Positions 1 to 64,000 of a DNA stretch of 64,000 bases are shown here, piece after piece. A program made the translations under genes and the position numbers. Origin of the DNA: Actinomycetospora lutea (GTDB taxonomy: Bacteria > Actinomycetota > Actinomycetes > Mycobacteriales > Pseudonocardiaceae); NCBI RefSeq assembly GCF_028737205.1, contig NZ_JAQZAL010000004.1:1-64000 (forward strand). Reading direction: 5' to 3'. The first letter of the stretch is position 1, and each line of letters opens with the position of its first letter. Under the pieces are notes generated by a model. The model saw nothing but the letters and a program-made list of their open reading frames with translations, searched no databases and was not told the origin of the DNA.

Positions 1-120
1 TCGACCAGCTCAAGGCGCCCGGGGACTCACCGAGCTCGGGGACCTCGGCGCACAGGGTGACAGAGATCGACGACACCACAGAGGCACTCCTCACCGCGAG
101 GCGAACCCACCCACCTCACC

Positions 121-294
121 GCAAGATCCCCGAAATTCAACGCTGCGCCACGCTACCGATTGTTCAGCACCGCCGGACGCCTCGCCCACCACGCGCGAAC
201 CCTCGTGCTCCACCTCGCCACCGCCCACGCCTGGAGCGAGCTGCTGCTCACCGGTCGGGCCGCGATCACCGCGGCCCTGGCCCGACCCGGCTGA
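121..294 (+). pseudogene. IS1380-type transposase, C-terminal fragment
   Basis: The last 57 codons of this frame, ending in a TGA, read like the tail of an IS1380-family DDE transposase, with a run around YRLFSTAGRLAHHARTL followed by a leucine/alanine-rich helix. The frame is closed upstream by a stop at 58-60, and no catalytic core is visible between the window edge and this point, so only a decayed 3' end remains. The family is assigned from the tail alone, from memory of the family. It marks the left edge as a mobile-element graveyard. Confidence 0.45.
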
Positions 295-490
295 CCGCAG
301 CCACCACTTCGTCCCCGACCAGGAACCCTCACCGGCCCGTGGAACCGGCGACCCGCCCGAGCGCGGCCAGATTGTCATGCCCAGCGAGCACAATCCCCGC
401 CATCACCGGCCACCGAGCAACGATGACCAACACCAAGATCATGAAAGATCCGGGCTAAAGAAGCGACCAGGTGCAACGTTCCGGCGTTGC

Positions 491-802
491 TCAGACAACC
501 TGGAGGATGCCCCCGGTGATTGCCGTGTGCTTCTCGTCGACGGCCCAGTCGCGCATCGTCACTGCCTCGAGGTTCGGGTGCGACGCGAATCCCGCGCCGA
601 GGTCGCTGTCGAGGAAGGCGCGGTATGCCGCCTCGTCCTCCCACACGTACACGCCCCCGTAACGTCCGTCGGATCCCTCGAGCCATATCTTGCCCACCAG
701 GCCTGGGAGCAGCGCGAACGCCGGTGCGATCTCGTCGCACGTCGCCGCCCAGCCCGCGGCGTCGATCCCCGTGATTCGGTACTCGATCACCGAGACGTGC
801 AT
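491..802 (-). CDS. YdhR/ABM-type putative monooxygenase, small
   Basis: This 103-residue protein is a single alpha/beta domain. It begins MHVSVIEYRITG, has PGLVGKIWLE and then GGVYVWEDEAAYRAFLDS, and ends shortly after SHPNLEAVTMRDW. That order is typical of the YdhR-like ferredoxin-fold monooxygenase or antibiotic-biosynthesis-monooxygenase-like family of about 100 residues. An AAGGGAGA Shine-Dalgarno sequence lies about eight bases before the ATG, which favours this start over longer frames. These proteins are cytoplasmic dimers and often lack cofactors; the substrate cannot be deduced. No partner gene is adjacent. Confidence 0.7.
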   Translation of the reverse strand: MHVSVIEYRITGIDAAGWAATCDEIAPAFALLPGLVGKIWLEGSDGRYGGVYVWEDEAAYRAFLDSDLGAGFASHPNLEAVTMRDWAVDEKHTAITGGILQVV

Positions 803-916
803 GTCATCTCCCTTTGCCGGAGTCATCGAGGGTGTGAGCCTTCTCCGGCCTCTCGGGTGGGCAAAGGGCCCTCCGGTTATATGTATGGAGGTCTTGGGGC
901 ACTGCCGAGGAGGGCT

Positions 917-1146
917 ATGAGTACTTTGTTGGCCCGGGCTCTTCACGGGCTGGTGGCTGGCTGCGGGGGTGTCGATAGACGAAGTGCCTTTCCTTCCGGT
1001 CACTTCTATCGTCTCGCTGTTCAACGAGCACGTGGCCGTGTACGAGGTGCACAACGACGGCAAATTGGCACGACTTCGGCTACGTCCTCGGCATCGCGCT
1101 GATCTTCTCCGGACCGGCGCGCATCGGCCGCTCCCACCGACCCTGA
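917..1146 (+). pseudogene. small membrane protein, two frameshifts
   Basis: A strong Shine-Dalgarno (GAGGAGGGCT) precedes an ATG that opens MSTLLARALHGLVAGC. The coding sense then continues in the next frame (IDEVPFLPVTSIVSLFNEH, then VYEVHNDG). It ends in the third frame (NWHDFGYVLGIALIFSGPAR) at a TGA. The pieces join into one roughly 75-residue protein with a hydrophobic C-terminal helix, so two single-base indels have broken it. The product family is not recognised. Either the gene is decaying or the sequence has indel errors here, as in several neighbours. Confidence 0.45.
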
Positions 1147-1279
1147 CCGCGTCGTCCGAGAGGCGGAATCGTGACCCCCGACCTGCTCTTGGGCCCGAGG
1201 TCGCGCCGCCGCCGGCTGCGTCGGTGCTGGACCGCCTGGCGGCGCTTCTCGGCCGGCGACCCCGAAGATCGTCGGACGA

Positions 1280-1519
1280 TCACGATGGTCGGGTGCCCCC
1301 GACCCGTCCGTGGAGGAAGTAGACGACGGGGACGACGCCCGCGGCGTTGATCAAGGTGATGGCAGCGGCCCACGCCGCCTTCTCACCCCGGATCTCGTGG
1401 CGGGGTCGCGGCGCGAGGTCGATCAACGCCGCGATCTTCAGGCCGATCTCGAGGCCGGCGGCGAAGACGATGGCTCGCTGGAGTCGGGGATCGAGGTCGT
1501 CCCACCGGGTGTTGCCCAC
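1280..1519 (-). CDS. small two-helix membrane protein
   Basis: The 79-residue product has one hydrophobic segment (AIVFAAGLEIGLKIAALIDL), a polar linker with a conserved-looking EIRG, and a second hydrophobic segment ending VVYFLHGR. This layout matches small actinobacterial membrane proteins related to the PLDc N-terminal/DUF5652 type. The GTG start was chosen because homologues as remembered begin close to the first helix. The frame stays open much further upstream, so an N-terminal extension is possible. Function is unknown. Confidence 0.5.
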   Translation of the reverse strand: MGNTRWDDLDPRLQRAIVFAAGLEIGLKIAALIDLAPRPRHEIRGEKAAWAAAITLINAAGVVPVVYFLHGRVGGTRPS

Positions 1520-1629
1520 GATGCCAGTGTCGTCGTTGTGGGCGTCGCGACGAGGACCGCTCGTCCTGAATCCGACGGCCGGTCGACCCGCGGCGCGGGA
1601 CTCGTCGAATTCGTCGCCGAGCGTGACCC

Positions 1630-1821
1630 TCAGACCGGCCCCCGACCGAGAAAGGAGGTCGTCCACCCGCCAGGCGCCCGAGCGATCACGGCGCCGCTGC
1701 GACGGTGCCACGGCGCCGGGAGGTCCTCGCTCACCGCCGACGTCGCCAGGCGCACGGCGCGGGCGGCCCGACCGTCGGCGTCGCCGTTCCGGGCCGCGCT
1801 GCGGCGGGTGTGCAGACTCAT
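1630..1821 (-). CDS. possible small coupled protein
   Basis: A 63-residue frame starts with an ATG that overlaps the stop of the DUF4389 reading frame as ATGA, a geometry usual for translational coupling. The product is arginine/alanine rich with no recognised domain. Because the upstream gene is frameshifted and codon use in this frame is not clearly better than in the other frames, the call is weak. It may instead be an N-terminal remnant belonging to the membrane protein encoded just downstream. Confidence 0.25.
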
Positions 1822-2617
1822 GTCGTCGCGGGTGTGTCGGCGCCGCGCGGTGCTTCGGCCCGGTCGGAACCCTGCTCGACGGCGCCGACGTCGGCGGCGG
1901 GCTCGGCGGCCTCGCCGCCGCTCGAGAGGTCGGTCGGCGACGGCGGGCGGGGGGCCGGCTCGGCGCCACCCTGGTCGAGCCGGAACGGTGGGTAGGTGTC
2001 GGTCATCAGCGTCACGTAGGCCACCACGCGCAGCACCCACCGGTTGAGGCCCATCGCGGCGTCGTAGAGCCCGCGGCTGTAGCGGCCGGTGAACAGCAGG
2101 CCGACGGCAGCGATGAGAACGAGCAGGGTGATCAGCCCGGTCTGGGTGTACGTCACGACCGTCCCGTTCTCGTCGGAGATGGTGGTGCTGGTGCCGAGGA
2201 GGATCGCGAGGATCAGGTAGTGCGGAATGGCCAGCAGCCACCACTTGACCAGGGCGAGCCCGCGCGACAACCGCTCGGGGTAGTCGATGTCGATCTGGGC
2301 CGGGTAGTCGGGGCGGTCGGCGAGGGTGAACGGGGGGTAGCGGTCGGTGCCGTTGGCGGAGTAGCCGTAATAGCCGACCCGCCAGGCCCAGCGCAGCACC
2401 CCGAGGTTGAACTCGAAGAGCATCGCGGATAGTGGCTCGTGATCACGATGGCGACCAGGGCCACCAGGGTGAGGACCGCGAAGGCGACGCCGAGCAGCGC
2501 GAGCACGAGCACGTGGGGTATCAGTAGCAGCCATTTCACCAGCCACAGCGCCCGGCTCGGGTCCGGCTCGAGCTGTGCGGTGACGCGGACGGGAAGAATG
2601 CGATCGGTGTCGGCCAT
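1818..2617 (-). pseudogene. DUF4389 membrane protein, frameshifted
   Basis: The protein sense starts [18 protein letters not shown] and runs through [19 protein letters not shown], a transmembrane segment, to VITSHYP. It continues one frame over as [16 protein letters not shown], then the family-like [22 protein letters not shown] (joined here by eye), a second [11 protein letters not shown] repeat and two further membrane segments. Together these form the internal duplication typical of DUF4389 proteins. One base appears to be missing near 2428-2435. The 800-base span is one short of a multiple of three, consistent with a single deletion or a sequencing error. Role unknown. Confidence 0.7.
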
Positions 2618-2739
2618 GGCGGAACGGAACGTGCCCGCGGGTTTGTGGAGCAGGGCCGTCGGACCCCGTCGGCGAATCCTGTCGGCCCGACTGCTGTCGG
2701 AGCCGCCGAGGAGGTCGCTGGAGTGCTGCTGCCGGCCCG

Positions 2740-2882
2740 GACCAGGGGTCGAGGGTCGTGGGGATGACCGATGACGCGTTGGGCCCCCTCGAACCACCCG
2801 TCGAAGGCCGTCCCAGTCGAGGACCACGAAGTCACCGAGCCCGGGATCCGCGAGTCGGAACGCCGCGCCGACCCGCTCTGGT
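2740..2882 (-). pseudogene. DUF427-domain fragment, frameshifted
   Basis: The minus strand reads [26 protein letters not shown] in one frame (written across two adjacent segments) and continues one frame over as [19 protein letters not shown]. Joined, this resembles the region just before the conserved HPRDP motif of DUF427 proteins. The rest of the domain is not visible on either side, so this is a remnant. Confidence is limited by the short length. Confidence 0.3.
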
Positions 2883-3024
2883 CGAGCGTCCGAACGGTGA
2901 GGACCTGCCCCTGGGCGGTCCGAAGCCGGCTTCGGCATGTCGCCGTCGCCGGGGCGGCCTTCCCATCTGACGAGGACCGCTGCGGGGTCTACCCGTACTG
3001 AGACGTAGCTCACACAATCGAGGG

Positions 3025-3429
3025 ATGGACGAGACATTCGCCGCGGCGGTCCCGACGTGGGCCACCGAGGCGCTCTCCGAGGTCTACGACCCCTGCTGCC
3101 AGGACAGAGGAATCTCTGTGGTCGACATGGGACTTCTGCGCTCGGTGTCGGTGCACGAGGGCCACGCTCGTGTCGAGCTGCTGCTCACCTCTGGGTGGTG
3201 CCCGTTCGCCTCCCGCGTGCTGAACGACGTGCAGCAGGTGGTCGCCGACCAGCCGGGCGTCGCGTCGTGCGAGGTCGAGGTCGTCTGGGACGAGGCATGG
3301 ACCAGCGATCGGCTCTCGGAGTCGGCGGCGCGCAAGCTGCGGTTCCTCCCCGAGCCCGCCGCCGTCGCGGACCGCGACGCCTACGTCGCCAGCCACCACA
3401 CACCGAGGGGACCAGCTCATGATCGGTGA
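3025..3429 (+). CDS. DUF59/MIP18-family metal-sulfur assembly protein
   Basis: This 134-residue protein has the DUF59 (MIP18/PaaD/SufT-like) layout: an N-terminal helix, VYDPCCQDRGISVVDMGLL, a strand, and LLTSGWCPFASRV with the conserved cysteine at residue 59. Family members help assemble iron-sulfur clusters or metal centres on client enzymes. The ATG is preceded by a GAGGG-type Shine-Dalgarno. Its 3' end overlaps the following amidohydrolase by 11 bases, so the two are one transcription unit. It is a shorter paralogue of the DUF59 gene at 57682 in the monooxygenase operon, where the partner order is reversed. It is intact although its left-hand neighbours are broken. Confidence 0.75.
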   Translation: MDETFAAAVPTWATEALSEVYDPCCQDRGISVVDMGLLRSVSVHEGHARVELLLTSGWCPFASRVLNDVQQVVADQPGVASCEVEVVWDEAWTSDRLSESAARKLRFLPEPAAVADRDAYVASHHTPRGPAHDR

Positions 3430-4429
3430 CGCGTTCGTCTTCGACGGGGTCGCCCACCCGTTCAACTTCGACCCGAAGAACGCCTTCAACCGCGACGGCG
3501 AGCTCTTCGCCAACCACATCTACGCTTTTCACAACGCGCTGACCCCGGACGACCAGCCGAAGCTGCCCCCCGAAGATTTCCTGCGCACCTGGACGCCGTC
3601 GGAGATCCACGAGATGGTCTACGACCACTCCGACACGGACATGCTTGTGGCCATGCCACTGCCGTTAACCGACCTGTTCCGGGACGGCCTTTCACCGTGG
3701 GAGGAGTGCGCGCAGCTCGCGGCGAACGACCCGGAGCGCACCGTCTTCTGGGGCTCGGTCAATCCGCTGGAGGGGCGCAAGGCGCTCGACCTTATGGAAC
3801 GGCAGGTCGGCGAGTTCAACGCGCGGGCGTTCAAGTTCTACAACGTGCGCTACGACTTCGGTACCCCGGTGCCCTGGCGCATGGACGACCCGAAGCTCGC
3901 CTTCCCGATCTTCGAGAAGGCGCAGCAGCTGGGCGTGAACCTGATCGGGGTGCACAAGGGGGTGCCGCTCGGTCCGCAGCCCATCGAGCACACGCAGACC
4001 TGGGACATGGACGGGGCCGCGGCGAACTTCCCCGACATCAACTTCGTCATCTACCACGTGGGCCTTCCGTTCCTCGACGAGGTCTGCTGGCAGCTCATCC
4101 GCTATCCAAATCTCTACGCTTCACTTGCCGCCACGATCAACTTCGTGGTCCGGGCACCGCGGATGTTCGCTGAGATCCTGGGGAAGCTGCTGTTCTGGTG
4201 CGGTGAGGACAAGATCGTGTACGGGTCGGAGGCGCCCATATGGCAGCCGCAGTGGGCGCTGCAGGCCTTCCGCGACTTCACCATCCCGCAGGACCTGTGT
4301 GATGGGTACGGCTACCCGCAGCTCACCGACCAGGCCAAGCGCAAGATTCTCGGCGAGAACCTGCTGCGCCTGCACGGGATGGACCCGGCGGAGACCTCGG
4401 CGAGACTCGGGCGGCCGCAGCAGCACTGA
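3419..4429 (+). CDS. amidohydrolase-2 paralogue with altered metal site
   Basis: The 336-residue protein is homologous over most of its length to the amidohydrolase at 56624. Shared stretches include LGVN-I-VHKG, the (Y/E)HVGLP block, a GELLFW- or GKLLFW-type segment and KKILG/KRKILGENLLRLHG. The canonical HxH after strand 1 is here D-G-V-A-H, so the first histidine is lost. The late aspartate of the FGSD motif is glutamate (YGSEAPIW). Metal binding may therefore be weakened or changed. It forms a pair with the upstream DUF59 gene. Known members of this family sit in propane, THF and mimABCD monooxygenase clusters, where their role is not settled. Confidence 0.75.
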   Translation: MIGDAFVFDGVAHPFNFDPKNAFNRDGELFANHIYAFHNALTPDDQPKLPPEDFLRTWTPSEIHEMVYDHSDTDMLVAMPLPLTDLFRDGLSPWEECAQLAANDPERTVFWGSVNPLEGRKALDLMERQVGEFNARAFKFYNVRYDFGTPVPWRMDDPKLAFPIFEKAQQLGVNLIGVHKGVPLGPQPIEHTQTWDMDGAAANFPDINFVIYHVGLPFLDEVCWQLIRYPNLYASLAATINFVVRAPRMFAEILGKLLFWCGEDKIVYGSEAPIWQPQWALQAFRDFTIPQDLCDGYGYPQLTDQAKRKILGENLLRLHGMDPAETSARLGRPQQH

Positions 4430-4876
4430 GGGCCCGCCACGCCGCGATCAGGCGTGCGCAGATCGCCGGCCGTCAGGTCGGCGACGAAGCCGCGAACATC
4501 TCGTCGCGGTCCTGCCCGCGCTCGGGATCGGACCGCAGAAGCTCTGAGCCTCACGCTCCTCGGCGGAACGATCGACTGGTACTTCGGCGGGCAGGACAAT
4601 TCGGTCGGCAAGTCATCGACCCTGCGGCCGGCGCTGCAACCAGCCGCGGCAGCCCGCGAGCTCGTTCGCCTCAAGCGCACCGCCTCCACCAGTCCCAGTG
4701 CGCTTCAAGCCCTTGTAGCCAGGCGTGGCTGAGTGAGGATGGTATGCCCGCCGACGGGCACCGATGTGCGCACAGAGCAGGCCGCTCGCGGAGACGGACG
4801 TTCTTGTAAAGAGCAACTCGGCCTCGTACGTCTGCGGGGCAAGCGCGATCCCATCGCGATGGTTGTCAACGGCGGC
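4430..4876 (+). other. 447-base stretch without a recognisable gene
   Basis: This spacer lies between the amidohydrolase gene and the left end of the IS21-type element. Several short open frames exist on both strands, but none shows a start with a ribosome binding site or a recognisable domain. I see no repeat or promoter that stands out. It may hold remnants of a gene interrupted by the insertion sequence. Confidence 0.4.
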
Positions 4877-4918
4877 TGAACCTGGACCCCCTGGCGACGG
4901 CCGAATATGGACCCCCCC
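4877..4918 (+). repeat. left terminal inverted repeat of the IS21 element
   Basis: This 42-base end begins TGAACCTGGACCCCCTGGCG and contains a second TGGACCCCCC core about 18 bases further in. It aligns with the reverse complement of the right end with only a handful of mismatches. Confidence 0.75.
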
Positions 4919-4936
4919 GCCTGGTTGTTGATCTCG

Positions 4937-5758
4937 TCAGTCGTCGGTCTTGCCGGCGGCGGGGACGCGGCCGAGGTTGCGGTCCTTGAGCCGATAGCTG
5001 TCGCCCTTGAGGGAGACGACCTCGGCGTGATGCACCAATCGGTCGATCATCGCGGCGGCGACGACGTCGTCACCGAAGACCTCGCCCCAGTGGCCGAAGG
5101 GCTTGTTGCTGGTGACGATCAGCGAGGCTTGCTCGTAGCGCGAGGACACGAGCTGGAAGAACAGGTTGGCCGCCTCGGCCTCGAACGGGATATAGCCGAC
5201 CTCGTCGATGATCAGCAGCGGGACCCGGCCCAGCTTGGTCAGCTCGGCCTGCAACCGGCCGGCGTGGTGGGCCTCGGCGAGGCGGGCGACCCACTCGGCA
5301 GCGGTGGCGAACAGGGTGCGGTGCCCGGCCTGACAGGCCCGAACCCCGAGCCCGATGGCCAGGTGGGTCTTGCCGGTGCCCGGCGGCCCGAGGAACACCA
5401 CGTTCTCGCGGGCGGTGATGAAGTCCAGCGTCCCGAGGTGGGCCAGGACCTCGCGCTTGAGCGAGCGCTGATGCTCGACGTCGAAGTCCTCGAGGCTCTT
5501 GCGGGCCGGGAAGCGGGCGGCGCGGATGCGGCCCTCGCCGCCGTGGGCCTCGCGGGCGGCGACCTCGCGTTGCAGACAGGCGGCCAGGAACTCCTCGTGG
5601 GTCCAGGACTCGGCCCGAGCCCGTTCGGCCAGGCGCTCGACCGCCGCCGCCAGCGACGGAGCCTTGAGCGCCCGGGTCAGGAACGCCAGTTCCGAGGCCA
5701 CGTTGCGCCCGCTGATGGGCGCGCCGGCCGAGGACCTGGCCGGGGACTGGGCGGGCAT
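4937..5758 (-). CDS. istB: IS21 helper ATPase IstB
   Basis: The 273-residue protein is a full-length IstB-type AAA+ ATPase. The Walker A motif is VFLGPPGTGKTHLAIGLG, Walker B is PLLIIDEVGYIPFE, and the sensor region is SLIVTSNKPFGHWGEVFGDD. It stimulates target capture and strand transfer by the IstA transposase. Its ATG overlaps the istA stop in a TGATG arrangement, so the two are translationally coupled. It is the best preserved part of the element. Confidence 0.9.
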   Translation of the reverse strand: MPAQSPARSSAGAPISGRNVASELAFLTRALKAPSLAAAVERLAERARAESWTHEEFLAACLQREVAAREAHGGEGRIRAARFPARKSLEDFDVEHQRSLKREVLAHLGTLDFITARENVVFLGPPGTGKTHLAIGLGVRACQAGHRTLFATAAEWVARLAEAHHAGRLQAELTKLGRVPLLIIDEVGYIPFEAEAANLFFQLVSSRYEQASLIVTSNKPFGHWGEVFGDDVVAAAMIDRLVHHAEVVSLKGDSYRLKDRNLGRVPAAGKTDD

Positions 5759-7028
5759 CAGACCGCCTCGCCCATGTCGTCGCCCATGTCGTCGCGCATG
5801 TCGTCGCGCATGTCGTCGAGGCCGAACATGCGGTCGTAGTCGGCCAGATCGCGGCAGGCGACGTCCTCGCCGCGGGGAGCCGCGGGCCGCTCGCGGTAGG
5901 CCTGCCGCAGCCGGGCAGCCGCGTCAGCGTGGGCAGGGTCGGTGATGCTCTGGTGCCGCGCCCAGCACCGAACATGGCGGGCGACCTGCTGCCCGTCGAG
6001 GGTCGCGGTGACCTGCTCGAGGTCGGCGCTGACGATGATCCGGCGCCCGACCGCGGCCGGGTGCACCGAGTAGTCGTTGCCGTCCAGGCGGACATAGTGG
6101 TCCCGCGGCAGCCGCAGACTGGTCGTCCAGCCCGAGGACGGCGCCACCGGCGGCAGCGCCACCATCGCGGCCCGATCCGCCTTCCACCGCTCGACCGGCC
6201 GGGCGCCGAGCCGGCGGTGGTGACGCTGGTTGGCCCGCGCCAACCAACACCCCGAGCTGAGCGTTGAAGTCCCCGGGACCGCCGAACGAGCGGCCGGGCA
6301 GGAACGAGGTCTCCATGTACTCGTTGGCCCGCTCGACCAGGCCCTTGGCCTCCGGGTCGCGTGGTCGGCAGAGGATCACCTTGATCCCCAGCGCGCCGCG
6401 GAACCCGTGCATGGCCTCGGTCAGCTGCGGGCGTCCGGCGCGCCAGGAGCCGACCGCGGACTCGTTGTCCCACACCAGCGCCCAGCGGCACAGCCCCCCA
6501 GCCCGAGAGCAGCGCCCAGTGCCCGGCGATCAGGTCCGGGCCCTGCCTGCTCGGGAGCATGCGGGCGGTCATCACCCGTGAGTAGCCCGAGACCATCACC
6601 AGCACCGGCGGCGTCCCGACCTGGCCGGCGCCCAGCGGCACCGGCGTCGGCGGGAACCACAGGTCGCACTGAGCGAGCTCGCCGGGCCGGTACTCGGTGC
6701 GCGACGACGGGTCCGCCGGCAGGTACAGCGGGCGCAGCTCCCGGACCCGGTCCTTGAGCACCGTCAGCGAGCGGGTCCAGCCGATCCTCTCGGCGATCAC
6801 CGTGGCCGGCATCGTCGGCACGTCCGAGAGCAACTCCCGGACCTGCGCCTCCACCTCGTCGACGATCGAGCCCTTCGCCGGGCGCTGGTACTTCGGTGGC
6901 TCGTCGGCGGCCAGCGCCCGGCGCACCGTGTTCCGCCCGACCCCGAGCCGGCGGGCGATCGCCATGATCGGCACCCCCTCGCCCCGATGCAGACGACGGA
7001 TCTCCGCCCAGTCCTCCACCTTCAGCAC
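5758..7028 (-). pseudogene. istA: IS21 transposase IstA, two frameshifts
   Basis: Protein sense starts MLKVEDWAEIRRLHRGEGVP with a helix-turn-helix (IARRLGVGRNTVRRAL), then enters the DDE domain (GELAQCDLWFPP). It changes frame near 6490 (resuming VWDNESAVGSW) and again near 6240 (resuming WLARANQRHHR). It then runs to the C-terminal region (LPRDHYVRLDGNDYSVHP). Each break is explained by one base. Joined, the length is that of a normal IstA of about 420 residues. As written it cannot make a whole transposase. The C-terminus carries an acidic four-copy repeat. Confidence 0.85.
5771..5818 (-). repeat. four tandem 12-bp units in the istA 3' end
   Basis: Four consecutive 12-base units differing only at their second base (CCCATGTCGTCG twice, then CGCATGTCGTCG twice) encode DDMR, DDMR, DDMG, DDMG near the C-terminus of IstA. 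Because the unit is a multiple of three, copy number can change without disturbing the frame. Confidence 0.8.
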
Positions 7029-7042
7029 CCCTTCCCATCAGC

Positions 7043-7084
7043 AGGGGGGTCCAGATTCACCCGTCGCCAGGGGGTCAGGATTCA
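7043..7084 (-). repeat. right terminal inverted repeat of the IS21 element
   Basis: Read on the minus strand this end begins TGAATCCTGACCCCCTGGCG and contains a second TGGACCCCCC core, matching the left end. It lies just upstream of the istA start, where the element's promoter is expected. Confidence 0.75.
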
Positions 7085-7429
7085 GGCGTCGTCAGCAATG
7101 GTGTGTCCTTGTCATTCGGCGACTTTCGACATGATAGTGCAGTACTGGTCACCATCAGGGCGCACCTCGCGCCGGGCGTGGCGGCGGGAAGACGAATAGA
7201 CCGGTGTACGTCCCGGACCCGGGCTCCAAAACACCAAGACGGCCCGCCTGTTCCGGCCGCTCCCGGCGGCCACATGAGCGGTGGGAGCAACTTGTCAACA
7301 ACGGCGGTGATCTTCACACGAGCAGGTCGTGGAGAACAGCGATGTCAACTGGTGCGCGCAGAGGAGGTCCATGAGGTTCGCCGCGCCACCACAGTTGCTG
7401 GTCGAGGCTGTGTGAGGCGGAGCGCGGGA
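7085..7429 (+). other. 345-base spacer, nothing recognisable
   Basis: The stretch between the IS21 right end and the first tRNA-like repeat has short open frames on both strands but none with a convincing start or domain. It is somewhat less GC-rich than the surrounding genes. I see no further mobile-element ends here. Confidence 0.35.
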
Positions 7430-7472
7430 ATCTCTTGATCCGTTGGTTGTGGCTTCGAGTCCCACGGGGCCC
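7430..7472 (+). repeat. tRNA-Lys 3'-end fragment, copy 1 (att-like)
   Basis: These 43 bases run from an anticodon-loop-like CTCTTGA through the variable region, the T arm (TTCGAGTCCCAC) and an acceptor-strand GGGGCCC. They resemble the 3' half of an actinobacterial tRNA-Lys(CUU). No 5' half precedes it, so it is not a tRNA gene. A second copy with one mismatch is at 9988. tRNA 3' ends are classical attachment cores for integrating elements, so this is probably an att scar. Confidence 0.65.
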
Positions 7473-7526
7473 ACAAGCTTCTGACCAGGAGCGTTGCTGG
7501 CGGGCCTGATGATCGAGAACCTCGTA

Positions 7527-7940
7527 CTATGGCTCGAAGATTCGGTCGTGGCGCGGGTCGGGAGACGCGACACGCTGCCGACCAGCGCAGACGGCGCAGG
7601 AGCGCCTGGCAGCGCTTGCTTGTTCAGAAGCATCGGGCGTGTCGGAAGGCGACCCGGCCAGCGGGTGGTCCGCGGCGAGCTCCGGGCGCGCACTGGGCGG
7701 CCGCGGTTCGTTGTCGCCCTCGACGTGACGTCGTGCAGCCGCGCCGACAGCGCCATCTAGGTCCTGTAGGTCTTGTAGGCAGCTGCGAAGAGACACCGGC
7801 GTTGACCGGCCACCCCGGGCCATCGTCGTGCCGGTCCAACCCTCGTCGAGCAGCAGCGCGTGCGCCGCTCTCAGCACCGCCCGCTCGGTCTGGCGGGCCT
7901 GCTCGCGCCGCACGGGGCTGCCGGAGAGCCGGCGGGTCAT
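7527..7940 (-). pseudogene. TetR-family regulator, decayed
   Basis: The N-terminus is a clear TetR helix-turn-helix entry (RREQARQTERAVLRAAHALL, then LDEGWTGTTMA). The sense then slips frame: the expected recognition helix and YKTF motif appear only as scattered pieces in the other two frames, for example AYKTY and later ARLHDVTSRATTNRGRP. At least two indels have broken it. It is divergent from the intact cupin gene at 8008, which it may once have controlled. It lies between the two tRNA-like repeats. Confidence 0.6.
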
Positions 7941-8007
7941 TGTGCTCCTCCGACGTCCGGTTCAGGCTTCCTGTACCCAACGAACCACTCAGACCGGGTA
8001 GGGACCC

Positions 8008-8457
8008 ATGGCCGACCCGCTCACTTCCCTCCACGGCGTCGCACCCACCTCCCGAGAGGTCCTGACCTTCGCGGGAGTGACCCTCGTGGTCCACGTCGAC
8101 GGGGCCACGACCGGCGGGGCGTTCTCGGTCCTCGAGGAGCTGCCGCCCCTGTCGGACACCCCGCTGCACGTCCACGAGAACGAGGACGAGTACTTCCACG
8201 CCGTCGAGGGCGAACACGTGATCCGGATCGGCGATCGGGAGCACCGGCTCGCCCCGGGCGAGAGCGTGTTCGCCCCGCGAGGGACCCCGCATGCGCAGCG
8301 GCGGGTAACGCCCGGCGAGGGGCGCGTCCTCGTCGTCATCTCCCCGCCCGGTCTCGAGGGCTTCTTCCGTCACCTCGCCGCCGCGGAGGCCCACGGCAGC
8401 CTCGATAGTGAGGCCCGCGAGTCGGCCTCCCGCGAGTACCGGATCACCTGGCTTTAG
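8008..8457 (+). CDS. cupin-domain protein
   Basis: The 149-residue protein is a single-domain cupin. Motif 1 is PLHVHENEDEYFHAVEGEH, with metal-type residues H-x-H-x5-E and a following H. Motif 2 is FAPRGTPHAQRR. The fold binds a divalent metal in a beta barrel and is used by dioxygenases, isomerases and sensors, so the reaction cannot be named. It is intact, in contrast to the divergent TetR remnant. The 67-base gap between their starts probably held a shared promoter. Confidence 0.8.
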   Translation: MADPLTSLHGVAPTSREVLTFAGVTLVVHVDGATTGGAFSVLEELPPLSDTPLHVHENEDEYFHAVEGEHVIRIGDREHRLAPGESVFAPRGTPHAQRRVTPGEGRVLVVISPPGLEGFFRHLAAAEAHGSLDSEARESASREYRITWL

Positions 8458-8624
8458 GTCGGTCCGATCCTGCCCGTCGTCGCCCTGCCGCCGAAAGCCA
8501 ACAGCCAGATCAGGACCTGGAAGAGCCCGGGCGGCTCTGGTCGCCTCAATCCGTGAACAGGCTCTCGGTTACTGGATCGCCGCCCCCGCACCTCCGGCGA
8601 CCTCCGGGGAGAGGCTCTTGAGCC

Positions 8625-9212
8625 ATGATCGAGGAGCTCAGCTCCGTCGACGTCGGCCCCGGCGCTGTGGTGCCACCCGACGCCGAGGCCACGCGAGCGC
8701 CCCAGGTCTCGCCACAACGGGTGCCAACTCGATCGCCCGCAGCGCCCAGCAGCGCGGGTCTTCGCGTGTCAGCGGCGATGACGGCAGCAATGCTCGCACA
8801 GCACAAAGGCGAAGCGCTCGATCCCGATAGCCCGGCGACCAGCGAGGCCGTGGCGGTCGTAGCCGACCAGCTCCATGAGGACTGCGCCTCGTGGAGCTGG
8901 GCGTCACATTCGGCGAAGTATCACGAGGGCGCCGCGCGCCGCATCCTCAGGGCCCTCGTGGATGGATGGCAGCATCAAGATTTGGAATTGGCGACGCGGC
9001 CGGGGCCGCCCCGACAGCTGGGTGAGCTGGGCCAGAACGGACACGCCGCGCCGAACGGGATGAGTCTGCCCCGGCACCATGCCCCTCATCCTTCCGCGTG
9101 CGGAAGGTCAGCACGAGACCCAGAGCTCACAGCCGATAACCGGCTTCTCTGTTGGGGCACCCCTCATGGCACGGAACCGGAGATGGTGGCGATGGTGAGA
9201 AGCACCGAGTGA
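8625..9212 (+). CDS. possible hypothetical protein
   Basis: A 195-residue frame with coding-like composition over its first 120 codons, including EAVAVVADQLHEDCASWSW and YHEGAARRILRALVDGW, which looks like a helical protein. The later part drifts into atypical codon use, so the true 3' end may be frameshifted. No domain is recognised and the ATG lacks a strong ribosome binding site. It lies between the two tRNA-like repeats. Confidence 0.3.
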   Translation: MIEELSSVDVGPGAVVPPDAEATRAPQVSPQRVPTRSPAAPSSAGLRVSAAMTAAMLAQHKGEALDPDSPATSEAVAVVADQLHEDCASWSWASHSAKYHEGAARRILRALVDGWQHQDLELATRPGPPRQLGELGQNGHAAPNGMSLPRHHAPHPSACGRSARDPELTADNRLLCWGTPHGTEPEMVAMVRSTE

Positions 9213-9473
9213 CACGACGAGGACGTCGTTGCAGTGAGAGGTCCTGGTCGCTCGTCTCCAGCTTCGACCGTAGCGATGGCCTCGGGCCGGTTCGGCCTCA
9301 CCCGCGCGACGACGTGGGGGCGGGCGCTGTCGGCACCGACGACGCCCAAGTCGGCTCCCTCTGCAGGGCCAGGAGACGACTGGGATCACCAGAAGATCGT
9401 CAGCCGGATGGGTGGAGGAAGAGCCCTGGAGGGCCCTCGTCGCACCGTCCCGCGAAGAGGGAAGCTAACGGGC

Positions 9474-9806
9474 ATGAGTGAGCCGTCGAACGAGCTGCAG
9501 CTGGATGACTCGGGCGTCGCTGTTGGACTCCCACGCCCCGTCTCGGACGTCGATCAGATCGCGGACGTGCCCTACCGCGCGGTCGCCTTCCGGGACGACG
9601 ATCTCGCCTCAGCCCTCGAGCGCTCCGCGAGCTGGTTGCGGAGCACCGAAGCGTGGCTCGGCGAGCCCCTCGATGTGTCCGGGATTCATCTCGACTACGA
9701 CAACGGGGCCGACTCGCCGTACTTCGAGGTGAAGCTCCTCTGCAACGAGGAGGACCTCGCCGGGGCGCCCCTCCTGCGGCGCCGGCACCAGGCCGGCCAG
9801 TCCTGA
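9474..9806 (+). CDS. hypothetical protein, 110 residues
   Basis: The ATG is preceded by GAGGGAAG at good spacing, and codon third positions are GC-rich throughout. The product is acidic, with VPYRAVAFRDDDLASALER, a tryptophan-rich helix SWLRSTEAWLGEPLD and HLDYDNGADSPYFEVKLLCN. No family is recognised. It is the last gene before the second tRNA-like repeat and may be cargo of a former integrated element. Confidence 0.55.
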   Translation: MSEPSNELQLDDSGVAVGLPRPVSDVDQIADVPYRAVAFRDDDLASALERSASWLRSTEAWLGEPLDVSGIHLDYDNGADSPYFEVKLLCNEEDLAGAPLLRRRHQAGQS

Positions 9807-9987
9807 GCCCTCGGGGTGGGGGGCGCGCCGTCGAGCAACACCGACTCCTCGTCGGCAGGTGCGCGAGAGGCGTCATGGTGCGGGTCGTGGTGCGAAACGA
9901 CGGCTAGCGGTGGTTCATGGTGCGACCCGTGAGACCGGTCGCGATGACATCGTTGCTGGTAGAGGCTCTGGTGGTCGGACTCTGGTG

Positions 9988-10030
9988 ATCTCTTGATCCG
10001 TTGGTTGTGGGTTCGAGTCCCACGGGGCCC
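9988..10030 (+). repeat. tRNA-Lys 3'-end fragment, copy 2 (att-like)
   Basis: This copy matches the 43-base fragment at 7430 at all but one position, in the same orientation, 2.56 kb downstream. Upstream similarity (GTTGCTGGT then GAGGCT) extends a little further in both copies. No complete tRNA is present here either. The rest of the interval from 9807 to 10194 shows nothing else recognisable. The pair looks like direct att repeats left by an element that entered through a tRNA-Lys gene. Confidence 0.65.
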
Positions 10031-10194
10031 CTTCGCACACTGGACGGGTGGGGGTGCAGCACCGGCCAGTGCCAGGGCCACCGAGAACGGTCTTTCGGAA
10101 GAGTTGGGCGCTCTGAGTCCCTGGGGCAGCGATAATCGGCCTGGATCGGGCGGTGGGGACGCCGGGTCCGCGAGGTCATCTGTTGGGAGGCTCG

Positions 10195-10545
10195 ATGTAC
10201 CAGGAGATGTCTGTTCACGAGCTCGCCCAGGGCCTTGAGCGCCGCGACGTCGTGCTGCTCGACGTTCGCGACGCCGAGCAGATCGCGTTCGGCCACATTC
10301 CAGGATCCCTGCCCATCCGGCTGCCGGACCTGCCGGGTCGTCTACGGGACTCCGACGACGAGCTCTGGGCGCGCCTGTTCGGCGCGCGGCGCTCCGTGCT
10401 CGTCCGGGTGGGCATTCTGGGTGATGTCGAGCGCAGCATCGATGCCGCCGCCATCCTGGGCGAGCTCGGCGTCGAATCCTACGTCGTGACCGGCGGGATA
10501 CGGGCGTGGAGCGCTGCCGGGCACCCGCTCAACCGCTCCTGGTAG
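10195..10545 (+). CDS. rhodanese-like domain protein without catalytic Cys
   Basis: The 116-residue protein has the rhodanese fold landmarks: LDVRDAEQIAFGHIPGSLPIRLPDL and, near the end, TGGIRAWSAAGHPLNRSW. The active-site loop that normally reads like VVVYCRSGNRS is SVLVRVGILGDVERS, so the sulfur-carrying cysteine is absent. Sulfurtransferase activity is therefore unlikely; a binding or regulatory role is more plausible. The start is supported by TTGGGAGG seven bases upstream. The gene stands alone. Confidence 0.75.
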   Translation: MYQEMSVHELAQGLERRDVVLLDVRDAEQIAFGHIPGSLPIRLPDLPGRLRDSDDELWARLFGARRSVLVRVGILGDVERSIDAAAILGELGVESYVVTGGIRAWSAAGHPLNRSW

Positions 10546-10714
10546 GCGGGCTTGCCCCCGCCGCCGCGGGGGTCGAGGACGCCGCTCGTGTCGGACGCGG
10601 GGGCGGCCGGCAGCGAGGTCGTCGGCTGCCGCGCGCCTTGCGTTCGCTGCGAGCTCCGTCATCGGTGCTGTGTCGCTCGACGAGACGAGCAGGGCGAGCG
10701 GGGGCGTGAGCGCC

Positions 10715-10951
10715 TCAGGTCGTCAGCTCGAGACCACACGTCTGGCACGACGGACCGGGTGGGGCCGACATCGACCCTGCAGTGACGTCGTGACCGCACA
10801 CCGCGGGGAAGACGCCGCTACTCGACTGCGCTGCGGCCGCGAATGCGTCGAGAGCGACCAGATGGGCGTAGCCGTCAACCGTGCACGTCAGCTCGAGGAC
10901 ATCAGGCCGGCGGCGAGTGTCGCGACGACTGCCGGTGAAAGAGTTGCGCAC
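10715..10951 (-). CDS. small putative zinc-binding protein
   Basis: The 78-residue frame ends with VCGHDVTAGSMSAPPGPSCQ followed by TCGLELTT. The C-G-x-x-V ... P-P-G-x-x-C-x-x-C arrangement is common in short actinobacterial proteins of unknown function that often sit beside XRE/DUF397 regulators, as here. The central part (VDGYAHLVALDAF) also fits that type. The GTG start lacks a good ribosome binding site, so the N-terminus is uncertain. Confidence 0.4.
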   Translation of the reverse strand: MRNSFTGSRRDTRRRPDVLELTCTVDGYAHLVALDAFAAAAQSSSGVFPAVCGHDVTAGSMSAPPGPSCQTCGLELTT

Positions 10952-11180
10952 AATCGTTCACCGCACCAATCGGCCCGGCGTATGCACGGCATCGCTGGAG
11001 CGGGGGTCGGCGGAGCACCCGTGCGTCGCCGACCTCAGGTCAGCAACTCGCACACGGTGCAATTGCATATGAATGAGCGTAGTGACCGCGAGGTGCAGCT
11101 GCAAGCACAGAAGGTGGTCCACGCCCTCTCGGAGCAGTGCGAGACACGGCCGCGCGGCGTCGAGACGCGTGCCGACGGGC

Positions 11181-12083
11181 TCAGATGGTGGCGCGGGCCG
11201 CGGCGACGACGTCGGTGCTCTCGGCGGGGGTGAGTGCGGTTGCACTCAGACGGTCGATCAACTCGAGGTAGGTCTCGACGTCGTCGCGCTTGTCCACGTA
11301 GAAGGCGCTGGTGAGTTGCTCGAGGTAGACGATGTCCGGGAGGTCTGGCTCGGCGAAGCGCAACAGCGTGAACGGCCCACCGGTCGCGACCTGGCCACTG
11401 CGCGCGAAGGGAACGATCTGCACTGTCACGCGGGGTCGCTTCATCATGGTCAGCAGGTGGTCCAGCTGTCCGCGCATCACTTCGGTGTCGCCCATGGTCC
11501 GCCGCAGGACCGCTTCGTCGATCACGACCCAGAGGTCCGGTCCGGCTGGATCATCGAGAATCTGTTGTCTCCGCAGGCGTAGGGCGACCCGCTCTTTGAC
11601 GTCGTCCGCTCGTGCGACCTGGCCGAGTCCGATCACGGACCGGGCGTAGGCCTCGGTCTGCAGCAAGCCGGGCACGAACTGGGCCTCATAGCTCCGGATG
11701 ATGGAGGCGGCCTGCTCCAAGCCGACGTACATCTCCAGCCAGCCGGGCATGACGTCGTTGTAGGACTGCCACCAGCCCGGCTCATTGGCGCGCCGAGCGA
11801 GGCTCAGGACGGCCTCCCGCTCGGCATCGTCGGTCACCCCGTACGCCGAGAGGAGGTCGACGACGTCGCGTTGCTTGAACCCTGTCCGCCCGAGCTCGAG
11901 CCGGCTCATCTTGGCTTCCGAGCCCCGGATGATGTCCGCGGCGGCTTCCCGGCTCATCCCGCACTGTTCACGCAGTCGCCTGAGCTGTATGCCGACCAGG
12001 ATGCGGAGCACCGTCGGTCCCCCGCCACTCTCACGTGGAATCGGTTGACGGCCGGGCCAGCCAGGGGCACTGATGATGACCAC
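11181..12083 (-). CDS. XRE-family regulator with DUF5753 domain
   Basis: This roughly 300-residue protein begins with a helix-turn-helix (LRRLREQCGMSREAAADIIR, then GSEAKMSRLELGR). It continues with a DUF5753 domain: GLEQAASIIRSYEAQFVPG, LLQTEAYARSV, and a C-terminal block with PFTLLRFAEPDLPDIVYLE. Such regulators are abundant in actinomycetes and typically act with a small DUF397 protein, here at 13370. The first GTG gives the length stated; an internal GTG at VLRILVG fits homologues equally well. It is followed upstream on the same strand by a DUF574 methyltransferase gene, making a three-gene neighbourhood. Confidence 0.85.
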   Translation of the reverse strand: MVIISAPGWPGRQPIPRESGGGPTVLRILVGIQLRRLREQCGMSREAAADIIRGSEAKMSRLELGRTGFKQRDVVDLLSAYGVTDDAEREAVLSLARRANEPGWWQSYNDVMPGWLEMYVGLEQAASIIRSYEAQFVPGLLQTEAYARSVIGLGQVARADDVKERVALRLRRQQILDDPAGPDLWVVIDEAVLRRTMGDTEVMRGQLDHLLTMMKRPRVTVQIVPFARSGQVATGGPFTLLRFAEPDLPDIVYLEQLTSAFYVDKRDDVETYLELIDRLSATALTPAESTDVVAAARATI

Positions 12084-12166
12084 CGCCTAGATGCGAGGGA
12101 TCGTGCGAGTGTGCCAGACCGGGTGTCCGAGGTAGCCGCGCGACGGAGCGTCGCCGGGGTCGGCTG

Positions 12167-13000
12167 CTACGACTTGCGGCCGATCCCTCCGATGACCATC
12201 TCGTGCGCCGGGTTGTCCGGGTCGGGGAAGTCGAAGCTCGGCCGCCACTTGCTGCAGGCCGTCAGTCCGGGCTCGACGAGCTCGAGCCCGGTGAAGAACT
12301 CGGCCTGCTCTTCGGTGGGGCGGAAGCATCGAGACCCCATGTTGTACTCATAGAAGATCTGATTGAGCTCCCGTGCGCGGGGTTCGCCCGGGTCGGCGCA
12401 TCCGGAGTGCACCAGGTAGCTCCCGGCGGGCAGGCGGTCGCGGATGGTCGCCACGATCCCCAGCGGGTCCTCCTCGTCCTCGATGTGCATCAGGATGCCA
12501 CCGAGAATCACCGCGAGAGGCCGATCGAAGTCCAGCATTCGCCGGGTTTCCGGATTCTCGAAGATGGCTTCCGGGTCCCGCAGATCGGCGGTGATCACGA
12601 TGGTGTTCTCGTTGGCGCTGAGCAGGGCCCGGCCGTTCGCGAGGACGATCGGGTCCTTGTCCACGTAGACGATCCGGGTGTTCGGGTTGATCTCTTGGGC
12701 GATCTCGTGGACGTTGCCGGCGGTCGGTAGGCCGGAGCCGATGTCCAGGATCTGGTCGATCCCGGACTCGCCCACGAGGAATCGCACGGCGCGGCGGATG
12801 AAGCTGCGGTTGGCGGCGGCCAGCAACGTCGTCTCCGGTACCGCGTCGATCATGGCCTCGCTGGCCACCCGGTCCACCTCGTAGTAGTGCTTGCCGCCGA
12901 GCAGGTAGTCGTACACCCGGGCGATCGACGGGACCGAGGTGTCGATCCCCCCGACAGCGGGGCTCGCTCCACCGGCCGCAGCCTGGCTCGGGTTCGTCAT
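12167..13000 (-). CDS. DUF574 SAM-dependent methyltransferase
   Basis: The 277-residue protein has the signature of the actinomycete DUF574 methyltransferases: SIARVYDYLLGGKHYYEVDR, QILDIGSGLPTAGNVHEIAQ for SAM binding, and IVYVDKDPIVLANGRALL. The family is common near XRE/DUF397 pairs; substrates are not known. The ATG has GGAAGGGCGG upstream. It may be co-transcribed with the XRE gene that lies 83 bases beyond its stop. Intact and normal in length. Confidence 0.85.
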   Translation of the reverse strand: MTNPSQAAAGGASPAVGGIDTSVPSIARVYDYLLGGKHYYEVDRVASEAMIDAVPETTLLAAANRSFIRRAVRFLVGESGIDQILDIGSGLPTAGNVHEIAQEINPNTRIVYVDKDPIVLANGRALLSANENTIVITADLRDPEAIFENPETRRMLDFDRPLAVILGGILMHIEDEEDPLGIVATIRDRLPAGSYLVHSGCADPGEPRARELNQIFYEYNMGSRCFRPTEEQAEFFTGLELVEPGLTACSKWRPSFDFPDPDNPAHEMVIGGIGRKS

Positions 13001-13369
13001 CGATCCGCCCTTCCGCTGATCAGTACCGAAGCAATGACCTTAGCGAGCCTCCGGGACCGCGGACACATCCCTCGCTCAGGACGAACCCTTCGAACGCGCC
13101 GAGGTTCGACCGTCCGCTGCCCGGCACGGGCTCGTCCAGGAGCCGAGCAGGTGGCTCTCGGTCCCGCTCCCTCCGTGGCCAGGTGGGTTGCGCTTGCCCC
13201 GCTCACCGGTGTCGGGGTGTCCCTGGGGCCACCGGCGGCATGTGGAGGCGACCCATCGCAGGTGAGCCACCGATCCGAGCGCACCGGAGTAGTGTGCATC
13301 TGCAATCACAAACGAACGCACAGCTGCACGCACGGATGGCTGAAGCCGTGTCAGCTGCGAAGGAGCGAG
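13001..13369 (+). promoter_or_regulatory. divergent intergenic region, XRE/methyltransferase versus DUF397
   Basis: This 369-base gap separates the minus-strand methyltransferase gene from the plus-strand DUF397 gene, so both promoters should lie in it. The last 80 bases (around GCAATCACAAACGAACGC) are noticeably more AT-rich than the flanks. I see no exact palindrome that I would name as the operator. Confidence 0.4.
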
Positions 13370-13612
13370 ATGTCGCATGAGTCTGCGCTAGGGCTGCCCT
13401 CTGACGGCGGGCGGCCCCCCGTGGCCTGGCGCAAGAGTCGTCGGAGCAATCCCAACGGGGCCTGCGTGGAGATGGCCCGGCGGCCGGATGGCCAGATCGC
13501 CGTCCGTGACTCGAAGGATCCGAGCGGGCCGGTGCTGATCTATCCCGCGGCCGAGATCGCCCTGTTGGTCGACGCGATCAAGTCGGGGGAGTTCGACGAC
13601 CTGATCGCGTGA
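13370..13612 (+). CDS. DUF397 protein
   Basis: The 80-residue protein has the DUF397 signature: VAWRKSRRSNPNGACVEMA, then VRDSKDPSGPVLIYPAAEIA and a short acidic tail. DUF397 proteins act with DUF5753-type XRE regulators in actinomycete development and antibiotic control, so the XRE gene at 11181 is the likely partner. GGAGCGAG lies directly upstream of the ATG. It is divergent from the methyltransferase rather than adjacent to the XRE gene. Confidence 0.9.
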   Translation: MSHESALGLPSDGGRPPVAWRKSRRSNPNGACVEMARRPDGQIAVRDSKDPSGPVLIYPAAEIALLVDAIKSGEFDDLIA

Positions 13613-14712
13613 GATCCCTCCGTCCCGCGGAGGACGTCCCCGACGCCGCCCTGGTGTCGCTTGTGCGCGGGACCGCGACGGCAGAGGTGAGGCAGAGCTC
13701 CACCCCACGTTCCACCGTGGCCACGGCCGCGTCGTGCCCTCGACGTCCGAGGCCGCAGGACGCCGCGACGTCGACTTCGTGGCCCACGGCGGACTCGACC
13801 GCCGCCAGGATCGAGCGGTGGTCCTCGACCGACCGACGCTCGTGGAGAAAGCCCGCCACCAGACGAGTTCCCACGGGCAGCCGCAGCCGCCCGAGCGGCC
13901 GGTAGGCGCGCGGTTCGAGCGAGGGTGGCTCCTCGCCGGCCGCAAGGGGGACGTGGACGTAGTCGAGGGGACGGCCACGTGGCCAGCGCGCCGCGATCGC
14001 ATTGGCCAGAGTCACCGTCGGGCCGGCGTCCATAGGGTGCGCGAGGGCGCGGTGTTGCAGGTCGCCGAGGCAGAGGTGGAGGCCGAAGCGGACGCCGACG
14101 GGGGCGCGACGAGCCAGGGTCGCGATGCCGGCAGCGAGCTCGGGACAACGCCGTCCGAAGCGGTGCGGGAGCAGTGGCGACGAGCACGAGCTCGAGGGGG
14201 ATCTCGAGCTGGAAGACGACCTCGGAGCCGTCCGCCTCGTAGATTTCCCGGATCTCGTCGAGTAGGGCGTCGGCGAACGCTCGCCGCCGCCCGAGTGCGC
14301 CCCTCCAGCCCAAGAGGAACGCCGCCAGGTCCAGGTCGCCGGGCAGCCCCACCTGGAACTTCATGTCAGCGGGAGCGACCGCCTCGTCGCGCAGCACGTC
14401 GAGGACGAGCCGGCCGGCCCGAGAAGGCTCGACGTGCTGGAGGTCGAGGTCGCGGCCCCGGAGGCGGTGCCCTCGACGGACGCGAAAGTCGAGCACGTCA
14501 TCGTAGGACGTCCAGTGACCGTCCCGCCGGACCTCGAGGTCTGGATGCGTGCGGAGGCTCTCGGCGATGTGCGCGAGCCAGCGCCCTCGCTCGCCGGTTT
14601 CTCCGTCGGGCATGGATGTCAGCGCGCCACCGCAGCGACGCGCCATCTCCCGCATGGCGTCCTCGGTGGTGGCCGCTGGCCAGCTTCCCACGAGATGCAC
14701 ACGCCGTGACAT
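13578..14712 (-). pseudogene. MetE-like (cobalamin-independent methionine synthase family), frameshifted
   Basis: The N-terminal half reads MSRRVHLVGSWPAATTEDAM and then SMPDGETGERGRWLAHI, a motif of MetE-related UROD-like proteins. It runs to DGSEVVFQLEIPLELVLVAT. Near 14130-14170 the sense moves one frame, continuing HRALAHPMDAGPTVTLANAI, WPRGRPLDYVHVPLAAGEEP and VGTRLVAGFLHERRS. The span is not a multiple of three, in line with one indel, and the last 15 codons may be out of frame too. A true MetE is about 750 residues; this belongs to the shorter C-terminal-domain-like group. Its end overlaps the convergent DUF397 gene. Confidence 0.65.
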
Positions 14713-14855
14713 GTAGCGAGCGTAGGAGGTCTCGAATGGCCCTAGAAAGGACCACGGTGAGGGCAATTCGAGCCGTGGTTGATCGCAGACCGTGCGTAGG
14801 CGTGGCTCGTGGCCGCCGACCGTCCTGCTGGTACCGGAACGCGCGCGGCGCCTGA

Positions 14856-15185
14856 TCACCGCGCCGGCCGGTACTGGGACGCCACGCTCTGCGCGCGCTC
14901 CAGCGACTCCTTCCACTCCTGGGTGCTCAGCAGGCGTGTCGTTCGACCCGACCGGGCCGCCCCTCCCGCGCCGATGGTGAGCGCCACGCTGGCCGCCGCC
15001 GTGTCGTCGGGCGCGTCGAAGACGATCACCACGTCGTACTCCCCGAGCGGGTGACCGGCGGCCACGACGGTGACGCCGGCAGCGTCGTAGAGGGCCCGGG
15101 TGGCCTCCAGGCGATCTTGGGGCTCCCGAATCTGCGCCGCCAGCGACTCGGCCGTATAGGCGGCCTCGTAGAGGTACAACGGCAT
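14856..15185 (-). CDS. GYD-domain protein
   Basis: The 109-residue protein starts MPLYLYEAAYTAESLAAQI and contains YDAAGVTVVAAGHPLGEYDV followed by VIVFDAPDDTAAASVALTI. This is the GYD (DUF3303-like) ferredoxin-fold pattern, with the usual GxYD sequence here as GEYD. GGAGGAGGTCGATC directly upstream is one of the best ribosome binding sites in the window and fixes the start. Function of the family is unknown. It may be in one operon with the SnoaL-like gene 125 bases upstream. Confidence 0.8.
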   Translation of the reverse strand: MPLYLYEAAYTAESLAAQIREPQDRLEATRALYDAAGVTVVAAGHPLGEYDVVIVFDAPDDTAAASVALTIGAGGAARSGRTTRLLSTQEWKESLERAQSVASQYRPAR

Positions 15186-15310
15186 GATCGACCTCCTCCG
15201 GCGATCTCTCTCTGCGGGTGTGAGCCAGCTCGATGAGGTCCCTCTGTCGCCCACCCACTGACGCGCTGACACCGGGGCTGTGAGTCCCGCGACGAGACGG
15301 CACCTACGAG

Positions 15311-15712
15311 TCAGTGGCCGAGCGCAACGTGGAGAGCATGGGCGTCGGAGATGTCCTCGAAGGAGGCCTCCAGCCCGTCACGCATCCGGATGACGTGCGC
15401 GAACCGGGACCGGAACGACGTGCCGCTCTCCCGGGCGGTCCCGGCGAACCAGCCGAGCACGACGATCACGTCCCCGGCCTCGAGGAACTCGTCAGGGGTC
15501 ACCGTGAACTCGCTCCAGTCCTCGGGAACCGGGGCGAACACGTTGTCCACGATCTCCTGGGGTCCCACGTAGCGGCCCTCGTAAGGCCCGGCCCTCTCGA
15601 TCCACTCGATGTCGGGCTGCATCACCGCGAGGACCCCGGGCATGTCGCCGCTGTTGAAGGCGTCGTACGCGCCCTGCACGGTGGCGACGTCGGTGCTGTG
15701 TGTGGTCGTCAC
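15311..15712 (-). CDS. SnoaL-like (NTF2 fold) protein
   Basis: The product reads VTTTHSTDVATVQGAYDAFN, SGDMPGVLAVMQPDIEWIE, YVGPQEIVDNVFAPVPEDW, and a final strand pair FRSRFAHVIRMRDG. This is a single SnoaL-like domain of about 130 residues, the fold of polyketide cyclases and ketosteroid isomerase relatives. The GTG was preferred because homologues begin like this; an ATG 45 bases upstream is the alternative. Substrate unknown. It lies downstream of the SARP-linked methyltransferase gene on the same strand. Confidence 0.75.
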   Translation of the reverse strand: MTTTHSTDVATVQGAYDAFNSGDMPGVLAVMQPDIEWIERAGPYEGRYVGPQEIVDNVFAPVPEDWSEFTVTPDEFLEAGDVIVVLGWFAGTARESGTSFRSRFAHVIRMRDGLEASFEDISDAHALHVALGH

Positions 15713-15897
15713 AGGGGCAGCATCCACCGCATCCCCAGGGCGCGACCATGACGGCAACTACGTAGTGGTCTGCGCCCGTGACGACGGTGAGGGCCACATC
15801 GAGGACGGCACGTCGGGCGACGTCCCGGGCATCTCCGGCGCATCTCGGCACGCGCAGACCCACGGGGCCGTCGAGGGTCGCCGTTCTCCGCCGACCC

Positions 15898-16737
15898 CTA
15901 CCGGCGGCGGGCGGTGACCAGCAGGTACTCGGCCTCGTAGGCCGTGCGGCCGGGGGTGTCCGATCCGTTCCACGCGGTGAGGAACCGCAGGAAGGCCTCG
16001 TCGAGCTCGGCCACCCGGGCGGGATCGTCGCTCTGGTACCGGTAGACCGCGATCGTCGGGCCGTAGTTGCGCTTCCAGTACTCGCGGAACGCGAGCGGGT
16101 CGGGAGCGTGGTCCATCACGATCTTCTGCCGCACGGTCTGCAGGTCGGTCACGCGGTCGCCGAACAGCTCGGCGACGTGGCCCTCGTCCCCCCAGCGCGG
16201 CGGCGGGGTCGCGCCGGGCGGGGGCGGCGGCGCGAACGGGCCCATCGTCCTGAACAGGTGCCCGATGAAGCCCTCCGGCGTCCAGTTGATCATACCGATG
16301 GTGCCGCCCGGCCGGGTCACGCGCACCAGCTCGTCGGCCACGAGCTGGTGGTGGGGGGCGAACATCGCGCCGACGCAGGAGGTCACGACGTCGAAGCTGC
16401 CATCCTCGAACGGCAGGGCCTCCGCGTCCGCCTCCACCCACTCGATGTCGACGCCCCGCCGCGCGGCGATCGCCCGTCCCGCGTCGAACAGCTCGGGCGT
16501 GAGGTCGGACGCGGTGACCGTGGCACCGCGCGCGGCGGCCGGGATCGCCGCGTTCCCGGAGCCGGCGCCGACGTCGAGCACCCGCTGGCCTGGCCGGACG
16601 CCGCTGGCCCGGACGAGCTCGGGGCCGAGCTGCGGGATGAGGTCGGCGGCCACGGCGGGGTAGTCGCCCGCGGCCCAGAGCGCGCGGTGCTTGGTCTTGA
16701 GGGCGCGGTCGGCGTCGGTGGTCGTGGTGGTGGTCAT
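15898..16737 (-). CDS. class I SAM-dependent methyltransferase
   Basis: This 279-residue enzyme has the class I fold: GQRVLDVGAGSGNAAIPAA for SAM binding, VTASDLTPELFDAG, VEADAEALPFEDGSFDVVTS, and a RPGGTIGMINWTPEGF strand. The later part (REYWKRNYGPTIAVYRY) is typical of the UbiE-like group found beside GNAT and SARP genes. It starts with a poly-threonine MTTTTTTD. The element CTGACCAG-N4-TTTCAC ends 77 bases before its ATG, the same distance as before the O-methyltransferase at 17724, suggesting shared control. Confidence 0.85.
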   Translation of the reverse strand: MTTTTTTDADRALKTKHRALWAAGDYPAVAADLIPQLGPELVRASGVRPGQRVLDVGAGSGNAAIPAAARGATVTASDLTPELFDAGRAIAARRGVDIEWVEADAEALPFEDGSFDVVTSCVGAMFAPHHQLVADELVRVTRPGGTIGMINWTPEGFIGHLFRTMGPFAPPPPPGATPPPRWGDEGHVAELFGDRVTDLQTVRQKIVMDHAPDPLAFREYWKRNYGPTIAVYRYQSDDPARVAELDEAFLRFLTAWNGSDTPGRTAYEAEYLLVTARRR

Positions 16738-16814
16738 GATCGTCCTCCGTGGTGTGTCGGGTCGTGCTGTGGTCCGACGGTGTCGGGGTCGTGCTGCGGG
16801 ATGCTTCGACGGCG

Positions 16815-16832
16815 GTGAAACGCCCTGGTCAG
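16815..16832 (-). promoter_or_regulatory. shared element, copy 1 (CTGACCAG-N4-TTTCAC)
   Basis: Read on the minus strand this is CTGACCAG, GGCG, TTTCAC. It points towards the methyltransferase gene and ends 77 bases before its start codon. It overlaps the last codons of the GNAT gene. Two other exact copies of the two half sites lie at 17630 and 22905. Confidence 0.6.
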
Positions 16833-17440
16833 GCGGCGAGCAGGTCGGCCGGGTCCCAGGACCATTCGTCGACCAGGGGCAGCGTCAGGGACAGCTCGGC
16901 GCCGTCGCGTTCGACGCCCTGCACGGGGAAGACCTTCCGCAGGAGTGCGCGCACGGCGTCGTTCTCCGCGAGGACCTCGGCAGAGAGCTCCTGCCACCCC
17001 GCCGCGACGGCGCGGTCGCGCAGCGCGCGCAACAGGAGCGTGCCGACGCCGCGGCCGTGCCAGGCGTCGACGACCTCGATGGCCAGCTCCGCCCGGCCGG
17101 AGCCGAGGCCGATGCACCGCGCGATCCCGATCGGCTCCCCGTCGGCGACCGCGACGAGCGCGACGTGGCGGCGCCCGTCGACGGCGGCGAGCGCCCGTCG
17201 CACGGCGGGCACCATCCGCGGGACCGGGGAGTGGAAGCGCAGGTAGCGGCTCTGGTCGGACAGGCCGGCGAAGACGTCGTCGAGCACCTGCTCCTCGCCG
17301 GTTCCGAGCTCGCGCACGACGATCGTCGGGGGCCGTGGTGCCTCCCGGAGCTCGCCGGGTCGCGGGACGCCGTGCTCGACGGGGATCCGGGGACCGGCGT
17401 GTGGCTGGGCAACGGCGGTGGTCACGGTGGTCGTGGACAT
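16829..17440 (-). CDS. GNAT-family N-acetyltransferase
   Basis: The 203-residue protein has a single GNAT domain. SQSRYLRFHSPVPRM-like text leads into the central strand (HVALVAVADGEPIGIARCIG). The acetyl-CoA loop is AWHGRGVGTLLLRALRDRA (R-x-x-G-x-G), and the end is ENDAVRALLRKVFPV. The substrate is not evident. GAGGAACC lies upstream of the ATG. It is followed on the same strand by the methyltransferase and is divergent from the O-methyltransferase. A weak fourth match to the shared element (TTTCAC plus four of eight bases) lies about 90 bases upstream, near 17530. Confidence 0.85.
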   Translation of the reverse strand: MSTTTVTTAVAQPHAGPRIPVEHGVPRPGELREAPRPPTIVVRELGTGEEQVLDDVFAGLSDQSRYLRFHSPVPRMVPAVRRALAAVDGRRHVALVAVADGEPIGIARCIGLGSGRAELAIEVVDAWHGRGVGTLLLRALRDRAVAAGWQELSAEVLAENDAVRALLRKVFPVQGVERDGAELSLTLPLVDEWSWDPADLLAA

Positions 17441-17629
17441 GGTGGTTCCTCTCGGGTGTCGGACCGCCACGAGCCGGGGTCCGGTCCCCGAACGGTGCGC
17501 GCCGTGGCCTCGGGAAGGTCTGCGGGCGCGTGAAATGGCCACGCCACCGCGCCGGGGGCGGCCCCACCGCCCCGGCCCGGCGGTCCGGGCAGGGCCCACG
17601 CGGCGCCCTCCGTCCCTCCTGCACCCGCC

Positions 17630-17647
17630 CTGACCAGCAGGTTTCAC
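17630..17647 (+). promoter_or_regulatory. shared element, copy 2 (CTGACCAG-N4-TTTCAC)
   Basis: This plus-strand copy reads CTGACCAG, CAGG, TTTCAC and ends 76 bases before the start codon of the O-methyltransferase gene. Orientation and spacing relative to the gene are the same as for copy 1, which argues for a promoter or activator site rather than chance. Confidence 0.65.
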
Positions 17648-17723
17648 GAGCATCGAAGCGGTGCCGACGGCGTGCGCCGCACCCTCGGTCGCGCACACCT
17701 TCCGGCTCACCGGGGAGGACGAG

Positions 17724-18782
17724 ATGGGACAGGCACCAGTGACGGACGGCCCGGGCGGGACCGTCGAGCCCGTCGTCGACCGCGTCGGGCTGACGCACCT
17801 CGCGTACGGGTTCATGGCCTCGAAGGCGCTGTTCGCCGCGCTCGGGATCGACCTGTTCAGCCGCCTGTCCGCCGGGGAATGCACGCTCCCGGAGCTGGCC
17901 GCGTCCACCGGCGTCGCCGCGCACCGCCTGGCGACGCTGCTGCACGCCCTCGCGGGCGTCGGACTGGTCGTCGTCGACGAGGGCCGGTACGCCAACGCAC
18001 CCGCCGCCGAGCGCCACCTCGTGCGTGGGGCGCCGGGCGACCTCGGCGACTACTTCCGCCTCCAGGTCGCCCAGCAGGTCTATCCCGCGCTGCTGCACCT
18101 GGACGCCGGGCTGGCCGGGACCGGTGCGGCCTTCGCCACCTGGTCGGGACTGCTCGCCGACCCCGGGGAGGCGCGTCTGTTCACCGAGGCCCAGCACACC
18201 GGATCGCTCGGGCCCGCTCGGAAGCTGGCCGACCTGCTCGCTCTCGCCGGCCCCTGCTCGGTGCTGGACGTCGGCGGTGGGAGCGGCGCGTTCTCGTACG
18301 CGCTCTGCGCGCGGGACCCCGGCGTCCGCGCGACGGTCCTCGACCTCCCCGCGGTCGTGGACGTCGCGCGGGAGCACCGGGAGCGGGCCGGTCTCACCGA
18401 CCGCGTCGCGCTCCTTCCCGCCGACGCGGTGCGCGACCCCTGGCCCGGCGGGCAGGACGTGGTGCTCATGTCGTACCTGCTCAGCGCGCTCGGCGACGCC
18501 GAGATCGACGTCGTGCTCGCCAGGGCCCACGCCTGTCTCCGCCCCGGCGGGCTGCTCGTCGTGCACGACTTCGTGCTCCACGACGACGCACCGGGTCCGG
18601 CCCCGGCGGCCTTGTGGTTCCTCCAGTACCTGGCGTCCACTCCTGACGCGGTGTCGTTCTCGGGCGCCACACTGGCCCGGCGGCTGCGGGGACACGGCTT
18701 CGCGCCCCGCCGCCCCGAGGTCCTCATCCCGGAGATCACCAAGGTGATCGTGAGCTCGACGGTGGTGCCGACGTGCCGGTGA
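17724..18782 (+). CDS. O-methyltransferase (Methyltransf_2 family)
   Basis: The 352-residue enzyme has an N-terminal winged-helix dimerisation domain (KALFAALGIDLFSRLSAGEC, then TLPELAASTGVAAHRLATLL) and a C-terminal SAM domain (CSVLDVGGGSGAFSYALC, ATVLDLPAVVDVA, PGGLLVVHDFVLHDD). This is the plan of small-molecule O-methyltransferases in polyketide and phenolic pathways. GGGGAGGA precedes the ATG. Its stop overlaps the DUF2855 gene start by 10 bases. The likely role is tailoring of a small product controlled by the SARP gene next door, which is inference. Confidence 0.85.
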   Translation: MGQAPVTDGPGGTVEPVVDRVGLTHLAYGFMASKALFAALGIDLFSRLSAGECTLPELAASTGVAAHRLATLLHALAGVGLVVVDEGRYANAPAAERHLVRGAPGDLGDYFRLQVAQQVYPALLHLDAGLAGTGAAFATWSGLLADPGEARLFTEAQHTGSLGPARKLADLLALAGPCSVLDVGGGSGAFSYALCARDPGVRATVLDLPAVVDVAREHRERAGLTDRVALLPADAVRDPWPGGQDVVLMSYLLSALGDAEIDVVLARAHACLRPGGLLVVHDFVLHDDAPGPAPAALWFLQYLASTPDAVSFSGATLARRLRGHGFAPRRPEVLIPEITKVIVSSTVVPTCR

Positions 18783-19855
18783 CGACGACAGGCCTCGAGG
18801 TGGACCGCACCGACCTGCGGCGGACCCGCGTCGCCGTGGGCCGCGCGCCGGCCGAGCCGCCCGCCGGCGGCGTCCTCTGCCGCGTCGACTCGTTCGCGCT
18901 GACGGCGAACACCGTCACCTACGCGGTCGCGGGGGACCTGTTCGGATACTGGCGGTTCTTCCCGGTGTCGGAACCGCCGTGGGGGCGCGTCCCGGCGTGG
19001 GGGCACGCGGAGGTCGTGGCGTCGTCGCACCCCGACGTCGAGCCCGGTCAGCGGTTCTACGGCTTCTGGCCGTTGGCCGACCACGTCGTCCTCGAGCCGA
19101 CGGGCGTCGCGGCCCAGGGCTTCGTCGACGGCGCGCCCCACCGCGCCGAGCTCCCGTCGATCTACCAGCGCTACCAGCGCGCCGACCCGCGCGCCGGAGC
19201 CGACGCGGAAGCCCGCACCGCGCTGCTGCGGCCGCTGTTCGCGACCTCCTTCCTGCTCGACGCGTGGCTCGGCGAGCAGGACCTGTTCGGCGCCGACACC
19301 GTCGTGCTGTCCAGCGCGTCGAGCAAGACCGCGCTCGGTCTCGGCCACCTGCTGCGCGAGCGTGGTCGCGGTGAGGTGGTCGGCCTGACGTCCCGGCGCC
19401 ACGTCGACTTCGTGGCGCGCACCGGCGCCGTCGACCGGGCGGTGGCCTACGACGACCTGCCCGACGCCCTCCCCGACGCGCCCGCGGTCTACGTCGACGT
19501 CGCCGGCGCCGCGGGCGTCCTCACCGCCGTGCACACCCGGCTCGGCGATCGGCTGCGGCGCAGCGTCCGGGTCGGTTTCACCCACCACGACGTGCTCGCC
19601 GACGGGTCCGGTGACCTCCCGGGGCCTGCCCCGGAGATGTTCTTCGCCCCCGACCACGCACAGCGCCTGGCGGCCCGGTGGGGCGGTGCCGCGTTCGCCG
19701 AGCGGCTCGAGACGGCCCGGCGCGGTTTCGAGCGCGGGCCGGGCGCGTCGATCGGGCTCGTGCGCCGGACGGGCCCCGAGGAGATCGCGGCGGCGTGGCT
19801 GGAGACCGTCGAGGGCCGGACCGACCCGGCGACCGGCACCATCGGTGCGTGGTGA
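18773..19855 (+). CDS. DUF2855 protein
   Basis: The 360-residue protein matches the DUF2855 family: ALTANTVTYAVAGDLFGYWR, FFPVSEPPWGRVPAWGHAEV, GQRFYGFWPLADHVVLEP, and DTVVLSSASSKTALGLGHLL in the middle. The arrangement resembles a medium-chain reductase fold with an unusual nucleotide region. The enzymatic role is not established. Coupling to the O-methyltransferase by overlapping frames suggests joint action. GC-rich third positions are consistent throughout, so the gene looks native and intact. Confidence 0.85.
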   Translation: MPVTTTGLEVDRTDLRRTRVAVGRAPAEPPAGGVLCRVDSFALTANTVTYAVAGDLFGYWRFFPVSEPPWGRVPAWGHAEVVASSHPDVEPGQRFYGFWPLADHVVLEPTGVAAQGFVDGAPHRAELPSIYQRYQRADPRAGADAEARTALLRPLFATSFLLDAWLGEQDLFGADTVVLSSASSKTALGLGHLLRERGRGEVVGLTSRRHVDFVARTGAVDRAVAYDDLPDALPDAPAVYVDVAGAAGVLTAVHTRLGDRLRRSVRVGFTHHDVLADGSGDLPGPAPEMFFAPDHAQRLAARWGGAAFAERLETARRGFERGPGASIGLVRRTGPEEIAAAWLETVEGRTDPATGTIGAW

Positions 19856-19864
19856 CGCGCCCGG

Positions 19865-22840
19865 TCACCCGCCGCCGGCGAGCGCGGAGGCGGAGCCGGC
19901 CGACCCCGCCCGGGTCCACACGGCGAGGCGCGCGCGGGCGAGGGCGACGGCGCCGGGACCGGTGAGCGCCGACCCCCGGCGAGCGGCGGCGGCGGACACG
20001 TCGGCGCCGAGGGCCGCGGCGGCCCGCTCGAGCCGGCGCGCGTCGAGGGGCGAGGGCTTGCCGGCCGCCACGAGGGCGTGGTGGAGGACGACGGCGTCCT
20101 CGTCGGCGCCGAGCCGCCCCAGCAGCCGCACCACGTAGCGCAGGTTGAGCCACTGCTGCGTCCAGTCCCCGACGCGGTCCCAGTGGTCGAGCACCACGGC
20201 GAGCGCCGCCGCTCCCGCCGCGGGGTCCGCGTGCACCGCCCGGGTGGCCGCCGCCTCCATCAGCGCGATGCCGTGCCACCAGAAGTTCCGCACCGAGGCG
20301 GCGAGCTCCGCGGCCTCGTCGAACTGCGCCAGCGCGCGCTCGGGGTCGGACTTCTTCAGCACCAGGCCGAGGGCGTAGTGCGCCATCGACAGCGCCGTCG
20401 GGTTGCCGGTGGTCGCGGCCACCTCGACCGACTCCCGCGCCGCGGCCATGCCCTGCTCGGGTGTGCGGAGCACCGCGCGGCACACCGCGACGTAGTAGAG
20501 GGTCCACACGAGCCGGATCGGGTCGTCGTCGGCCCGCGCGCGCCGTACCTCGGCCTCGTAGTGGCGCAGCGCCGCGACGGCGTCGCCCTCGTAGAGCGCG
20601 ACGTCGGCGAGGACGTCCCCGGGGTGGGCGATGCGGGCGGTGCCCCGGCCCGGCGCCACGCCGCCCGCGCGCTCGGCCAGCGCCCTCGCCCCGGCGAACT
20701 CGCCGCGGTTCCAGGCGCCCCGGGCGGCGGCGCCGATCGCCGCGACCCGCAGCGGGTGGTCGCCGTCCACGAGCTCGAGCGCGCGCTCGGCCCAGCGCGC
20801 CCACTCGTACCCGACCCGCAGGTGCACCAGCTCGGACACCGCGGTGACCAACGTGAGGGCGGTGTCGACGTCCCGGTCGGCGACGGCCCGCTCGAAGCCG
20901 GTGCGCAGGTTGTCGTAGTCGGGCAGGGTCCGCTCGACCCACGCCCGCTCGTCGGGCCCGTGCAGGGCGCGGGCGAGCTCCCCGGCCAGCTCCGCGAAGT
21001 ACCGGGCGTGGGCCCGCGCGACCGCGTCGTCCGCCCCGGCCTCCCGCAGGCGCTCGCGACCGAACGCGCGCAGGGTCTCCAGGACGCCGTAACGGGACCG
21101 CTCCGCCGAGGTGCGCACGGTCACCAGGGACTTGTCGACGAGACCGGCGAGCACGTCCAGGGTGTCGTCCTCGAGGGTGCCGGGTTCGCCGCCCACGCCG
21201 TGCGCCCCGCCGAGGTCGAAGCCGCCGGTGAACACCGACAGCCGTGCGAACAGCGCCTTCTCGGGCTCGGAGAGCAGCCGGTAGGACCAGTCGATGGTCG
21301 CCTCGAGGCTCTGGTGGTGGGGGAGGGCGCCCCGCGCGCCGAGGCGGAGGAGACGGCCGCGGTCGAGCCGCTCGGCCACCTCCGTCGGGCTCATGACGCG
21401 CACCCGGGCGGCGGCCAGCTCGATCGCGAGAGGGAGACCGTCGAGCCGGCGGCTCACCTCCGAGACCGCGGCGGCGTGCTCGCCGTCGAGGCGGAGGTCC
21501 GGGCGCGCGGTGCGCGCGCGGTCCGCGAACAGCACCTCGCCCTCCCCCGCGGGCAGGGGCGCCACCGGCACGAGGCGCTCCCCCTCGACGGCGAGGGCCT
21601 CGCGGCTGGTGGCCAGGACCACCACCCCCGGCGCGTGCGCCACCACCTGGTCGAGCAGCCGGGCAGCGGCCTCGAGGACGTGCTCGCAGTTGTCGAGGAC
21701 GAGCAGCAGCTCGCGGCCGCGCAGGTACTCGATGACCGTCTGCTCGATCGTGAGGCCCTGGCGCTGCTGCACCCGCAGCGCGACCGCCACCGCGTCGCTG
21801 ACCGGCCCGCCGTCGTCGAGCGGCGCCAGCTCGCAGAGCCAGGCGCCGTCGGGGAAGCGGGACTGCTCGCGCACCGCGCACTCGACGGCGAGCCGCGACT
21901 TGCCGACCCCACCGACCCCGGTCAGCGTGACCAGCGGGCTCTCGCGGAGGGCGGCGACGACCCGGGCCACGTCGGCCTCCCGCCCGACGAAGCTGGTCAC
22001 CCGCCGGGGCAGGTTGCCCCCGGGCGCGGCGGCGGCAGGTGGTGCCGGGGGGCTCGGCGGTGCGGGGTCGGGCCCGGGCGGGGCGACCTCGACGGTCGCC
22101 ACGGGCCCGGCGTCGCCCGCCAGGATCCGCTCGTGGACCTCGCGGAGCCCGGGCCCGGGGTCCGCGCCCAGTTCGTCGCGCAGCCGGCGGCGCATCTGCT
22201 GGTAGGTGTCGAGGGCATCGGCCTGCCGGCCGCTGCGGACCTGGGCGAGCATGAGCTGGCCGGCCAGGCGCTCGTCGAGCGGGTGGGCGCGCAGGGCCGC
22301 GGCGACCTCGACGACGAGGTCCCCGTGCCTTCCGGCGGCCAGCGCGGCGTCGTGGCGGTCCAGGGTGACCGCGAGACGCTCGGCGGTCAGCGAGGTGCGC
22401 AGGTTCGCGAACCACGGGGTGTCGATCGTGGCGAACGGCTCCCCGCGCCAGAGGCCCAGCGCCCGGTCGTAGAGCGCCGCGGCGTCCACCGGTCGGTCGG
22501 CCGCGCGGGCCTCGGCGACCAGCTGCCGGAAGCGGTGGAGGTCCACCGACGCCGGGTCGGCCGCGAGGACGTAGCCCCCGGGGCCGCGGGTGATGTGGAC
22601 ACCGGGGACCTCGGCCAGGAGGTGCCGCAGGCGGGACACGTAGGCCGAGAGGGCGTTGCGGGCCCGATACGGGGGCTGGTCCGCCCACACCCGGTCGACG
22701 AGCCGGTCCACCGGGACGGGACGGCCCACGTCGACGAGCAGCGCCGCGAGGACGCAGCGCTGCCGGGCGTGCCCGGTGTCGAGCTCGTGGCCGTCGAGCC
22801 GGACGTCGATGTCGCCCAGCAACCGGAACTCGACGGCCAT
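19865..22840 (-). CDS. AfsR/SARP-type transcriptional regulator, large
   Basis: The 991-residue protein has four parts. First is an OmpR-like DNA-binding domain (VEFRLLGDIDVRLDGHELDT, residues 1-90). Next is a bacterial transcriptional activator domain to about 240 (DLHRFRQLVAEAR, DERLAGQLMLAQVRSGRQAD). Then an NB-ARC-like ATPase (LVTLTGVGGVGKSRLAVECA, ELLLVLDNCEHVLEAA) spans about 290-640. The C-terminus is TPR-like. The ATG was chosen over a GTG nine bases upstream because GGAGGTGG sits seven bases before it. Large SARPs activate biosynthetic genes. Copy 3 of the shared element lies 64 bases upstream, suggesting autoregulation. Confidence 0.9.
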   Translation of the reverse strand: MAVEFRLLGDIDVRLDGHELDTGHARQRCVLAALLVDVGRPVPVDRLVDRVWADQPPYRARNALSAYVSRLRHLLAEVPGVHITRGPGGYVLAADPASVDLHRFRQLVAEARAADRPVDAAALYDRALGLWRGEPFATIDTPWFANLRTSLTAERLAVTLDRHDAALAAGRHGDLVVEVAAALRAHPLDERLAGQLMLAQVRSGRQADALDTYQQMRRRLRDELGADPGPGLREVHERILAGDAGPVATVEVAPPGPDPAPPSPPAPPAAAAPGGNLPRRVTSFVGREADVARVVAALRESPLVTLTGVGGVGKSRLAVECAVREQSRFPDGAWLCELAPLDDGGPVSDAVAVALRVQQRQGLTIEQTVIEYLRGRELLLVLDNCEHVLEAAARLLDQVVAHAPGVVVLATSREALAVEGERLVPVAPLPAGEGEVLFADRARTARPDLRLDGEHAAAVSEVSRRLDGLPLAIELAAARVRVMSPTEVAERLDRGRLLRLGARGALPHHQSLEATIDWSYRLLSEPEKALFARLSVFTGGFDLGGAHGVGGEPGTLEDDTLDVLAGLVDKSLVTVRTSAERSRYGVLETLRAFGRERLREAGADDAVARAHARYFAELAGELARALHGPDERAWVERTLPDYDNLRTGFERAVADRDVDTALTLVTAVSELVHLRVGYEWARWAERALELVDGDHPLRVAAIGAAARGAWNRGEFAGARALAERAGGVAPGRGTARIAHPGDVLADVALYEGDAVAALRHYEAEVRRARADDDPIRLVWTLYYVAVCRAVLRTPEQGMAAARESVEVAATTGNPTALSMAHYALGLVLKKSDPERALAQFDEAAELAASVRNFWWHGIALMEAAATRAVHADPAAGAAALAVVLDHWDRVGDWTQQWLNLRYVVRLLGRLGADEDAVVLHHALVAAGKPSPLDARRLERAAAALGADVSAAAARRGSALTGPGAVALARARLAVWTRAGSAGSASALAGGG

Positions 22841-22904
22841 CGCGCCCACCTCCGCGCGCCGCGTCCGGGTCCCAGGACATCGTTCCTACTCCTCCGACGC
22901 GTCC

Positions 22905-22922
22905 CTGACCAGGGGATTTCAC
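22905..22922 (+). promoter_or_regulatory. shared element, copy 3 (CTGACCAG-N4-TTTCAC)
   Basis: This copy reads CTGACCAG, GGGA, TTTCAC on the plus strand. It lies 64 bases upstream of the SARP start codon but points away from that gene, towards the small plus-strand gene at 23229. The 388-base gap between these two genes holds no other feature I can name. Confidence 0.55.
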
Positions 22923-23228
22923 GCGCGGCCCGACACCGGCCGCGGCCACCACGACGACCGGCCCGGCCGACCCGGGCGGTTGGCGGGTCGGGCGCCCGTC
23001 GCCCGATCAGCGCGGCACGCGTCCGTCGACGAGGTCCGTCGCTCGCGTCGATCCCGCCCTCGCGCGGTTGCAGGGCGGTCGTTCTGCGCCGCTCGGCCGC
23101 GTGTCCCCGCCACGGACGGCACCGCGACCGGGAGGTCGCAGCGATCCTCGTCCCGCGCGGTGTCGAAATCGGGGGGTCCCGTTCGTCGAGGAGGTGAGAG
23201 CACGCCCGACCCGCGAAGGGAGCCGATC

Positions 23229-23468
23229 ATGACCACGACGACCCACGAGCCGCTCAGCCACCGTGACCGCGCGGTCCTGCGCGCGGTGGCGGGCGGTCGC
23301 TGCCGGCACTCCGGGGAGATCGGCACGCCGCTGCTCGTCGACGGCGTCTACTGCGCCGACCAGCTCGTCGGTCACCGGCTCGCCGCGGCCGGGCTCATCG
23401 CCGACGAGCCCGGCCCGGGCGTCCCGACGATCACCGACAGCGGTCGGGCGGTCCTCGCCGCCGCGTAG
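23229..23468 (+). CDS. small winged-helix-like protein
   Basis: The 79-residue product reads LSHRDRAVLRAVAGGRC, then LLVDGVYCADQLVGHRLAAA and ITDSGRAVLAAA. Two helices, a recognition-helix-like stretch and a terminal TDSGRAVL wing resemble short MarR/PadR-like winged helices seen in actinobacteria. GAAGGGAG precedes the ATG. No partner is known; the position beside the SARP gene is suggestive only. Confidence 0.6.
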   Translation: MTTTTHEPLSHRDRAVLRAVAGGRCRHSGEIGTPLLVDGVYCADQLVGHRLAAAGLIADEPGPGVPTITDSGRAVLAAA

Positions 23469-23937
23469 CGCGGGGCGGCCCAGCGGCTCGCTGCTGGGCG
23501 AGACCGGCCGGCGCGAGTCGCTCCGAGAGCACGCGGTCGACCGCGGCGGCGCCCGTCACCGCCCAGAGCAGGACGAGGTGCAGACGGACCCCGCTCGAGC
23601 GAGAAGCCCGGGGCCCGAGCCGCCGCCGGAGCACGGCCGTGGAGGCTCAGGTCAACACCGTCACCGGCAAGTACTTCCTCGATGGCGAGGGTTCCGCGCT
23701 CCTCGCGGCCCCTAGCGTCTGTGCTGGCTCACCGCGCCGGCCGCTTCTCGGGCTCTCGGGTCGGCGGGGCAGCTGACGGGGGGCGTCCCATCGAGCGGGG
23801 CGCCCTTCGTCGCCTCCGGCGACCGGCAACGGTGGCCCCGCGTCGCTGGATCGCCGGGGCCTCGTGTCGACGGCGGCTCGCCTCGAGGACCGGCGCCTTC
23901 GGCGCGCAGAGCCACGCGGGCGCGATCCGGGTGGCCG
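23469..23937 (+). other. 469-base gap, no gene seen
   Basis: Open frames cross this stretch on both strands, as expected at this GC content, but none has a ribosome binding site with a plausible protein. A 15-base string (GCGGCCCCTAGCGTC) at 23705 recurs exactly at 36192 upstream of the copper ATPase; it may be a shared promoter element or chance. Confidence 0.35.
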
Positions 23938-24585
23938 TCAGAGGTCCGGTGCCGCGCCGAGCGTTCTCCGGTCTTCGCGCACCGTCGGTTCGTCCCCGTC
24001 GCGCGGCCGCAGGGCGTGCCGTCCGCCCTCGGCCGGTGTCGTGGCCAGCGGCCGGCGCCGGCGCTGTGCACGACGGGTCATCTCGTCGTCGAGCGAGCGG
24101 TCACGCGGTGGGGGTGGCGGCACGACACCGGCGGGGACGAGATCACGCGGTCGCGCGTCCCGCGGTCGCTGGGCCGGCAGCGGGCCCGAGTCCGAACGGG
24201 GGCCGGGCACGGCGCCCGGGTGGTGGCCCGCGACGCCGTCCCGCGCACCGGGCGGCGGGGGCGGCTGCACGGCGCGCACCGCGGGGAGATCGCAGGTGCT
24301 GCTCGCGTCCGGCGGTTGCTGGACCGGCAGCGGTCCCGTTCCCGCACGCGGTGCGGGCACCCCTCCGGTGTGCCTCCTCGCCTCGGTGGGCGGGCCGCTC
24401 CGGCGGTGGCCGGCGACGTCGCCCGCCCCGTCGTCCCGCCGGTGCCGCTCCCACTCCGACGCGATGGCCTGGAAGATCGGCGTCGGCTCCCAGCCGCCGC
24501 GTGCCCTCGACGGCCCTGGCCGGCTCCGGGCGTCGTCCGTGTCGACGCGCCGGTCTCCGACCGCGCCCCCCTGCCGCTGCTGCAT
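23938..24585 (-). CDS. proline-rich low-complexity protein
   Basis: GGAAGGAGG followed by a six-base spacer and ATG gives a very strong start for this 215-residue frame. The product is rich in proline, arginine and alanine. It has one ordered-looking segment near the N-terminus (EPTPIFQAIASEWERHRRDD) and two diverged internal repeats (GTGPLPVQQPPDASS and DSGPLPAQRPRDARP). The TPIF-x-x-x-x-S-E-W segment resembles disordered tails of actinomycete sensor kinases, but no kinase domain is present. The remainder is probably disordered. Confidence 0.5.
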   Translation of the reverse strand: MQQRQGGAVGDRRVDTDDARSRPGPSRARGGWEPTPIFQAIASEWERHRRDDGAGDVAGHRRSGPPTEARRHTGGVPAPRAGTGPLPVQQPPDASSTCDLPAVRAVQPPPPPGARDGVAGHHPGAVPGPRSDSGPLPAQRPRDARPRDLVPAGVVPPPPPRDRSLDDEMTRRAQRRRRPLATTPAEGGRHALRPRDGDEPTVREDRRTLGAAPDL

Positions 24586-24841
24586 CCCAGGCCTCCTTCC
24601 GCGCTGTTCCCCCACAGCGCGGGCTCCGCACCGCCCGTTCCGGCGGCGAAGCAGGAACCATAAACCTCAAGATGACCTTGAGATACGCGGGGTCGCATTA
24701 GCCGGTCGAACCCGGCCCTCGGCGATGTCGGTCGTCCGATCGGTCGGGAGCAGGCGCGCCCTCGCTGCGAGCGACGGACCTCGGCTCCACCGGCATCGGG
24801 CCGGGGCGAGGTGGAGCCCGCGCCACCGCGGACCGGCTGGC

Positions 24842-26320
24842 TCAGCCGCCGTGCCCGCGCCCGTTGCCGTTGCCGTTGCCGTTTCCGCGACCGTTGCCGT
24901 TGCCGTGGCCCTTCGGGGTGCCCCCGCCCCCGCCGCCGTCCCCACCGGAGTCCTCGGCGATGGCGGAGTCGTCACCATCAGCTGGTGCGGCCCGCGCTGC
25001 GGTGCTGCGCGAGGTCTCCGACCTGGGGGAGGCGGCCGACACGACCTCCTCGACCGAGGTCGGGGTCCCGCTGCTCGGCGGGACGGGCACGATCGGCGGT
25101 CCCGCCGCCGGCGGCAGCGGCAGGGCAGCCAACGGGGCGGCGGACGACGCCGGGGGCGGCTCCTGTCGGGGTTCGGCCGCGAGTGTGACGAGCCCGGCCG
25201 CGCCGAAGACCCCGGCGAGTCCCGCCACCACTCCCACGACTCGACGCGATGGACGCCAGGAGGCCGCGAGCACCGCGCGATGGCGCCCGCCGACGTGCCC
25301 GGGAGCAGTGCGGTGCTCCGGGGTGGCGGGCGATCCGCCGCCGGCGGGAGCAGGAACGCCGGCCAACGGCATCGGACCGGACCGCGCGGCGTCGCCATCG
25401 GTCGCGATCTCGGTTCTCCGATGCGCGCCGACCGGCGGGTCCGGGCGTTCCGCCGCCGAGGACCGCCCCGCCGGCCCCGGGGAGGACTCCGCGGCCGCGG
25501 TGAGCAGGCGGGCGGCGGCGGTGGCGCTCGGACGCCGCTGGGGATCGTGCTCGAGCAGGGCCCGCAGCGCCTGCCCGAGCCGCTGTGGGTCGTGGGTGGG
25601 CCGGACGCCGGCGGCGGCGGGCTCGAGGGCCGGGTCGCCGCCGTCCGGGGGCGGTGTGCCCAGCAGCGCCGTGTGGAGCGTGGCGCCGAGGGAGAACAGG
25701 TCGGCGGCGGCCGTCGGCGGGTCCCCGCGGACGAGCTCGGGAGCCATGTAGCGCGGGGTCCCGGCGAAGAGGCGGTCGCCCGCGCCGAGCTCGGCGTCGA
25801 TCACCGCGATGCCGAAGTCGGTGACGGTGACCGTGTCGTCGGGACCGATCATGACGTTGCCCGGCTTGATGTCGCGGTGCACGATCCCGCGCTCGTGCAT
25901 CGCCGCGAGGCCCTCGGCGATCTGGGCGCCGATGGCCGCGACGCGGGCGGCGGGGAGGGGGCCGTCCCGGTGGAGCAGGTCGGCGAGCGATGGAGCGTCC
26001 AGGTACTCCATGACCAGGCAGACTTCGCCGTCGAGCTCGCTCATGTCGTAGATCGCGGCCAGCCGCGGGTGGTGCAGGCGCGCGGCGACCCGACCCTCGC
26101 GGTGCGCCCGCTCCCGGATCATGCGTTCGCGCACCGCGTCGAGCGCGGACCCGCCGCGCAACCGCTTCACCGCGACGTCGCGGTCGAGCAGCTGGTCGTG
26201 GGCCCGCCACACCGAGCCGGATCCGCCCCGTCCCACCGGAGCGAGCAGGACGTACCGCCCGCCCACCACCTGCCCCGGCTCGATGGTCGGAGTGCTCGGC
26301 ACCGTCGTCGGAGTCGACAT
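24842..26320 (-). CDS. Ser/Thr protein kinase, PknB-like, membrane anchored
   Basis: The 492-residue protein has a complete kinase domain to about residue 275: the glycine loop PVGRGGSGSVWRAHD, the catalytic lysine in VAVKRL at 52, the HRD motif in IVHRDIKPGNVM, and DFG in VTDFGIAV. A linker leads to one transmembrane helix (VVGVVAGLAGVFGAAGLV), then a proline/serine-rich outer region. No PASTA domains follow. The C-terminus is instead a Gly-Asn-Arg repeat (GNGNGRGNGNGNGNGRGHGG). The stop lies just inside that simple-sequence run. Substrates are unknown. Confidence 0.9.
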   Translation of the reverse strand: MSTPTTVPSTPTIEPGQVVGGRYVLLAPVGRGGSGSVWRAHDQLLDRDVAVKRLRGGSALDAVRERMIRERAHREGRVAARLHHPRLAAIYDMSELDGEVCLVMEYLDAPSLADLLHRDGPLPAARVAAIGAQIAEGLAAMHERGIVHRDIKPGNVMIGPDDTVTVTDFGIAVIDAELGAGDRLFAGTPRYMAPELVRGDPPTAAADLFSLGATLHTALLGTPPPDGGDPALEPAAAGVRPTHDPQRLGQALRALLEHDPQRRPSATAAARLLTAAAESSPGPAGRSSAAERPDPPVGAHRRTEIATDGDAARSGPMPLAGVPAPAGGGSPATPEHRTAPGHVGGRHRAVLAASWRPSRRVVGVVAGLAGVFGAAGLVTLAAEPRQEPPPASSAAPLAALPLPPAAGPPIVPVPPSSGTPTSVEEVVSAASPRSETSRSTAARAAPADGDDSAIAEDSGGDGGGGGGTPKGHGNGNGRGNGNGNGNGRGHGG

Positions 26321-26612
26321 GGCCCCCCTCGCCCGCCTGCTACTCCTAGGGTGTCGCCGATCGTGACCTCTCCGTTACAGGATCGCCCGGGGCTTCGCTG
26401 ACGTCCGCCGGTCGCACGATGCGGACACGGACGCACACCCACGGTCGTCGCCCCTGGTTCTTCCGTGTGACGGGTCCTTGGCAGGGTCACACGGTGCGCC
26501 CACCATCGGTCGCGTCGCTGCGTCGTTCCGCGGGGCCACCGCAGGATCACCCGGTGTCCGGAGATCTCCTGCACCCGATGGCAGGTCTCGCAGGCCCTTG
26601 CGAGGAGGAGAG

Positions 26613-26984
26613 ATGTCCGAGATCGGGAAGACACACATCGTCGTCATGTGGACGGTCGCACCGGACGACGTCGCCGAGGGTGATCGAATCTTCGAGAGCC
26701 ACGGGAAGTGGATGACGGGCCACTCGCGCGAAGGTGATACGGCGCTCCTGGACTACAGCATCTCGAAGGGTCCCGAGTTGGAGAATCCGCTCGACCCCGA
26801 TTCCGCCGAGACGGGCAACACGATGTTCGTCCTCGACGAGTTCTACGAATCACCGGCCGGCGTGGTCGAGCACTGGCGGCTCGCCGGCGAGGGCTGGGAG
26901 GACCTCGGCGCCTTCATGGAGTGGAGTGCGAGGACGAAGGTCAGCACCATGCACAACGGGACGCTCGTCCAGGCCCTCTGGTAG
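26613..26984 (+). CDS. hypothetical protein, 123 residues
   Basis: The start is supported by GAGGAGGAG immediately upstream. The product reads THIVVMWTVAPDDVAEGDRI, FESHGKWMTGHSREGDTALL, VLDEFYESPAGVVEHWR and ends TKVSTMHNGTLVQALW. The pattern of strands and a Y-E-S-P-A-G-V-V-E-H-W helix suggests a dimeric alpha/beta barrel like the ABM proteins. I cannot assign a family with certainty. The gene is monocistronic and divergent from the kinase gene. Confidence 0.65.
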   Translation: MSEIGKTHIVVMWTVAPDDVAEGDRIFESHGKWMTGHSREGDTALLDYSISKGPELENPLDPDSAETGNTMFVLDEFYESPAGVVEHWRLAGEGWEDLGAFMEWSARTKVSTMHNGTLVQALW

Positions 26985-27158
26985 GAGCGGCCGGGCGCGG
27001 GCCGGACGACCCGGACCGCCGGCGGTCGACGACGGGGGCGGGATGGCCTCCGGCCGGATCGGGGGAGCGCCCCCCATCGCCGGGGGAGCGCCCGATGGGT
27101 CGGCGAGCCGGAGCAGGTCACGGTGGATCGGTCACCACGTCGTCATCGGGGAACCGTC

Positions 27159-27731
27159 ATGGACACCGTCACGAGCAACAGCGGGCGCCGGGGGCGAGCG
27201 CGCCGCAGCGGGTACGAAGGACTGCGGGACGACCTGGTCGCCGCACACCCCCAGCACGCCCGGTTCCTGCAGGACCGCTGGTACCACCACCTGACCACCT
27301 CCCAGCGGGCCGCGGACCGCGCGCGCAACTGGGTCTACGTCAGCCGCTTCGTCTCGGTGGCGGGTCTGGCGCTCCTGCCGGCGATCGTGACCCTGCAGGG
27401 CAGCCACCCCCTGAGCCTCGCGCTGCAGAGCCTCGCGATCGTCACCAGCGTCCTTGTCGCTCTCAGCGGCGGCGTCCTCAGCATCGCGAGGGTCCACGAG
27501 CGCTGGCGGCTCAGCCACGGGCTGCAGGAGAAGCTCGGCCGCGCGGGGTGGGATCTGATCCACTGCCCGGCGTCGTTCGCGGTCTTCCACGCCACGGTGG
27601 AGCGCGACCTCGCGGCCGCCGAGCTCGTCTACCAGTCGAGTGTCGCGGCGGTCGCCGCCCCCGTCGGGGAGGACGGCGCGGAGCGTCGCGGGGGCGAGCG
27701 TCCGACGGGTCTGACCCCGGTCATCGCCTGA
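27159..27731 (+). CDS. DUF4231 membrane protein
   Basis: The 190-residue protein has FLQDRWYHHLTTSQRAADRA followed by two transmembrane segments (YVSRFVSVAGLALLPAIV and LAIVTSVLVALSGGVLSI). A juxtamembrane helix (RVHERWRLSHGLQEKL) comes next. This is the DUF4231 plan. Related SLATT-type proteins are linked to nucleotide-signalled or membrane-damage systems, but nothing of that kind is adjacent, so no function is claimed. An alternative GTG start lies 36 bases upstream. Confidence 0.7.
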   Translation: MDTVTSNSGRRGRARRSGYEGLRDDLVAAHPQHARFLQDRWYHHLTTSQRAADRARNWVYVSRFVSVAGLALLPAIVTLQGSHPLSLALQSLAIVTSVLVALSGGVLSIARVHERWRLSHGLQEKLGRAGWDLIHCPASFAVFHATVERDLAAAELVYQSSVAAVAAPVGEDGAERRGGERPTGLTPVIA

Positions 27732-27748
27732 TCCTCGACTGCGTGGGC

Positions 27749-28960
27749 TCACCACCTCCGGCTCTCGACGATCCCGACGACGATCATGAGGGCGGTGAGC
27801 GCGAGCGTCCCGACGGCGATGGTCGACAGCGCCGCGTCGAGGGGGAGCGCGGTCGTGAGGACGCCGATCAGCAGGGCCGGGAGCCCGGCGCCCAGATAGA
27901 AGGCGGAGTAGACGGCCGCGGCGGTGCGGCTGGCTCGCCCGGGTGAAGCCATCGTGCTGACGGTCGTGGTCGCCCCGCTGTAGAGCAGGCCGTTGGCGAG
28001 GCCCGCGACGACGCACGCGGTGAGGACCGCGACGAGCGAGCCCACCCCGATCGCGAGGACCCCGAGCGACACCGCCAGGGCGACCAGCCCGACGAGCTGG
28101 GAGCGACGCGGTCCCAGCCGGGCGACCACGGGGACGGTCAGCACCGACCACACCAGGAGCGCCCCGGCGACACCTCCCGCGAACAGCGGGTCACCGAGGC
28201 CGAGGAAACGGTCGGCGACCGAGGAGATCAACCCGAGGAAGATGCCGACGACCGCCCAGCCGAGGAAACCGTTCACGGCGGCGATGACGAGGGCCCGTCG
28301 GGCCGTGCGGGTCGTGCCGGGGTCGCCGTCGCCGTCGGGGACGGGCGTGCCGTCGCGACCATCGGGCACGCTCGCGAGCCCGACGAAGACGACGCCGAGC
28401 AGCACCAGGTTCACGCCGAAGGGCAGGAGGCCGGGAGTCGGGCCGTGACCGGCGAGTGCGCCCCCGAGGACGGGCCCCGCACCCGTGCCGAGGATGAACA
28501 CGATCGCCGACACCCCGCCGGCGCGTGCCTTGTCCGCGCCGCCGGTCGCGACCGCGACCCCGGCGCCGGTGATCACGGCGAGCGCGATGCCGTAGGCGAC
28601 ACGCCCGAGGATCAGCCACCCGGTGCTGGTCGCGAGGGCGAGCGCGAGGGAGCCGGCCGCGGCGATGACGATGCCGCAGCGCATGACGCGACGCGGGGAC
28701 AGGCGGTCGCCCAGGGGGCCCAGCAGGAACACCGCGGGCACGCTGACCAGGGGATAGACCGCGTAGACGGCCGCGAGCGTCACGTCGGTGAAGCCGAGCT
28801 GTGCCTGGTAGGCGGGGTAGAGCGGGCTCGGGATGCCGGCGCCGGCCGCCGACAGGGCGAGCAGCGCGAGCGCCCAGGCCCGCGCCGACCGAGAGGACGG
28901 TGCCGGCGACGATCTCCTCGAGGGTCGTGGCCCGGCTGACGGGGACGCGGCGCCGCTCAT
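27749..28960 (-). CDS. MFS transporter
   Basis: The 403-residue protein shows about twelve hydrophobic segments in two halves with a charged central loop (DGRDGTPVPDGDGDPGTTR). The MFS signature between helices 2 and 3 is LGPLGDRLSPRRVMRCG. The N-terminus is serine/proline rich before the first helix. It is divergent from a LysR gene with a 72-base gap, the usual layout of a regulator and the exporter it controls. The substrate is unknown. Confidence 0.9.
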   Translation of the reverse strand: MSGAASPSAGPRPSRRSSPAPSSRSARAWALALLALSAAGAGIPSPLYPAYQAQLGFTDVTLAAVYAVYPLVSVPAVFLLGPLGDRLSPRRVMRCGIVIAAAGSLALALATSTGWLILGRVAYGIALAVITGAGVAVATGGADKARAGGVSAIVFILGTGAGPVLGGALAGHGPTPGLLPFGVNLVLLGVVFVGLASVPDGRDGTPVPDGDGDPGTTRTARRALVIAAVNGFLGWAVVGIFLGLISSVADRFLGLGDPLFAGGVAGALLVWSVLTVPVVARLGPRRSQLVGLVALAVSLGVLAIGVGSLVAVLTACVVAGLANGLLYSGATTTVSTMASPGRASRTAAAVYSAFYLGAGLPALLIGVLTTALPLDAALSTIAVGTLALTALMIVVGIVESRRW

Positions 28961-29019
28961 GGCCGCGACGATGCGTGGCGCGACCGTTCAGCACCAGCGC
29001 AAGATTCTTCACCGAGCGC

Positions 29020-29032
29020 GTAGCATCGCTAC
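29020..29032 (+). promoter_or_regulatory. palindrome GTAGC-ATC-GCTAC
   Basis: A perfect 5-3-5 inverted repeat ends immediately before the LysR start codon, inside the divergent MFS/LysR intergenic region. It may be a LysR operator or affect initiation of the regulator. Its T-rich partner half site, expected for LysR boxes, is not obvious. Confidence 0.4.
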
Positions 29033-29935
29033 ATGATCGATCCGCGGTTGCGGACGCTGCAGCTCGTGGCCCACCACGGCTCGGTGAGTGCCGCGGCCAG
29101 GGCGCTGCACTTCACCTCGTCCGCGGTGTCCCAGCAGCTGCGCGCGCTGTCCGACGAGCTCGGGGTGGTACTGGTCCGCCAGGTCGGGCGTCGCATGGAA
29201 CCCACGGCGGCCGGACACGTCCTGCTGCGGCACGCCGAGGCGTTGCACGCCCGTGCCGAGGTCGCGCGCGCGGAGCTGGCCGGCGTCGAGGACTCACCGG
29301 GCACGATCGGCCTGTGCGGGTTCTCCACCGCGGCGGCGAGGTTCCTCGTCCCCGCGGCCGCCGCACTGCGCGACCGGTTCCCCGGTCTGGTGATCCAGGT
29401 CGTGGAGGCAGAACCGGCGCGCTGCATCGATCTGTTGCTGGCCGGCGACTGTGACCTCGCACTGCTCGTGGTCGACGACAGCGTCCCGTCCGAGACCGAC
29501 GAGCGCTTCGAGCAGCACACCGTGCTCGACGAACCGATCGACCTCGCCGTCCCGGTCGGGCACCACCTCACGACCCGGTCCGAGGTGACCCTGGTCGACG
29601 CCGCGGCCGAGTCGTGGATCACGTGCCGTCCCGGCAGCGCGTACCACCGGCTCACCCTGGCCGCGTGCCAGGCCGCCGGGTTCCGCCCGAGCGTCGCCCA
29701 TCACGCCGAGGAGTGGGACACCGGCACGGCGCTCGTCGCCCACGGCTTCGGGATCTTCATGCTCCCCCGGCTGGCTCCGGTGGCTCCCGGGACCGACGTG
29801 GTGCGGGTGCGCCTGAGCGGGACGGCGGCGCCGATCCGGCGCGTCGTGGCCGTGACCCGGGCGGGCGGCGCGGCGCAGCCCGTCATCGTCCACGCGCTGA
29901 CCTCGATCACGAGGTCGGCGGAGTCGTCGCGGTAG
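29033..29935 (+). CDS. LysR-family regulator
   Basis: The 300-residue protein has an N-terminal winged helix (LQLVAHHGSVSAAARALHFT, then SSAVSQQLRALSDELG). A periplasmic-binding-protein-like effector domain follows (GLCGFSTAAARFLVPAAAAL, DLALLVVDDSVPSETDE, ITCRPGSAYHRLTLAACQ). This is typical LysR length and order. It is divergent from the MFS gene and very likely controls it. The effector is unknown. There is no room for a leader between the palindrome and the ATG. Confidence 0.9.
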   Translation: MIDPRLRTLQLVAHHGSVSAAARALHFTSSAVSQQLRALSDELGVVLVRQVGRRMEPTAAGHVLLRHAEALHARAEVARAELAGVEDSPGTIGLCGFSTAAARFLVPAAAALRDRFPGLVIQVVEAEPARCIDLLLAGDCDLALLVVDDSVPSETDERFEQHTVLDEPIDLAVPVGHHLTTRSEVTLVDAAAESWITCRPGSAYHRLTLAACQAAGFRPSVAHHAEEWDTGTALVAHGFGIFMLPRLAPVAPGTDVVRVRLSGTAAPIRRVVAVTRAGGAAQPVIVHALTSITRSAESSR

Positions 29936-29969
29936 CGGCGCCTGCGGGGGGTCGGCCCGGCGAGGGACC

Positions 29970-30503
29970 TCAGGCCTTCGCCCACTCGGACACGACCGCG
30001 AGCGCCTTCCTGTCCGGCGCGCCGATCCCGGGCTCGGCGGCAGCGGGGTCCACGGCGGCCCGGCGCTCGGCCGGGTCGGGCGAGGTGAGCGCGTGGACGT
30101 GGTCGACGAGCGTCCACAGGTAGCCCTTGGGGTCGCGCTTGCCGCCGGCCGGGCGGCCGAGGGCGGCGCGCAGGGTCTTGACGGGCCCCTTCTCGTTGTC
30201 GGGGATCCACTGCGCGTCCACGCCCCGCCCGAGGCGGTCGAGGTCGGGCTCGGGCAGCCGCCCGTCCGCGGCGAGCGCGGCGAGGGAGTCGAGGACCTGG
30301 GCCCGTACGCCGCCGGCGTCGTCGTCGACCATCGCGCACCAGGTCACGACGGTGCCGAGGGTGCTCGCGGTCTCCGGGTCGAGGGTGCCCTCGCGCCACC
30401 AGTCGCCCAGCGTGCCGGCCGAGGGGCGGCGGTCGTCGCGGTCGTCCGAGGACAGCGCGTGCAGCAGCGGGCGGAGGCGCTCGAGATCGGGTGTCTCTGA
30501 CAT
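29970..30503 (-). CDS. hypothetical helical protein, 177 residues
   Basis: The protein is acidic and alpha-helical by eye (TPDLERLRPLLHALSSDD, VRAQVLDSLAALAADGRLP, GYLWTLVDHVHALTSPDPAE). Spaced short helices suggest a HEAT-like arrangement. No catalytic motif is visible and I do not recognise a named family. It stands alone between the LysR and acetoacetyl-CoA synthetase genes, convergent with the former. Confidence 0.65.
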   Translation of the reverse strand: MSETPDLERLRPLLHALSSDDRDDRRPSAGTLGDWWREGTLDPETASTLGTVVTWCAMVDDDAGGVRAQVLDSLAALAADGRLPEPDLDRLGRGVDAQWIPDNEKGPVKTLRAALGRPAGGKRDPKGYLWTLVDHVHALTSPDPAERRAAVDPAAAEPGIGAPDRKALAVVSEWAKA

Positions 30504-30739
30504 CGCCGGTGATCCTGTCAGCGGAGCCCCGGCGCAGGAAGTCTCCTGCTCGACGAGATCGCCGGGCCCGGGGGTCCGGCTCCGTGGTCCGGAGGGGGGT
30601 CCGCCGTGGCTCGACCGCGGGGCCCGACGAGCCGGTCACCGACCTCGCGCTCCGGCGTCCGGTCGGACACCGCGGCCGTCGACGAGACCGCGACGGCCCT
30701 GCGGAGCCGGCTGGGCCGCCACCTCGCGAGGACGCGCCG

Positions 30740-32680
30740 TCACCGCGCGCCGTAGGCGTCCACGAAGGCGGGCACCGCGTCCGCCCCGCGCACGGCGTCG
30801 GCGCTGATGACCTCCTCGATCGCGCGCCCGCGCAGCACCTGCTTGACCGGGCGCTCCAGCTTCTTGCCGGTCAGCGTGCGCGGGACGGCCGGCACGGCGG
30901 CGATCAGATCGGGCACGTGCCGCGGCGACAGGTGGCGGCGCAGCCCGCCGGCGATCCGGGAGCGCAGGTCGTCGTCGAGCTCGGCGCCGGGCGCGAGCTC
31001 GACGAACAGCAGCAGGTCGCCCGCCCCGCCCGCGTCGTCCTCGAGGTGCACGACCAGCGAGTCGGTCACCTCGGGCATGTCCTCGACGATGTCGTAGAAC
31101 TCGGCGGTGCCCAGGCGCACCCCGCCGCGGTTCAACGTCGCGTCGGAGCGCCCCGTGATCACGCAGGTGCCCCGGTCGGTGAACCGCACCCAGTCGCCGT
31201 GGCGCCAGACGCCCGGGAAGGTGTCGAAGTAGGCCTCGCGGTAGCGCTCGCCGTTCGGGTCGTTCCAGAACCCCACCGGCATCGACGGCATCGGCGCCCG
31301 CACGACCAGTTCGCCCAGCTGCTCGACGACCGGGTCGCCGTCCTCGTCGAACGCGGCGACGTCGTGGCCGAGCGCGGGACCCGACATCTCGCCGCGGTAC
31401 ACCGGCTGCCAGGGGCCGCCGCCGACGAAGCCGGTGCAGACGTCGGTCCCGCCGCTGAACGGGTTGAGGACGACGTCCGGGCCGAGGTGCTCGTAGACCC
31501 AGTCGAACGCCTCCGGGGGCAGCGGCGCCCCGGTCGTCCCCAGCTGGCGCAGCTGGGGCCAGCGGGACGGGACGACGCCCTCCCGGCGGCAGGCCATCAG
31601 GTAGCCGGGGCTCGCGCCCAGCAGCGCGACCCCGGTCTCGGCGGCGAGCCGCCACTGCGCCTCCAGGTCCGGCCACAGCGGGTTGCCGTCCAGCAGCACG
31701 ACGGCGCCGCGGTGCAGCAGCACCGAGATCGTGATGTTCCACATCGCCCAGGCGGTGGTGGTGAACCACAGCGTCCGGTCGCCGGGGTGGATGTCGAAGT
31801 GCAGCCCGAACAGCCGCAGGTGCTCGAGCAGGATGCCGCCGTGCCCGTGGACGATCGCCTTGGGCAGCCCGGTGGTGCCCGAGGAGAACAGCACGTAGAG
31901 CGGGTGGTCGAACGGGACCTCGGCGAACTCGAGCGGGCCCGGCGCGGCGAGCAGCTCGTCCCACGTCATCGCGTCCGGCACCGGGTGCGGTCCGTAGTCC
32001 AGGCCGACGACGTGCTGCACGGTCGGCAGGCCCGCGCGGATCGTCGCCAGCTCGTCGCGCTGGTCGATCTCCTTGTCGCCGTAGCGGTAGGACGCGACGG
32101 CGAGCAGCACGGTCGGGGAGAGCTGGCCGAGCCGGTCGACGACGCTGCGGGCGCCGAACTCGGGCGCGCACGCCGCCCAGATCGCCCCCAGGCTCGCCGC
32201 GGCCAGGAACACCACGATCGTCTCGGGGACGTGCGGCAGGTACCCGACGACCCGGTCGCCCTCCCCGACGCCGAGGCGCTGCAGGCCGGCCCGCGCGCGT
32301 CCCACCTGCTCGCGCAGCTCGCCGAACGTGAGCTCCTGCGGCCCGCGCGTCTGGGAGCGGGCGATGATCGCCGTGCGGTCGGTGTCCTCGTCGGTGCCGA
32401 GCATGTGCGCGGCGTAGTTCAGCCGGGCCCCCGGGAACCACTCCGCCCCCGGCATCGCCGACGACCCGAGCACCCGGTCGTAGGTGCCCGGCACCCCGTA
32501 GTACTCCCAGATCGAGCCCCAGAACTCCTCCGGCCGGTCCACCGACCAGCGCCACAGGGCCGCGTAGTCGTCGAACTCGAGCCCGCGCGTCGACGACAGG
32601 TACGCGAGATACGCGCCGAGGCCGGTGCCGTCCAGCGGGCCGGGGGGACGGAGCAGCGTCGGTCCGTCGGGAGCGTCCAT
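30740..32680 (-). CDS. acetoacetate-CoA ligase
   Basis: The 646-residue enzyme is of the acetoacetyl-CoA synthetase type. It has an N-terminal ACS-like helix block (YDRVLGSSAMPGAEWFPG, ARLNYAAHML), the AMP-binding loop YVLFSSGTTGLPKAIVHG, and WFTTTAWAMWNITISVLL. The C-terminal hinge is GRSDATLNRGGVRLGTAE, and the catalytic lysine lies in RTLTGKKLERPVKQ. It activates acetoacetate with ATP and CoA in the cytosol. The ATG fits the family's N-terminus; longer frames do not. A 7-bp inverted repeat lies 125-150 bases upstream. Confidence 0.85.
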   Translation of the reverse strand: MDAPDGPTLLRPPGPLDGTGLGAYLAYLSSTRGLEFDDYAALWRWSVDRPEEFWGSIWEYYGVPGTYDRVLGSSAMPGAEWFPGARLNYAAHMLGTDEDTDRTAIIARSQTRGPQELTFGELREQVGRARAGLQRLGVGEGDRVVGYLPHVPETIVVFLAAASLGAIWAACAPEFGARSVVDRLGQLSPTVLLAVASYRYGDKEIDQRDELATIRAGLPTVQHVVGLDYGPHPVPDAMTWDELLAAPGPLEFAEVPFDHPLYVLFSSGTTGLPKAIVHGHGGILLEHLRLFGLHFDIHPGDRTLWFTTTAWAMWNITISVLLHRGAVVLLDGNPLWPDLEAQWRLAAETGVALLGASPGYLMACRREGVVPSRWPQLRQLGTTGAPLPPEAFDWVYEHLGPDVVLNPFSGGTDVCTGFVGGGPWQPVYRGEMSGPALGHDVAAFDEDGDPVVEQLGELVVRAPMPSMPVGFWNDPNGERYREAYFDTFPGVWRHGDWVRFTDRGTCVITGRSDATLNRGGVRLGTAEFYDIVEDMPEVTDSLVVHLEDDAGGAGDLLLFVELAPGAELDDDLRSRIAGGLRRHLSPRHVPDLIAAVPAVPRTLTGKKLERPVKQVLRGRAIEEVISADAVRGADAVPAFVDAYGAR

Positions 32681-32804
32681 GGTCTGCAGATGGTGCCGGT
32701 TCGCGCCCCGCGGGCCCACCCGTCGCTCCGACGGGCCCGGCCCGTCGCCGGTCTCGCCCGGACGCCCGCTCGTCGTACGCGTTCGGACGATCGGTTGCGC
32801 CAGT

Positions 32805-32830
32805 TGGACAGGTAGCGCATGGTCTGTCCA
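32805..32830 (-). promoter_or_regulatory. inverted repeat TGGACAG-N12-CTGTCCA
   Basis: Perfect 7-base arms separated by 12 bases lie upstream of the acetoacetate-CoA ligase gene, in a 358-base gap that otherwise holds nothing recognisable. The size and spacing suit a dimeric repressor. Confidence 0.4.
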
Positions 32831-33038
32831 GCCCTGGTGGTCCTTGCCCGGCCCCACGGCGAGGTCCGGGCGTTGACCCCCTCAGCGCCGGGGCCGACCG
32901 CACCGTCACCGACGCCTTTCGCGTCGTCCGGCGCCGGACCGCTGCCCCCCGGTGGTCCGACCGCGCCGCGACGTCGCACGCCGCCGCCGCCGTCAGGGGA
33001 GCGTGGGGCGGTGCGGCGTCGGTGACGGTGTGCGCCCG

Positions 33039-34256
33039 TCACGCCAGCGGCACCGCCGGGTCGGCGTGCCGCGCGCGGTCGAAGGTCTCCTCGAGCCGGA
33101 CCAGCCGGGCGATCGGGTCGGTGACGTCCCAGATGTTGACGTTCATGCCCGCCAGCACGCGCCCGCCGGCGAGCCAGAACGCCACGAACTCGCGCGAGGA
33201 GAGGTCGCCGCGCACCACGACCTCGTCGTACTCGCCGGGCGCGACGTAGCCGGTGTACTCCATGCCGAGGTCGTACTGGTCGGTGAAGAAGTACGGCAGG
33301 TGGTCGTACTCGGTGTCGTCGCCGAGCATGGCGCGCGCCGCGGCGGGCCCGCCGTTCAGCGCGTTGTCCCAGTGCTCCACCCGCAGGTGCCGCTCGAACG
33401 CGGGGTACCAGAGGTTGGCGACGTCGCCCGCCGCGTGGACGTCCGGGTCGGACGTGCGGTGGCGGGCGTCGACGACGACGCCGTCGGAGACCTCGAGGCC
33501 CGCCGCCTCGGCCAGGTCGGTGTTCGGGGTGATGCCGACGCCGACCACGACCGCGTCGGCGTCGATCTCGGTGCCGTCGGCCAGCCGGACGCCGGTGACC
33601 CGCCCGTCCTGCCCGCGGATCCCGGCGAGGTCCGTGTCGACGCGCAGGTCGACGCCGTGCTCGCGGTGCAGCGCGGCGAAGACCTCGGCGATCTCGGGGC
33701 CGAGGACGCGCAGCAGCGGCAGCGGCGCGGACTCGATCAGGGTGACCGCGACGCCGGCGATCCGCGCCGCGGCGGTGACCTCGAGGCCGATCCACCCGCC
33801 CCCGATCACGACCATGCGCGAGGACGACCGGATCGCGGCCGCGATGGTGTCGCTGTCCCCGAGGGTGCGCAGGAGGTGGACGCCGTCGAGGTCGGTGCCG
33901 GGCACGGGGAGCCGCCGCGGGGACGACCCGGTGGTGAGGAGCAGCGTGCGGTAGCCGACCCGCTCCCCGTCGGCCAGGACGACCTCGTGGGCGTCGCGGT
34001 CGACGGCGCTCGCGCGCACGCCCGTCCGCAGCTCGATGCCGTGCTCGGCGTACCAGTCGGCGGGGTGCAGGTACACGGCGTCGCGGCCGGCGTTGCCCTG
34101 CAGGTACTCCTTCGACAGCGGCGGCCGGTCATAGGGCCGCTCCTGCTCGTCGCCGATCAGCACGATCCGGCCCGCGCCGCCCTCCCGGAGGGTCTCCGCC
34201 GCCTTCGCCCCGGCCAGCCCCGCGCCCACGATCACGTGGGTCCCGTCGTCCGCCAT
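33039..34256 (-). CDS. FAD-dependent ferredoxin/rubredoxin reductase-like
   Basis: The 405-residue flavoprotein has an FAD-binding GxGxxG (VIVGAGLAGAKAAETLR), PYDRPPLSKEYLQ, and a second NAD(P) Rossmann motif (MVVIGGGWIGLEVTAAA). The second FAD contact is DPDVHAAGDVANLW. The C-terminal reductase domain contains WDNALNGGPAAARAML, typical of oxygenase-coupled ferredoxin reductases. It probably passes electrons from NAD(P)H to a ferredoxin, but no ferredoxin gene is adjacent. It is on the same strand as the acetoacetate-CoA ligase, 358 bases upstream of it. Confidence 0.85.
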   Translation of the reverse strand: MADDGTHVIVGAGLAGAKAAETLREGGAGRIVLIGDEQERPYDRPPLSKEYLQGNAGRDAVYLHPADWYAEHGIELRTGVRASAVDRDAHEVVLADGERVGYRTLLLTTGSSPRRLPVPGTDLDGVHLLRTLGDSDTIAAAIRSSSRMVVIGGGWIGLEVTAAARIAGVAVTLIESAPLPLLRVLGPEIAEVFAALHREHGVDLRVDTDLAGIRGQDGRVTGVRLADGTEIDADAVVVGVGITPNTDLAEAAGLEVSDGVVVDARHRTSDPDVHAAGDVANLWYPAFERHLRVEHWDNALNGGPAAARAMLGDDTEYDHLPYFFTDQYDLGMEYTGYVAPGEYDEVVVRGDLSSREFVAFWLAGGRVLAGMNVNIWDVTDPIARLVRLEETFDRARHADPAVPLA

Positions 34257-34439
34257 GGCCTCGATGGTCGACCTCCGGGGCCGCGCCGACAATCCTCTCG
34301 GCGGCGGTCTCGGGGAGCGGGGGAGATGAAGAGGCGGTCCCGCCGGCTCACGAGGTAGAACCGGCGGAACCTGGATCGACGTTCGCCCGCGGGCAGCCTG
34401 TCGACCTGGCACTGGCGATACCCGCCCGGACGACCGGAC

Positions 34440-35213
34440 CTAACGTCGGCGATCGTCGCCGCCGCGCTGCTTCTTCTGCGCCTCGCCGACGAGCCAGCCC
34501 GCGACCTCGACCAGCTTGATGTTCGTCTGCTGGGAGGACTCGACGAGCATCGCGAACGCCTGCTCCGGACCGACGCCGAAGCGCTCGATGAGGATGCCCT
34601 TGGCCTGGCCGATGACGTCGCGGCTGTCGAGGGCGACGGTCAGCCCGGTGATGCGCTTGGCGCCGTGCAGCACCAGCGCGGCCTGGGCGGCGAAGAGCGC
34701 GCCGACGTCGGCGGACGACGCGTCGAAGGCGCCGGGCTCCGCGGCGTAGAGATTGAGGGCGCCCGCGCTGCCGTGGTCGGTGAACAGCTGGAACGACATC
34801 AGCGACCGGAACCCCCGGTCCACGGCGGCCGCGGTGTAGCGGGGCCAGCGCGCCTGCACCGCGGCCATGTCCTCGACCAGCGTCCGCGTCTCGTGGCGGA
34901 TCGAGTCGAGGCACGGCCCCTCGCGCAGGTCGTTCTGCAGCTCGTCGAGCTCGCGGACGGCCGTGCTGCTCGGGGCGTGCGAGGCCACCGCACCGCCGCG
35001 CTCGACGAGCGAGATGCCGGCCTGCTCGACGTGCGGGATCGTGTGGATCGCGCCCGACACGATCAGCTCGAGCGTGTGCTCGACGTCCTGGTCGTCCTTC
35101 CGCTCGATCAGGCTCCGGGCCGACGCATCGAGGGCGCGCGCCAGCACCGCCCCGACGCGTTCCTGGTCGGGCGTGCCGTCATCGTGGTCTCCGCGCTCCG
35201 TCATGGACGCCAT
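34440..35213 (-). CDS. GAF and ANTAR domain regulator
   Basis: The 257-residue protein has a GAF domain (VEQAGISLVERGGAVASHAP, ELQNDLREGPCLDSI, GALNLYAAEPGAFD) at about residues 50-180. A C-terminal ANTAR domain follows (VALDSRDVIGQAKGILIERF, then GVGPEQAFAMLVESSQQTN). ANTAR domains bind paired RNA hairpins and antiterminate transcription. The initial ATG overlaps the 3' end of the small gene at 35179, so the three genes probably form one unit. The sensed signal is unknown. Confidence 0.9.
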   Translation of the reverse strand: MASMTERGDHDDGTPDQERVGAVLARALDASARSLIERKDDQDVEHTLELIVSGAIHTIPHVEQAGISLVERGGAVASHAPSSTAVRELDELQNDLREGPCLDSIRHETRTLVEDMAAVQARWPRYTAAAVDRGFRSLMSFQLFTDHGSAGALNLYAAEPGAFDASSADVGALFAAQAALVLHGAKRITGLTVALDSRDVIGQAKGILIERFGVGPEQAFAMLVESSQQTNIKLVEVAGWLVGEAQKKQRGGDDRRR

Positions 35214-35556
35214 GCGAGGGGGAATACCCGGGGAGCGAAGCGGCAGACACCGCCGGCTCCCCGTCCTCGCCGGTCCCGACCGGCTCGACGGGCATCGTCA
35301 GCACCTGGGTGGCCACGCGCGCGACCAGACCGGGCTCCCCGTAGCCGAACTCCGCGCACGCCCGCAGCTCGCGGGCGAGGAGCTCGCCGAGCGCGCCGGG
35401 GAAGACGCGGCGCGCGTGGTGCGCCGCCGCCCGGTACCGCGACCGCTCGTGGTGCGGCAGCCCCGTCGCGTTCCCGCGCACGTCCGCGGGCTCCGGGCCG
35501 GCGTCGCGCGGCGGGCAGCCCAGGACGAGGGCCGTGGCCCAGACGGGCGGGCTCAC
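35179..35556 (-). CDS. small actinobacterial protein, tandem paralogue B
   Basis: The 125-residue product contains RYRAAAHHARRVFPGALGEL and LARELRACAEFGYGEPGLV, which matches the core of the next gene (RYLAAAERARRVYPGALGEL and VARELQAYAEFGF). Its GTG overlaps the stop of that gene as GTGA, so the pair is translationally coupled. The function of this helical family is unknown, but the GAF-ANTAR gene immediately follows and overlaps by 35 bases. The last 35 residues are low complexity. Confidence 0.65.
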   Translation of the reverse strand: MSPPVWATALVLGCPPRDAGPEPADVRGNATGLPHHERSRYRAAAHHARRVFPGALGELLARELRACAEFGYGEPGLVARVATQVLTMPVEPVGTGEDGEPAVSAASLPGYSPSHGVHDGARRPR

Positions 35557-35762
35557 CGCTCGCTCCCGCGATCCGCCTCCGCGAGCACCTCGGCGGCCAG
35601 CCGGTCCACGAGCAGATCCCCGGCCAGCCGGAAACCGAACTCGGCGTAGGCCTGCAGCTCGCGGGCCACGAGCTCCCCGAGAGCGCCGGGGTACACCCGC
35701 CGCGCCCGCTCGGCCGCGGCGAGGTACCTCGCGCGGTCGACCCGATCGATCTCGACGGTCAT
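35553..35762 (-). CDS. small actinobacterial protein, tandem paralogue A
   Basis: A 69-residue protein starting MTVEIDRVDRARYLAAAERA and containing RRVYPGALGELVARELQAYA, EFGFRLAGDLLVDRLAAEVL. It is the first gene of the coupled three-gene set with paralogue B and the GAF-ANTAR regulator. The function is unknown. The duplication is recognisable by eye in the R-x-P-G-A-L-G-E-L and A-E-F-G-(F/Y) blocks. Confidence 0.65.
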   Translation of the reverse strand: MTVEIDRVDRARYLAAAERARRVYPGALGELVARELQAYAEFGFRLAGDLLVDRLAAEVLAEADRGSER

Positions 35763-36254
35763 GTCGCCCACCCCCGTCCCGGTCCTCACCGGCAAGCGTC
35801 CGCCGGGTTGGGCCGACCGGGCATCGGGGGAATCCCAACATCTCGCTGAGGGTGACCAGACTTACTCGAACGGCCCAGTCCGATCGGCGCGAGCCGGGGT
35901 ATCAGAAGGTCGGCGAGCACGTTGGGTGAGTGACAGCGTGTCGTCGGTCAGCAGGCGCTGCGGAGCTGCCGGTCGGCGCCGTCGGGGAGCCGCCTCCTGG
36001 TGCGTCTTCTGGTCGGCGTCCTTCTTGTCCGCCTCGGCGCGCTTCCGGACCTCCGCCTGAGACGCTCGTTGCGCCGTTCGGAGGACGCGGACCACCCGTC
36101 CGGGGACACCTGTCGACCGCTCGTCGTGCCCGGACCGGGCGGTCGTCGGACGGGCGCCGGGGCGTTCTCAGCTCCGGGGGTGCGCGCGCGAGCGGCCCCT
36201 AGCGTCGCGCCGTTGATCCAGCGTGATCGTCCCCCAGGGAGCGGAGGTACCGGC
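35763..36254 (+). promoter_or_regulatory. intergenic region upstream of the copper ATPase
   Basis: This 492-base divergent region must hold promoters for the GAF-ANTAR set (minus) and the P-type ATPase (plus). The string GCGGCCCCTAGCGTC at 36192, with a TAGCGT that could act as a -10, is repeated at 23705. I see no CsoR-type palindrome. Open frames here look like noise. Confidence 0.35.
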
Positions 36255-38615
36255 GTGGCGACCGACGTCGCGGAGAGTGCGGGACCGGCGGGCGCGACCG
36301 CGGCCCGGGTCACCACCGAGCTGGCGGTCACCGGGATGACCTGCGGGACGTGCGCGGCACGCATCCAGCGCAAGCTCGGCCGCCTGCCCGGGGTCGAGGC
36401 GAGCGTGAACTACGCGAGCGGGCGCGCCCGGGTCACGCACCCGCCCGAGCAGGACCCGGCGGAGCTCGTCACGGCGGTGACCGGCCTCGGGTTCGGTGCC
36501 GAGCCGGTGGCGCCGCGGATCCCCGACGGCGGCGTCCCGTCCCCGCGGACGGCGCCGGAGCAGGCCGGACCCCGCCCGGTGACCCCGGCGGCGCCCCCCG
36601 GGGACGCCCCCGACCCCGAGCTCGCCGAGCTGCGCCACCGCGCGCTCGTGTGCCTCGCGCTGACCGTGCCGGTGATCGCCGTCGCGATGAACCCCGACTG
36701 GCAGTTCCGGTACTGGCAGTGGTTCTCGCTCGTGCTGACCGCACCCGTCGTCGTCTGGGGCGGGTGGCGGTTCCACCGGGCGGCGGCGCGGCACCTGCGC
36801 CACCTCTCGGCGACCATGGACACGCTGGTCTCGGTGGGCACGCTCGCCGCGTTCGGCTGGTCGCTGTGGGCGCTGTTCCAGGGCGGCGCGGGGCTCGGCG
36901 GCATGCGCCACGCGCTCTACCTCCTGCCCCGGCCCGACCAGTTCGACGGCGCCCGCACGATCTACCTCGAGGCCGCCGCCGCGATCACCACCGCGGCCCT
37001 GCTCGGCCGCTGGATCGAGCGGCGCGGGCGCCGTCGCGCGCTCGGGGTGTCGGCGGGCCTGCTGGCCCCGCCGGCCGCGCAGGCCCGGGTGGTCGTCGGG
37101 GACCGCGAGCTGCCGGTGCCGGTCGAGGGCGTGCAGCCCGGCGACCACGTCGCCGTCGCCGCGGGCGAGCCGTTCCCGCTCGACGGCCGGGTCGTCGAGG
37201 GCCGCTCCACGGTGGACGCCGGCGCGATGACCGGCGAGTCGACGCCCGTCGACGTCGCGCCCGGCGCCGAGGTGCTGGCCGGGACCCGCAACGAGACCGC
37301 GCGCGTCGTCGTCGAGACCACGCGCGCCGCCGGGGACACGCAGTGGGCGCGGATGGCGCGCCGCGTGCAGGACGCGCAGGCCGGCAAGACCGCGATCCAG
37401 CGCCTCGCCGACCGCATCTCGGCGTGGTTCGTGCCCGTCGTGATGCTGGTGGCGGTCAACACGCTGCTGTTCTGGGGCGTCTCGGGCGCCGGCTGGGGCT
37501 TCGCGATCGCCGCCGGCATGGCCGTGCTCGTCGTCGCCTGCCCCTGCGCGCTCGGGCTCGCCACGCCCACGGCGCTCGCGGTGGCGACCGGCCGCGGCGC
37601 CCAGCTGGGCATCCTGCTGCGCGGGCCCGAGGTGCTCGAGTCGAGCCGCCGGGTCGACACGATCGTCCTCGACAAGACCGGCACGGTGACGACCGGGCGC
37701 ATGACGCTGCGCGCGGTGCACACGACGGGCGACACCGACCGCGCCGAGGTGCTCGCCCGGGTCGGCGCGCTGGAGGCGGAGCTCGAGCACCCGGTCGCCC
37801 GGGCGATCGCCGCCGCGGCCCGCGAGGAGCTCCCGGCCTCCACCGCGCAGGTCACCGACGTGCAGACCCTCGACGGGCTGGGCGTCGCCGGCACCGTCGA
37901 CGGGGTCGCGGTGCTCGCCGGGCGCCGGCGGCTGGTCGACGACCGCGGCGTCGCGGTCCCCGACGAGCTCGCGCACGCCCTCGAGAAGGCGGCCGCGCAC
38001 GGCGCCACCACCGTGCTCGCGGCCTGGGACGACGGCACCGGCGTGCTGACCGCGCGCGCGGTGCTCGAGGTCGCCGACGGGGTCCGCGAGGGCTCCGCCG
38101 AGGCCGTCGCGGAGATGCGGGCGCGCGGCCTGCGCCCGGTGCTGCTGACCGGCGACAACCCCGCCGCGGCGCGGGCGGTCGCCGACGAGGTCGGCATCGC
38201 GCCCGGGGACGTCGTCGCCGAGGTGCTGCCGACCGAGAAGGCCGACGAGGTGCGCCGGCTGCAGGAGCAGGGCGCGGTCGTCGCCATGGTCGGCGACGGT
38301 GTCAACGACGCGGCGGCGCTCGCCCAGGCCGACCTCGGCGTGGCCATGGGCACGGGGACCGCGATGGCCATCGAGGCCGGCGACGTCACGCTGGTGCGCG
38401 ACGACCTGCGCGCGGTGCCCGACGCGCTGCGCCTGGCCCGCCGCACGCTGGGCACGATCCGCGGCAACCTGTTCTGGGCGTTCGCCTACAACGTCCTCGC
38501 GCTCCCGCTCGCCGTCGCCGGGCTGCTCAACCCGATGATCGCCGGCGTCACGATGGCGCTCTCGAGCGTCTTCGTCGTCGGCAACAGCCTGCGCCTGCGG
38601 CGGTTCCGCCCCTGA
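36255..38615 (+). CDS. copA: copper-type P1B ATPase
   Basis: The 786-residue pump has an N-terminal HMA domain with GMTCGTCAARI. Eight membrane segments follow by analogy, including the CPC motif in VLVVACPCALGLATPTALAV. The actuator motif is GAMTGESTPVD, the phosphorylation site is VLDKTGTVTTGRMT, the HP motif is ELEHPVARAI, and the hinge is MVGDGVNDAAALAQAD. The CPC and HMA motifs indicate monovalent copper (or silver) export across the cytoplasmic membrane. A GTG with GGAGGT seven bases upstream was chosen; earlier in-frame ATGs give an implausible arginine-rich extension. No CsoR or CopZ gene is adjacent. Confidence 0.9.
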   Translation: MATDVAESAGPAGATAARVTTELAVTGMTCGTCAARIQRKLGRLPGVEASVNYASGRARVTHPPEQDPAELVTAVTGLGFGAEPVAPRIPDGGVPSPRTAPEQAGPRPVTPAAPPGDAPDPELAELRHRALVCLALTVPVIAVAMNPDWQFRYWQWFSLVLTAPVVVWGGWRFHRAAARHLRHLSATMDTLVSVGTLAAFGWSLWALFQGGAGLGGMRHALYLLPRPDQFDGARTIYLEAAAAITTAALLGRWIERRGRRRALGVSAGLLAPPAAQARVVVGDRELPVPVEGVQPGDHVAVAAGEPFPLDGRVVEGRSTVDAGAMTGESTPVDVAPGAEVLAGTRNETARVVVETTRAAGDTQWARMARRVQDAQAGKTAIQRLADRISAWFVPVVMLVAVNTLLFWGVSGAGWGFAIAAGMAVLVVACPCALGLATPTALAVATGRGAQLGILLRGPEVLESSRRVDTIVLDKTGTVTTGRMTLRAVHTTGDTDRAEVLARVGALEAELEHPVARAIAAAAREELPASTAQVTDVQTLDGLGVAGTVDGVAVLAGRRRLVDDRGVAVPDELAHALEKAAAHGATTVLAAWDDGTGVLTARAVLEVADGVREGSAEAVAEMRARGLRPVLLTGDNPAAARAVADEVGIAPGDVVAEVLPTEKADEVRRLQEQGAVVAMVGDGVNDAAALAQADLGVAMGTGTAMAIEAGDVTLVRDDLRAVPDALRLARRTLGTIRGNLFWAFAYNVLALPLAVAGLLNPMIAGVTMALSSVFVVGNSLRLRRFRP

Positions 38616-38668
38616 GGCGTCCCCCGGCGCGCGTTTCCCGACCCGCCGGATCGGCAAGGCCGGGAGGC

Positions 38669-39139
38669 GTGTCGGAGGACCCACAGAAACTGGCCAGCTC
38701 GGTGTCGGAGGCCGCCTCGCGCGACGGGCGCCGGGTGGCGATCGTCGAGTCGCTCACCGGCGGCCTCGTGTGCAGCGACCTGGCGGCTTCGCCGGGATCG
38801 AGCGAGTGGTTCCGCGGCGGCGTCGTCGCCTACGACCGCACCACCAAGCACGGCGCCCTCGGCGTGCCCGACGGACCCGTCGTGTCGGAGCCGGCGGTGC
38901 GGACGATGGCCGAGAAGGCCGCGGACCTGCTCGGCGCGGACCTGACGCTCGCCGTCAGCGGCGCCGGCGGCCCCGAGCCCCAGGACGACCAGCCGCCGGG
39001 CACGGTGTGGTTCGCGATCCACGACAAGGGCGACACCGAGGCATGGGTCGAGCAGTTCGAGACCGACGAGCCGGGCGACGTCCTGAAGAACACGCGCATC
39101 CGCTCGTTGCAGGCCCTGCTGGACCACCTGGGCCGGTAG
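38669..39139 (+). CDS. CinA C-terminal domain protein (PncC-like amidase)
   Basis: This 156-residue stand-alone domain has the CinA/PncC signatures: VAIVESLTGGLVCSDLAASP, GSSEWFRGGVVAYDRTTKHG and LTLAVSGAGGPEPQDDQPPG, followed by GTVWFAIHD. PncC deamidates nicotinamide mononucleotide to nicotinate mononucleotide in the pyridine nucleotide cycle. The usual TG(I/V)AGP motif is SGAGGP here. The GTG start has a GGAGG only one base away, so another GTG about 45 bases downstream is possible. It is the first of four close plus-strand genes. Confidence 0.8.
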   Translation: MSEDPQKLASSVSEAASRDGRRVAIVESLTGGLVCSDLAASPGSSEWFRGGVVAYDRTTKHGALGVPDGPVVSEPAVRTMAEKAADLLGADLTLAVSGAGGPEPQDDQPPGTVWFAIHDKGDTEAWVEQFETDEPGDVLKNTRIRSLQALLDHLGR

Positions 39140-39146
39140 GGGTGCG

Positions 39147-39836
39147 GTGGCGGACCATGGAGCCGTGGTGGACCACGTCGTCTGGGACTGGAACGGCACG
39201 TTGCTCGCCGACGTGCACGCCGTCGTCGACGCCTCCGCGGCCGGGCTGGCGGCGGTGGGCGTCACCGGCGGCCTCGACCTGGCGCGCTACCGCTCGACCT
39301 TCCGGCGCCCGCTGCGGGACTTCTACGCCGCGCTGGTCGGCCGCGAGGTCGCCGAGGACGAGTGGGCGCGGATGAACGCCGTGTTCGGCGAGCACTACCG
39401 GGGCCTCGAGCCGGAGCTGGCCCTGGCCGACGGGGCCCTGGACGCCCTGGAGCGCTTCGCCGACGCCGGGCTCGGCCAGTCGGTGGTGAGCATGCTCGGG
39501 CACGACGAGCTGCACGCCACCCTCGGGCGCCGCGGACTGCACGACTGGTTCGTCCGGGTCGACGGCGACCACCACCGCGACGGCCGCGGCAAGCAGGCCG
39601 CGCTCGCCGCGCACCTCGACGTGCTGGACCTCGACCCGGCGCGGGTGGTGCTGGTGGGCGACACCCTCGACGACGCCGCCGCCACGGCCGCCGTGGGGAG
39701 CGCCTGCGTCCTCGTGGCGGAGCACTCCACCCACCACGCGGAGGACCTGCGCACCGTCGCGTCGGCGGTACCGACCCTGCCCGAGGCGGTGGAGCACGTG
39801 CTCGCGTTGCGCCGATCCGCGCCCTCGCCGTCGTAA
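39147..39836 (+). CDS. HAD-superfamily hydrolase
   Basis: The 229-residue protein has HAD motif I as VVWDWNGTLLADV (DxNGT in place of DxDGT). A helical cap follows, then motif II near SVVSMLGHDELHATL, and motif IV as VVLVGDTLDDAAATAAVG. It is closest to the phosphoglycolate-phosphatase-like subgroup. The second catalytic acid position is asparagine, which occurs in some active members of this subgroup. The GTG start follows the previous stop by seven bases, so they are probably co-transcribed. Confidence 0.8.
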   Translation: MADHGAVVDHVVWDWNGTLLADVHAVVDASAAGLAAVGVTGGLDLARYRSTFRRPLRDFYAALVGREVAEDEWARMNAVFGEHYRGLEPELALADGALDALERFADAGLGQSVVSMLGHDELHATLGRRGLHDWFVRVDGDHHRDGRGKQAALAAHLDVLDLDPARVVLVGDTLDDAAATAAVGSACVLVAEHSTHHAEDLRTVASAVPTLPEAVEHVLALRRSAPSPS

Positions 39837-39845
39837 CCTCTCCCC

Positions 39846-40754
39846 GTGGCCGTGCCGTCCGAACCATCCCCGCTGCCCGCCTACGACCGCGTCGTGCTCG
39901 TCTACAACCCGCAGAGCAGCGGCGACGGCGAGCAGCGCGCCGAGCAGGCCCGGGCGACGCTGGCCGAGCAGGCCCCGCAGCTCACGGTGGCGCTCCGGGC
40001 CACCGAGTACGCCGGGCACGCGCGCGTCATCGCCGAGGAGGAGGCGCGCGCCGGGCGGGTGCTCGTCGTGTCGGTCAGCGGCGACGGCGGCTACAACGAG
40101 GTCGTGCAGGGCGTCATGGCCGCGGGCGACGGCAGGCGGTCGGGGGCCGTCGCCGCCGTCCTGCCCGCGGGCAACGCCAACGACCACCGGCGCGCCACCC
40201 GCGAGCGCCCGCTGGTGGACGCCATCGCCGCGGCGCGGGTGAGCCGCATCGACCTGCTGCGCGTGGAGATCGCCGGCGAGGGCGGGCCGCGCTGGGCGCA
40301 CTCCTACCTGGGGCTGGGCATCACGCCGACCGTGGCGCTCGAGCTGGAGCGCGGCGGCAAGGGCTCGGTGCGCGAGATCGTCACCACGATCCGCGCGTTC
40401 TCGGCGTTCCACCCCTTCGAGATCGACGTCGACGGCGAGGGCCGCAAGCGCTTCGACAGCCTCGTCCTGGCCAACACCACCGAGATGGCGAAGTACGTGA
40501 CGCTGTCCGACGGCGACCCCGCCGACGGGCTCTTCGAGGTCGTCACGCTGCCGCACCGCTCGAAGCTGCGGCTGCTCGCATACGCGATCCGCGCGGCGGT
40601 GCGGGGCCTCGGGCCGCAGCCGCGCACCTCACGGTTCTCGTTCACCACGCTCTCGCCGATCCCGGTGCAGCTCGACGGCGAGGTGCTCGACCTGCCCGCG
40701 CACCGCGGGGTCATCGTGCGGATCGCTCCGCAGGCGCTGGCGACGGTCGTGTGA
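39846..40754 (+). CDS. diacylglycerol kinase catalytic-domain protein
   Basis: The 302-residue protein has the DAGK/YegS-like fold: VVLVYNPQSSGDGEQRAEQA, VVSVSGDGGYNEVVQGVM (the GGDGT-like loop), and VLPAGNANDHRRATRERP in place of the usual GTGND. The C-terminal beta sandwich contains DSLVLANTTEMAKYVTL and DGLFEVVTLPH. The G-N-A-N-D variant suggests a lipid or sugar-like substrate other than plain diacylglycerol. Its stop overlaps the next start as GTGA. Confidence 0.8.
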   Translation: MAVPSEPSPLPAYDRVVLVYNPQSSGDGEQRAEQARATLAEQAPQLTVALRATEYAGHARVIAEEEARAGRVLVVSVSGDGGYNEVVQGVMAAGDGRRSGAVAAVLPAGNANDHRRATRERPLVDAIAAARVSRIDLLRVEIAGEGGPRWAHSYLGLGITPTVALELERGGKGSVREIVTTIRAFSAFHPFEIDVDGEGRKRFDSLVLANTTEMAKYVTLSDGDPADGLFEVVTLPHRSKLRLLAYAIRAAVRGLGPQPRTSRFSFTTLSPIPVQLDGEVLDLPAHRGVIVRIAPQALATVV

Positions 40755-41074
40755 CCGGGCCGCTGGAGGACGCGCGCGCCGGCGCGACGGCCCGGGTCGC
40801 GTCGCTCGAGGCGCAGCTCGCCGGCATCGTCGAGACGGCGTCGGCGAGCTCCGGCGACGACGAGCACGACCCCGAGGGCCAGACGATCGCCTACGACCGC
40901 GCCCAGGTCGCCGCCCTGCTCGCCGCGGCGCGCCACGACCTCACCGAGATCGACGCCGCGCTGGCGCGCGTGGACGCCGGCACGTACGGGGTGTGCGAGC
41001 GCTGCGGCCGCCCCATCGCCCCCGAACGCCTCGAGGCCCGCCCCGCCGCCCGCACCTGCGTCTCCTGCGCCTGA
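40751..41074 (+). CDS. TraR/DksA-type zinc finger protein
   Basis: The 107-residue protein has a coiled-coil N-terminal half and a C-terminal four-cysteine zinc finger, YGVCERCGRPIAPERLEARP followed by AARTCVSCA. This is the TraR/DksA layout. Actinobacterial relatives may bind RNA polymerase, but the role is not established. The GTG overlaps the stop of the kinase-like gene as GTGA. A 19-bp hairpin directly follows the stop. Confidence 0.85.
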   Translation: MTGPLEDARAGATARVASLEAQLAGIVETASASSGDDEHDPEGQTIAYDRAQVAALLAAARHDLTEIDAALARVDAGTYGVCERCGRPIAPERLEARPAARTCVSCA

Positions 41075-41081
41075 ACGGAGT

Positions 41082-41125
41082 ATGTGAGCGAACTTCGGGG
41101 GTATAGCCCCGAAGTTCGCTCACAT
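41082..41125. terminator. bidirectional 19-bp hairpin
   Basis: Two perfectly complementary 19-base arms flank a 6-base loop (GTATAG) between convergent genes. The left arm starts ATGTGAGCGAAC and ends in GGGG. There is no U tract, so it could be a factor-dependent terminator or a dispersed repeat element rather than a classical one. Confidence 0.7.
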
Positions 41126-41127
41126 GG

Positions 41128-41661
41128 CTAGGGGCGGCGGAACGGGACGGAGGGGTCGCGGACGGGGCGGGGGCCGCCGGCGGCGGTGAAGCGCTCGCGG
41201 GCCGCGCGGGCGCGCTCGCCGTCCTCGCGCAGCCCCGGGTCCATCGCGTCGCGCACGGGCCCGAGCAGCAGCGTGCGGTCCGGGTCCACGACGCTCGTGA
41301 GCCGCAGGTGCGCGCGCATCCACGCGCCCAGCCGGTCCTCGTCGGCGCGGGTGAGCACCACGTCGGCGGCCCAGGTCGGGGCGAGCTCCAGCTCCTCGAG
41401 CAGCAGGCCCGCCAGCGCGCGGCGCAGCGGCGAGACCCCGGTGCGGTAGAGGTCCTGGCGCGTCACGCGGTTGCGCAGCATCGTCGCGTCGCCCACGTCG
41501 AGCAGCACGTACCCGGTGTCCACGGGGTGCGCGGGCCCGCCGACGGGGACGCCGGCGCCCCACCACGCCACGAGGCCCGCGTCGCGCCCGAGCGCGGCCA
41601 CCGCCTCGTCCAGCGGCGGCAGCGGGCCGGACAGCGCGCGGACGACCTCGGGAACGCTCAC
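41128..41661 (-). CDS. GIY-YIG nuclease-like protein
   Basis: The 177-residue product has a shortened GIY-YIG-like entry (GLVAWWGAGVPVGG, then DTGYVLLDVGDATMLRNRV), followed by GVSPLRRALAGLLLEELEL and a characteristic EDRLGAWMRAHLRLTSVVDP. The last two blocks match actinobacterial GIY-YIG-family proteins as I remember them. The catalytic tyrosines are poorly kept, so nuclease activity is doubtful. The GTG overlaps the MFS stop as GTGA. It is the last gene of the long minus-strand operon. Confidence 0.55.
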   Translation of the reverse strand: MSVPEVVRALSGPLPPLDEAVAALGRDAGLVAWWGAGVPVGGPAHPVDTGYVLLDVGDATMLRNRVTRQDLYRTGVSPLRRALAGLLLEELELAPTWAADVVLTRADEDRLGAWMRAHLRLTSVVDPDRTLLLGPVRDAMDPGLREDGERARAARERFTAAGGPRPVRDPSVPFRRP

Positions 41662-42866
41662 ACCCGAAGTGTCCGCGCCGAGCCCGCCGGGCGCAGCGAC
41701 CCCGCCAGCACGAACGCCGCGATCCCGGCGAGCGGCACGAGCGCGAGCCCGGCGCCCACGGACACGCCGTCGGCGACCGCCCCGATGATCGGCGGGAACG
41801 CGAGGAACCCGAGCCGCGCGAGCCACCCGACGACCGCGATGCCGTCGCCGGGCCGCACGCCCCGGATGCGCCCGGCCGCGGCGAACCCGAGCGGGAAGAT
41901 CGTCGACACGCCGAGGCCGGTCAGCGCGTAGCCCACGACCGCGGCGGCCGGGTGCCCGACGAGCAGCGCGCCGCCCATCGCGAGGGTCGCCAGCGCCGCG
42001 CCCGAGCGGGCCACCGCGACGGCGCCGAAGCGGTCGACGACCCGGTCGCCGGCGAGGCGCCCGAGCGTCATCGCCGTCTGGAACGCCACGAACGGCAGGC
42101 CTGCGACGAACGCGCCGCCGCCGAGGTCGTCGCGCACGTAGATCGCGCCCCACGACGCCGCCGAGTCCTCGATCCCGCCCGAGGCCACCAGCAGCGCGGA
42201 CAGCGCAAGCAGCGGCCCCGCGGCCACGACGACCGCGCGCCACGGCCCGTGCCGCACGCCCTCGGTCCCGTCGGCCTCCCCGTGCTCGGCCTCCGGCTCG
42301 GGCCCGGGCAGGCACCAGCGCCACGCGAGCACCGAGACCACGACGAGGACGGCCGCGACGACCCCGAGGTGGACCAGCAGCGGCAGCCCGAACCCGGCCG
42401 CCGCCGCGCCGAGCAGCCCGGCCCCGACCGCGGCCATGCTCCACACGGCGTGCAGCCCGTTGACGATCGAGCGCCCGTAGCCGGTCTGCACGCGCAGCCC
42501 GTGGGCGTTCATGGCCGCGTCGGCCCAGGCGTCGGTCAGCCCGAGGACGAACAGCGCGGCGGCCAGCGCGTACCAGGACGGGGCGAGGGCCACGGCGGGC
42601 AGCAGGACCGCCCCGACCAGCCCCACGCCGGCGCCCGCCCGCCCGCTGCCCACGCGCGCGATCAGCGGACCGGCGAGCACACCGAAGACCAGCGCGGCCG
42701 CCGGGAACGCCGCGATCGCCGTGCCGAGCGCGGCGTTCGACAGGCCCAGCTCGTCGCGCAGGGTCGGGAACCGCGGGACGATGCTGTTGTAGGTCGCCCC
42801 GTTGACGACGAACATCCCGACCACCGCGACGCGGGCACGCCGGAGGGCGGGCTCGGGTCGGGTCAC
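41658..42866 (-). CDS. MFS transporter (fucose permease-like)
   Basis: The 402-residue protein shows about twelve membrane segments, with FVVNGATYNSIVPRFPTLRD at the first helix and DAWADAAMNAHGLRVQTGYG between helices 4 and 5. A charged central loop (PEPEAEHGEADGTEG) separates the halves. The AMNAHG stretch is typical of the FucP/YbjJ-like MFS group. Both ends overlap their neighbours as GTGA, so it is translationally coupled within the operon. The substrate is unknown. Confidence 0.85.
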   Translation of the reverse strand: MTRPEPALRRARVAVVGMFVVNGATYNSIVPRFPTLRDELGLSNAALGTAIAAFPAAALVFGVLAGPLIARVGSGRAGAGVGLVGAVLLPAVALAPSWYALAAALFVLGLTDAWADAAMNAHGLRVQTGYGRSIVNGLHAVWSMAAVGAGLLGAAAAGFGLPLLVHLGVVAAVLVVVSVLAWRWCLPGPEPEAEHGEADGTEGVRHGPWRAVVVAAGPLLALSALLVASGGIEDSAASWGAIYVRDDLGGGAFVAGLPFVAFQTAMTLGRLAGDRVVDRFGAVAVARSGAALATLAMGGALLVGHPAAAVVGYALTGLGVSTIFPLGFAAAGRIRGVRPGDGIAVVGWLARLGFLAFPPIIGAVADGVSVGAGLALVPLAGIAAFVLAGSLRPAGSARTLRV

Positions 42867-43795
42867 GGGCGCCACGTCGCCGATCGCCGGGCGACCTCGA
42901 AGGTCTGCTCGACGGCCAGGTCGGACAGCGGCGTGCCGAACGCGGTGACCAGGCGCGGCAGCTGGCCCAGGCGGGTCACCGCCACGCCGCGCGGGCGCCC
43001 GGTGCCCGAGAGGATCGCGCCGACGACGGCGACGACGGGGTGCACGGCCGGCGGGTCGAGGGTCTCGGTCGCGCCCGCCGCGTGCGCCAGGCCGACCGAC
43101 ACGCGGTCGCCGACCTCGAGCCCGATCCGCCGCAGCCGGTCGAGGTCGAGGGTCGAGCCGCCGAGGTCGAGCGCGTGGTCCTCGACGGTGACCCGGCCGC
43201 CCGGGACGTTGACGACGTCGATGACGAACAGCCCCGGCGGGCCGATGAGCAGGTGGTCGAGCACGACCAGCCCGGGGGTCGAGCCCCGCTGCGCTCCGTC
43301 TCCCGGCCCGTCGTCGAACGCCATCGGGACGCGGTGCAGGATGCGCCAGCGCGCCCCGCGCCCGCGGCGCAGCGTCGGGCTGCGGGTGAGCTTGCCGAGG
43401 GTCTCGGCGACCGCGTGCTGCCCGTCGGCGCGCAGGCGGTAGGGCCGGTCGGCGTCGGGTCCCTGCTCGGTCCGCGCGATCGCGGCCTCCTCGAGCAGGC
43501 CGTGCCCGGGGCGGCGCAGCGCGAGGTCCTCCTGGCCGGGGTCCCAGCCGCCGTCCGGCGGGGCGACGCCCGCGCCCAGCGCGGCCGGCTCGGCGGCCTC
43601 GGCCGGGCTCGACATCGGCGGCAGCCCGTTGCCCCACAGCCAGGAGTTGGCCTCCTGGGTGAACTGCTCCCGGAAGCCCGCGGGCACGTCGTGGGCGACG
43701 CGGGTGACGAGGTCGAGGTGCCCCAGCGGCAGCCCCTCGGCGGAGGACACGTAGAGCCGGTCGGAGCCGGGCCTGCGCTTGCGACGGGCCGGCAT
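42863..43795 (-). CDS. NERD-like nuclease-related domain protein
   Basis: The 310-residue protein has a C-terminal half with RWRILHRVPMAFDD and LVVLDHLLIGPPGLFVIDVV, followed by NVPGGRVTVEDHALDLGG. This matches the nuclease-related NERD core, where D-H-L-(L/V)-(I/V)-G-P-x-G-(L/V)-F-V-(I/V)-(D/E) is the key stretch. The N-terminal half is unassigned. Start and stop both overlap neighbouring genes (TGATG upstream, GTGA downstream). The role is unknown. Confidence 0.65.
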   Translation of the reverse strand: MPARRKRRPGSDRLYVSSAEGLPLGHLDLVTRVAHDVPAGFREQFTQEANSWLWGNGLPPMSSPAEAAEPAALGAGVAPPDGGWDPGQEDLALRRPGHGLLEEAAIARTEQGPDADRPYRLRADGQHAVAETLGKLTRSPTLRRGRGARWRILHRVPMAFDDGPGDGAQRGSTPGLVVLDHLLIGPPGLFVIDVVNVPGGRVTVEDHALDLGGSTLDLDRLRRIGLEVGDRVSVGLAHAAGATETLDPPAVHPVVAVVGAILSGTGRPRGVAVTRLGQLPRLVTAFGTPLSDLAVEQTFEVARRSATWRP

Positions 43796-44319
43796 CAGCC
43801 CGCCCGTTCCGCGCGGTCGAGCCAGCGCGAGATCCGGTCGTGCTCGTGGCCGGTGAGCCCGCGGATACCCGTGACCACCGCGCGCTCGATCCCGCCGCCG
43901 AGCAGCGGGACGGCCGCGGTGATGTCGAGGTCCACCGACAGCCGGCTGCCCGCGTCCTCGCCGACGACCCGCATCGTGCCCTCGGCGCCGATCGGCGTGG
44001 CCGGCACCACGACCCGGGCCCGCCCCTCGCACCGTCCCGGCGCCAGCGTCCACTCTTCGGTGCGCTCGATGACCAGCACGCCGGAGAGCAGCCGCTCGAC
44101 CACGACCGGGACCTGGCCCGGGGGCACCGGCTGGCGCAGCACCACGCGCACGCGCTCCGGCCCGTCGGGCGGTCCGGTGCGCTCGAACGCGACGACGTCG
44201 ATCCGGCCGGAGCCGTCGACGTCCAGCTTCACGCGGTGGAACTCGGGGTCGGCGAGCGCGGCGGCGAAGGCGGGGACGCCGTAGGGGTAGGCGCGGCTCA
44301 GCGCCAGCCGGGTGCTCAC
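43795..44319 (-). CDS. DUF2505 protein
   Basis: The 174-residue protein matches DUF2505, an actinobacterial START/SRPBCC-like domain: YPYGVPAFAAALADPEFHR, FERTGPPDGPERVRVVLRQP, and a C-terminal GIERAVVTGIRGLTGHEHD. Such folds bind hydrophobic ligands. It begins with GTG and its stop overlaps the NERD-like start as TGATG. A 57-base gap separates it from the broken photoproduct-lyase-like gene, the only gap in an otherwise overlapping chain. Confidence 0.8.
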   Translation of the reverse strand: MSTRLALSRAYPYGVPAFAAALADPEFHRVKLDVDGSGRIDVVAFERTGPPDGPERVRVVLRQPVPPGQVPVVVERLLSGVLVIERTEEWTLAPGRCEGRARVVVPATPIGAEGTMRVVGEDAGSRLSVDLDITAAVPLLGGGIERAVVTGIRGLTGHEHDRISRWLDRAERAG

Positions 44320-44350
44320 GTGGGCCGAGCGTAATCGTGATGGCGGACGG

Positions 44351-44386
44351 GCTCAGAACACCGCTCAGAACGCTGCTCAGAACGCG
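44351..44386 (-). repeat. three tandem 12-bp units giving three in-frame stops
   Basis: Three near-identical units (GCTCAGAACACC, GCTCAGAACGCT, GCTCAGAACGCG) overlap the stop codon of the photoproduct-lyase-like frame. Because the unit is 12 bases and contains TGA on the minus strand, the frame meets three TGA codons in succession. Confidence 0.7.
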
Positions 44387-45166
44387 TAGCGGATCGTCAA
44401 CCACGGGGCGTGGCGGGCGACCAGCTCGCGGAACCGGGCGACCGCGCGGCGCTTCACGTCGACGCGGTAGCGGACGACGTCGCCGCCGTGCTGGGTGCGC
44501 TTGGCCTCCTGCGCCTCCAGGCGCCACAGCACGTCCTCGGCCTGCGGGTGCCAGCCGAGGTTCACCTCGCGCAGCACCACCGGCGAGAAGTTGAGGGTGC
44601 ACCTCGTAGCCCGCGGCCACGAAGTCGTCGACCGCGGCGATGCGCTCGTCGATCGTGCTCGTGCGGATGTCGAGCACCGTGGCGTCGCGGCGCGGCATGA
44701 GCGAGAAGCGCACGCGGGTGCCCCCGCGCGGGTCGAGCGCGAGGAGGTCGCGGTTGACGTGCTTCGTCGCGAACGACGCCTTCGCCCCGTCGAGGCGGGC
44801 GGACTGCGCGACCGGGTCGGCGACGTTGTCGCTGACGCGCGCGTCGACCGAGCAGTCGGAGTTCTCGCCGAGGTCGTAGACCCAGTCGACCGGGTCGCAC
44901 TGGTTCGCGCCCGGACCCGACGGCCCTGTCTTGGGGCCCTGCCTGGCGACGTGCCGGGCGATCGCCCGCTCGATCGCCGTGACCCGCACCCAGCGGGCGA
45001 CGTTCCGCTCATCGCCGTGCAGGTCGGGGATCGCCCAGTGCGAGGCGATCTCGACGACCTCGGCGTCGGGGAAGCGGGCGAGGACCTCCTGGCCGCACGC
45101 CGAGGCCGGCGACGCCGGCTCGGCGTGGATGGTGGCCACGTCGAGCAGGGGCCGGGCGGTGGTCAC
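44377..45166 (-). pseudogene. spore photoproduct lyase-like gene, internally deleted and frameshifted
   Basis: The frame resembles the actinobacterial spore-photoproduct-lyase-like radical SAM family: GQEVLARFPDAEVVEIASHW, VDWVYDLGENSDCSVDARVS, DGAKASFATKHVNRDLLALD, RGGTRVRFSLMPRRDATVLD. As I recall the family, the block with the CxxxCxxC iron-sulfur motif belongs between NVARWVRV and RHVARQGPK and is missing. A second block is lost between SPVVLR and EVNLGWHP. There is also an extra C in a CCC run (GYEVH then LNFSPVV one frame over). It cannot make an active radical SAM enzyme. The GTG overlaps the PIG-L stop as GTGA. Confidence 0.7.
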
Positions 45167-45930
45167 GGCTCCAGGGTGCCGATCAGGGCGCGCGCCGTCG
45201 CGCCGGCCCGGAACACCTCGACCGGCCGGCCCTCCCCCTCGCGGCGCGCGAGCTCGGCGAGCACCGGCGCCACCTGCTCCGGGCCCCCGAACTGGAAGCC
45301 GACCTGGGTGGCGTACGCGCGCGCCGCCGCGCCCTTGGCCTCGAGCGCCCCGGCGACGTCGATGGCGATGTCGGTGCCGGTCAGGCCGGGGGCGCCGGCG
45401 GCGTCGGGGTGGCGCAGCGCGTAGGGCGTGTCGCGCCACCACGCGGTGCGGCCGGGGTCGGCGAGCCCGGCGACGACGGCCGTGACGACCTGGTGGTCGA
45501 CGTGGTCGCCGACGGCCTGCGGGGCGAGGACGAGGTCGGCGCCGTCGAGCCAGGGCGCGACGACCTCGGCGACGGCGCCCGCCACGTCGTCGTCCGCGCG
45601 GCGGCCGGCGAACAGCGCGGCGGGGGAGTCGTAGCCGCGGTGCGGGGCCTCGAGCAGGCCGAGGTGCTCCCCGCGCACGCCCAGGCGGGCCAGGGCGGCG
45701 GCGTCCTCGTCGCGGCGCAGGGCCATGTAGTCGACGTCGGGGCCGAGACCCTTGTCGGTCTGGCAGGCGAGCGCGAACCCCGTCGGCGCGGTCACCGAGC
45801 CGGTGAACACCGTGAGCACGAGGACGTCGTGCCCGGCGGCGGCCAGGCGCGCGAGCGTCCCGCCGGCGGAGAACACGGCGTCGTCGAGGTGCGGGCTGAC
45901 CGCCACGACCCCGAGAGCAGACGAGCTCAC
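45163..45930 (-). CDS. PIG-L family deacetylase (LmbE-like)
   Basis: The 255-residue enzyme has the metal-binding VVAVSPHLDDAVFSAGGTLA (HxDD) near the N-terminus and the later APQAVGDHVDHQVVTAVVAG, the third ligand region. Members are zinc-dependent N-deacetylases acting on N-acetylglucosaminyl conjugates, for example MshB in mycothiol synthesis. Immediately upstream is a GT4 glycosyltransferase, the same pairing as MshA and MshB, but the substrate here is unknown. It is joined by GTGA overlaps on both sides. Confidence 0.85.
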   Translation of the reverse strand: MSSSALGVVAVSPHLDDAVFSAGGTLARLAAAGHDVLVLTVFTGSVTAPTGFALACQTDKGLGPDVDYMALRRDEDAAALARLGVRGEHLGLLEAPHRGYDSPAALFAGRRADDDVAGAVAEVVAPWLDGADLVLAPQAVGDHVDHQVVTAVVAGLADPGRTAWWRDTPYALRHPDAAGAPGLTGTDIAIDVAGALEAKGAAARAYATQVGFQFGGPEQVAPVLAELARREGEGRPVEVFRAGATARALIGTLEP

Positions 45931-47171
45931 AGCAGGTGCGGCGCCGCGCGGAAACGGCAGTCGGGGTCGACGGCGACGTCGGGGATCGCCGGCACGGGCA
46001 CGTCGCGCACCGCGTCGTAGACGTCGGTGAGCCGGTGCGCGATCACCGGCCACGACCAGCGGGCGCGGACCTCGTCGAGGGCGCGGCGGGCGACGGCGGT
46101 GCGCAGGGCGGGGTCGTCGAGCACGCGGGCGATCCCGTCGGCGAGCGCGGCCGGGTCCTTCGGCGGCACGAGCAGGCCGTTGTCGCCGTCGCGGACGCAG
46201 TCGCGCACGCCCACGACGTCGGTGGACACCACCGGCAGGCCGGTGGCCATCGCCTCGAGCACGGTGTTCGAGAAGCCCTCCGCGTAGGTCGGGCTGACGA
46301 AGACGTCACCGCGCCGGTAGACCTCGTGCGCGTCCTCGTAGGCCGTGTAGCCGAGCTGGGTGACGTGCTCGTCGAGCCCGAGCTCGGTGACGCGCTCGGC
46401 CACGGTGGCGGTGTCGGGCCCGATGCCCGAGACGACGAGGTGCAGCCGGCGCCCGCGGGCGAGCAGGTCGGCGACGGCGTCGAGCAGGTCGAGCACGCCC
46501 TTCCTGGCGTCGACGCGACCGTGGTAGAGCAGCACGGGCGGGTCGGACAGCGCGCCCGGCTCGCGGGCCGGGGTGAACCGCTCGGTGTCGGTCGCCCCGG
46601 AGAGGATCGTCCAGCGGCCGGGGTCGACGCCGTGGCGCTCGGAGACCTCGGCGGCGAACGACGACGACCCGATGACCAGCGCCGGCGCGTGGGCGAACAC
46701 CGCGCGCACCAGCGTCTCGTGGGTCGCGCAGCACGTGCCGACCCAGTGCCCGTCGCCGCCCTGCACGCTGACCACGGCGGGCAGCCCGAGGTCGTGCGCG
46801 GCGCGCAGCACCGCGAGCCCGTTGGGGTAGGCGTACTGGGCGTGGAGCAGGTCGAACGGCGCCTCCGCGTGCTCCGCGGCGATCGTGTCGCGCATCGTGG
46901 CGACGTCGGCCTCGAAGTCGGCGGGCCGGTCGTGGATCACCTCCTGCTCGCCGTGCGCCTCGAGCGCCACGACGTGGACGCCGTCGGGCACCCGCTCGGG
47001 CGGGGGCGGGCCGCCGCCGTAGACGCCGCGCCCGACCGGGTCGCCGCGGTACTGCGAGACCAGCGTGACGTCGTGGCCCTCGCGCACCAGGTGGCGCAGC
47101 AGGTTCTCGGCGTAGGCGCTCATGCCGGACACCGCCGGCCAGTAGCGCCGCGAGACGAAGCAGATCCTCAC
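45927..47171 (-). CDS. GT4 glycosyltransferase
   Basis: The 414-residue enzyme is a GT-B, family 4 glycosyltransferase. The N-terminal Rossmann entry is RRYWPAVSGMSAYAENLLRH. The C-terminal donor domain has LLYHGRVDARKGVLDLLDAV and the E-x7-E motif in PTYAEGFSNTVLEAMATGLP, followed by VVSTDVVGVRDCV. It is a retaining enzyme using a nucleotide sugar in the cytosol. Start and stop overlap both neighbours as GTGA. With the PIG-L gene downstream it could form and deacetylate a glycosylated small molecule; this is inference. Confidence 0.9.
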   Translation of the reverse strand: MRICFVSRRYWPAVSGMSAYAENLLRHLVREGHDVTLVSQYRGDPVGRGVYGGGPPPPERVPDGVHVVALEAHGEQEVIHDRPADFEADVATMRDTIAAEHAEAPFDLLHAQYAYPNGLAVLRAAHDLGLPAVVSVQGGDGHWVGTCCATHETLVRAVFAHAPALVIGSSSFAAEVSERHGVDPGRWTILSGATDTERFTPAREPGALSDPPVLLYHGRVDARKGVLDLLDAVADLLARGRRLHLVVSGIGPDTATVAERVTELGLDEHVTQLGYTAYEDAHEVYRRGDVFVSPTYAEGFSNTVLEAMATGLPVVSTDVVGVRDCVRDGDNGLLVPPKDPAALADGIARVLDDPALRTAVARRALDEVRARWSWPVIAHRLTDVYDAVRDVPVPAIPDVAVDPDCRFRAAPHLL

Positions 47172-48034
47172 CGGGCGGCCTCCATCGTGCGGATCGTCTC
47201 CAGCGCCGCCGGCACGAGCACGTCGGCGCGGTGGGAGTCACGGGACAGCTCGAACGACACGAGCCCGGCGTGGCGGACCTCCCGCAGCGCGGTGAGCACC
47301 GCGGGCAGGTCCATGTCCCCCTCGCCGGGGGCGCGGTGCTCGTGCACCCCGCGCGGCATGTCCTCGACCGCGACGGCGCCGAGCAGGGGCGCGAACCCGC
47401 GGACCGCGCCCTCGGGGCTCCAGCGCCCGGACACGATGCAGTGCCCGGTGTCGAGGGCGAGGGTGACCTCGGGGACGTCGAGGGCCAGGCGCATCCAGTC
47501 GTCGCAGTCCTCGACGAGCATCCCCGGCTCGGGTTCCACGGCGCAGACGACGTCGCGCTCGCGGGCGTGGGCCACGACCTCGCGCACCCCGTCGGCGAGC
47601 CGGCGCCACGCCTCGTCGCGGTCCTGGTCGGGCGCGGGCACGCCGGCCCAGAACAAGACCGCCTCGCTGCCGAGGTCGGCGGCGACGTCGACGCAGGTGC
47701 GCAGGAAGGCGACCCGGCGGGCCCGGCCGTCGGGGTCCTCGGTGATCAGCGTCGGCTGGTGCTTGCGACGCGGATCGAGCAGGAAGCGGGCGCCGGTCTC
47801 GACGACGCTGCCCAGCCCGAGCCCGCGCAGCCGGTCGGCCAGCGCCGCGGTGCGCCGGCCCAGCTCGGGCGCGAACGGGTCGTGGTGGGCGACGTCGAGG
47901 GTCAGGGCCACCCCGTCGTAGCCGCTGTCGGCGAGCAGCGCGAGAGCGTCGTCGAGACGGTGCGAGGTCAGGCCGTTGGTGTTGTAGGCGTAGCGCAGCC
48001 GGTGGTCCTGCGGGTCGTGCGCGGGGGCGGGCAT
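47168..48034 (-). CDS. xylose isomerase-like TIM barrel protein
   Basis: The 288-residue protein belongs to the sugar phosphate isomerase/epimerase (AP endonuclease 2-like) group: LRYAYNTNGLTSHRLDDALA, YDGVALTLDVAHHDPF, VVCAVEPEPGMLVEDCDDW, VTLALDTGHCIVSG and GAVAVEDMPRGVHEH. Glutamate, aspartate and histidine metal-ligand positions are present. YAYNTNGL near the start resembles EboC-type members. It is the first gene of the minus-strand operon, 303 bases from the divergent IclR gene. The substrate is unknown. Confidence 0.8.
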   Translation of the reverse strand: MPAPAHDPQDHRLRYAYNTNGLTSHRLDDALALLADSGYDGVALTLDVAHHDPFAPELGRRTAALADRLRGLGLGSVVETGARFLLDPRRKHQPTLITEDPDGRARRVAFLRTCVDVAADLGSEAVLFWAGVPAPDQDRDEAWRRLADGVREVVAHARERDVVCAVEPEPGMLVEDCDDWMRLALDVPEVTLALDTGHCIVSGRWSPEGAVRGFAPLLGAVAVEDMPRGVHEHRAPGEGDMDLPAVLTALREVRHAGLVSFELSRDSHRADVLVPAALETIRTMEAAR

Positions 48035-48203
48035 CCCGCCGGAGGTACCACCGAGCGGGCCGCCGGAACCCGTCGCTCCCGGTCACGGCCGTGCGGCGCG
48101 GATCGCAAACGACCCGGCTACCCGACCGCTCGTCCCGCCATTCACCGCGGATGGCCCCAAGATCACCGCGGCCCAGCGGTCGGCCCGCTGCGGCCTGCGG
48201 TTG

Positions 48204-48218
48204 GTGCAGTATCTGCAC
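48204..48218 (+). promoter_or_regulatory. palindrome GTGCAG-TAT-CTGCAC
   Basis: A perfect 6-3-6 inverted repeat lies between the TIM-barrel gene (minus) and the first IclR gene (plus), 120 bases from the IclR start. IclR regulators usually bind such palindromes and often repress themselves. The geometry equals that of the GTCTC/GAGAC sites on the other side of the monooxygenase island, with a different half site. Confidence 0.5.
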
Positions 48219-48337
48219 GCGGAAACAGTGATGTTGACCACAAGGGTCGCGGACGCGTTCAGTGACCTTCGCACGACGGCGAGCGAGGGGCCGATCGGAG
48301 CAGGACGGACGACCGACCGCGGGAGGGAGGGGCACCC

Positions 48338-49207
48338 ATGACGGATGCGCGCCACGGCCGCGGCGTCGGCGGGGGTCGCTCCCTGAAGACCGCTGCCGAG
48401 GCGCTCGCGGCGCTGCGCTTCCTCGGTGCCGCCGAGGAGGGCATCACCGCCGAGGCGCTGGCCGCCGAGCTCGGCAAGAGCACCGCGACGGCCCGGTACC
48501 TGCTCAACACCCTGTGCCAGGAGGGGTTCGCGGTCCGCGACCGCGGGTCCGGCACCTTCCGGCTCCAGGACGCCCCGCCGTGGGGCGACGCCTGGGGTGA
48601 TCCGGAGGCCCCCCACGACCTGACCCGCCACGAGCTGCCCGAGCGGCTCTCGGACGCGGTCACCGACCTGTACTGGCGCACGCGGCAGCGCACCTACCTC
48701 GCGCGCTGGGAGGGCGACGACGACACGACGGTGATCGTCGATGCCCGCGGCCACCAGGGTCTCGCCCGCGTCCCGGACCTCACCGAGCGCATCCCGCTCG
48801 CCTCGGCCCACGCGCTCGCGGTGACGAAGGCGCTCATGGCGTCGTCGGCGCCGCGCGCCACCGCGCTGCACGAGCGCTCCGAGCTCCCGTCGTTCACCGG
48901 CACCACCATCACGAGCGCCCCGGCGATCGAGCTCGAGCTCGCCCGGGTCCGCCGGCGGGGCTACGCGGTGGACCGCGAGGAGTACGCCGAGGGTTTCTGT
49001 TGCATCGGCGCGCCGATCTTCGCCCCCGACGGGCAGGTCGCCGCCAGCATCGCGATCTCCACGCCTGCGCGGCGCTTCGCCACGCACGCGGAGGAGCTGA
49101 CCGGCGCCGTCCGCGACGTCGCCGCGACCGCCACGCGCGGCTGGCGGGAGTCCGAGACCGACCTCCCGCCACCGCTGCCGGCCGACCCCGTACCCCCCGG
49201 GTACTGA
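48338..49207 (+). CDS. IclR-family regulator, left paralogue
   Basis: The 289-residue protein has an N-terminal winged helix ([20 protein letters not shown], then [19 protein letters not shown]-like text) and an effector domain ([60 protein letters not shown]). It aligns with the IclR protein at the other end of the island, sharing ATARY(L/M)(L/I)NTLC and DREE(Y/F)AEGF. The ATG follows GGGAGGGAGGGG. It reads towards prmA, 124 bases away, and probably controls the operon. The effector is unknown. Confidence 0.9.
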
Positions 49208-49331
49208 CGGGCCGACACCGGCCGTGCCGCCACCACAGCGCCACAAGCCTCACCGGCGCCCGGCGGCCACCACCACGGACCACGGCTGCGGAACCCCGTA
49301 TGCCGAGCTGGAACTCCACAAGGAGAAGAAG
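49208..49331 (+). promoter_or_regulatory. promoter region of the monooxygenase operon
   Basis: This 124-base gap between the IclR stop and prmA should contain the operon promoter unless prmA is read from the IclR promoter. It holds a short GGCCG-ACAC-CGGCC palindrome just after the IclR stop and CCACGG direct repeats. No -35/-10 pair or GTCTC/GAGAC site is evident. The prmA ribosome binding site is AAGGAGAAG. Confidence 0.45.
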
Positions 49332-50999
49332 ATGAGCCGTCAGAGTTTGGCGAAGGCTCACCAGAAGATCCAGGAACTTTCCTGGGAGCCGGTGTACCAC
49401 GAGCCGTACATGAAGTACGGGACGGACTACACCTTCCGCAAGGCGGCCAAGAAGGACCCGCTCAAGCAGGTCCTCCGGTCCTACTTCCCCATGCAGGAGG
49501 AGAAGGACAACCGCGTCTACGGAGCATCCGACGGTGCGATCCGCGGGAACATGTTCCGCCAGGTCCAGGAGCGGTGGCTGGAGTGGCAGAAGCTGTTCCT
49601 GTCGATCATCCCGCTGCCGGAGATCTCGGCCGCCCGGTCGATGCCGATGCTGTTCCAGGCGGTTCCGAACCCGGAGCTGCACAACGGCCAGGCGATCCAG
49701 ATGATCGACGAGGTTCGGCACAGCACGATCCAGCAGAACCTCAAGCGGCTGTACATGAACAACTACATCGACCCGGCGGGCTTCAACAACACCCTCCGGG
49801 ACTTCCACTCGGACTACTGCGGCACCATCGGCCGTCAGTTCGCCGAGGGTTTCATCACCGGTGACGCGATCACCGCGGCCAGCATCTACCTGACCATCGT
49901 CGCCGAGACGGCGTTCACGAACACCCTGTTCGTGGCCATGCCGGCCGAGGCGGCGGCCAACGGTGACTACCTGCTGCCCACGGTGTTCCACTCGGTCCAG
50001 TCGGACGAGTCGCGGCACATCTCGAACGGCTACGCCACCCTGCTGATGGCACTGTCGGACGAGGACAACCGCCAGCTGCTCGAGCGCGACCTGCGCTACG
50101 CGTGGTGGAACAACCACCGCGTGGTGGACGCCGCCATCGGCACGTTCATCGAGTACGGCACCAAGGACCGCCGCAAGGACCGCGAGTCCTACGCGGAGAT
50201 GTGGCGCCGCTGGATCTACGACGACTACTACCGGTCCTACCTGCTGCCGCTCGAGAAGTACGGTCTGGTGATCCCCCACGACCTCATCGAGGAGTCGTGG
50301 AACCAGATCTGGAACAAGGGCTACGTCCACGAGGTCGCGCAGTTCTTCGCCACCGGGTGGCTCGCGAACTACTGGCGCATCGACGGCATGACCGACGAGG
50401 ACTTCGAGTGGTTCGAGTACAAGTACCCGGGCTGGTACGAGAAGTACGGCAAGTGGTGGGAGAACTACAACCGCCTGGCGAAGCCGAACGGCCACCACCC
50501 GATCGTCGCCGAGGACGTCGACTACGTGTACCCGCACCGGTGCTGGACCTGCATGGTCCCGTGCCTCGTGCGTGAGGACATGGTCGTCGACCAGGTGGAC
50601 GGCCAGTGGCGGACGTACTGCCACGAGGCCTGCCGCTGGACGGACGCCGAGGCCTTCCGACCCACGTACCAGGGTCGCGAGACCCCGAACATGGGCAAGC
50701 TCGTGGGTCACCGCGAGTGGGAGACGCTCTACCACGGCTGGAACTGGGCCGACGTGGTCCAGGACATGGGCATGGTCCGCGACGACGGCAAGACCATGAC
50801 GGCGCAGCCGCACCTCGATCTCGACCCGAAGAAGATGTGGACGCTCGATCACCTGCGGCGCATGCCGAACGTGGCCAGCCCCAACGTCATCCTCAACGAG
50901 ATGAGCGACTCCGAGCGCGAGGCGTTCGTCGAGGACTACAACAAGCAGGGGCCCGCCGGTCGCCCTGCCGGGATCGGTGGTGAGGCACTGAAGTCCTGA
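49332..50999 (+). CDS. prmA: propane/THF-type soluble diiron monooxygenase, large hydroxylase subunit
   Basis: The 555-residue protein carries the catalytic carboxylate-bridged diiron centre. By spacing against methane monooxygenase the ligands are E97 (PLPEISA), E127 and H130 (MIDEVRHS), E192 (IVAETAFT), E226 and H229 (QSDESRHIS). The sequence is very close to PrmA/MimA/ThmA proteins as I know them ([10 protein letters not shown] start; CWTCMVP near residue 400). It inserts oxygen into propane, acetone, phenol or cyclic ethers depending on the enzyme; sequence alone does not decide the substrate. It works with the small subunit, reductase and coupling protein. A GC hairpin follows the stop. 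Confidence 0.93.
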
Positions 51000-51028
51000 G
51001 CACACGATTCATCGCAGTCGGTGAGTAA

Positions 51029-51060
51029 GGGGGAGGGCCGGGTCCGCCCGGCCCTCCCCC
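51029..51060 (+). terminator. 14-bp hairpin between prmA and prmB
   Basis: Perfect 14-base arms (GGGGGAGGGCCGGG and its complement) enclose a TCCG loop. There is no U tract, so it may act as a partial terminator or as a 3' stabiliser for the prmA message. Either effect would raise the large-subunit yield relative to the downstream reductase. Confidence 0.7.
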
Positions 51061-51132
51061 GTCCTCCCTCCCGGACCGGATCCGCGGTCCGACGTCGTCT
51101 TCCGACACCACCCCCCGAAGGAGCGCCCGGAC

Positions 51133-52185
51133 ATGGGTGACAAGCACCGGGTCCGTTTCGAACCCGTCGGTATCGAGATCGAGGTCGACGAGGACCAGAC
51201 GATCCTGCGTGCCGCCTTCGAGCAGGGCGTGCAGCTGATGCACGGCTGCAAGGAGGGGCAGTGCGCGGCGTGCAAGTCCTTCGTCCTCGAAGGCGACCTG
51301 GACGAGATCGAGCTGGACCGGTACTCGACCTTCGCGCTCCCGGACATGGAACGGGAGGAGGGCCAGACGCTCCTCTGCCGCGCCCACGCCTACGACGACC
51401 TGACGATCGAGCTCCTCAACTACGACGAGGAGATCCTGCGCAGCGGCCTCCCGGTCCGGAAGGGCACCGTCGAGGTGCTCGCCAACGACGAGGTCACCCA
51501 CGACATGCGGCACCTCGTGGTCAAGCAGGTCGCCGGCGAGGACATCAAGTTCTTCCCCGGCCAGTACATGGACTTCACCGTCCCGCACACCGGTGCGGTC
51601 AGGTCGTTCTCCATGGCGAACACCCCGAACCGCGAGGGCGTGTTCGAGTTCGTCATCAAGATCTATCCGGACGGCGCGTTCTCACAGTACCTCGCGAAGG
51701 AGGTGGAGGTCGGCGACCGCATCGAGGTCGAGGCCCCGTTCGGCACCTGCACCCTGCGCGAGAACCGCACGTCCGACATCGTCTTCATCGGCGGCGGTGC
51801 CGGGATGGCGCCCCTGCTCGGCCTCCTGCGCGCCCTCGTCGAGAAGGGCTCGGAGCGCAAGGCGCGGCTCTACTACGGCGCCCGCACGAAAGCCGATCTG
51901 TGCTTCGAGGAGGAACTGCGCGCGTTCGAGGGGAAGATTCCCGGCTTCCGCTACGTCCCCGCGCTCTCCGAGCACGACGGCGACGACTGGGACGGCGCGA
52001 CCGGGCTGATCACCGAGGTGGTCCGGGAGCGCGAGCCGGACCTCGAAGGGATGGATGCCTATGTGTGCGGTCCGCCGCCGATGGTCGACGCGGCGATCGC
52101 CCTCCTGAGCCAGCGCGGGATGAACACGCACAACATCTTCTACGACAAGTTCACCACCACCGGAGAGCCGGAGGACGAGGGCTAA
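51133..52185 (+). CDS. prmB: monooxygenase reductase, 2Fe-2S/FAD/NADH
   Basis: The 350-residue protein has an N-terminal plant-type ferredoxin domain with cysteines 39, 44, 47 and 82 (HGCKEGQCAACKS and LLCRAH). An FAD domain follows (RSFSMANTPNR), then an NAD domain (VFIGGGAGMAPLLGLLRAL, then YVCGPPPMVDAA). It passes electrons from NADH to the diiron hydroxylase. The start follows an AAGGAG at good spacing. It lies 133 bases after prmA, separated by the hairpin, and three bases before prmC. Length and order are as in other prm, mim and thm clusters. Confidence 0.93.
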   Translation: MGDKHRVRFEPVGIEIEVDEDQTILRAAFEQGVQLMHGCKEGQCAACKSFVLEGDLDEIELDRYSTFALPDMEREEGQTLLCRAHAYDDLTIELLNYDEEILRSGLPVRKGTVEVLANDEVTHDMRHLVVKQVAGEDIKFFPGQYMDFTVPHTGAVRSFSMANTPNREGVFEFVIKIYPDGAFSQYLAKEVEVGDRIEVEAPFGTCTLRENRTSDIVFIGGGAGMAPLLGLLRALVEKGSERKARLYYGARTKADLCFEEELRAFEGKIPGFRYVPALSEHDGDDWDGATGLITEVVREREPDLEGMDAYVCGPPPMVDAAIALLSQRGMNTHNIFYDKFTTTGEPEDEG

Positions 52186-52188
52186 CCC

Positions 52189-53379
52189 ATGACCAGCACC
52201 GAAGAACGTCCGGAGCGGAGCGTTCCGAAGCCTGTCTTCACAGACGCCGAGGCCGGCGCCAAGGAGTTCCCCGACTCGGGGCCCTCCGCGCGGCACTACA
52301 ACTACTTCAAGGCGGCGAAGCGCAAGCAGACGCACTACGAGGACGTGACCGTCGAGGTCCAGCCGGACCCTCGGCACTACCTGACCCAGGGCTGGATCTA
52401 CGGCTTCGCCGACGGCTCGCGTGGCTACCCGCTGACCTGGACCAAGCTCAAGGCCTGGGGTGTCGACGACCCCGAGCCCGAGCGGGGCCCCGGTTCCGGC
52501 GGCAAGCCGGTGGAGAACTGGCCGGCCCACGGGTGGCACGAGTTCCGCGATCCCAACGAGGAGTGGGAACTCACGATGTACCGGTACAACGCCAACGTTG
52601 TCCGGCAGATCAACCAGAACGTCGAGAACGCGCGCAATGCGAAGGCGTTCGACCAGTGGAGCCCGAACTGGGTGCGCTTCGTCGAGCGCAACGTCGGCGC
52701 CTGGATGCACATCGAGCACATCCTCGGCCTGTACGTGTTCGCCGCGAACAACCGGTCCGGCCCGACGAACATGCACAACACGGCGATGGCCGTGAACAGC
52801 GAGCACAAGATCCGGTTCGCGCAGGACCTGGCGCTCTACAACCTCACGCTCACCGAGGAGATCGAGGGCTTCGACGGCGCCGCGCACCTCGACGCCTGGA
52901 ACAACGACCCGGTGTGGCAGGGCGCGCGGAAGGTGTGCGAGGCACTGCCGGCGATCCGCGACGACTGGGGCGAGTCCATCTTCGCGACGAACGTGGTGTT
53001 CGAGCCGCTGGTCGGCGAGCTCTTCCGCTCGAACCTCGTCATGCAGGTCGCGGCCCGCAACGGCGACTACGTCACCCCGACCATCGTCGGCGCGGGCGAG
53101 TACGACTTCGACCAGCGGGACCTGCGCTGGACGGTCGCCTGCTTCGCTCCGCTGACCCAGGACCGCGAGTTCGCCGACCACAACAAGGAACTGATGAACG
53201 GCTGGCTGCAGCACTGGGTGCCGCAGTGTCTCGAGGCGGCCCGCACGATGCAGCCGCTCTGGTCGCAGGCCGACGCCAAGCCGCCTCGCTTCGAGGACTC
53301 ACTCGACAAGGCCAAGAACCGCTTCGCCGGGATCCTCGCCGATCTCGGGCTCGAGACCCCGAAGGAGCTGAGCCAGTGA
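52189..53379 (+). CDS. prmC: soluble diiron monooxygenase, small hydroxylase subunit
   Basis: The 396-residue protein is the beta subunit of the hydroxylase. It has the bacterial multicomponent monooxygenase helical fold but lacks a full set of iron ligands. Recognisable parts are HYNYFKAAKRKQTHYEDVTV, HEFRDPNEEWELTMYRYNA, and FATNVVFEPLVGELFRSNL. It pairs with PrmA to form the hydroxylase dimer of heterodimers. Its ATG is three bases after the prmB stop, and its stop overlaps the prmD start as GTGA. Confidence 0.92.
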   Translation: MTSTEERPERSVPKPVFTDAEAGAKEFPDSGPSARHYNYFKAAKRKQTHYEDVTVEVQPDPRHYLTQGWIYGFADGSRGYPLTWTKLKAWGVDDPEPERGPGSGGKPVENWPAHGWHEFRDPNEEWELTMYRYNANVVRQINQNVENARNAKAFDQWSPNWVRFVERNVGAWMHIEHILGLYVFAANNRSGPTNMHNTAMAVNSEHKIRFAQDLALYNLTLTEEIEGFDGAAHLDAWNNDPVWQGARKVCEALPAIRDDWGESIFATNVVFEPLVGELFRSNLVMQVAARNGDYVTPTIVGAGEYDFDQRDLRWTVACFAPLTQDREFADHNKELMNGWLQHWVPQCLEAARTMQPLWSQADAKPPRFEDSLDKAKNRFAGILADLGLETPKELSQ

Positions 53380-53741
53380 CCACGCAGGAGATGAAGTTCG
53401 GCGCGGAGAACGCCACCGCGTCGAACATGTGCGGCTTCACGCTGATGAACAACCAGGTGGGTGTGCTCGTCGCGAACGTCCTGTCGCGGCTGCCCAACGT
53501 CAAGGTCGAGCACCTGCCCTCGATGATCCGCGTCGACGGGGAGGGCAAGTTCGAGACCGTCTACGCCGACATCGACGAGGAGGCCGGCGAGGACGAGAAC
53601 TGGTTCGACGCGGCCGAGTTCGAGGAGAACATGTCGACCCACTACGGGCGCATGGTCCACCTCGACGACCGCACGATCATGTTCGCCAACCCCGAGGACG
53701 CGGCCGAGTACATCGACTTCGACCTCAAGCCCGTCACCTGA
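53376..53741 (+). CDS. prmD: monooxygenase coupling (effector) protein
   Basis: The 121-residue protein is the cofactor-free regulatory component that docks on the hydroxylase and gates oxygen and electron transfer. The family pattern is visible in ASNMCGFTLMNNQVGVLVAN, VKVEHLPSMIRVDGEGKFE and HYGRMVHLDDRTIMFANPED. It starts with GTG, coupled to prmC. It is followed by a strong hairpin before the GroEL gene. Confidence 0.9.
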   Translation: MTTQEMKFGAENATASNMCGFTLMNNQVGVLVANVLSRLPNVKVEHLPSMIRVDGEGKFETVYADIDEEAGEDENWFDAAEFEENMSTHYGRMVHLDDRTIMFANPEDAAEYIDFDLKPVT

Positions 53742-53745
53742 CCGC

Positions 53746-55535
<1,790 letters not shown>

Positions 55536-55565
55536 CAGCGCTGTGACCATCGAGAGGAGCTCGTC

Positions 55566-56594
55566 GTGAAGGCCGTTCGCGTCCACGGTTACCAGCAGGA
55601 CCCCAGCCTCGACGACATCCCGGAGCCGAAGCTGCAGGGCCCGCTCGACGTCATCGTGAAGATCGGTGGCGCGGGGGTCTGCCGGACCGATCTGCACATC
55701 GTCAACGGCGACTGGAAGGACATCCAGAACCCGGACCTGCCCTACGTCATCGGCCACGAGAACGCCGGCTGGGTGCACGAGGTCGGCGACGCCGTGACCA
55801 ACGTCCGCGTCGGGGACACCGTCATCCTGCACCCGCAGCCCTCCTGCGGGCTGTGCCTCGCCTGCCGCGCGGGGCGGGACATGCAGTGCACGGGGGACGC
55901 GTTCTTCCCCGGCCTGTCCAACAACGACGGCGGGATGGCCGAATACCTGCGGACCACCGCCCGGGCCTGCGTGAAGCTCAACCCGGACACCAACCCCGCC
56001 GACGTCGCGGCGCTCGCCGACGCCGGCATCACCGCGTACCACGCGGTGCGCAAGGCCGTGCCGTACCTGTACCCGGGCACGAGCGCGGTCGTCATCGGGG
56101 CCGGCGGCCTGGGCCACATCGGCATCCAGGCCCTCGCCGCCCTGACGGCCACGAAGATCATCGTGGTCGACAAGAACCCGGCCGCGCTCGAACTGGCGAA
56201 GCAGATCGGCGCGGACGAGACCGTCGTGGCCGACGGCAACCACGTCGCGGCGGTGCAGGACCTCACCGGTGGCGGTGCCACCGTCGTCTTCGACTTCGTC
56301 GCCGAGCAGGGCGTCGAGCTCGAGGCGTGGCAGATGACCGGGCCGGCCGGCTACCAGTTCGTGCTCGGATACGGCGGACAGTTCCAGGCCCCGACGCTCG
56401 ACTTCGTCGCCGGCGAGAAGAACGTCATCGGCAACATCGTCGGGACGTACAACGACCTGGCCGAGCTGATGGTCCTCGCCCAGGCGGGCAAGGTCACGCT
56501 GCACACGGTGCAGTACCGGCTCGACCAGGCCCTGGACGCCCTGCACGACCTGGACGCGGGGAAGGTCCGCGGCCGGGCGATCCTCGTCCCGTAG
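55566..56594 (+). CDS. zinc-dependent NAD alcohol dehydrogenase
   Basis: The 342-residue medium-chain dehydrogenase has catalytic zinc ligands C39 (GVCRTDLH) and H64-E65 (IGHENAGW). Structural zinc cysteines are C94, C97, C100 and C108. The nucleotide motif is SAVVIGAGGLGHIGIQALAA. The third catalytic ligand position appears to be aspartate (ALADAGITAYHAV). It probably oxidises the alcohol made by the monooxygenase, for example 2-propanol or 1-propanol. GTG start with AGAGGAGCT upstream. The gap from groEL is 30 bases, so it is co-transcribed. Confidence 0.9.
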   Translation: MKAVRVHGYQQDPSLDDIPEPKLQGPLDVIVKIGGAGVCRTDLHIVNGDWKDIQNPDLPYVIGHENAGWVHEVGDAVTNVRVGDTVILHPQPSCGLCLACRAGRDMQCTGDAFFPGLSNNDGGMAEYLRTTARACVKLNPDTNPADVAALADAGITAYHAVRKAVPYLYPGTSAVVIGAGGLGHIGIQALAALTATKIIVVDKNPAALELAKQIGADETVVADGNHVAAVQDLTGGGATVVFDFVAEQGVELEAWQMTGPAGYQFVLGYGGQFQAPTLDFVAGEKNVIGNIVGTYNDLAELMVLAQAGKVTLHTVQYRLDQALDALHDLDAGKVRGRAILVP

Positions 56595-56623
56595 ACGGCG
56601 GAGTACAGGAAGGACACCACCAC

Positions 56624-57685
56624 ATGTACGAGAAGGACGGCGAGAAGTACTTCATCGTCGATTCCCACATGCACTACTGGGACGCGTCGCCCGAGAACTG
56701 GGTGCAGGGCGCGGAACAGTACGCCAAGGGTTGGATCGAGTGCTTCCACGCCTACCAGGGGCTCGGCCCGGCCGAGACGCACCAGCCGCTCGAGGAGTTC
56801 CAGAAGGTCTCCGAGGAGCAGCTGATGCGCCAGGAGTTCGAGGAGGGCCACGTCGACGTGGCGATCCTCCAGTCGACCTACCTGCGCGAGTGGTACAAGA
56901 ACGGCTTCAACACCAGCGAGCGCAACGGCTACCTCGCCGAGAAGTACCCGGGCAAGTTCATCCTCAACACCCGTTTCGACCCGCGTGACGGTGACGCCGG
57001 CATGCGCGAGTTCGAGGAGAACGTGCGCCGGTACGGGGCCATCGGCGCGAAGCTCTACACCGCGGAGTGGAACGGCGACTCGCGCGGCTTCAAGCTCACC
57101 GACCCGGAGGCGTACCGCTTCCTGCAGCGGGCCGAGGAGCTCGGGGTCAAGAACATCCACGTGCACAAGGGCCCGACGATCTGGCCGCTGGACAAGGACG
57201 CGTTCGACGTCTCCGACGTCGACCACGCCGCGACCGACTTCCAGGGCCTGAACTTCATCGTCGAGCACGTGGGTCTGCCGCGCATCGAGGACTTCTGCTT
57301 CATGGCGACGCAGGAGCCCAACGTGTACGCGGGTCTGTCCGTGGTCATCGGCGGCCTCATGCACGCCCGTCCCAAGTTCTTCGCCAAGGTCATGGGCGAG
57401 CTGCTGTTCTGGGTCGGCGAGGACAAGATGACCTTCGGCTCGGACTACAACATCTGGGAACCGAAGTGGCAGGTCGAGGGCTTCGTCGACTGGACGATGC
57501 CCGACGACGACCAGTTCGCCGACTACCCGCGCCTCGACACCAACGGCAAGAAGAAGATCCTCGGTCTGAACGCGGCGAAGCTCTACGGCATCGAGGTGCC
57601 GGCCGAGTGCCAGATCACCGAGGGGCAGCCGGCGGCGCAGGACGACGCGCAGCTCGTCGAGGACCGGTCGGTGGCCCCGGCATGA
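56624..57685 (+). CDS. amidohydrolase-2 family metal-dependent hydrolase
   Basis: The 353-residue TIM-barrel protein has an intact HxH after the first strand (FIVDSHMHYWDASPENW), a later histidine in NIHVHKGPTIWPLD, another in FIVEHVGLPRIEDF, and the aspartate in MTFGSDYNIWEPKW. These are the ligands expected of the ACMSD-like amidohydrolase-2 family. Genes of this type are a standing member of prm, mim and thm clusters, yet the reaction is not settled. The stop overlaps the DUF59 start as ATGA. A diverged paralogue with altered ligands is at 3419. Confidence 0.88.
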   Translation: MYEKDGEKYFIVDSHMHYWDASPENWVQGAEQYAKGWIECFHAYQGLGPAETHQPLEEFQKVSEEQLMRQEFEEGHVDVAILQSTYLREWYKNGFNTSERNGYLAEKYPGKFILNTRFDPRDGDAGMREFEENVRRYGAIGAKLYTAEWNGDSRGFKLTDPEAYRFLQRAEELGVKNIHVHKGPTIWPLDKDAFDVSDVDHAATDFQGLNFIVEHVGLPRIEDFCFMATQEPNVYAGLSVVIGGLMHARPKFFAKVMGELLFWVGEDKMTFGSDYNIWEPKWQVEGFVDWTMPDDDQFADYPRLDTNGKKKILGLNAAKLYGIEVPAECQITEGQPAAQDDAQLVEDRSVAPA

Positions 57686-58446
57686 TCGCAGGCACGGGTC
57701 CAGCTCGCCTATCGGCGTGCTGTGTGTCTGGCTCCGTGTCCCAGGCCTCCTCCACCCCGCCGACCACGCTGGTCGACGGGGTGTGGGAGGCGCTGCGCAC
57801 CGTGCGCGACCCCGAGCTCGACAACGACGTGGTCAGCCTCGATTTCGTGGCCGACTGCTCGGTCACCGAGGACGGGATCGCGCACGTGCGCCTGCGCCTG
57901 CCCACCTACTTCTGCGCGCCCAACTTCGCGTTCCTCATGGTCGCCGACGCCTGGGACGCCGTGTCGCAGGTGGACGGACTGGCCGACGTGGACGTGGCGC
58001 TCATCGACCACTTCGCCTCCGACGCCATCAACGCCGGGGTCGCGGCGCGGGCCGGGTTCGTGCACTCGATGGCCGGCAGCGAGGTCGGCGAGGCCGTCGA
58101 GGAGCTGCACGAGCTGCGCCGCTCGTTCACCGAGCGGGCCATGATGGCCGGCACCGACCTCGTCGTCCGCCCGCTGATGCGGGCGGGTGCGACGCCCGAG
58201 CAGGTCGCCGGGATGACACTCGGCGACGCGCCGGACAGTGCCGACCTGCGCCGCCTGCGGGCGCGCCGGAGCGAGCTCGGCATCCCCGCCGACGACGACG
58301 CACCGCTCGTGGTCGACCCCGTGGGGCGGACGGTGGGCCTCGAGGCCCTGCCGCTGCACCTGCGCAAGGCGCGCTCGTACCAGGTCGGCGTCGACGCCAA
58401 CACCAGCATCTGCCGCGGTCAGCTCGCGGCCCGCTACGGGCTGTAG
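57682..58446 (+). CDS. DUF59-family protein with long C-terminal extension
   Basis: The 254-residue protein has a DUF59 domain at about residues 30-125: LVDGVWEALRTVRDPELDND, VVSLDFVADCSVTEDG, and RLPTYFCAPNFAFLMVADAW with the conserved cysteine 78. The second half (GFVHSMAGSEVGEAVEELHE, GLEALPLHLRKARSYQVGVD) is not part of the usual domain. DUF59 proteins help install metal or iron-sulfur centres, so this one may mature the diiron hydroxylase or the amidohydrolase. That is inference. It is coupled to the amidohydrolase by ATGA. Confidence 0.8.
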   Translation: MIAGTGPARLSACCVSGSVSQASSTPPTTLVDGVWEALRTVRDPELDNDVVSLDFVADCSVTEDGIAHVRLRLPTYFCAPNFAFLMVADAWDAVSQVDGLADVDVALIDHFASDAINAGVAARAGFVHSMAGSEVGEAVEELHELRRSFTERAMMAGTDLVVRPLMRAGATPEQVAGMTLGDAPDSADLRRLRARRSELGIPADDDAPLVVDPVGRTVGLEALPLHLRKARSYQVGVDANTSICRGQLAARYGL

Positions 58447-58486
58447 CACCGACCGGCCGGCTCCGTCCCGAGAGGAGGCTCCCGCC

Positions 58487-59119
58487 ATGCCGCGTCACCC
58501 GGGCTGCGACCCCGTGCAGCTCGATCCCGGCAGTCACGACGACCCCGGGGCCGGGCGCTGTCTGATGGAGCACGTCTCGGTGCTGGCGGGGGAGCCGTTC
58601 CGGGCGTGGCCCCGGTGCACCCACCCCGCCGTCGCCGCGCTGGCCACCCAGGTCAACGACCGGTGCTCGCCACAAGGGCGGGCGGCGCTGCTCGGGCGGG
58701 CCGAGGCGCTCGCCCGCGCGGCCAGCGACGACCCGGCGCTGACCTGGCGGCTCGTCGGGCTGACCGCCGAGGCGACGCTCGTGATCCGACCGTACGAGCG
58801 GGGCGCGACCCGGCGCCTCGCCCGGGCCCGGCGGTGGCGCCGGCTGTGGGGCACCGCCCTGCCGCGCCCGCTCGCCCGCCGCCTGCCGCGCTGGGCGCTG
58901 GTGAGCTGCGGGCTCGCGGCCCTCGACGAGCTCGTCGCCGCGGTCCACGGCCTGGTCGCCGTGGCCGGGCCGCCCGGCTCGCCGGAACGCGACATCGCGC
59001 TCGTCGCCCTGCTGGACAGCGTGCTCGACCACGTCCTCGACGACGTGCCGCAGGCCGTCCCGCCGGCCGGGCCCACCCGGACCGACACCACCATCGTCAT
59101 GAAGGAGCTCGTCGCATGA
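58487..59119 (+). CDS. uncharacterised operon protein, 210 residues
   Basis: GAGAGGAGG upstream gives a strong start. The product begins MPRHPGCDPVQLDPGSHDDP and has CLMEHVSVLAGEPFRAWPRC, THPAVAALATQVNDRCSPQG. That stretch recalls a short actinobacterial family with the pattern ME-x-x-S-x-L-A-G-E ... CTHP ... A-x-x-V-N-D, of unknown function. The rest is arginine and alanine rich helix. Four cysteines (7, 25, 44 and 59) fall in the first 60 residues. Its stop overlaps the next start as ATGA. Confidence 0.6.
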   Translation: MPRHPGCDPVQLDPGSHDDPGAGRCLMEHVSVLAGEPFRAWPRCTHPAVAALATQVNDRCSPQGRAALLGRAEALARAASDDPALTWRLVGLTAEATLVIRPYERGATRRLARARRWRRLWGTALPRPLARRLPRWALVSCGLAALDELVAAVHGLVAVAGPPGSPERDIALVALLDSVLDHVLDDVPQAVPPAGPTRTDTTIVMKELVA

Positions 59120-59721
59120 GCGCCCCCAGCGACACCCCGCGCACCGTCCGGCGGATCGGATCGCCGGCCGCGGTGGCGCTCGCCGACCTCGCGGCGATCT
59201 TCGACGACCTGCAGACCGTGCTGCTGTGCTGCGAGCGCCTCGTGACGGCGCTCAACATCCCGGAGCCGGACCCGGTGGTCGTCGAGTCGCTCTGGACCAC
59301 GGCGCTGCTGTCGTACTCGCGCTGCTTCGCGCCCGGCGAGCGGGGCATGAACCTCACCGAGGACGACGTCACCGCCCTCGAGCTCGAGGGCGAGGTGCTC
59401 GGCTGGCACAAGATGCTGCGCCAGCTCAAGAAGCACTACGCGGACCCCGCGACCAACCCGCGCGAGACGTTCGACGTCGGCGTGGCCGTCGCCGACGGCG
59501 TCCCGCAGGGCGTGGCGATCACGTCGACGCGCCAGGCGCTGCCGGACACGATCTCGGTGCACCAGACCGGCGCGATCGCCTACCAGCTCAGCCAGCGCGT
59601 CGACCAGCGCATCGCCGAGCACCAGGGCACGGTCCTCGAGGGCGCCCGCGCCCTGAGCCCGACGGAGCTCGAGACCCTCGACGAGGTCGAGCTCACCGAC
59701 ACCCCGGAGGGTGACGAGTGA
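59116..59721 (+). CDS. uncharacterised operon protein, 201 residues
   Basis: The product is helical at first (VALADLAAIFDDLQTVLLCC, ERLVTALNIPEPDPVVVES), with two adjacent cysteines. A middle block follows (LTEDDVTALELEGEVLGWHK), then a strand-rich part (FDVGVAVADGVPQGVAITS), and it ends acidic. I do not recognise the family. It is linked to both neighbours by ATGA and GTGA overlaps. The codon pattern is strong and uniform, so it is a real gene of the monooxygenase transcript. Confidence 0.65.
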   Translation: MSAPSDTPRTVRRIGSPAAVALADLAAIFDDLQTVLLCCERLVTALNIPEPDPVVVESLWTTALLSYSRCFAPGERGMNLTEDDVTALELEGEVLGWHKMLRQLKKHYADPATNPRETFDVGVAVADGVPQGVAITSTRQALPDTISVHQTGAIAYQLSQRVDQRIAEHQGTVLEGARALSPTELETLDEVELTDTPEGDE

Positions 59722-59972
59722 TCGAGAAGTACAACCCGTGGACGGTCGTCAACCTGGTGTTCGAGCACCTCGCCGACCAGGGGCTGCACCCCGTCCTGGG
59801 CGAGAGCGGCGACCCCTCGGACGCGGCCGCCGACCTGCTGCGCTCCCTCGGGATCACGCCCGGTGACCCGTCGTGGGGCGAGGGCCAGGACGCCGAGCGC
59901 GTCCGCGAGGACCTCGCCGCGCTGCGGGCGGCGTTCGAACCGGTCGACACGGCCGACTCGTCCCGGGAGTGA
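59718..59972 (+). CDS. uncharacterised small operon protein, 84 residues
   Basis: The product starts with GTG and reads MIEKYNPWTVVNLVFEHLAD, then QGLHPVLGESGDPSDAAADL and a final acidic helix. It is small, acidic and helical, without a recognised domain. GTGA overlaps on both sides tie it to its neighbours. It could be a small adaptor for the preceding or following protein. Confidence 0.65.
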   Translation: MIEKYNPWTVVNLVFEHLADQGLHPVLGESGDPSDAAADLLRSLGITPGDPSWGEGQDAERVREDLAALRAAFEPVDTADSSRE

Positions 59973-60520
59973 CCGTGGTCGCGATGCGCTTCGCGCGGCT
60001 CGTGGTGCACCGGATGACCCGCGAGCCGCTCGCGCTGCTCGTGGAGGAGAACGCCGACCGGTGCGTGGTGGTGTCGGTGCGCGGGCCCCAGGCCGAGATC
60101 CTCGACCGGGGTCCGCGGGCGGCGACGCCGGACGACGACGACCGCCTCACCCAGGACCTCATCGGCGAGCTCGCGGCCAAGCTCGGGCGGCGCCTCGCGC
60201 GCGGCGAGATCGTCGACCTCGTCGACGACCGCTTCCGGGCCGAGCTGGTGCTCGACGACGGCACGCGCCTGCCCGGGCGCCCGAGCGACGTGCTCGCGGT
60301 GACCGTGCGTGAGGGCCTCGCCCTCGAGGTGGCCGACGCCGTGGTCGACGCCGTGGGCCAGTCGTACAGCGAGCTCGGCGGCGACCGGCAGGAGCCGGCG
60401 CGCGCGGCCGCGGAGCAGGTGGAGGAGATGCGCGCGTTCCTCGAGCAGGCCACCCCGCAGGACTTCGCCCGCCCGCCGGACGCCGGCGGGGGCCGGACCG
60501 GCGGGGACGACCCGGTCTGA
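59969..60520 (+). CDS. DUF151/bifunctional nuclease-like domain protein
   Basis: The 183-residue protein has a DUF151 (BFN) pattern: LTQDLIGELAAKLGRRLARG, EIVDLVDDRFRAELVLDDGT, RLPGRPSDVLAVTVREGLAL, EVADAVVDAVGQSY, and a final EEMRAFLEQATPQDFARP. The equivalent family blocks are SRPSDAIALALR and FREFLD-x-(I/V)-x-P-E-DF. The family is linked to nuclease activity in plants and is mostly uncharacterised in bacteria. Finding it in a monooxygenase operon is unusual. GTG start, coupled to the preceding gene. Confidence 0.65.
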   Translation: MTVVAMRFARLVVHRMTREPLALLVEENADRCVVVSVRGPQAEILDRGPRAATPDDDDRLTQDLIGELAAKLGRRLARGEIVDLVDDRFRAELVLDDGTRLPGRPSDVLAVTVREGLALEVADAVVDAVGQSYSELGGDRQEPARAAAEQVEEMRAFLEQATPQDFARPPDAGGGRTGGDDPV

Positions 60521-60569
60521 GGGCCGGGACCTCCCGACCGGTCCTGACCTGCGGCGTCGTCGCGCGGAC

Positions 60570-60584
60570 GTCTCGATCCGAGAC
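60570..60584 (+). promoter_or_regulatory. palindrome GTCTCG-ATC-CGAGAC upstream of the activator gene
   Basis: A perfect 6-3-6 inverted repeat ends 87 bases before the activator start codon. It matches the GTCTCA-GTG-TGAGAC site upstream of the right-hand IclR gene at five of six bases in each half. It is a good candidate for an IclR operator. Confidence 0.6.
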
Positions 60585-60671
60585 AATCGAGGGTCCCTGC
60601 GGGGCCCGTCGGGGCCGTACGATGCCGTGTTAGCCATCACTTCGTCGTGGTGGTCGATGGCGAGGTGGCCC

Positions 60672-62534
60672 ATGGACGGACGTGCCCAGAGCGCCCTCGG
60701 TCGTGCGCGCGAGTTCTTCGTCGACCGCGGCTCCGTCAGCGCCTCCGGCATCGTCCGCCCCGAGATCGTCGACTCCTGGGAGCGCTCGCGGAACGCCGGG
60801 GTCGACGCCACGCAGCTCGACCTCCCCTACGAGCCCGACCTCGACTTCGACGGCAGCCTGTCCAACTGCGCGCGCCCGGTGCTCGACGACCTCGCCGAGC
60901 GGCTCTCGGGCATGTCCGTGGCCGTGGTGCTCACCGACGCCGACGGGCGGGTGCTCGAGCGCCGGGTCGGCGAGGGCGAGCTCCAGCGCCGCCTCGACGC
61001 GATCTCGCTCGCGCCCGGGTTCAGCTACGCCGAGGAGTTCGCCGGCACCAACGGCGTGGGCACCGCGCTCGAGGGCGCGATCCCCGCGCTGGTCGTCGGC
61101 GCCGAGCACTTCAGCGAGCGCCTGCAGGCCTTCGCGTGCGCCGGCGCGCCCGTCCGGGGCCCGGACGGCGCGCTCGCCGGCATCCTCGACGTCACGTGCC
61201 TGCGCTCCGAGGCCAACGACCTCATGCGCTTCCTGGCCCAGCAGGCCGCCACCGACATCGAGGACGTGCTGCGCGAGCGCGGCGGCGTCGGCATCCGCCG
61301 GGTGATGGCCGCGTTCCGCGCCACCTGCGCGCGCACCCGCGGGCCGGTCCTCGCCCTCACCGACGACCTCGTGATGGTCAACCGCGCCGCCCGCGGCCTC
61401 TCGACGCTCGACCAGGAGCGGGTCACGGTGCGGGCGCTGGAGCTGGGCGTGGGCGGGCGTCCCCATCAGGACCGCGTGCTGCTCGCCGACGGCCCGGCCC
61501 GCCTGATGATCACTCCGGTGCCGGCCGAGCGGCCGGTCGGCGTCGTCGTGGAGGTCGTCCCCAGCCGCAGCAGTCTGCGGCTCGCGGGCGGCGACGACGC
61601 GAGCCGGACCTCCCCCCGCACCGGCGAGCTGCCCGCCCCACCGTCGGCCTCCGGGTCGTCCTCGGCGTGGTTCCCGCCGTCCCCCTCGTCGGTCGAGCGG
61701 CCGCTGCCCGGGCTCGCCGGCGACTCGCGGCCGTGGCGCACGGTCGCCGGGGCGCTGCGCACGGCCGCCGGCGCGGCCCGCAGCACCGTGGTGCTCGGCG
61801 AGCCGGGCACCGGCAAGGCCGCCGCCGTCCGGGCCGCGCACGGCGAGGTCCGGCCCGCGGCCCGGTGGGTCACGGTCGACGGGGCCGACCCGGAGGCGGC
61901 CGTGACGCTCGCGGGGTACGCGGCGGAGGCGACCACCGCCGGGGTGGGCGCGACCACCATCGTCGTGCGGCACACCGAGGCCCTCGACGAGGCCGGCGTC
62001 GGCGCGCTGAGCGCGCTGCTCGAGAAGGTGCCGCCGTCGTGGTGGGTGGTCGGCCTGATCACCGCGGAACGCGCCCCCGAGGAGGGCGCGCTCGGGGGGA
62101 TGCTCGCCGGGTTCGCGACCTCCGTGCTGGTCGAGCCCCTGCGGCGCCGGCCCGACGACGTCCCGCTGATCGCGGCCGCCCTCCTCGCCCGGCTCGCGCC
62201 GTCGCGTCGTGCCCGCTGCACGCCGGAGACCGCGGCGCTGCTCACCGGCGCGCGCTGGCCCGGCAACGTCACCCAGCTCGCGGGGGTGCTGCGCCGCGCG
62301 CTCGCCGCGCGACCCGCCGGCGACGTCGAGGCGGCCGACCTGCCCGCCGAGTTCGCGGTCAGCGGCACCCGCCGGCGCCTGACCCCGCTCGAGACCGCCG
62401 AGCGCGACCTGATCGTGTCGGCGCTGGTCGAGGCGAACGGCAACCGCTCGCAGGCCGCCAGCGCGCTGGGGATCGGCCGCGCGACGCTCTACCGGCGCCT
62501 GCGGGCCTTCGGCATCACCGACGTCGGGCGCTGA
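60672..62534 (+). CDS. AcoR/MimR-like GAF and Fis-type transcriptional activator
   Basis: The 620-residue protein has an N-terminal region (RGSVSASGIVRPEIVDSWER) and a GAF domain at about 65-200 (EFAGTNGVGTALEGAIPALV, FACAGAPVRGPDGALAGILD). A degenerate AAA+ core follows at about 370-560 with Walker A VLGEPGTGKAAAV but no GAFTGA loop. The end is a Fis helix-turn-helix (LVEANGNRSQAASALGIGRA, then TLYRRLRAF). Actinobacteria lack sigma-54, and the missing GAFTGA fits activation of another polymerase form. The analogous MimR activates mimABCD. The second of two nearby ATGs was chosen because GAGGTGG precedes it. The last 20 bases overlap the convergent IclR gene. Confidence 0.88.
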   Translation: MDGRAQSALGRAREFFVDRGSVSASGIVRPEIVDSWERSRNAGVDATQLDLPYEPDLDFDGSLSNCARPVLDDLAERLSGMSVAVVLTDADGRVLERRVGEGELQRRLDAISLAPGFSYAEEFAGTNGVGTALEGAIPALVVGAEHFSERLQAFACAGAPVRGPDGALAGILDVTCLRSEANDLMRFLAQQAATDIEDVLRERGGVGIRRVMAAFRATCARTRGPVLALTDDLVMVNRAARGLSTLDQERVTVRALELGVGGRPHQDRVLLADGPARLMITPVPAERPVGVVVEVVPSRSSLRLAGGDDASRTSPRTGELPAPPSASGSSSAWFPPSPSSVERPLPGLAGDSRPWRTVAGALRTAAGAARSTVVLGEPGTGKAAAVRAAHGEVRPAARWVTVDGADPEAAVTLAGYAAEATTAGVGATTIVVRHTEALDEAGVGALSALLEKVPPSWWVVGLITAERAPEEGALGGMLAGFATSVLVEPLRRRPDDVPLIAAALLARLAPSRRARCTPETAALLTGARWPGNVTQLAGVLRRALAARPAGDVEAADLPAEFAVSGTRRRLTPLETAERDLIVSALVEANGNRSQAASALGIGRATLYRRLRAFGITDVGR

Positions 62535-63438
62535 ACCCGCTGAGCTCGTCGACCCCGCGGGCCGCCGGCGCGTCGCGCTCGACCGTCTCGTCCGGACGCG
62601 CGGGCGGCATGCCGACCGGGCGGGCGCCGATCTCGCCGGCCCAGTGCGCGCTCGCCCGCGCCGCGACCGCACGGACGGCCTCGACCAGCTCGTCCTCGTC
62701 GAGCGCGAGCCGGCGCGCCGAGCACGACAGGCCCAGGGCGACGGTGGCGGCGCCGGACGGCGAGACGACCGGGGCGGCGATGCTCGCGAAGCCCTCCGCG
62801 AACTCCTCGCGGTCGAGCGCGACACCGCGCCGGCGGACCTCGTCGAGCTCGGCCCGCAGCGCGGGGAGGTCGGTGAGCGTGGCCGGGGTCAGGCGGGTGA
62901 GCGGGTCGCCCTCCTCGTCGACGGCCTCGCGATACTCGGCCGACGTCGCGAGCAGGACCTTGGTCATGGCCAGGGCGTGCGCGTGGTCGGGCGCCACGTG
63001 GGTGCCGAGCCCCGGGTGCTTCGCGAGGCCCTGGTGGCCGCGCGAGTCGGTGACCGTGGCGACCACGGTGCCCGTGCGCCGCACGAGGTAGGAGCGCTGG
63101 CGCGTGCGCCGGTAGAGCTCGGTGGTGGCCTCGGCCAGCACGGCGCCGGGGTCCGGGTCGCCGGGCACCGGGCTCGCGGGGGTGGTCCCCCACTGCCCCC
63201 AGGGCGGCGCGTCGGAGAGCCGGCAGCGACCCGAGGAGGCACGCTCCGCGTAGCCCGCCTCGCACAGAGTGTTGATCATGTAGCGGGCCGTGGCGGCGCT
63301 CTTGCCGAGCTCCTCGGCGAGGTCCGTCGCCGAGAGGCCGTCGGGGTGGTCCCCGAGCAGGCGCAGCGCGCGCAGGACCGTCGCCGCGGTCTTCAGCGAC
63401 CGCGACCCACCGCCCGCGGGCACCACGTCGTCGTCCAC
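62515..63438 (-). CDS. IclR-family regulator, right paralogue
   Basis: The 307-residue protein has a winged helix (SRSLKTAATVLRALRLLGDH, LAEELGKSAATARYMINTLC) and an IclR effector domain (RQRSYLVRRTGTVVATVTDS, RGHQGLAKHPGLGTHVAPDH, DREEFAEGFASIAAPVVSPS). It is clearly paralogous to the left IclR protein at 48338. It starts with GTG and lies 36 bases after a GTCTCA/TGAGAC palindrome, so it may control itself and the activator gene. It is convergent with the activator and overlaps it by 20 bases. Confidence 0.9.
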   Translation of the reverse strand: MDDDVVPAGGGSRSLKTAATVLRALRLLGDHPDGLSATDLAEELGKSAATARYMINTLCEAGYAERASSGRCRLSDAPPWGQWGTTPASPVPGDPDPGAVLAEATTELYRRTRQRSYLVRRTGTVVATVTDSRGHQGLAKHPGLGTHVAPDHAHALAMTKVLLATSAEYREAVDEEGDPLTRLTPATLTDLPALRAELDEVRRRGVALDREEFAEGFASIAAPVVSPSGAATVALGLSCSARRLALDEDELVEAVRAVAARASAHWAGEIGARPVGMPPARPDETVERDAPAARGVDELSGFSARRR

Positions 63439-63473
63439 GTCCCCGACGGTAGGACCATCGCGGGGTGACGCCT

Positions 63474-63488
63474 GTCTCAGTGTGAGAC
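63474..63488 (-). promoter_or_regulatory. palindrome GTCTCA-GTG-TGAGAC upstream of the right IclR gene
   Basis: A perfect 6-3-6 inverted repeat lies in the short gap between the IclR gene and the partial YcaO-like gene. It shares half sites with the palindrome at 60570. Autorepression is the simplest reading. Confidence 0.6.
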
Positions 63489-63550
63489 GACGCGACGACC
63501 GGGCCGCTGGAGCCGGTCGTCGGCGCCTCGATCGGGTCCTGATGGATGCA

Positions 63551-64000
63551 TCACCGCAGGTCGACGGGCTCGCCGGCGCCGGCGCGGGCGAGCGCGTGGC
63601 GGGTCGGCTCGCGGTAGAGGGGGTAGAGCTCGCCCACCGTGCGGTCGACCGCGGCGCGGTCCAGCCACGCGGGACCGCCCAGCCGGTCGCGCCCCTCGGC
63701 CGTGAGCGCCACGGGCTGCGCGCCGGCGTGCGGCGGGTCGCCCAGCCCGACGAGATCGCTGCCGCGGGCGAGCAGCCGCTCGACCCCGCGGGCCCCGATC
63801 CGCCCGTACGACATCGTCTCGACCTCGAGCCCGGGGACGATCACCTTGGCGGTCACCGCGGACCCCGCGTCGGCGACGACGGTCAGCACGTCGAACCCGT
63901 CGAGGCGCGCGAGCAGGTCGTCGAGCAGCGCGCCCGGCTCGGCGAGCCCGGGCGTGTGCGGCAGGTCGGTGAACGCCACCGTCTCCCGCCGCGCCAGCAC
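63551..64000 (-). CDS. YcaO-like protein, C-terminal part (runs off the window)
   Basis: Only the last 149 residues are present; the 5' end lies beyond the right edge. The visible part reads GFDVLTVVADAGSAVTAKVI, VPGLEVETMSYGRIGARGVE, LGGPAWLDRAAVDRTVGELY, PLYREPTRHALA. The strand followed by VPGLE resembles the C-terminal region of YcaO-domain proteins, which activate amide backbones in azoline and thioamide formation. The C-terminus lacks the PxPxP tail of azoline cyclases. Whether it belongs to the monooxygenase island is open; it is divergent from nothing visible here. Confidence 0.5.
   Translation of the reverse strand: MLARRETVAFTDLPHTPGLAEPGALLDDLLARLDGFDVLTVVADAGSAVTAKVIVPGLEVETMSYGRIGARGVERLLARGSDLVGLGDPPHAGAQPVALTAEGRDRLGGPAWLDRAAVDRTVGELYPLYREPTRHALARAGAGEPVDLR

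Follow-up and report, generated by a model that had tools for sequence, protein, structure and literature searches.

Group V diiron monooxygenases oxidise propane, acetone and pollutants, and those of the MimABCD/PrmABCD type with a MimG-type chaperonin are known from Mycolicibacterium, Gordonia, Rhodococcus and Actinomycetospora chiangmaiensis. Small accessory proteins have been considered for other diiron enzymes, and DmpK has a role in phenol hydroxylase assembly. The corresponding phenol hydroxylase cluster is named dmpKLMNOP in the available sections of PMC9213486, an assembly role of MmoD in soluble methane monooxygenase is suggested in the accessible part of PMC9324122, and MMOD is presented in excerpts of PMC13045389 as an inhibitory component which binds the MMOH canyon. 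For the congener A. chiangmaiensis, strong expression of the Mim cluster on acetone and 2-hydroxyisobutyrate is given in the accessible text of PMC7176365, and for related monooxygenases excerpts of PMC11057499 report that a dedicated chaperonin is necessary for activity in foreign hosts.

The mim operon of the window

The window, a stretch of 64,000 nucleotides from Actinomycetospora lutea, carries the genes outlined below. An earlier sequence-only reading had named prmABCD-type genes, GroEL, alcohol dehydrogenase, amidohydrolase and DUF59, followed by four further genes (here o1 to o4), all on the + strand, and all of them were recovered at the places it gave.

49332-50999, + strand: mimA, hydroxylase large (alpha) subunit, clade I by tree (PF02332, 196.9 bits)
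51133-52185, + strand: mimB, reductase with Fer2, FAD and NAD domains (PF00111, PF00970 and PF00175, over cut-off)
52189-53379, + strand: mimC, hydroxylase small (beta) subunit (PF02332 match at 52519-53160)
53376-53741, + strand: mimD, coupling/effector protein (NF045941 MimD, 175 bits, cut-off 150; PF02406)
53847-55535, + strand: groEL-like chaperonin, MimG type (TIGR02348, over cut-off)
55566-56594, + strand: adh, zinc alcohol dehydrogenase (PF08240/PF00107)
56624-57685, + strand: amidohydrolase-like protein (PF04909)
57682 (ATG) or 57736 (GTG) to 58446, + strand: DUF59/MIP18-like protein (PF01883)
58487-59119, + strand: o1, 210 aa, genus-level addition (Pfam/NCBIfam, congener loci, homologue searches)
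59116-59721, + strand: o2, 201 aa, helical, one beta hairpin; conserved but optional accessory of mim (homologue loci, structure model)
59718-59972, + strand: o3, 84 aa, acidic, predicted helical, probable clade I MimA-specific partner (surveys, tree, loci)
59969-60520, + strand: o4, BFN-domain (DUF151) protein, genus-level addition (PF02577, 48.3 bits, gathering cut-off 27)
60672-62534, + strand: next gene after o4, regulator with GAF, AAA lid and Fis-HTH domains (domains, locus comparison), which we take to be of the mimR type

With two PF02332 hydroxylase subunits, a reductase with flavin and 2Fe-2S domains and a MimD-type coupling protein, the operon is a clade I MimABCD, i.e. a group V diiron monooxygenase, predicted to be of the acetone/propane type, with two added conserved accessory proteins. 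Hydroxylase, reductase, coupling protein, GroEL, alcohol dehydrogenase, amidohydrolase and DUF59 are common to this operon and to the known group V systems, whereas o3 and often o2 are added in clade I and the gene order is partly shuffled. The GroEL of the window is 48-52% identical to clade II GroELs, compared to 65-84% for clade I GroELs from other genera. The GAF/AAA/Fis regulator gene, which lies downstream of o4 in the window, is usually divergent from mimA in other genomes.

The four genes are connected by the overlaps which had been read from the letters, namely 4 nt each of ATGA at 59116-59119 (o1/o2), GTGA at 59718-59721 (o2/o3) and GTGA at 59969-59972 (o3/o4). A further ATGA overlap between the amidohydrolase and DUF59 genes is possible at 57682, depending on the start of DUF59. 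Since GC at third positions amounts to 0.95-0.99 and dN/dS to 0.08-0.42 (versus six congeners), o1 to o4 are real genes under purifying selection. A simple consensus scan of positions 48900 to 62600, a weak test in a very GC-rich genome, returned no terminator on the + strand.

Conserved accessories and genus-level additions

According to the sequence-only reading the four genes may form a maturation, stability or regulatory module for the hydroxylase. One common maturation module would agree with the 4-nt overlaps and with the genus, where o2, o3 and o4 are found 3' of DUF59 in 11/11 Actinomycetospora loci and their order is kept. The overlaps alone, however, do not prove a functional module, because o1 and o4 overlap too. 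Moreover, o1 was present in seven of the eleven congener loci and not found in the other four, and a search at E 1e-3 of 40 stretches (L103-L142), each selected on the presence of mimA, o3 or o2, detected no homologue of o1 or o4. Relatives of o1 hardly track mim: they occur in 29/298 genomes, six of which carry clade I MimA, two of these being Actinomycetospora. As had been proposed for one of the genes, o4 is DUF151-like; it is a divergent paralogue, one of four BFN matches in the window genome, and BFN proteins were present in 100/100 family genomes searched. The genes o1 and o4, which were seen together with mim only in Actinomycetospora and whose families are mostly located elsewhere, are later, genus-level additions.

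Consequently, the four genes are not conserved as one module; they comprise two conserved accessory proteins plus two genus-level additions, and a single maturation module of all four genes is mostly refuted and very improbable. Judged by whether homologues lie mainly away from such operons, the claim held for o3, whose homologues go along with clade I MimA, and in the main for o2, which is inside the mim locus in 16/26 genomes with a match; for o1 and o4 it failed. A maturation role of the accessory proteins is an inference. The remaining three genes lack an assigned family, as previously noted: o1 and o2 have none in Pfam or NCBIfam, and o3 has none over cut-off there, with a single sub-threshold match (E 0.13).

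Co-inheritance of o3 with clade I MimA

The distribution of o3 was determined in two genome sets, which share members. In the order survey (298 genomes) o3 was detected in 28, clade I MimA in 27 and both in 26 genomes; in the family survey (150 genomes) the respective numbers were 48, 48 and 47. Fisher values for this association were computed in both surveys without regard to the kinship of the genomes. At the level of the class o3 is rare, as it was found in 2/394 genomes of a class-wide draw searched for o3 only, one of the two being the window genome. On plasmids, neither o2 nor o3 was found at E 1e-5. In the MimA tree the split between clade I and clade II is supported by 100/100, and o3 was beside mimA in no clade II locus examined, although clade II operons (Rhodococcus type) mostly contain the same other genes. 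These data show that o3 and clade I MimA are co-inherited. Twenty-five MimA columns separate the clades; they are scattered along the chain and form no clear patch by eye.

Three genomes with o3 did not count as carrying clade I MimA. In G053 a fragment of mimA adjoins o3 where the contig ends, the contig of G702 stops 98 bases after o3, and in the tree the MimA of G273 branches off at the base of clade I. Conversely, G076 contains a full clade I operon in which o3 was not detected and no remnant was seen in the regulator-mimA gap, so that o3 is either not strictly required or replaceable. Furthermore, o3 was not found in G671, whose MimA (83%) lies between the clades by identity. G027 was dropped as a case of correlated loss of o3 and mimA, as one deletion may have removed the regulator, o3 and most of mimA and the genome is therefore not independent evidence. 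Hitch-hiking of o3 was ruled out by the genome surveys.

Position and possible role of o3 and o2

Directly upstream of mimA and on the same strand, o3 was observed in 22/28 loci of the order survey and 29/48 of the family survey, unlike in Actinomycetospora, which places o3 at the operon end. Often o3 occupies the gap that separates mimA from the divergent regulator gene, and in genus g205 it is found beyond that gene (L234-L237), which would suit a function of o3 in mim expression, e.g. as a small protein working with the GAF/AAA/Fis regulator, rather than at the hydroxylase. Yet the same regulator family occurs in clade II operons without o3, the presence of o3 follows the clade of MimA, and genus g11 has kept the regulator next to mimA though o3 has moved away (L115, L117); we thus consider a regulatory role quite unlikely.

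In genus g11 all six o3-bearing genomes have o3 in the interval from pafA to pafB, at distances of up to 4.7 kb to pafA, with mimA far away or on a different contig (pafA was confirmed by TIGR03686 and PafC by PF19187). Likewise, o3 and mimA are on different contigs in G670 and G694 (genus g223). As o3 is retained far from mimA, its product can work in trans. A cis-acting or leader role of o3 was also considered and is ruled out by its retention far from mimA in g11 and g223. The g11 locus might in addition point to a connection of the hydroxylase with the Pup-proteasome system, which is scarcely credible, because a single genus is concerned and hence probably one relocation, and because the other 33/39 o3-bearing stretches hold no close match to pafA, pafB or pafC, with one 32% match to a pafB-type gene in L110.

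Since o3 is present in almost every examined actinobacterial genome with clade I, even when the genes are far apart, it probably serves the clade I acetone/propane monooxygenase as a dedicated partner. The protein is small and acidic without conserved cysteines; His17 is kept in 34/35 and His24 in 31/35 family members, and a clear metal-ligand set is absent among these 35. Its structure model, predicted all helical, is of low confidence (pLDDT 67.5) and gave no significant Foldseek match. PDB sequence searches with o2 and o3 profiles yielded matches at chance level only. Like MmoD and DmpK, o3 is encoded within the hydroxylase operon, and like dmpK it usually comes first; sequence kinship to either was not detected, 0/35 members matching phenol/methane monooxygenase families of Pfam at E values up to 1. 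By its description in PMC9324122, MmoE/ORF1 of some sMMO operons is likewise a helical orphan, encoded together with a GroEL homologue in the operon of a diiron monooxygenase, but consists of two long helices. Open-literature searches, covering mostly titles and abstract starts, found no description of o3 or o2; both may be among the genes drawn as hypothetical proteins in published figures, e.g. in Fig. 5 of PMC9213486.

We see an even chance that the clade I operon with its two conserved accessories uses an o3 which binds the hydroxylase and assists its assembly or tuning. Bound to MimA or MimAC, o3 would either hold the hydroxylase so that it can be loaded with metal and assembled by the MimG-type chaperonin or tune the diiron site, in analogy to the proposals for MmoD and DmpK. 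The theme of metal supply fits the Nramp-type transporter genes, which were found in many of the mim operons examined. Alternatively, o3 could be a structural subunit of the finished hydroxylase or its MmoD-like inhibitor or allosteric effector. Such a function would suit a small protein that is encoded in the operon and confined to one clade of the hydroxylase, and MMOD sets a precedent for inhibition; nevertheless it appears unlikely, as neither sequence nor fold of o3 matches such proteins. Returning to o3 as an assembly or tuning partner, we put forward, with slightly less than even confidence, that it founds a new family of hydroxylase-specific assembly/gating proteins and that group V splits into an o3-dependent clade I, helped by o2 and an Nramp importer, and an o3-independent clade II. 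If true, this clade-specific partner would be a direct addition to the chaperonin recipe for activity in foreign hosts, the MimA tree would predict beforehand which enzymes need o3, and a family undescribed in the libraries searched would obtain a function.

The second, optional conserved mim component is o2, probably a further factor that acts either in chaperonin-assisted assembly or in expression. In many genomes it is encoded 3' of groEL or groEL-Nramp, and in L132 and L133 it shares 4 nt with groEL. It is located away from mim in six genomes and was not found in 9/27 clade I genomes, part of which are fragmented (three distant relatives left out). The structure model is confident (pLDDT 92) and helical with a beta hairpin, and Foldseek gave no significant match, the top HEPN entry being 7ae6 (probability 0.23, E 1.9). 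A helical bundle is predicted for o2, as in HEPN-like proteins, and the distant o2 relatives L099/L100 retain R-x5-H, one of them with a weak AbiU2 match (E 0.047). In contrast, the HEPN catalytic motif R-x4-6-H is missing at the aligned place in o2: the arginine column of alignment A6 contains R in 25/27 rows and K in two, whereas the histidine of the aligned column is absent in 25/27 rows and present only in L099/L100. Other R/H spacings occur in some o2 rows.

Operon structure and fate of the four-gene block

Twelve genes were found on the + strand at 49332-60520, in the order mimA, mimB, mimC, mimD, groEL, adh, amidohydrolase, DUF59 and o1-o4. The coordinates and overlaps which the sequence-only reading had assigned to the operon and its four extra genes proved right:

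58487-59119, + strand, o1
59116-59721, + strand, o2
59718-59972, + strand, o3, 84 aa
59969-60520, + strand, o4, BFN-domain protein

Third-position GC of 0.95-0.99, together with dN/dS values against six congeners of 0.18-0.34 (o1), 0.12-0.35 (o2), 0.08-0.42 (o3) and 0.22-0.35 (o4), indicates that all four are real genes, and o3 is under selection. A consensus scan, which is a weak test, revealed no terminator inside the gene run. The operon is flanked by two related IclR-type regulator genes, one on each side (48338-49207 and 62515-63438), and the regulator at 60672-62534 carries GAF, AAA lid and Fis-type HTH domains with a weakly recognised central ATPase domain. Furthermore, the window mimD (53376-53741) is 99% identical to that of locus L004 but only 60-63% to those of L003, L005, L006, L009 and L010, whereas mimC and groEL show 87-94% identity to the same five loci, from which we infer that mimD alleles were exchanged within the genus.

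Among the 11 Actinomycetospora loci (L003-L013) o2, o3 and o4 are each present in all and o1 in seven. The block is already broken in the Qaidamihabitans locus L014, which carries o3 upstream of mimA and has its o2 behind the divergent regulator; neither o1 nor o4 was found there. The proposal that the four genes form one module accompanying the hydroxylase stood for o3, which tracks clade I MimA (26 of 298 order genomes carry both), and for the most part for o2, located in the mim locus in 16 of the 26 order genomes with a profile match; it failed for o1 and o4, with no homologue at E 1e-3 in 40 fetched stretches (L103-L142). The o1 family occurs in 29 of the 298 genomes and, as far as contigs allow, none of its matches lies in a mim locus besides the window itself. 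BFN proteins were found in all 100 family genomes searched; o4 is a separate, mim-linked paralogue with its nearest relatives outside the genus in genus g11, where no mim genes were detected within the fetched 15 kb stretches.

Co-inheritance of o3 with clade I MimA

In the order survey an o3 profile (A1) and MimA (E up to 1e-50) were searched in the 298 genomes, MimA of at least 86% identity, some of them fragments, being counted as clade I. o3 was present in 28 genomes and MimA in 40, 27 of these clade I. Two o3 genomes had no listed clade I MimA: in G053 a mimA fragment adjoins o3 at the contig end, and the MimA of G273 (81%) takes a basal position in clade I of the tree. A family survey of 150 genomes, overlapping partly with the order draw, gave o3 in 48, clade I MimA in 48 and both in 47. 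The remaining o3 genome, G702, has o2 as divergent neighbour of o3, and its contig stops 98 bases beyond o3, in the direction in which mimA would be expected. Nine o3 genomes are common to both draws, leaving 67 distinct ones. G076, the exception in both, carries clade I MimA without o3 and shows that o3 can be missing. One further o3, directly upstream of mimA, was found outside the order in a class draw of 394 genomes.

o3 is specific to clade I. The MimA tree (43 rows) divides 100/100 into 24 and 19 rows; in the former o3 is in the locus in 20, elsewhere in the genome in three and absent in one, and in the latter it is in the locus in 0/19. Likewise, o3 was found in none of the seven family genomes with solely more distant MimA (77-83%). 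The clade II loci examined contain mimABCD and groEL, in most cases joined by amidohydrolase, DUF59 and adh as far as the contig permits (mimABCD-groEL alone in G003, G012 and G019); none yielded an o3 match at E 0.01 or better. o3 is also absent from two Rhodococcus plasmid loci whose identities (77 and 79%) place them in clade II; one of the two has no mimB-D match behind mimA. This locus (L199, R. aetherivorans BW2 plasmid), with a 494-aa mimA match and a dehydrogenase match directly behind it, is probably a decayed operon.

In 22 of the 28 order loci o3 immediately precedes mimA on its strand; it is divergent from mimA in one (G273), elsewhere in the mim locus in three (two Actinomycetospora and G023) and elsewhere in the genome in two. 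In the family draw it is directly upstream, within 700 nt, in 29 of 48; the other 19 lie in different places in the locus, elsewhere or on a separate contig. Two tandem mimR-type regulator copies separate o3 and mimA in L235 and L236.

o3 is also retained at a distance. In all six o3-bearing genomes of genus g11 (L116, L118, L228-L231) it is found in the pupylation locus, flanked by pafA and pafB, up to 4.7 kb from pafA and far from mim; for L116 PafA and PafC were confirmed, PafB being recognised only as a WYL/WCX protein at the expected position. In genus g223, G670 and G694 carry o3 and mimA on different contigs. That two genera keep o3 unlinked to mimA is the strongest evidence for the o3 protein working with the enzyme in trans.

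The 35 aligned o3 proteins measure 73-97 aa, with a median pI of 4.75, 15 invariant positions (including W8, F15, P25, G28, P33, G45 and R70) and cysteine in a single member. The predicted model comprises three helices at modest confidence. No match of note was obtained against Pfam (35 members), NCBIfam (window protein) or the PDB, by sequence and by fold.

Distribution and character of o2

The mim-linked o2 genes belong to G000, G267, G217, G100, G040, G082, G046, G023, G027, G161, G179, G075, G025, G103, G053 and G022, counting G022, whose contig piece holds groEL and the Nramp-type gene alone, and G027, which has lost most of mimA. In the latter (L126, 8050-8620) mimA is reduced to its C-terminal end, the remaining operon genes and o2 are kept, and the regulator and o3 are missing from the place they occupy in G046. 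In G153 o2 sits at a contig end behind an Nramp fragment; three matches are distant relatives (G156, G243, G286) and six lie elsewhere in the genome (G004, G033, G188, G247, G271, G282). In G033 (L120) mimA/mimC matches are in pieces (5861-7500 and 8665-9850) and o2 is split too; these copies may be decayed or contain sequencing errors. In L132 and L133 o2 shares a 4-nt overlap with groEL; in other loci it comes after groEL-Nramp.

The o2 model is confident (pLDDT 92) and gave no significant fold match. A resemblance to HEPN proteins comes from one weak Pfam hit and from two distant relatives that carry an RNKNVAH/RDKHVAH motif, but the histidine is absent at the aligned column in the other 25 members, so that a role as HEPN-type nuclease is unlikely. 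Where linked, o2 is probably a functional part of the Mim system.

Proposed role of o3

In A. chiangmaiensis, strong expression of the Mim cluster is seen on acetone and 2-hydroxyisobutyrate, and acetone hydroxylation to acetol is the proposed reaction (PMC7176365); Table 1 of that report, covering MimA to the amidohydrolase, does not mention o1-o4. For sMMO, parts in the assembly, activity and folding of the hydroxylase were suggested for MmoD and MmoG, whose functions are called unknown (PMC9324122), and MMOD is described as a binder of the hydroxylase canyon (PMC13045389). In our view o3 very probably belongs functionally to the clade I Mim system; a part in hydroxylase maturation is about an even possibility. 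o3 would contact the clade I hydroxylase directly, either while the enzyme is assembled with chaperonin help and loaded with metal or as an allosteric effector, and o2 is probably a second, optional factor.

Many mim operons, clade II included, contain an Nramp-type metal transporter gene, mostly behind groEL (L103, L104, L105, L109, L125, L133, L135, L136, L137 and others); in two Actinomycetospora it follows o4 (L012, 11424-12635; L013, 11391-12602). The genes of L012 and L103 have a confirmed PF01566 domain, while the remaining ones were assigned by similarity; the transporter likely supplies metal to the diiron enzyme. A second amidohydrolase-DUF59-adh set lies near the mim operon of G046 (L107, 2-2564).
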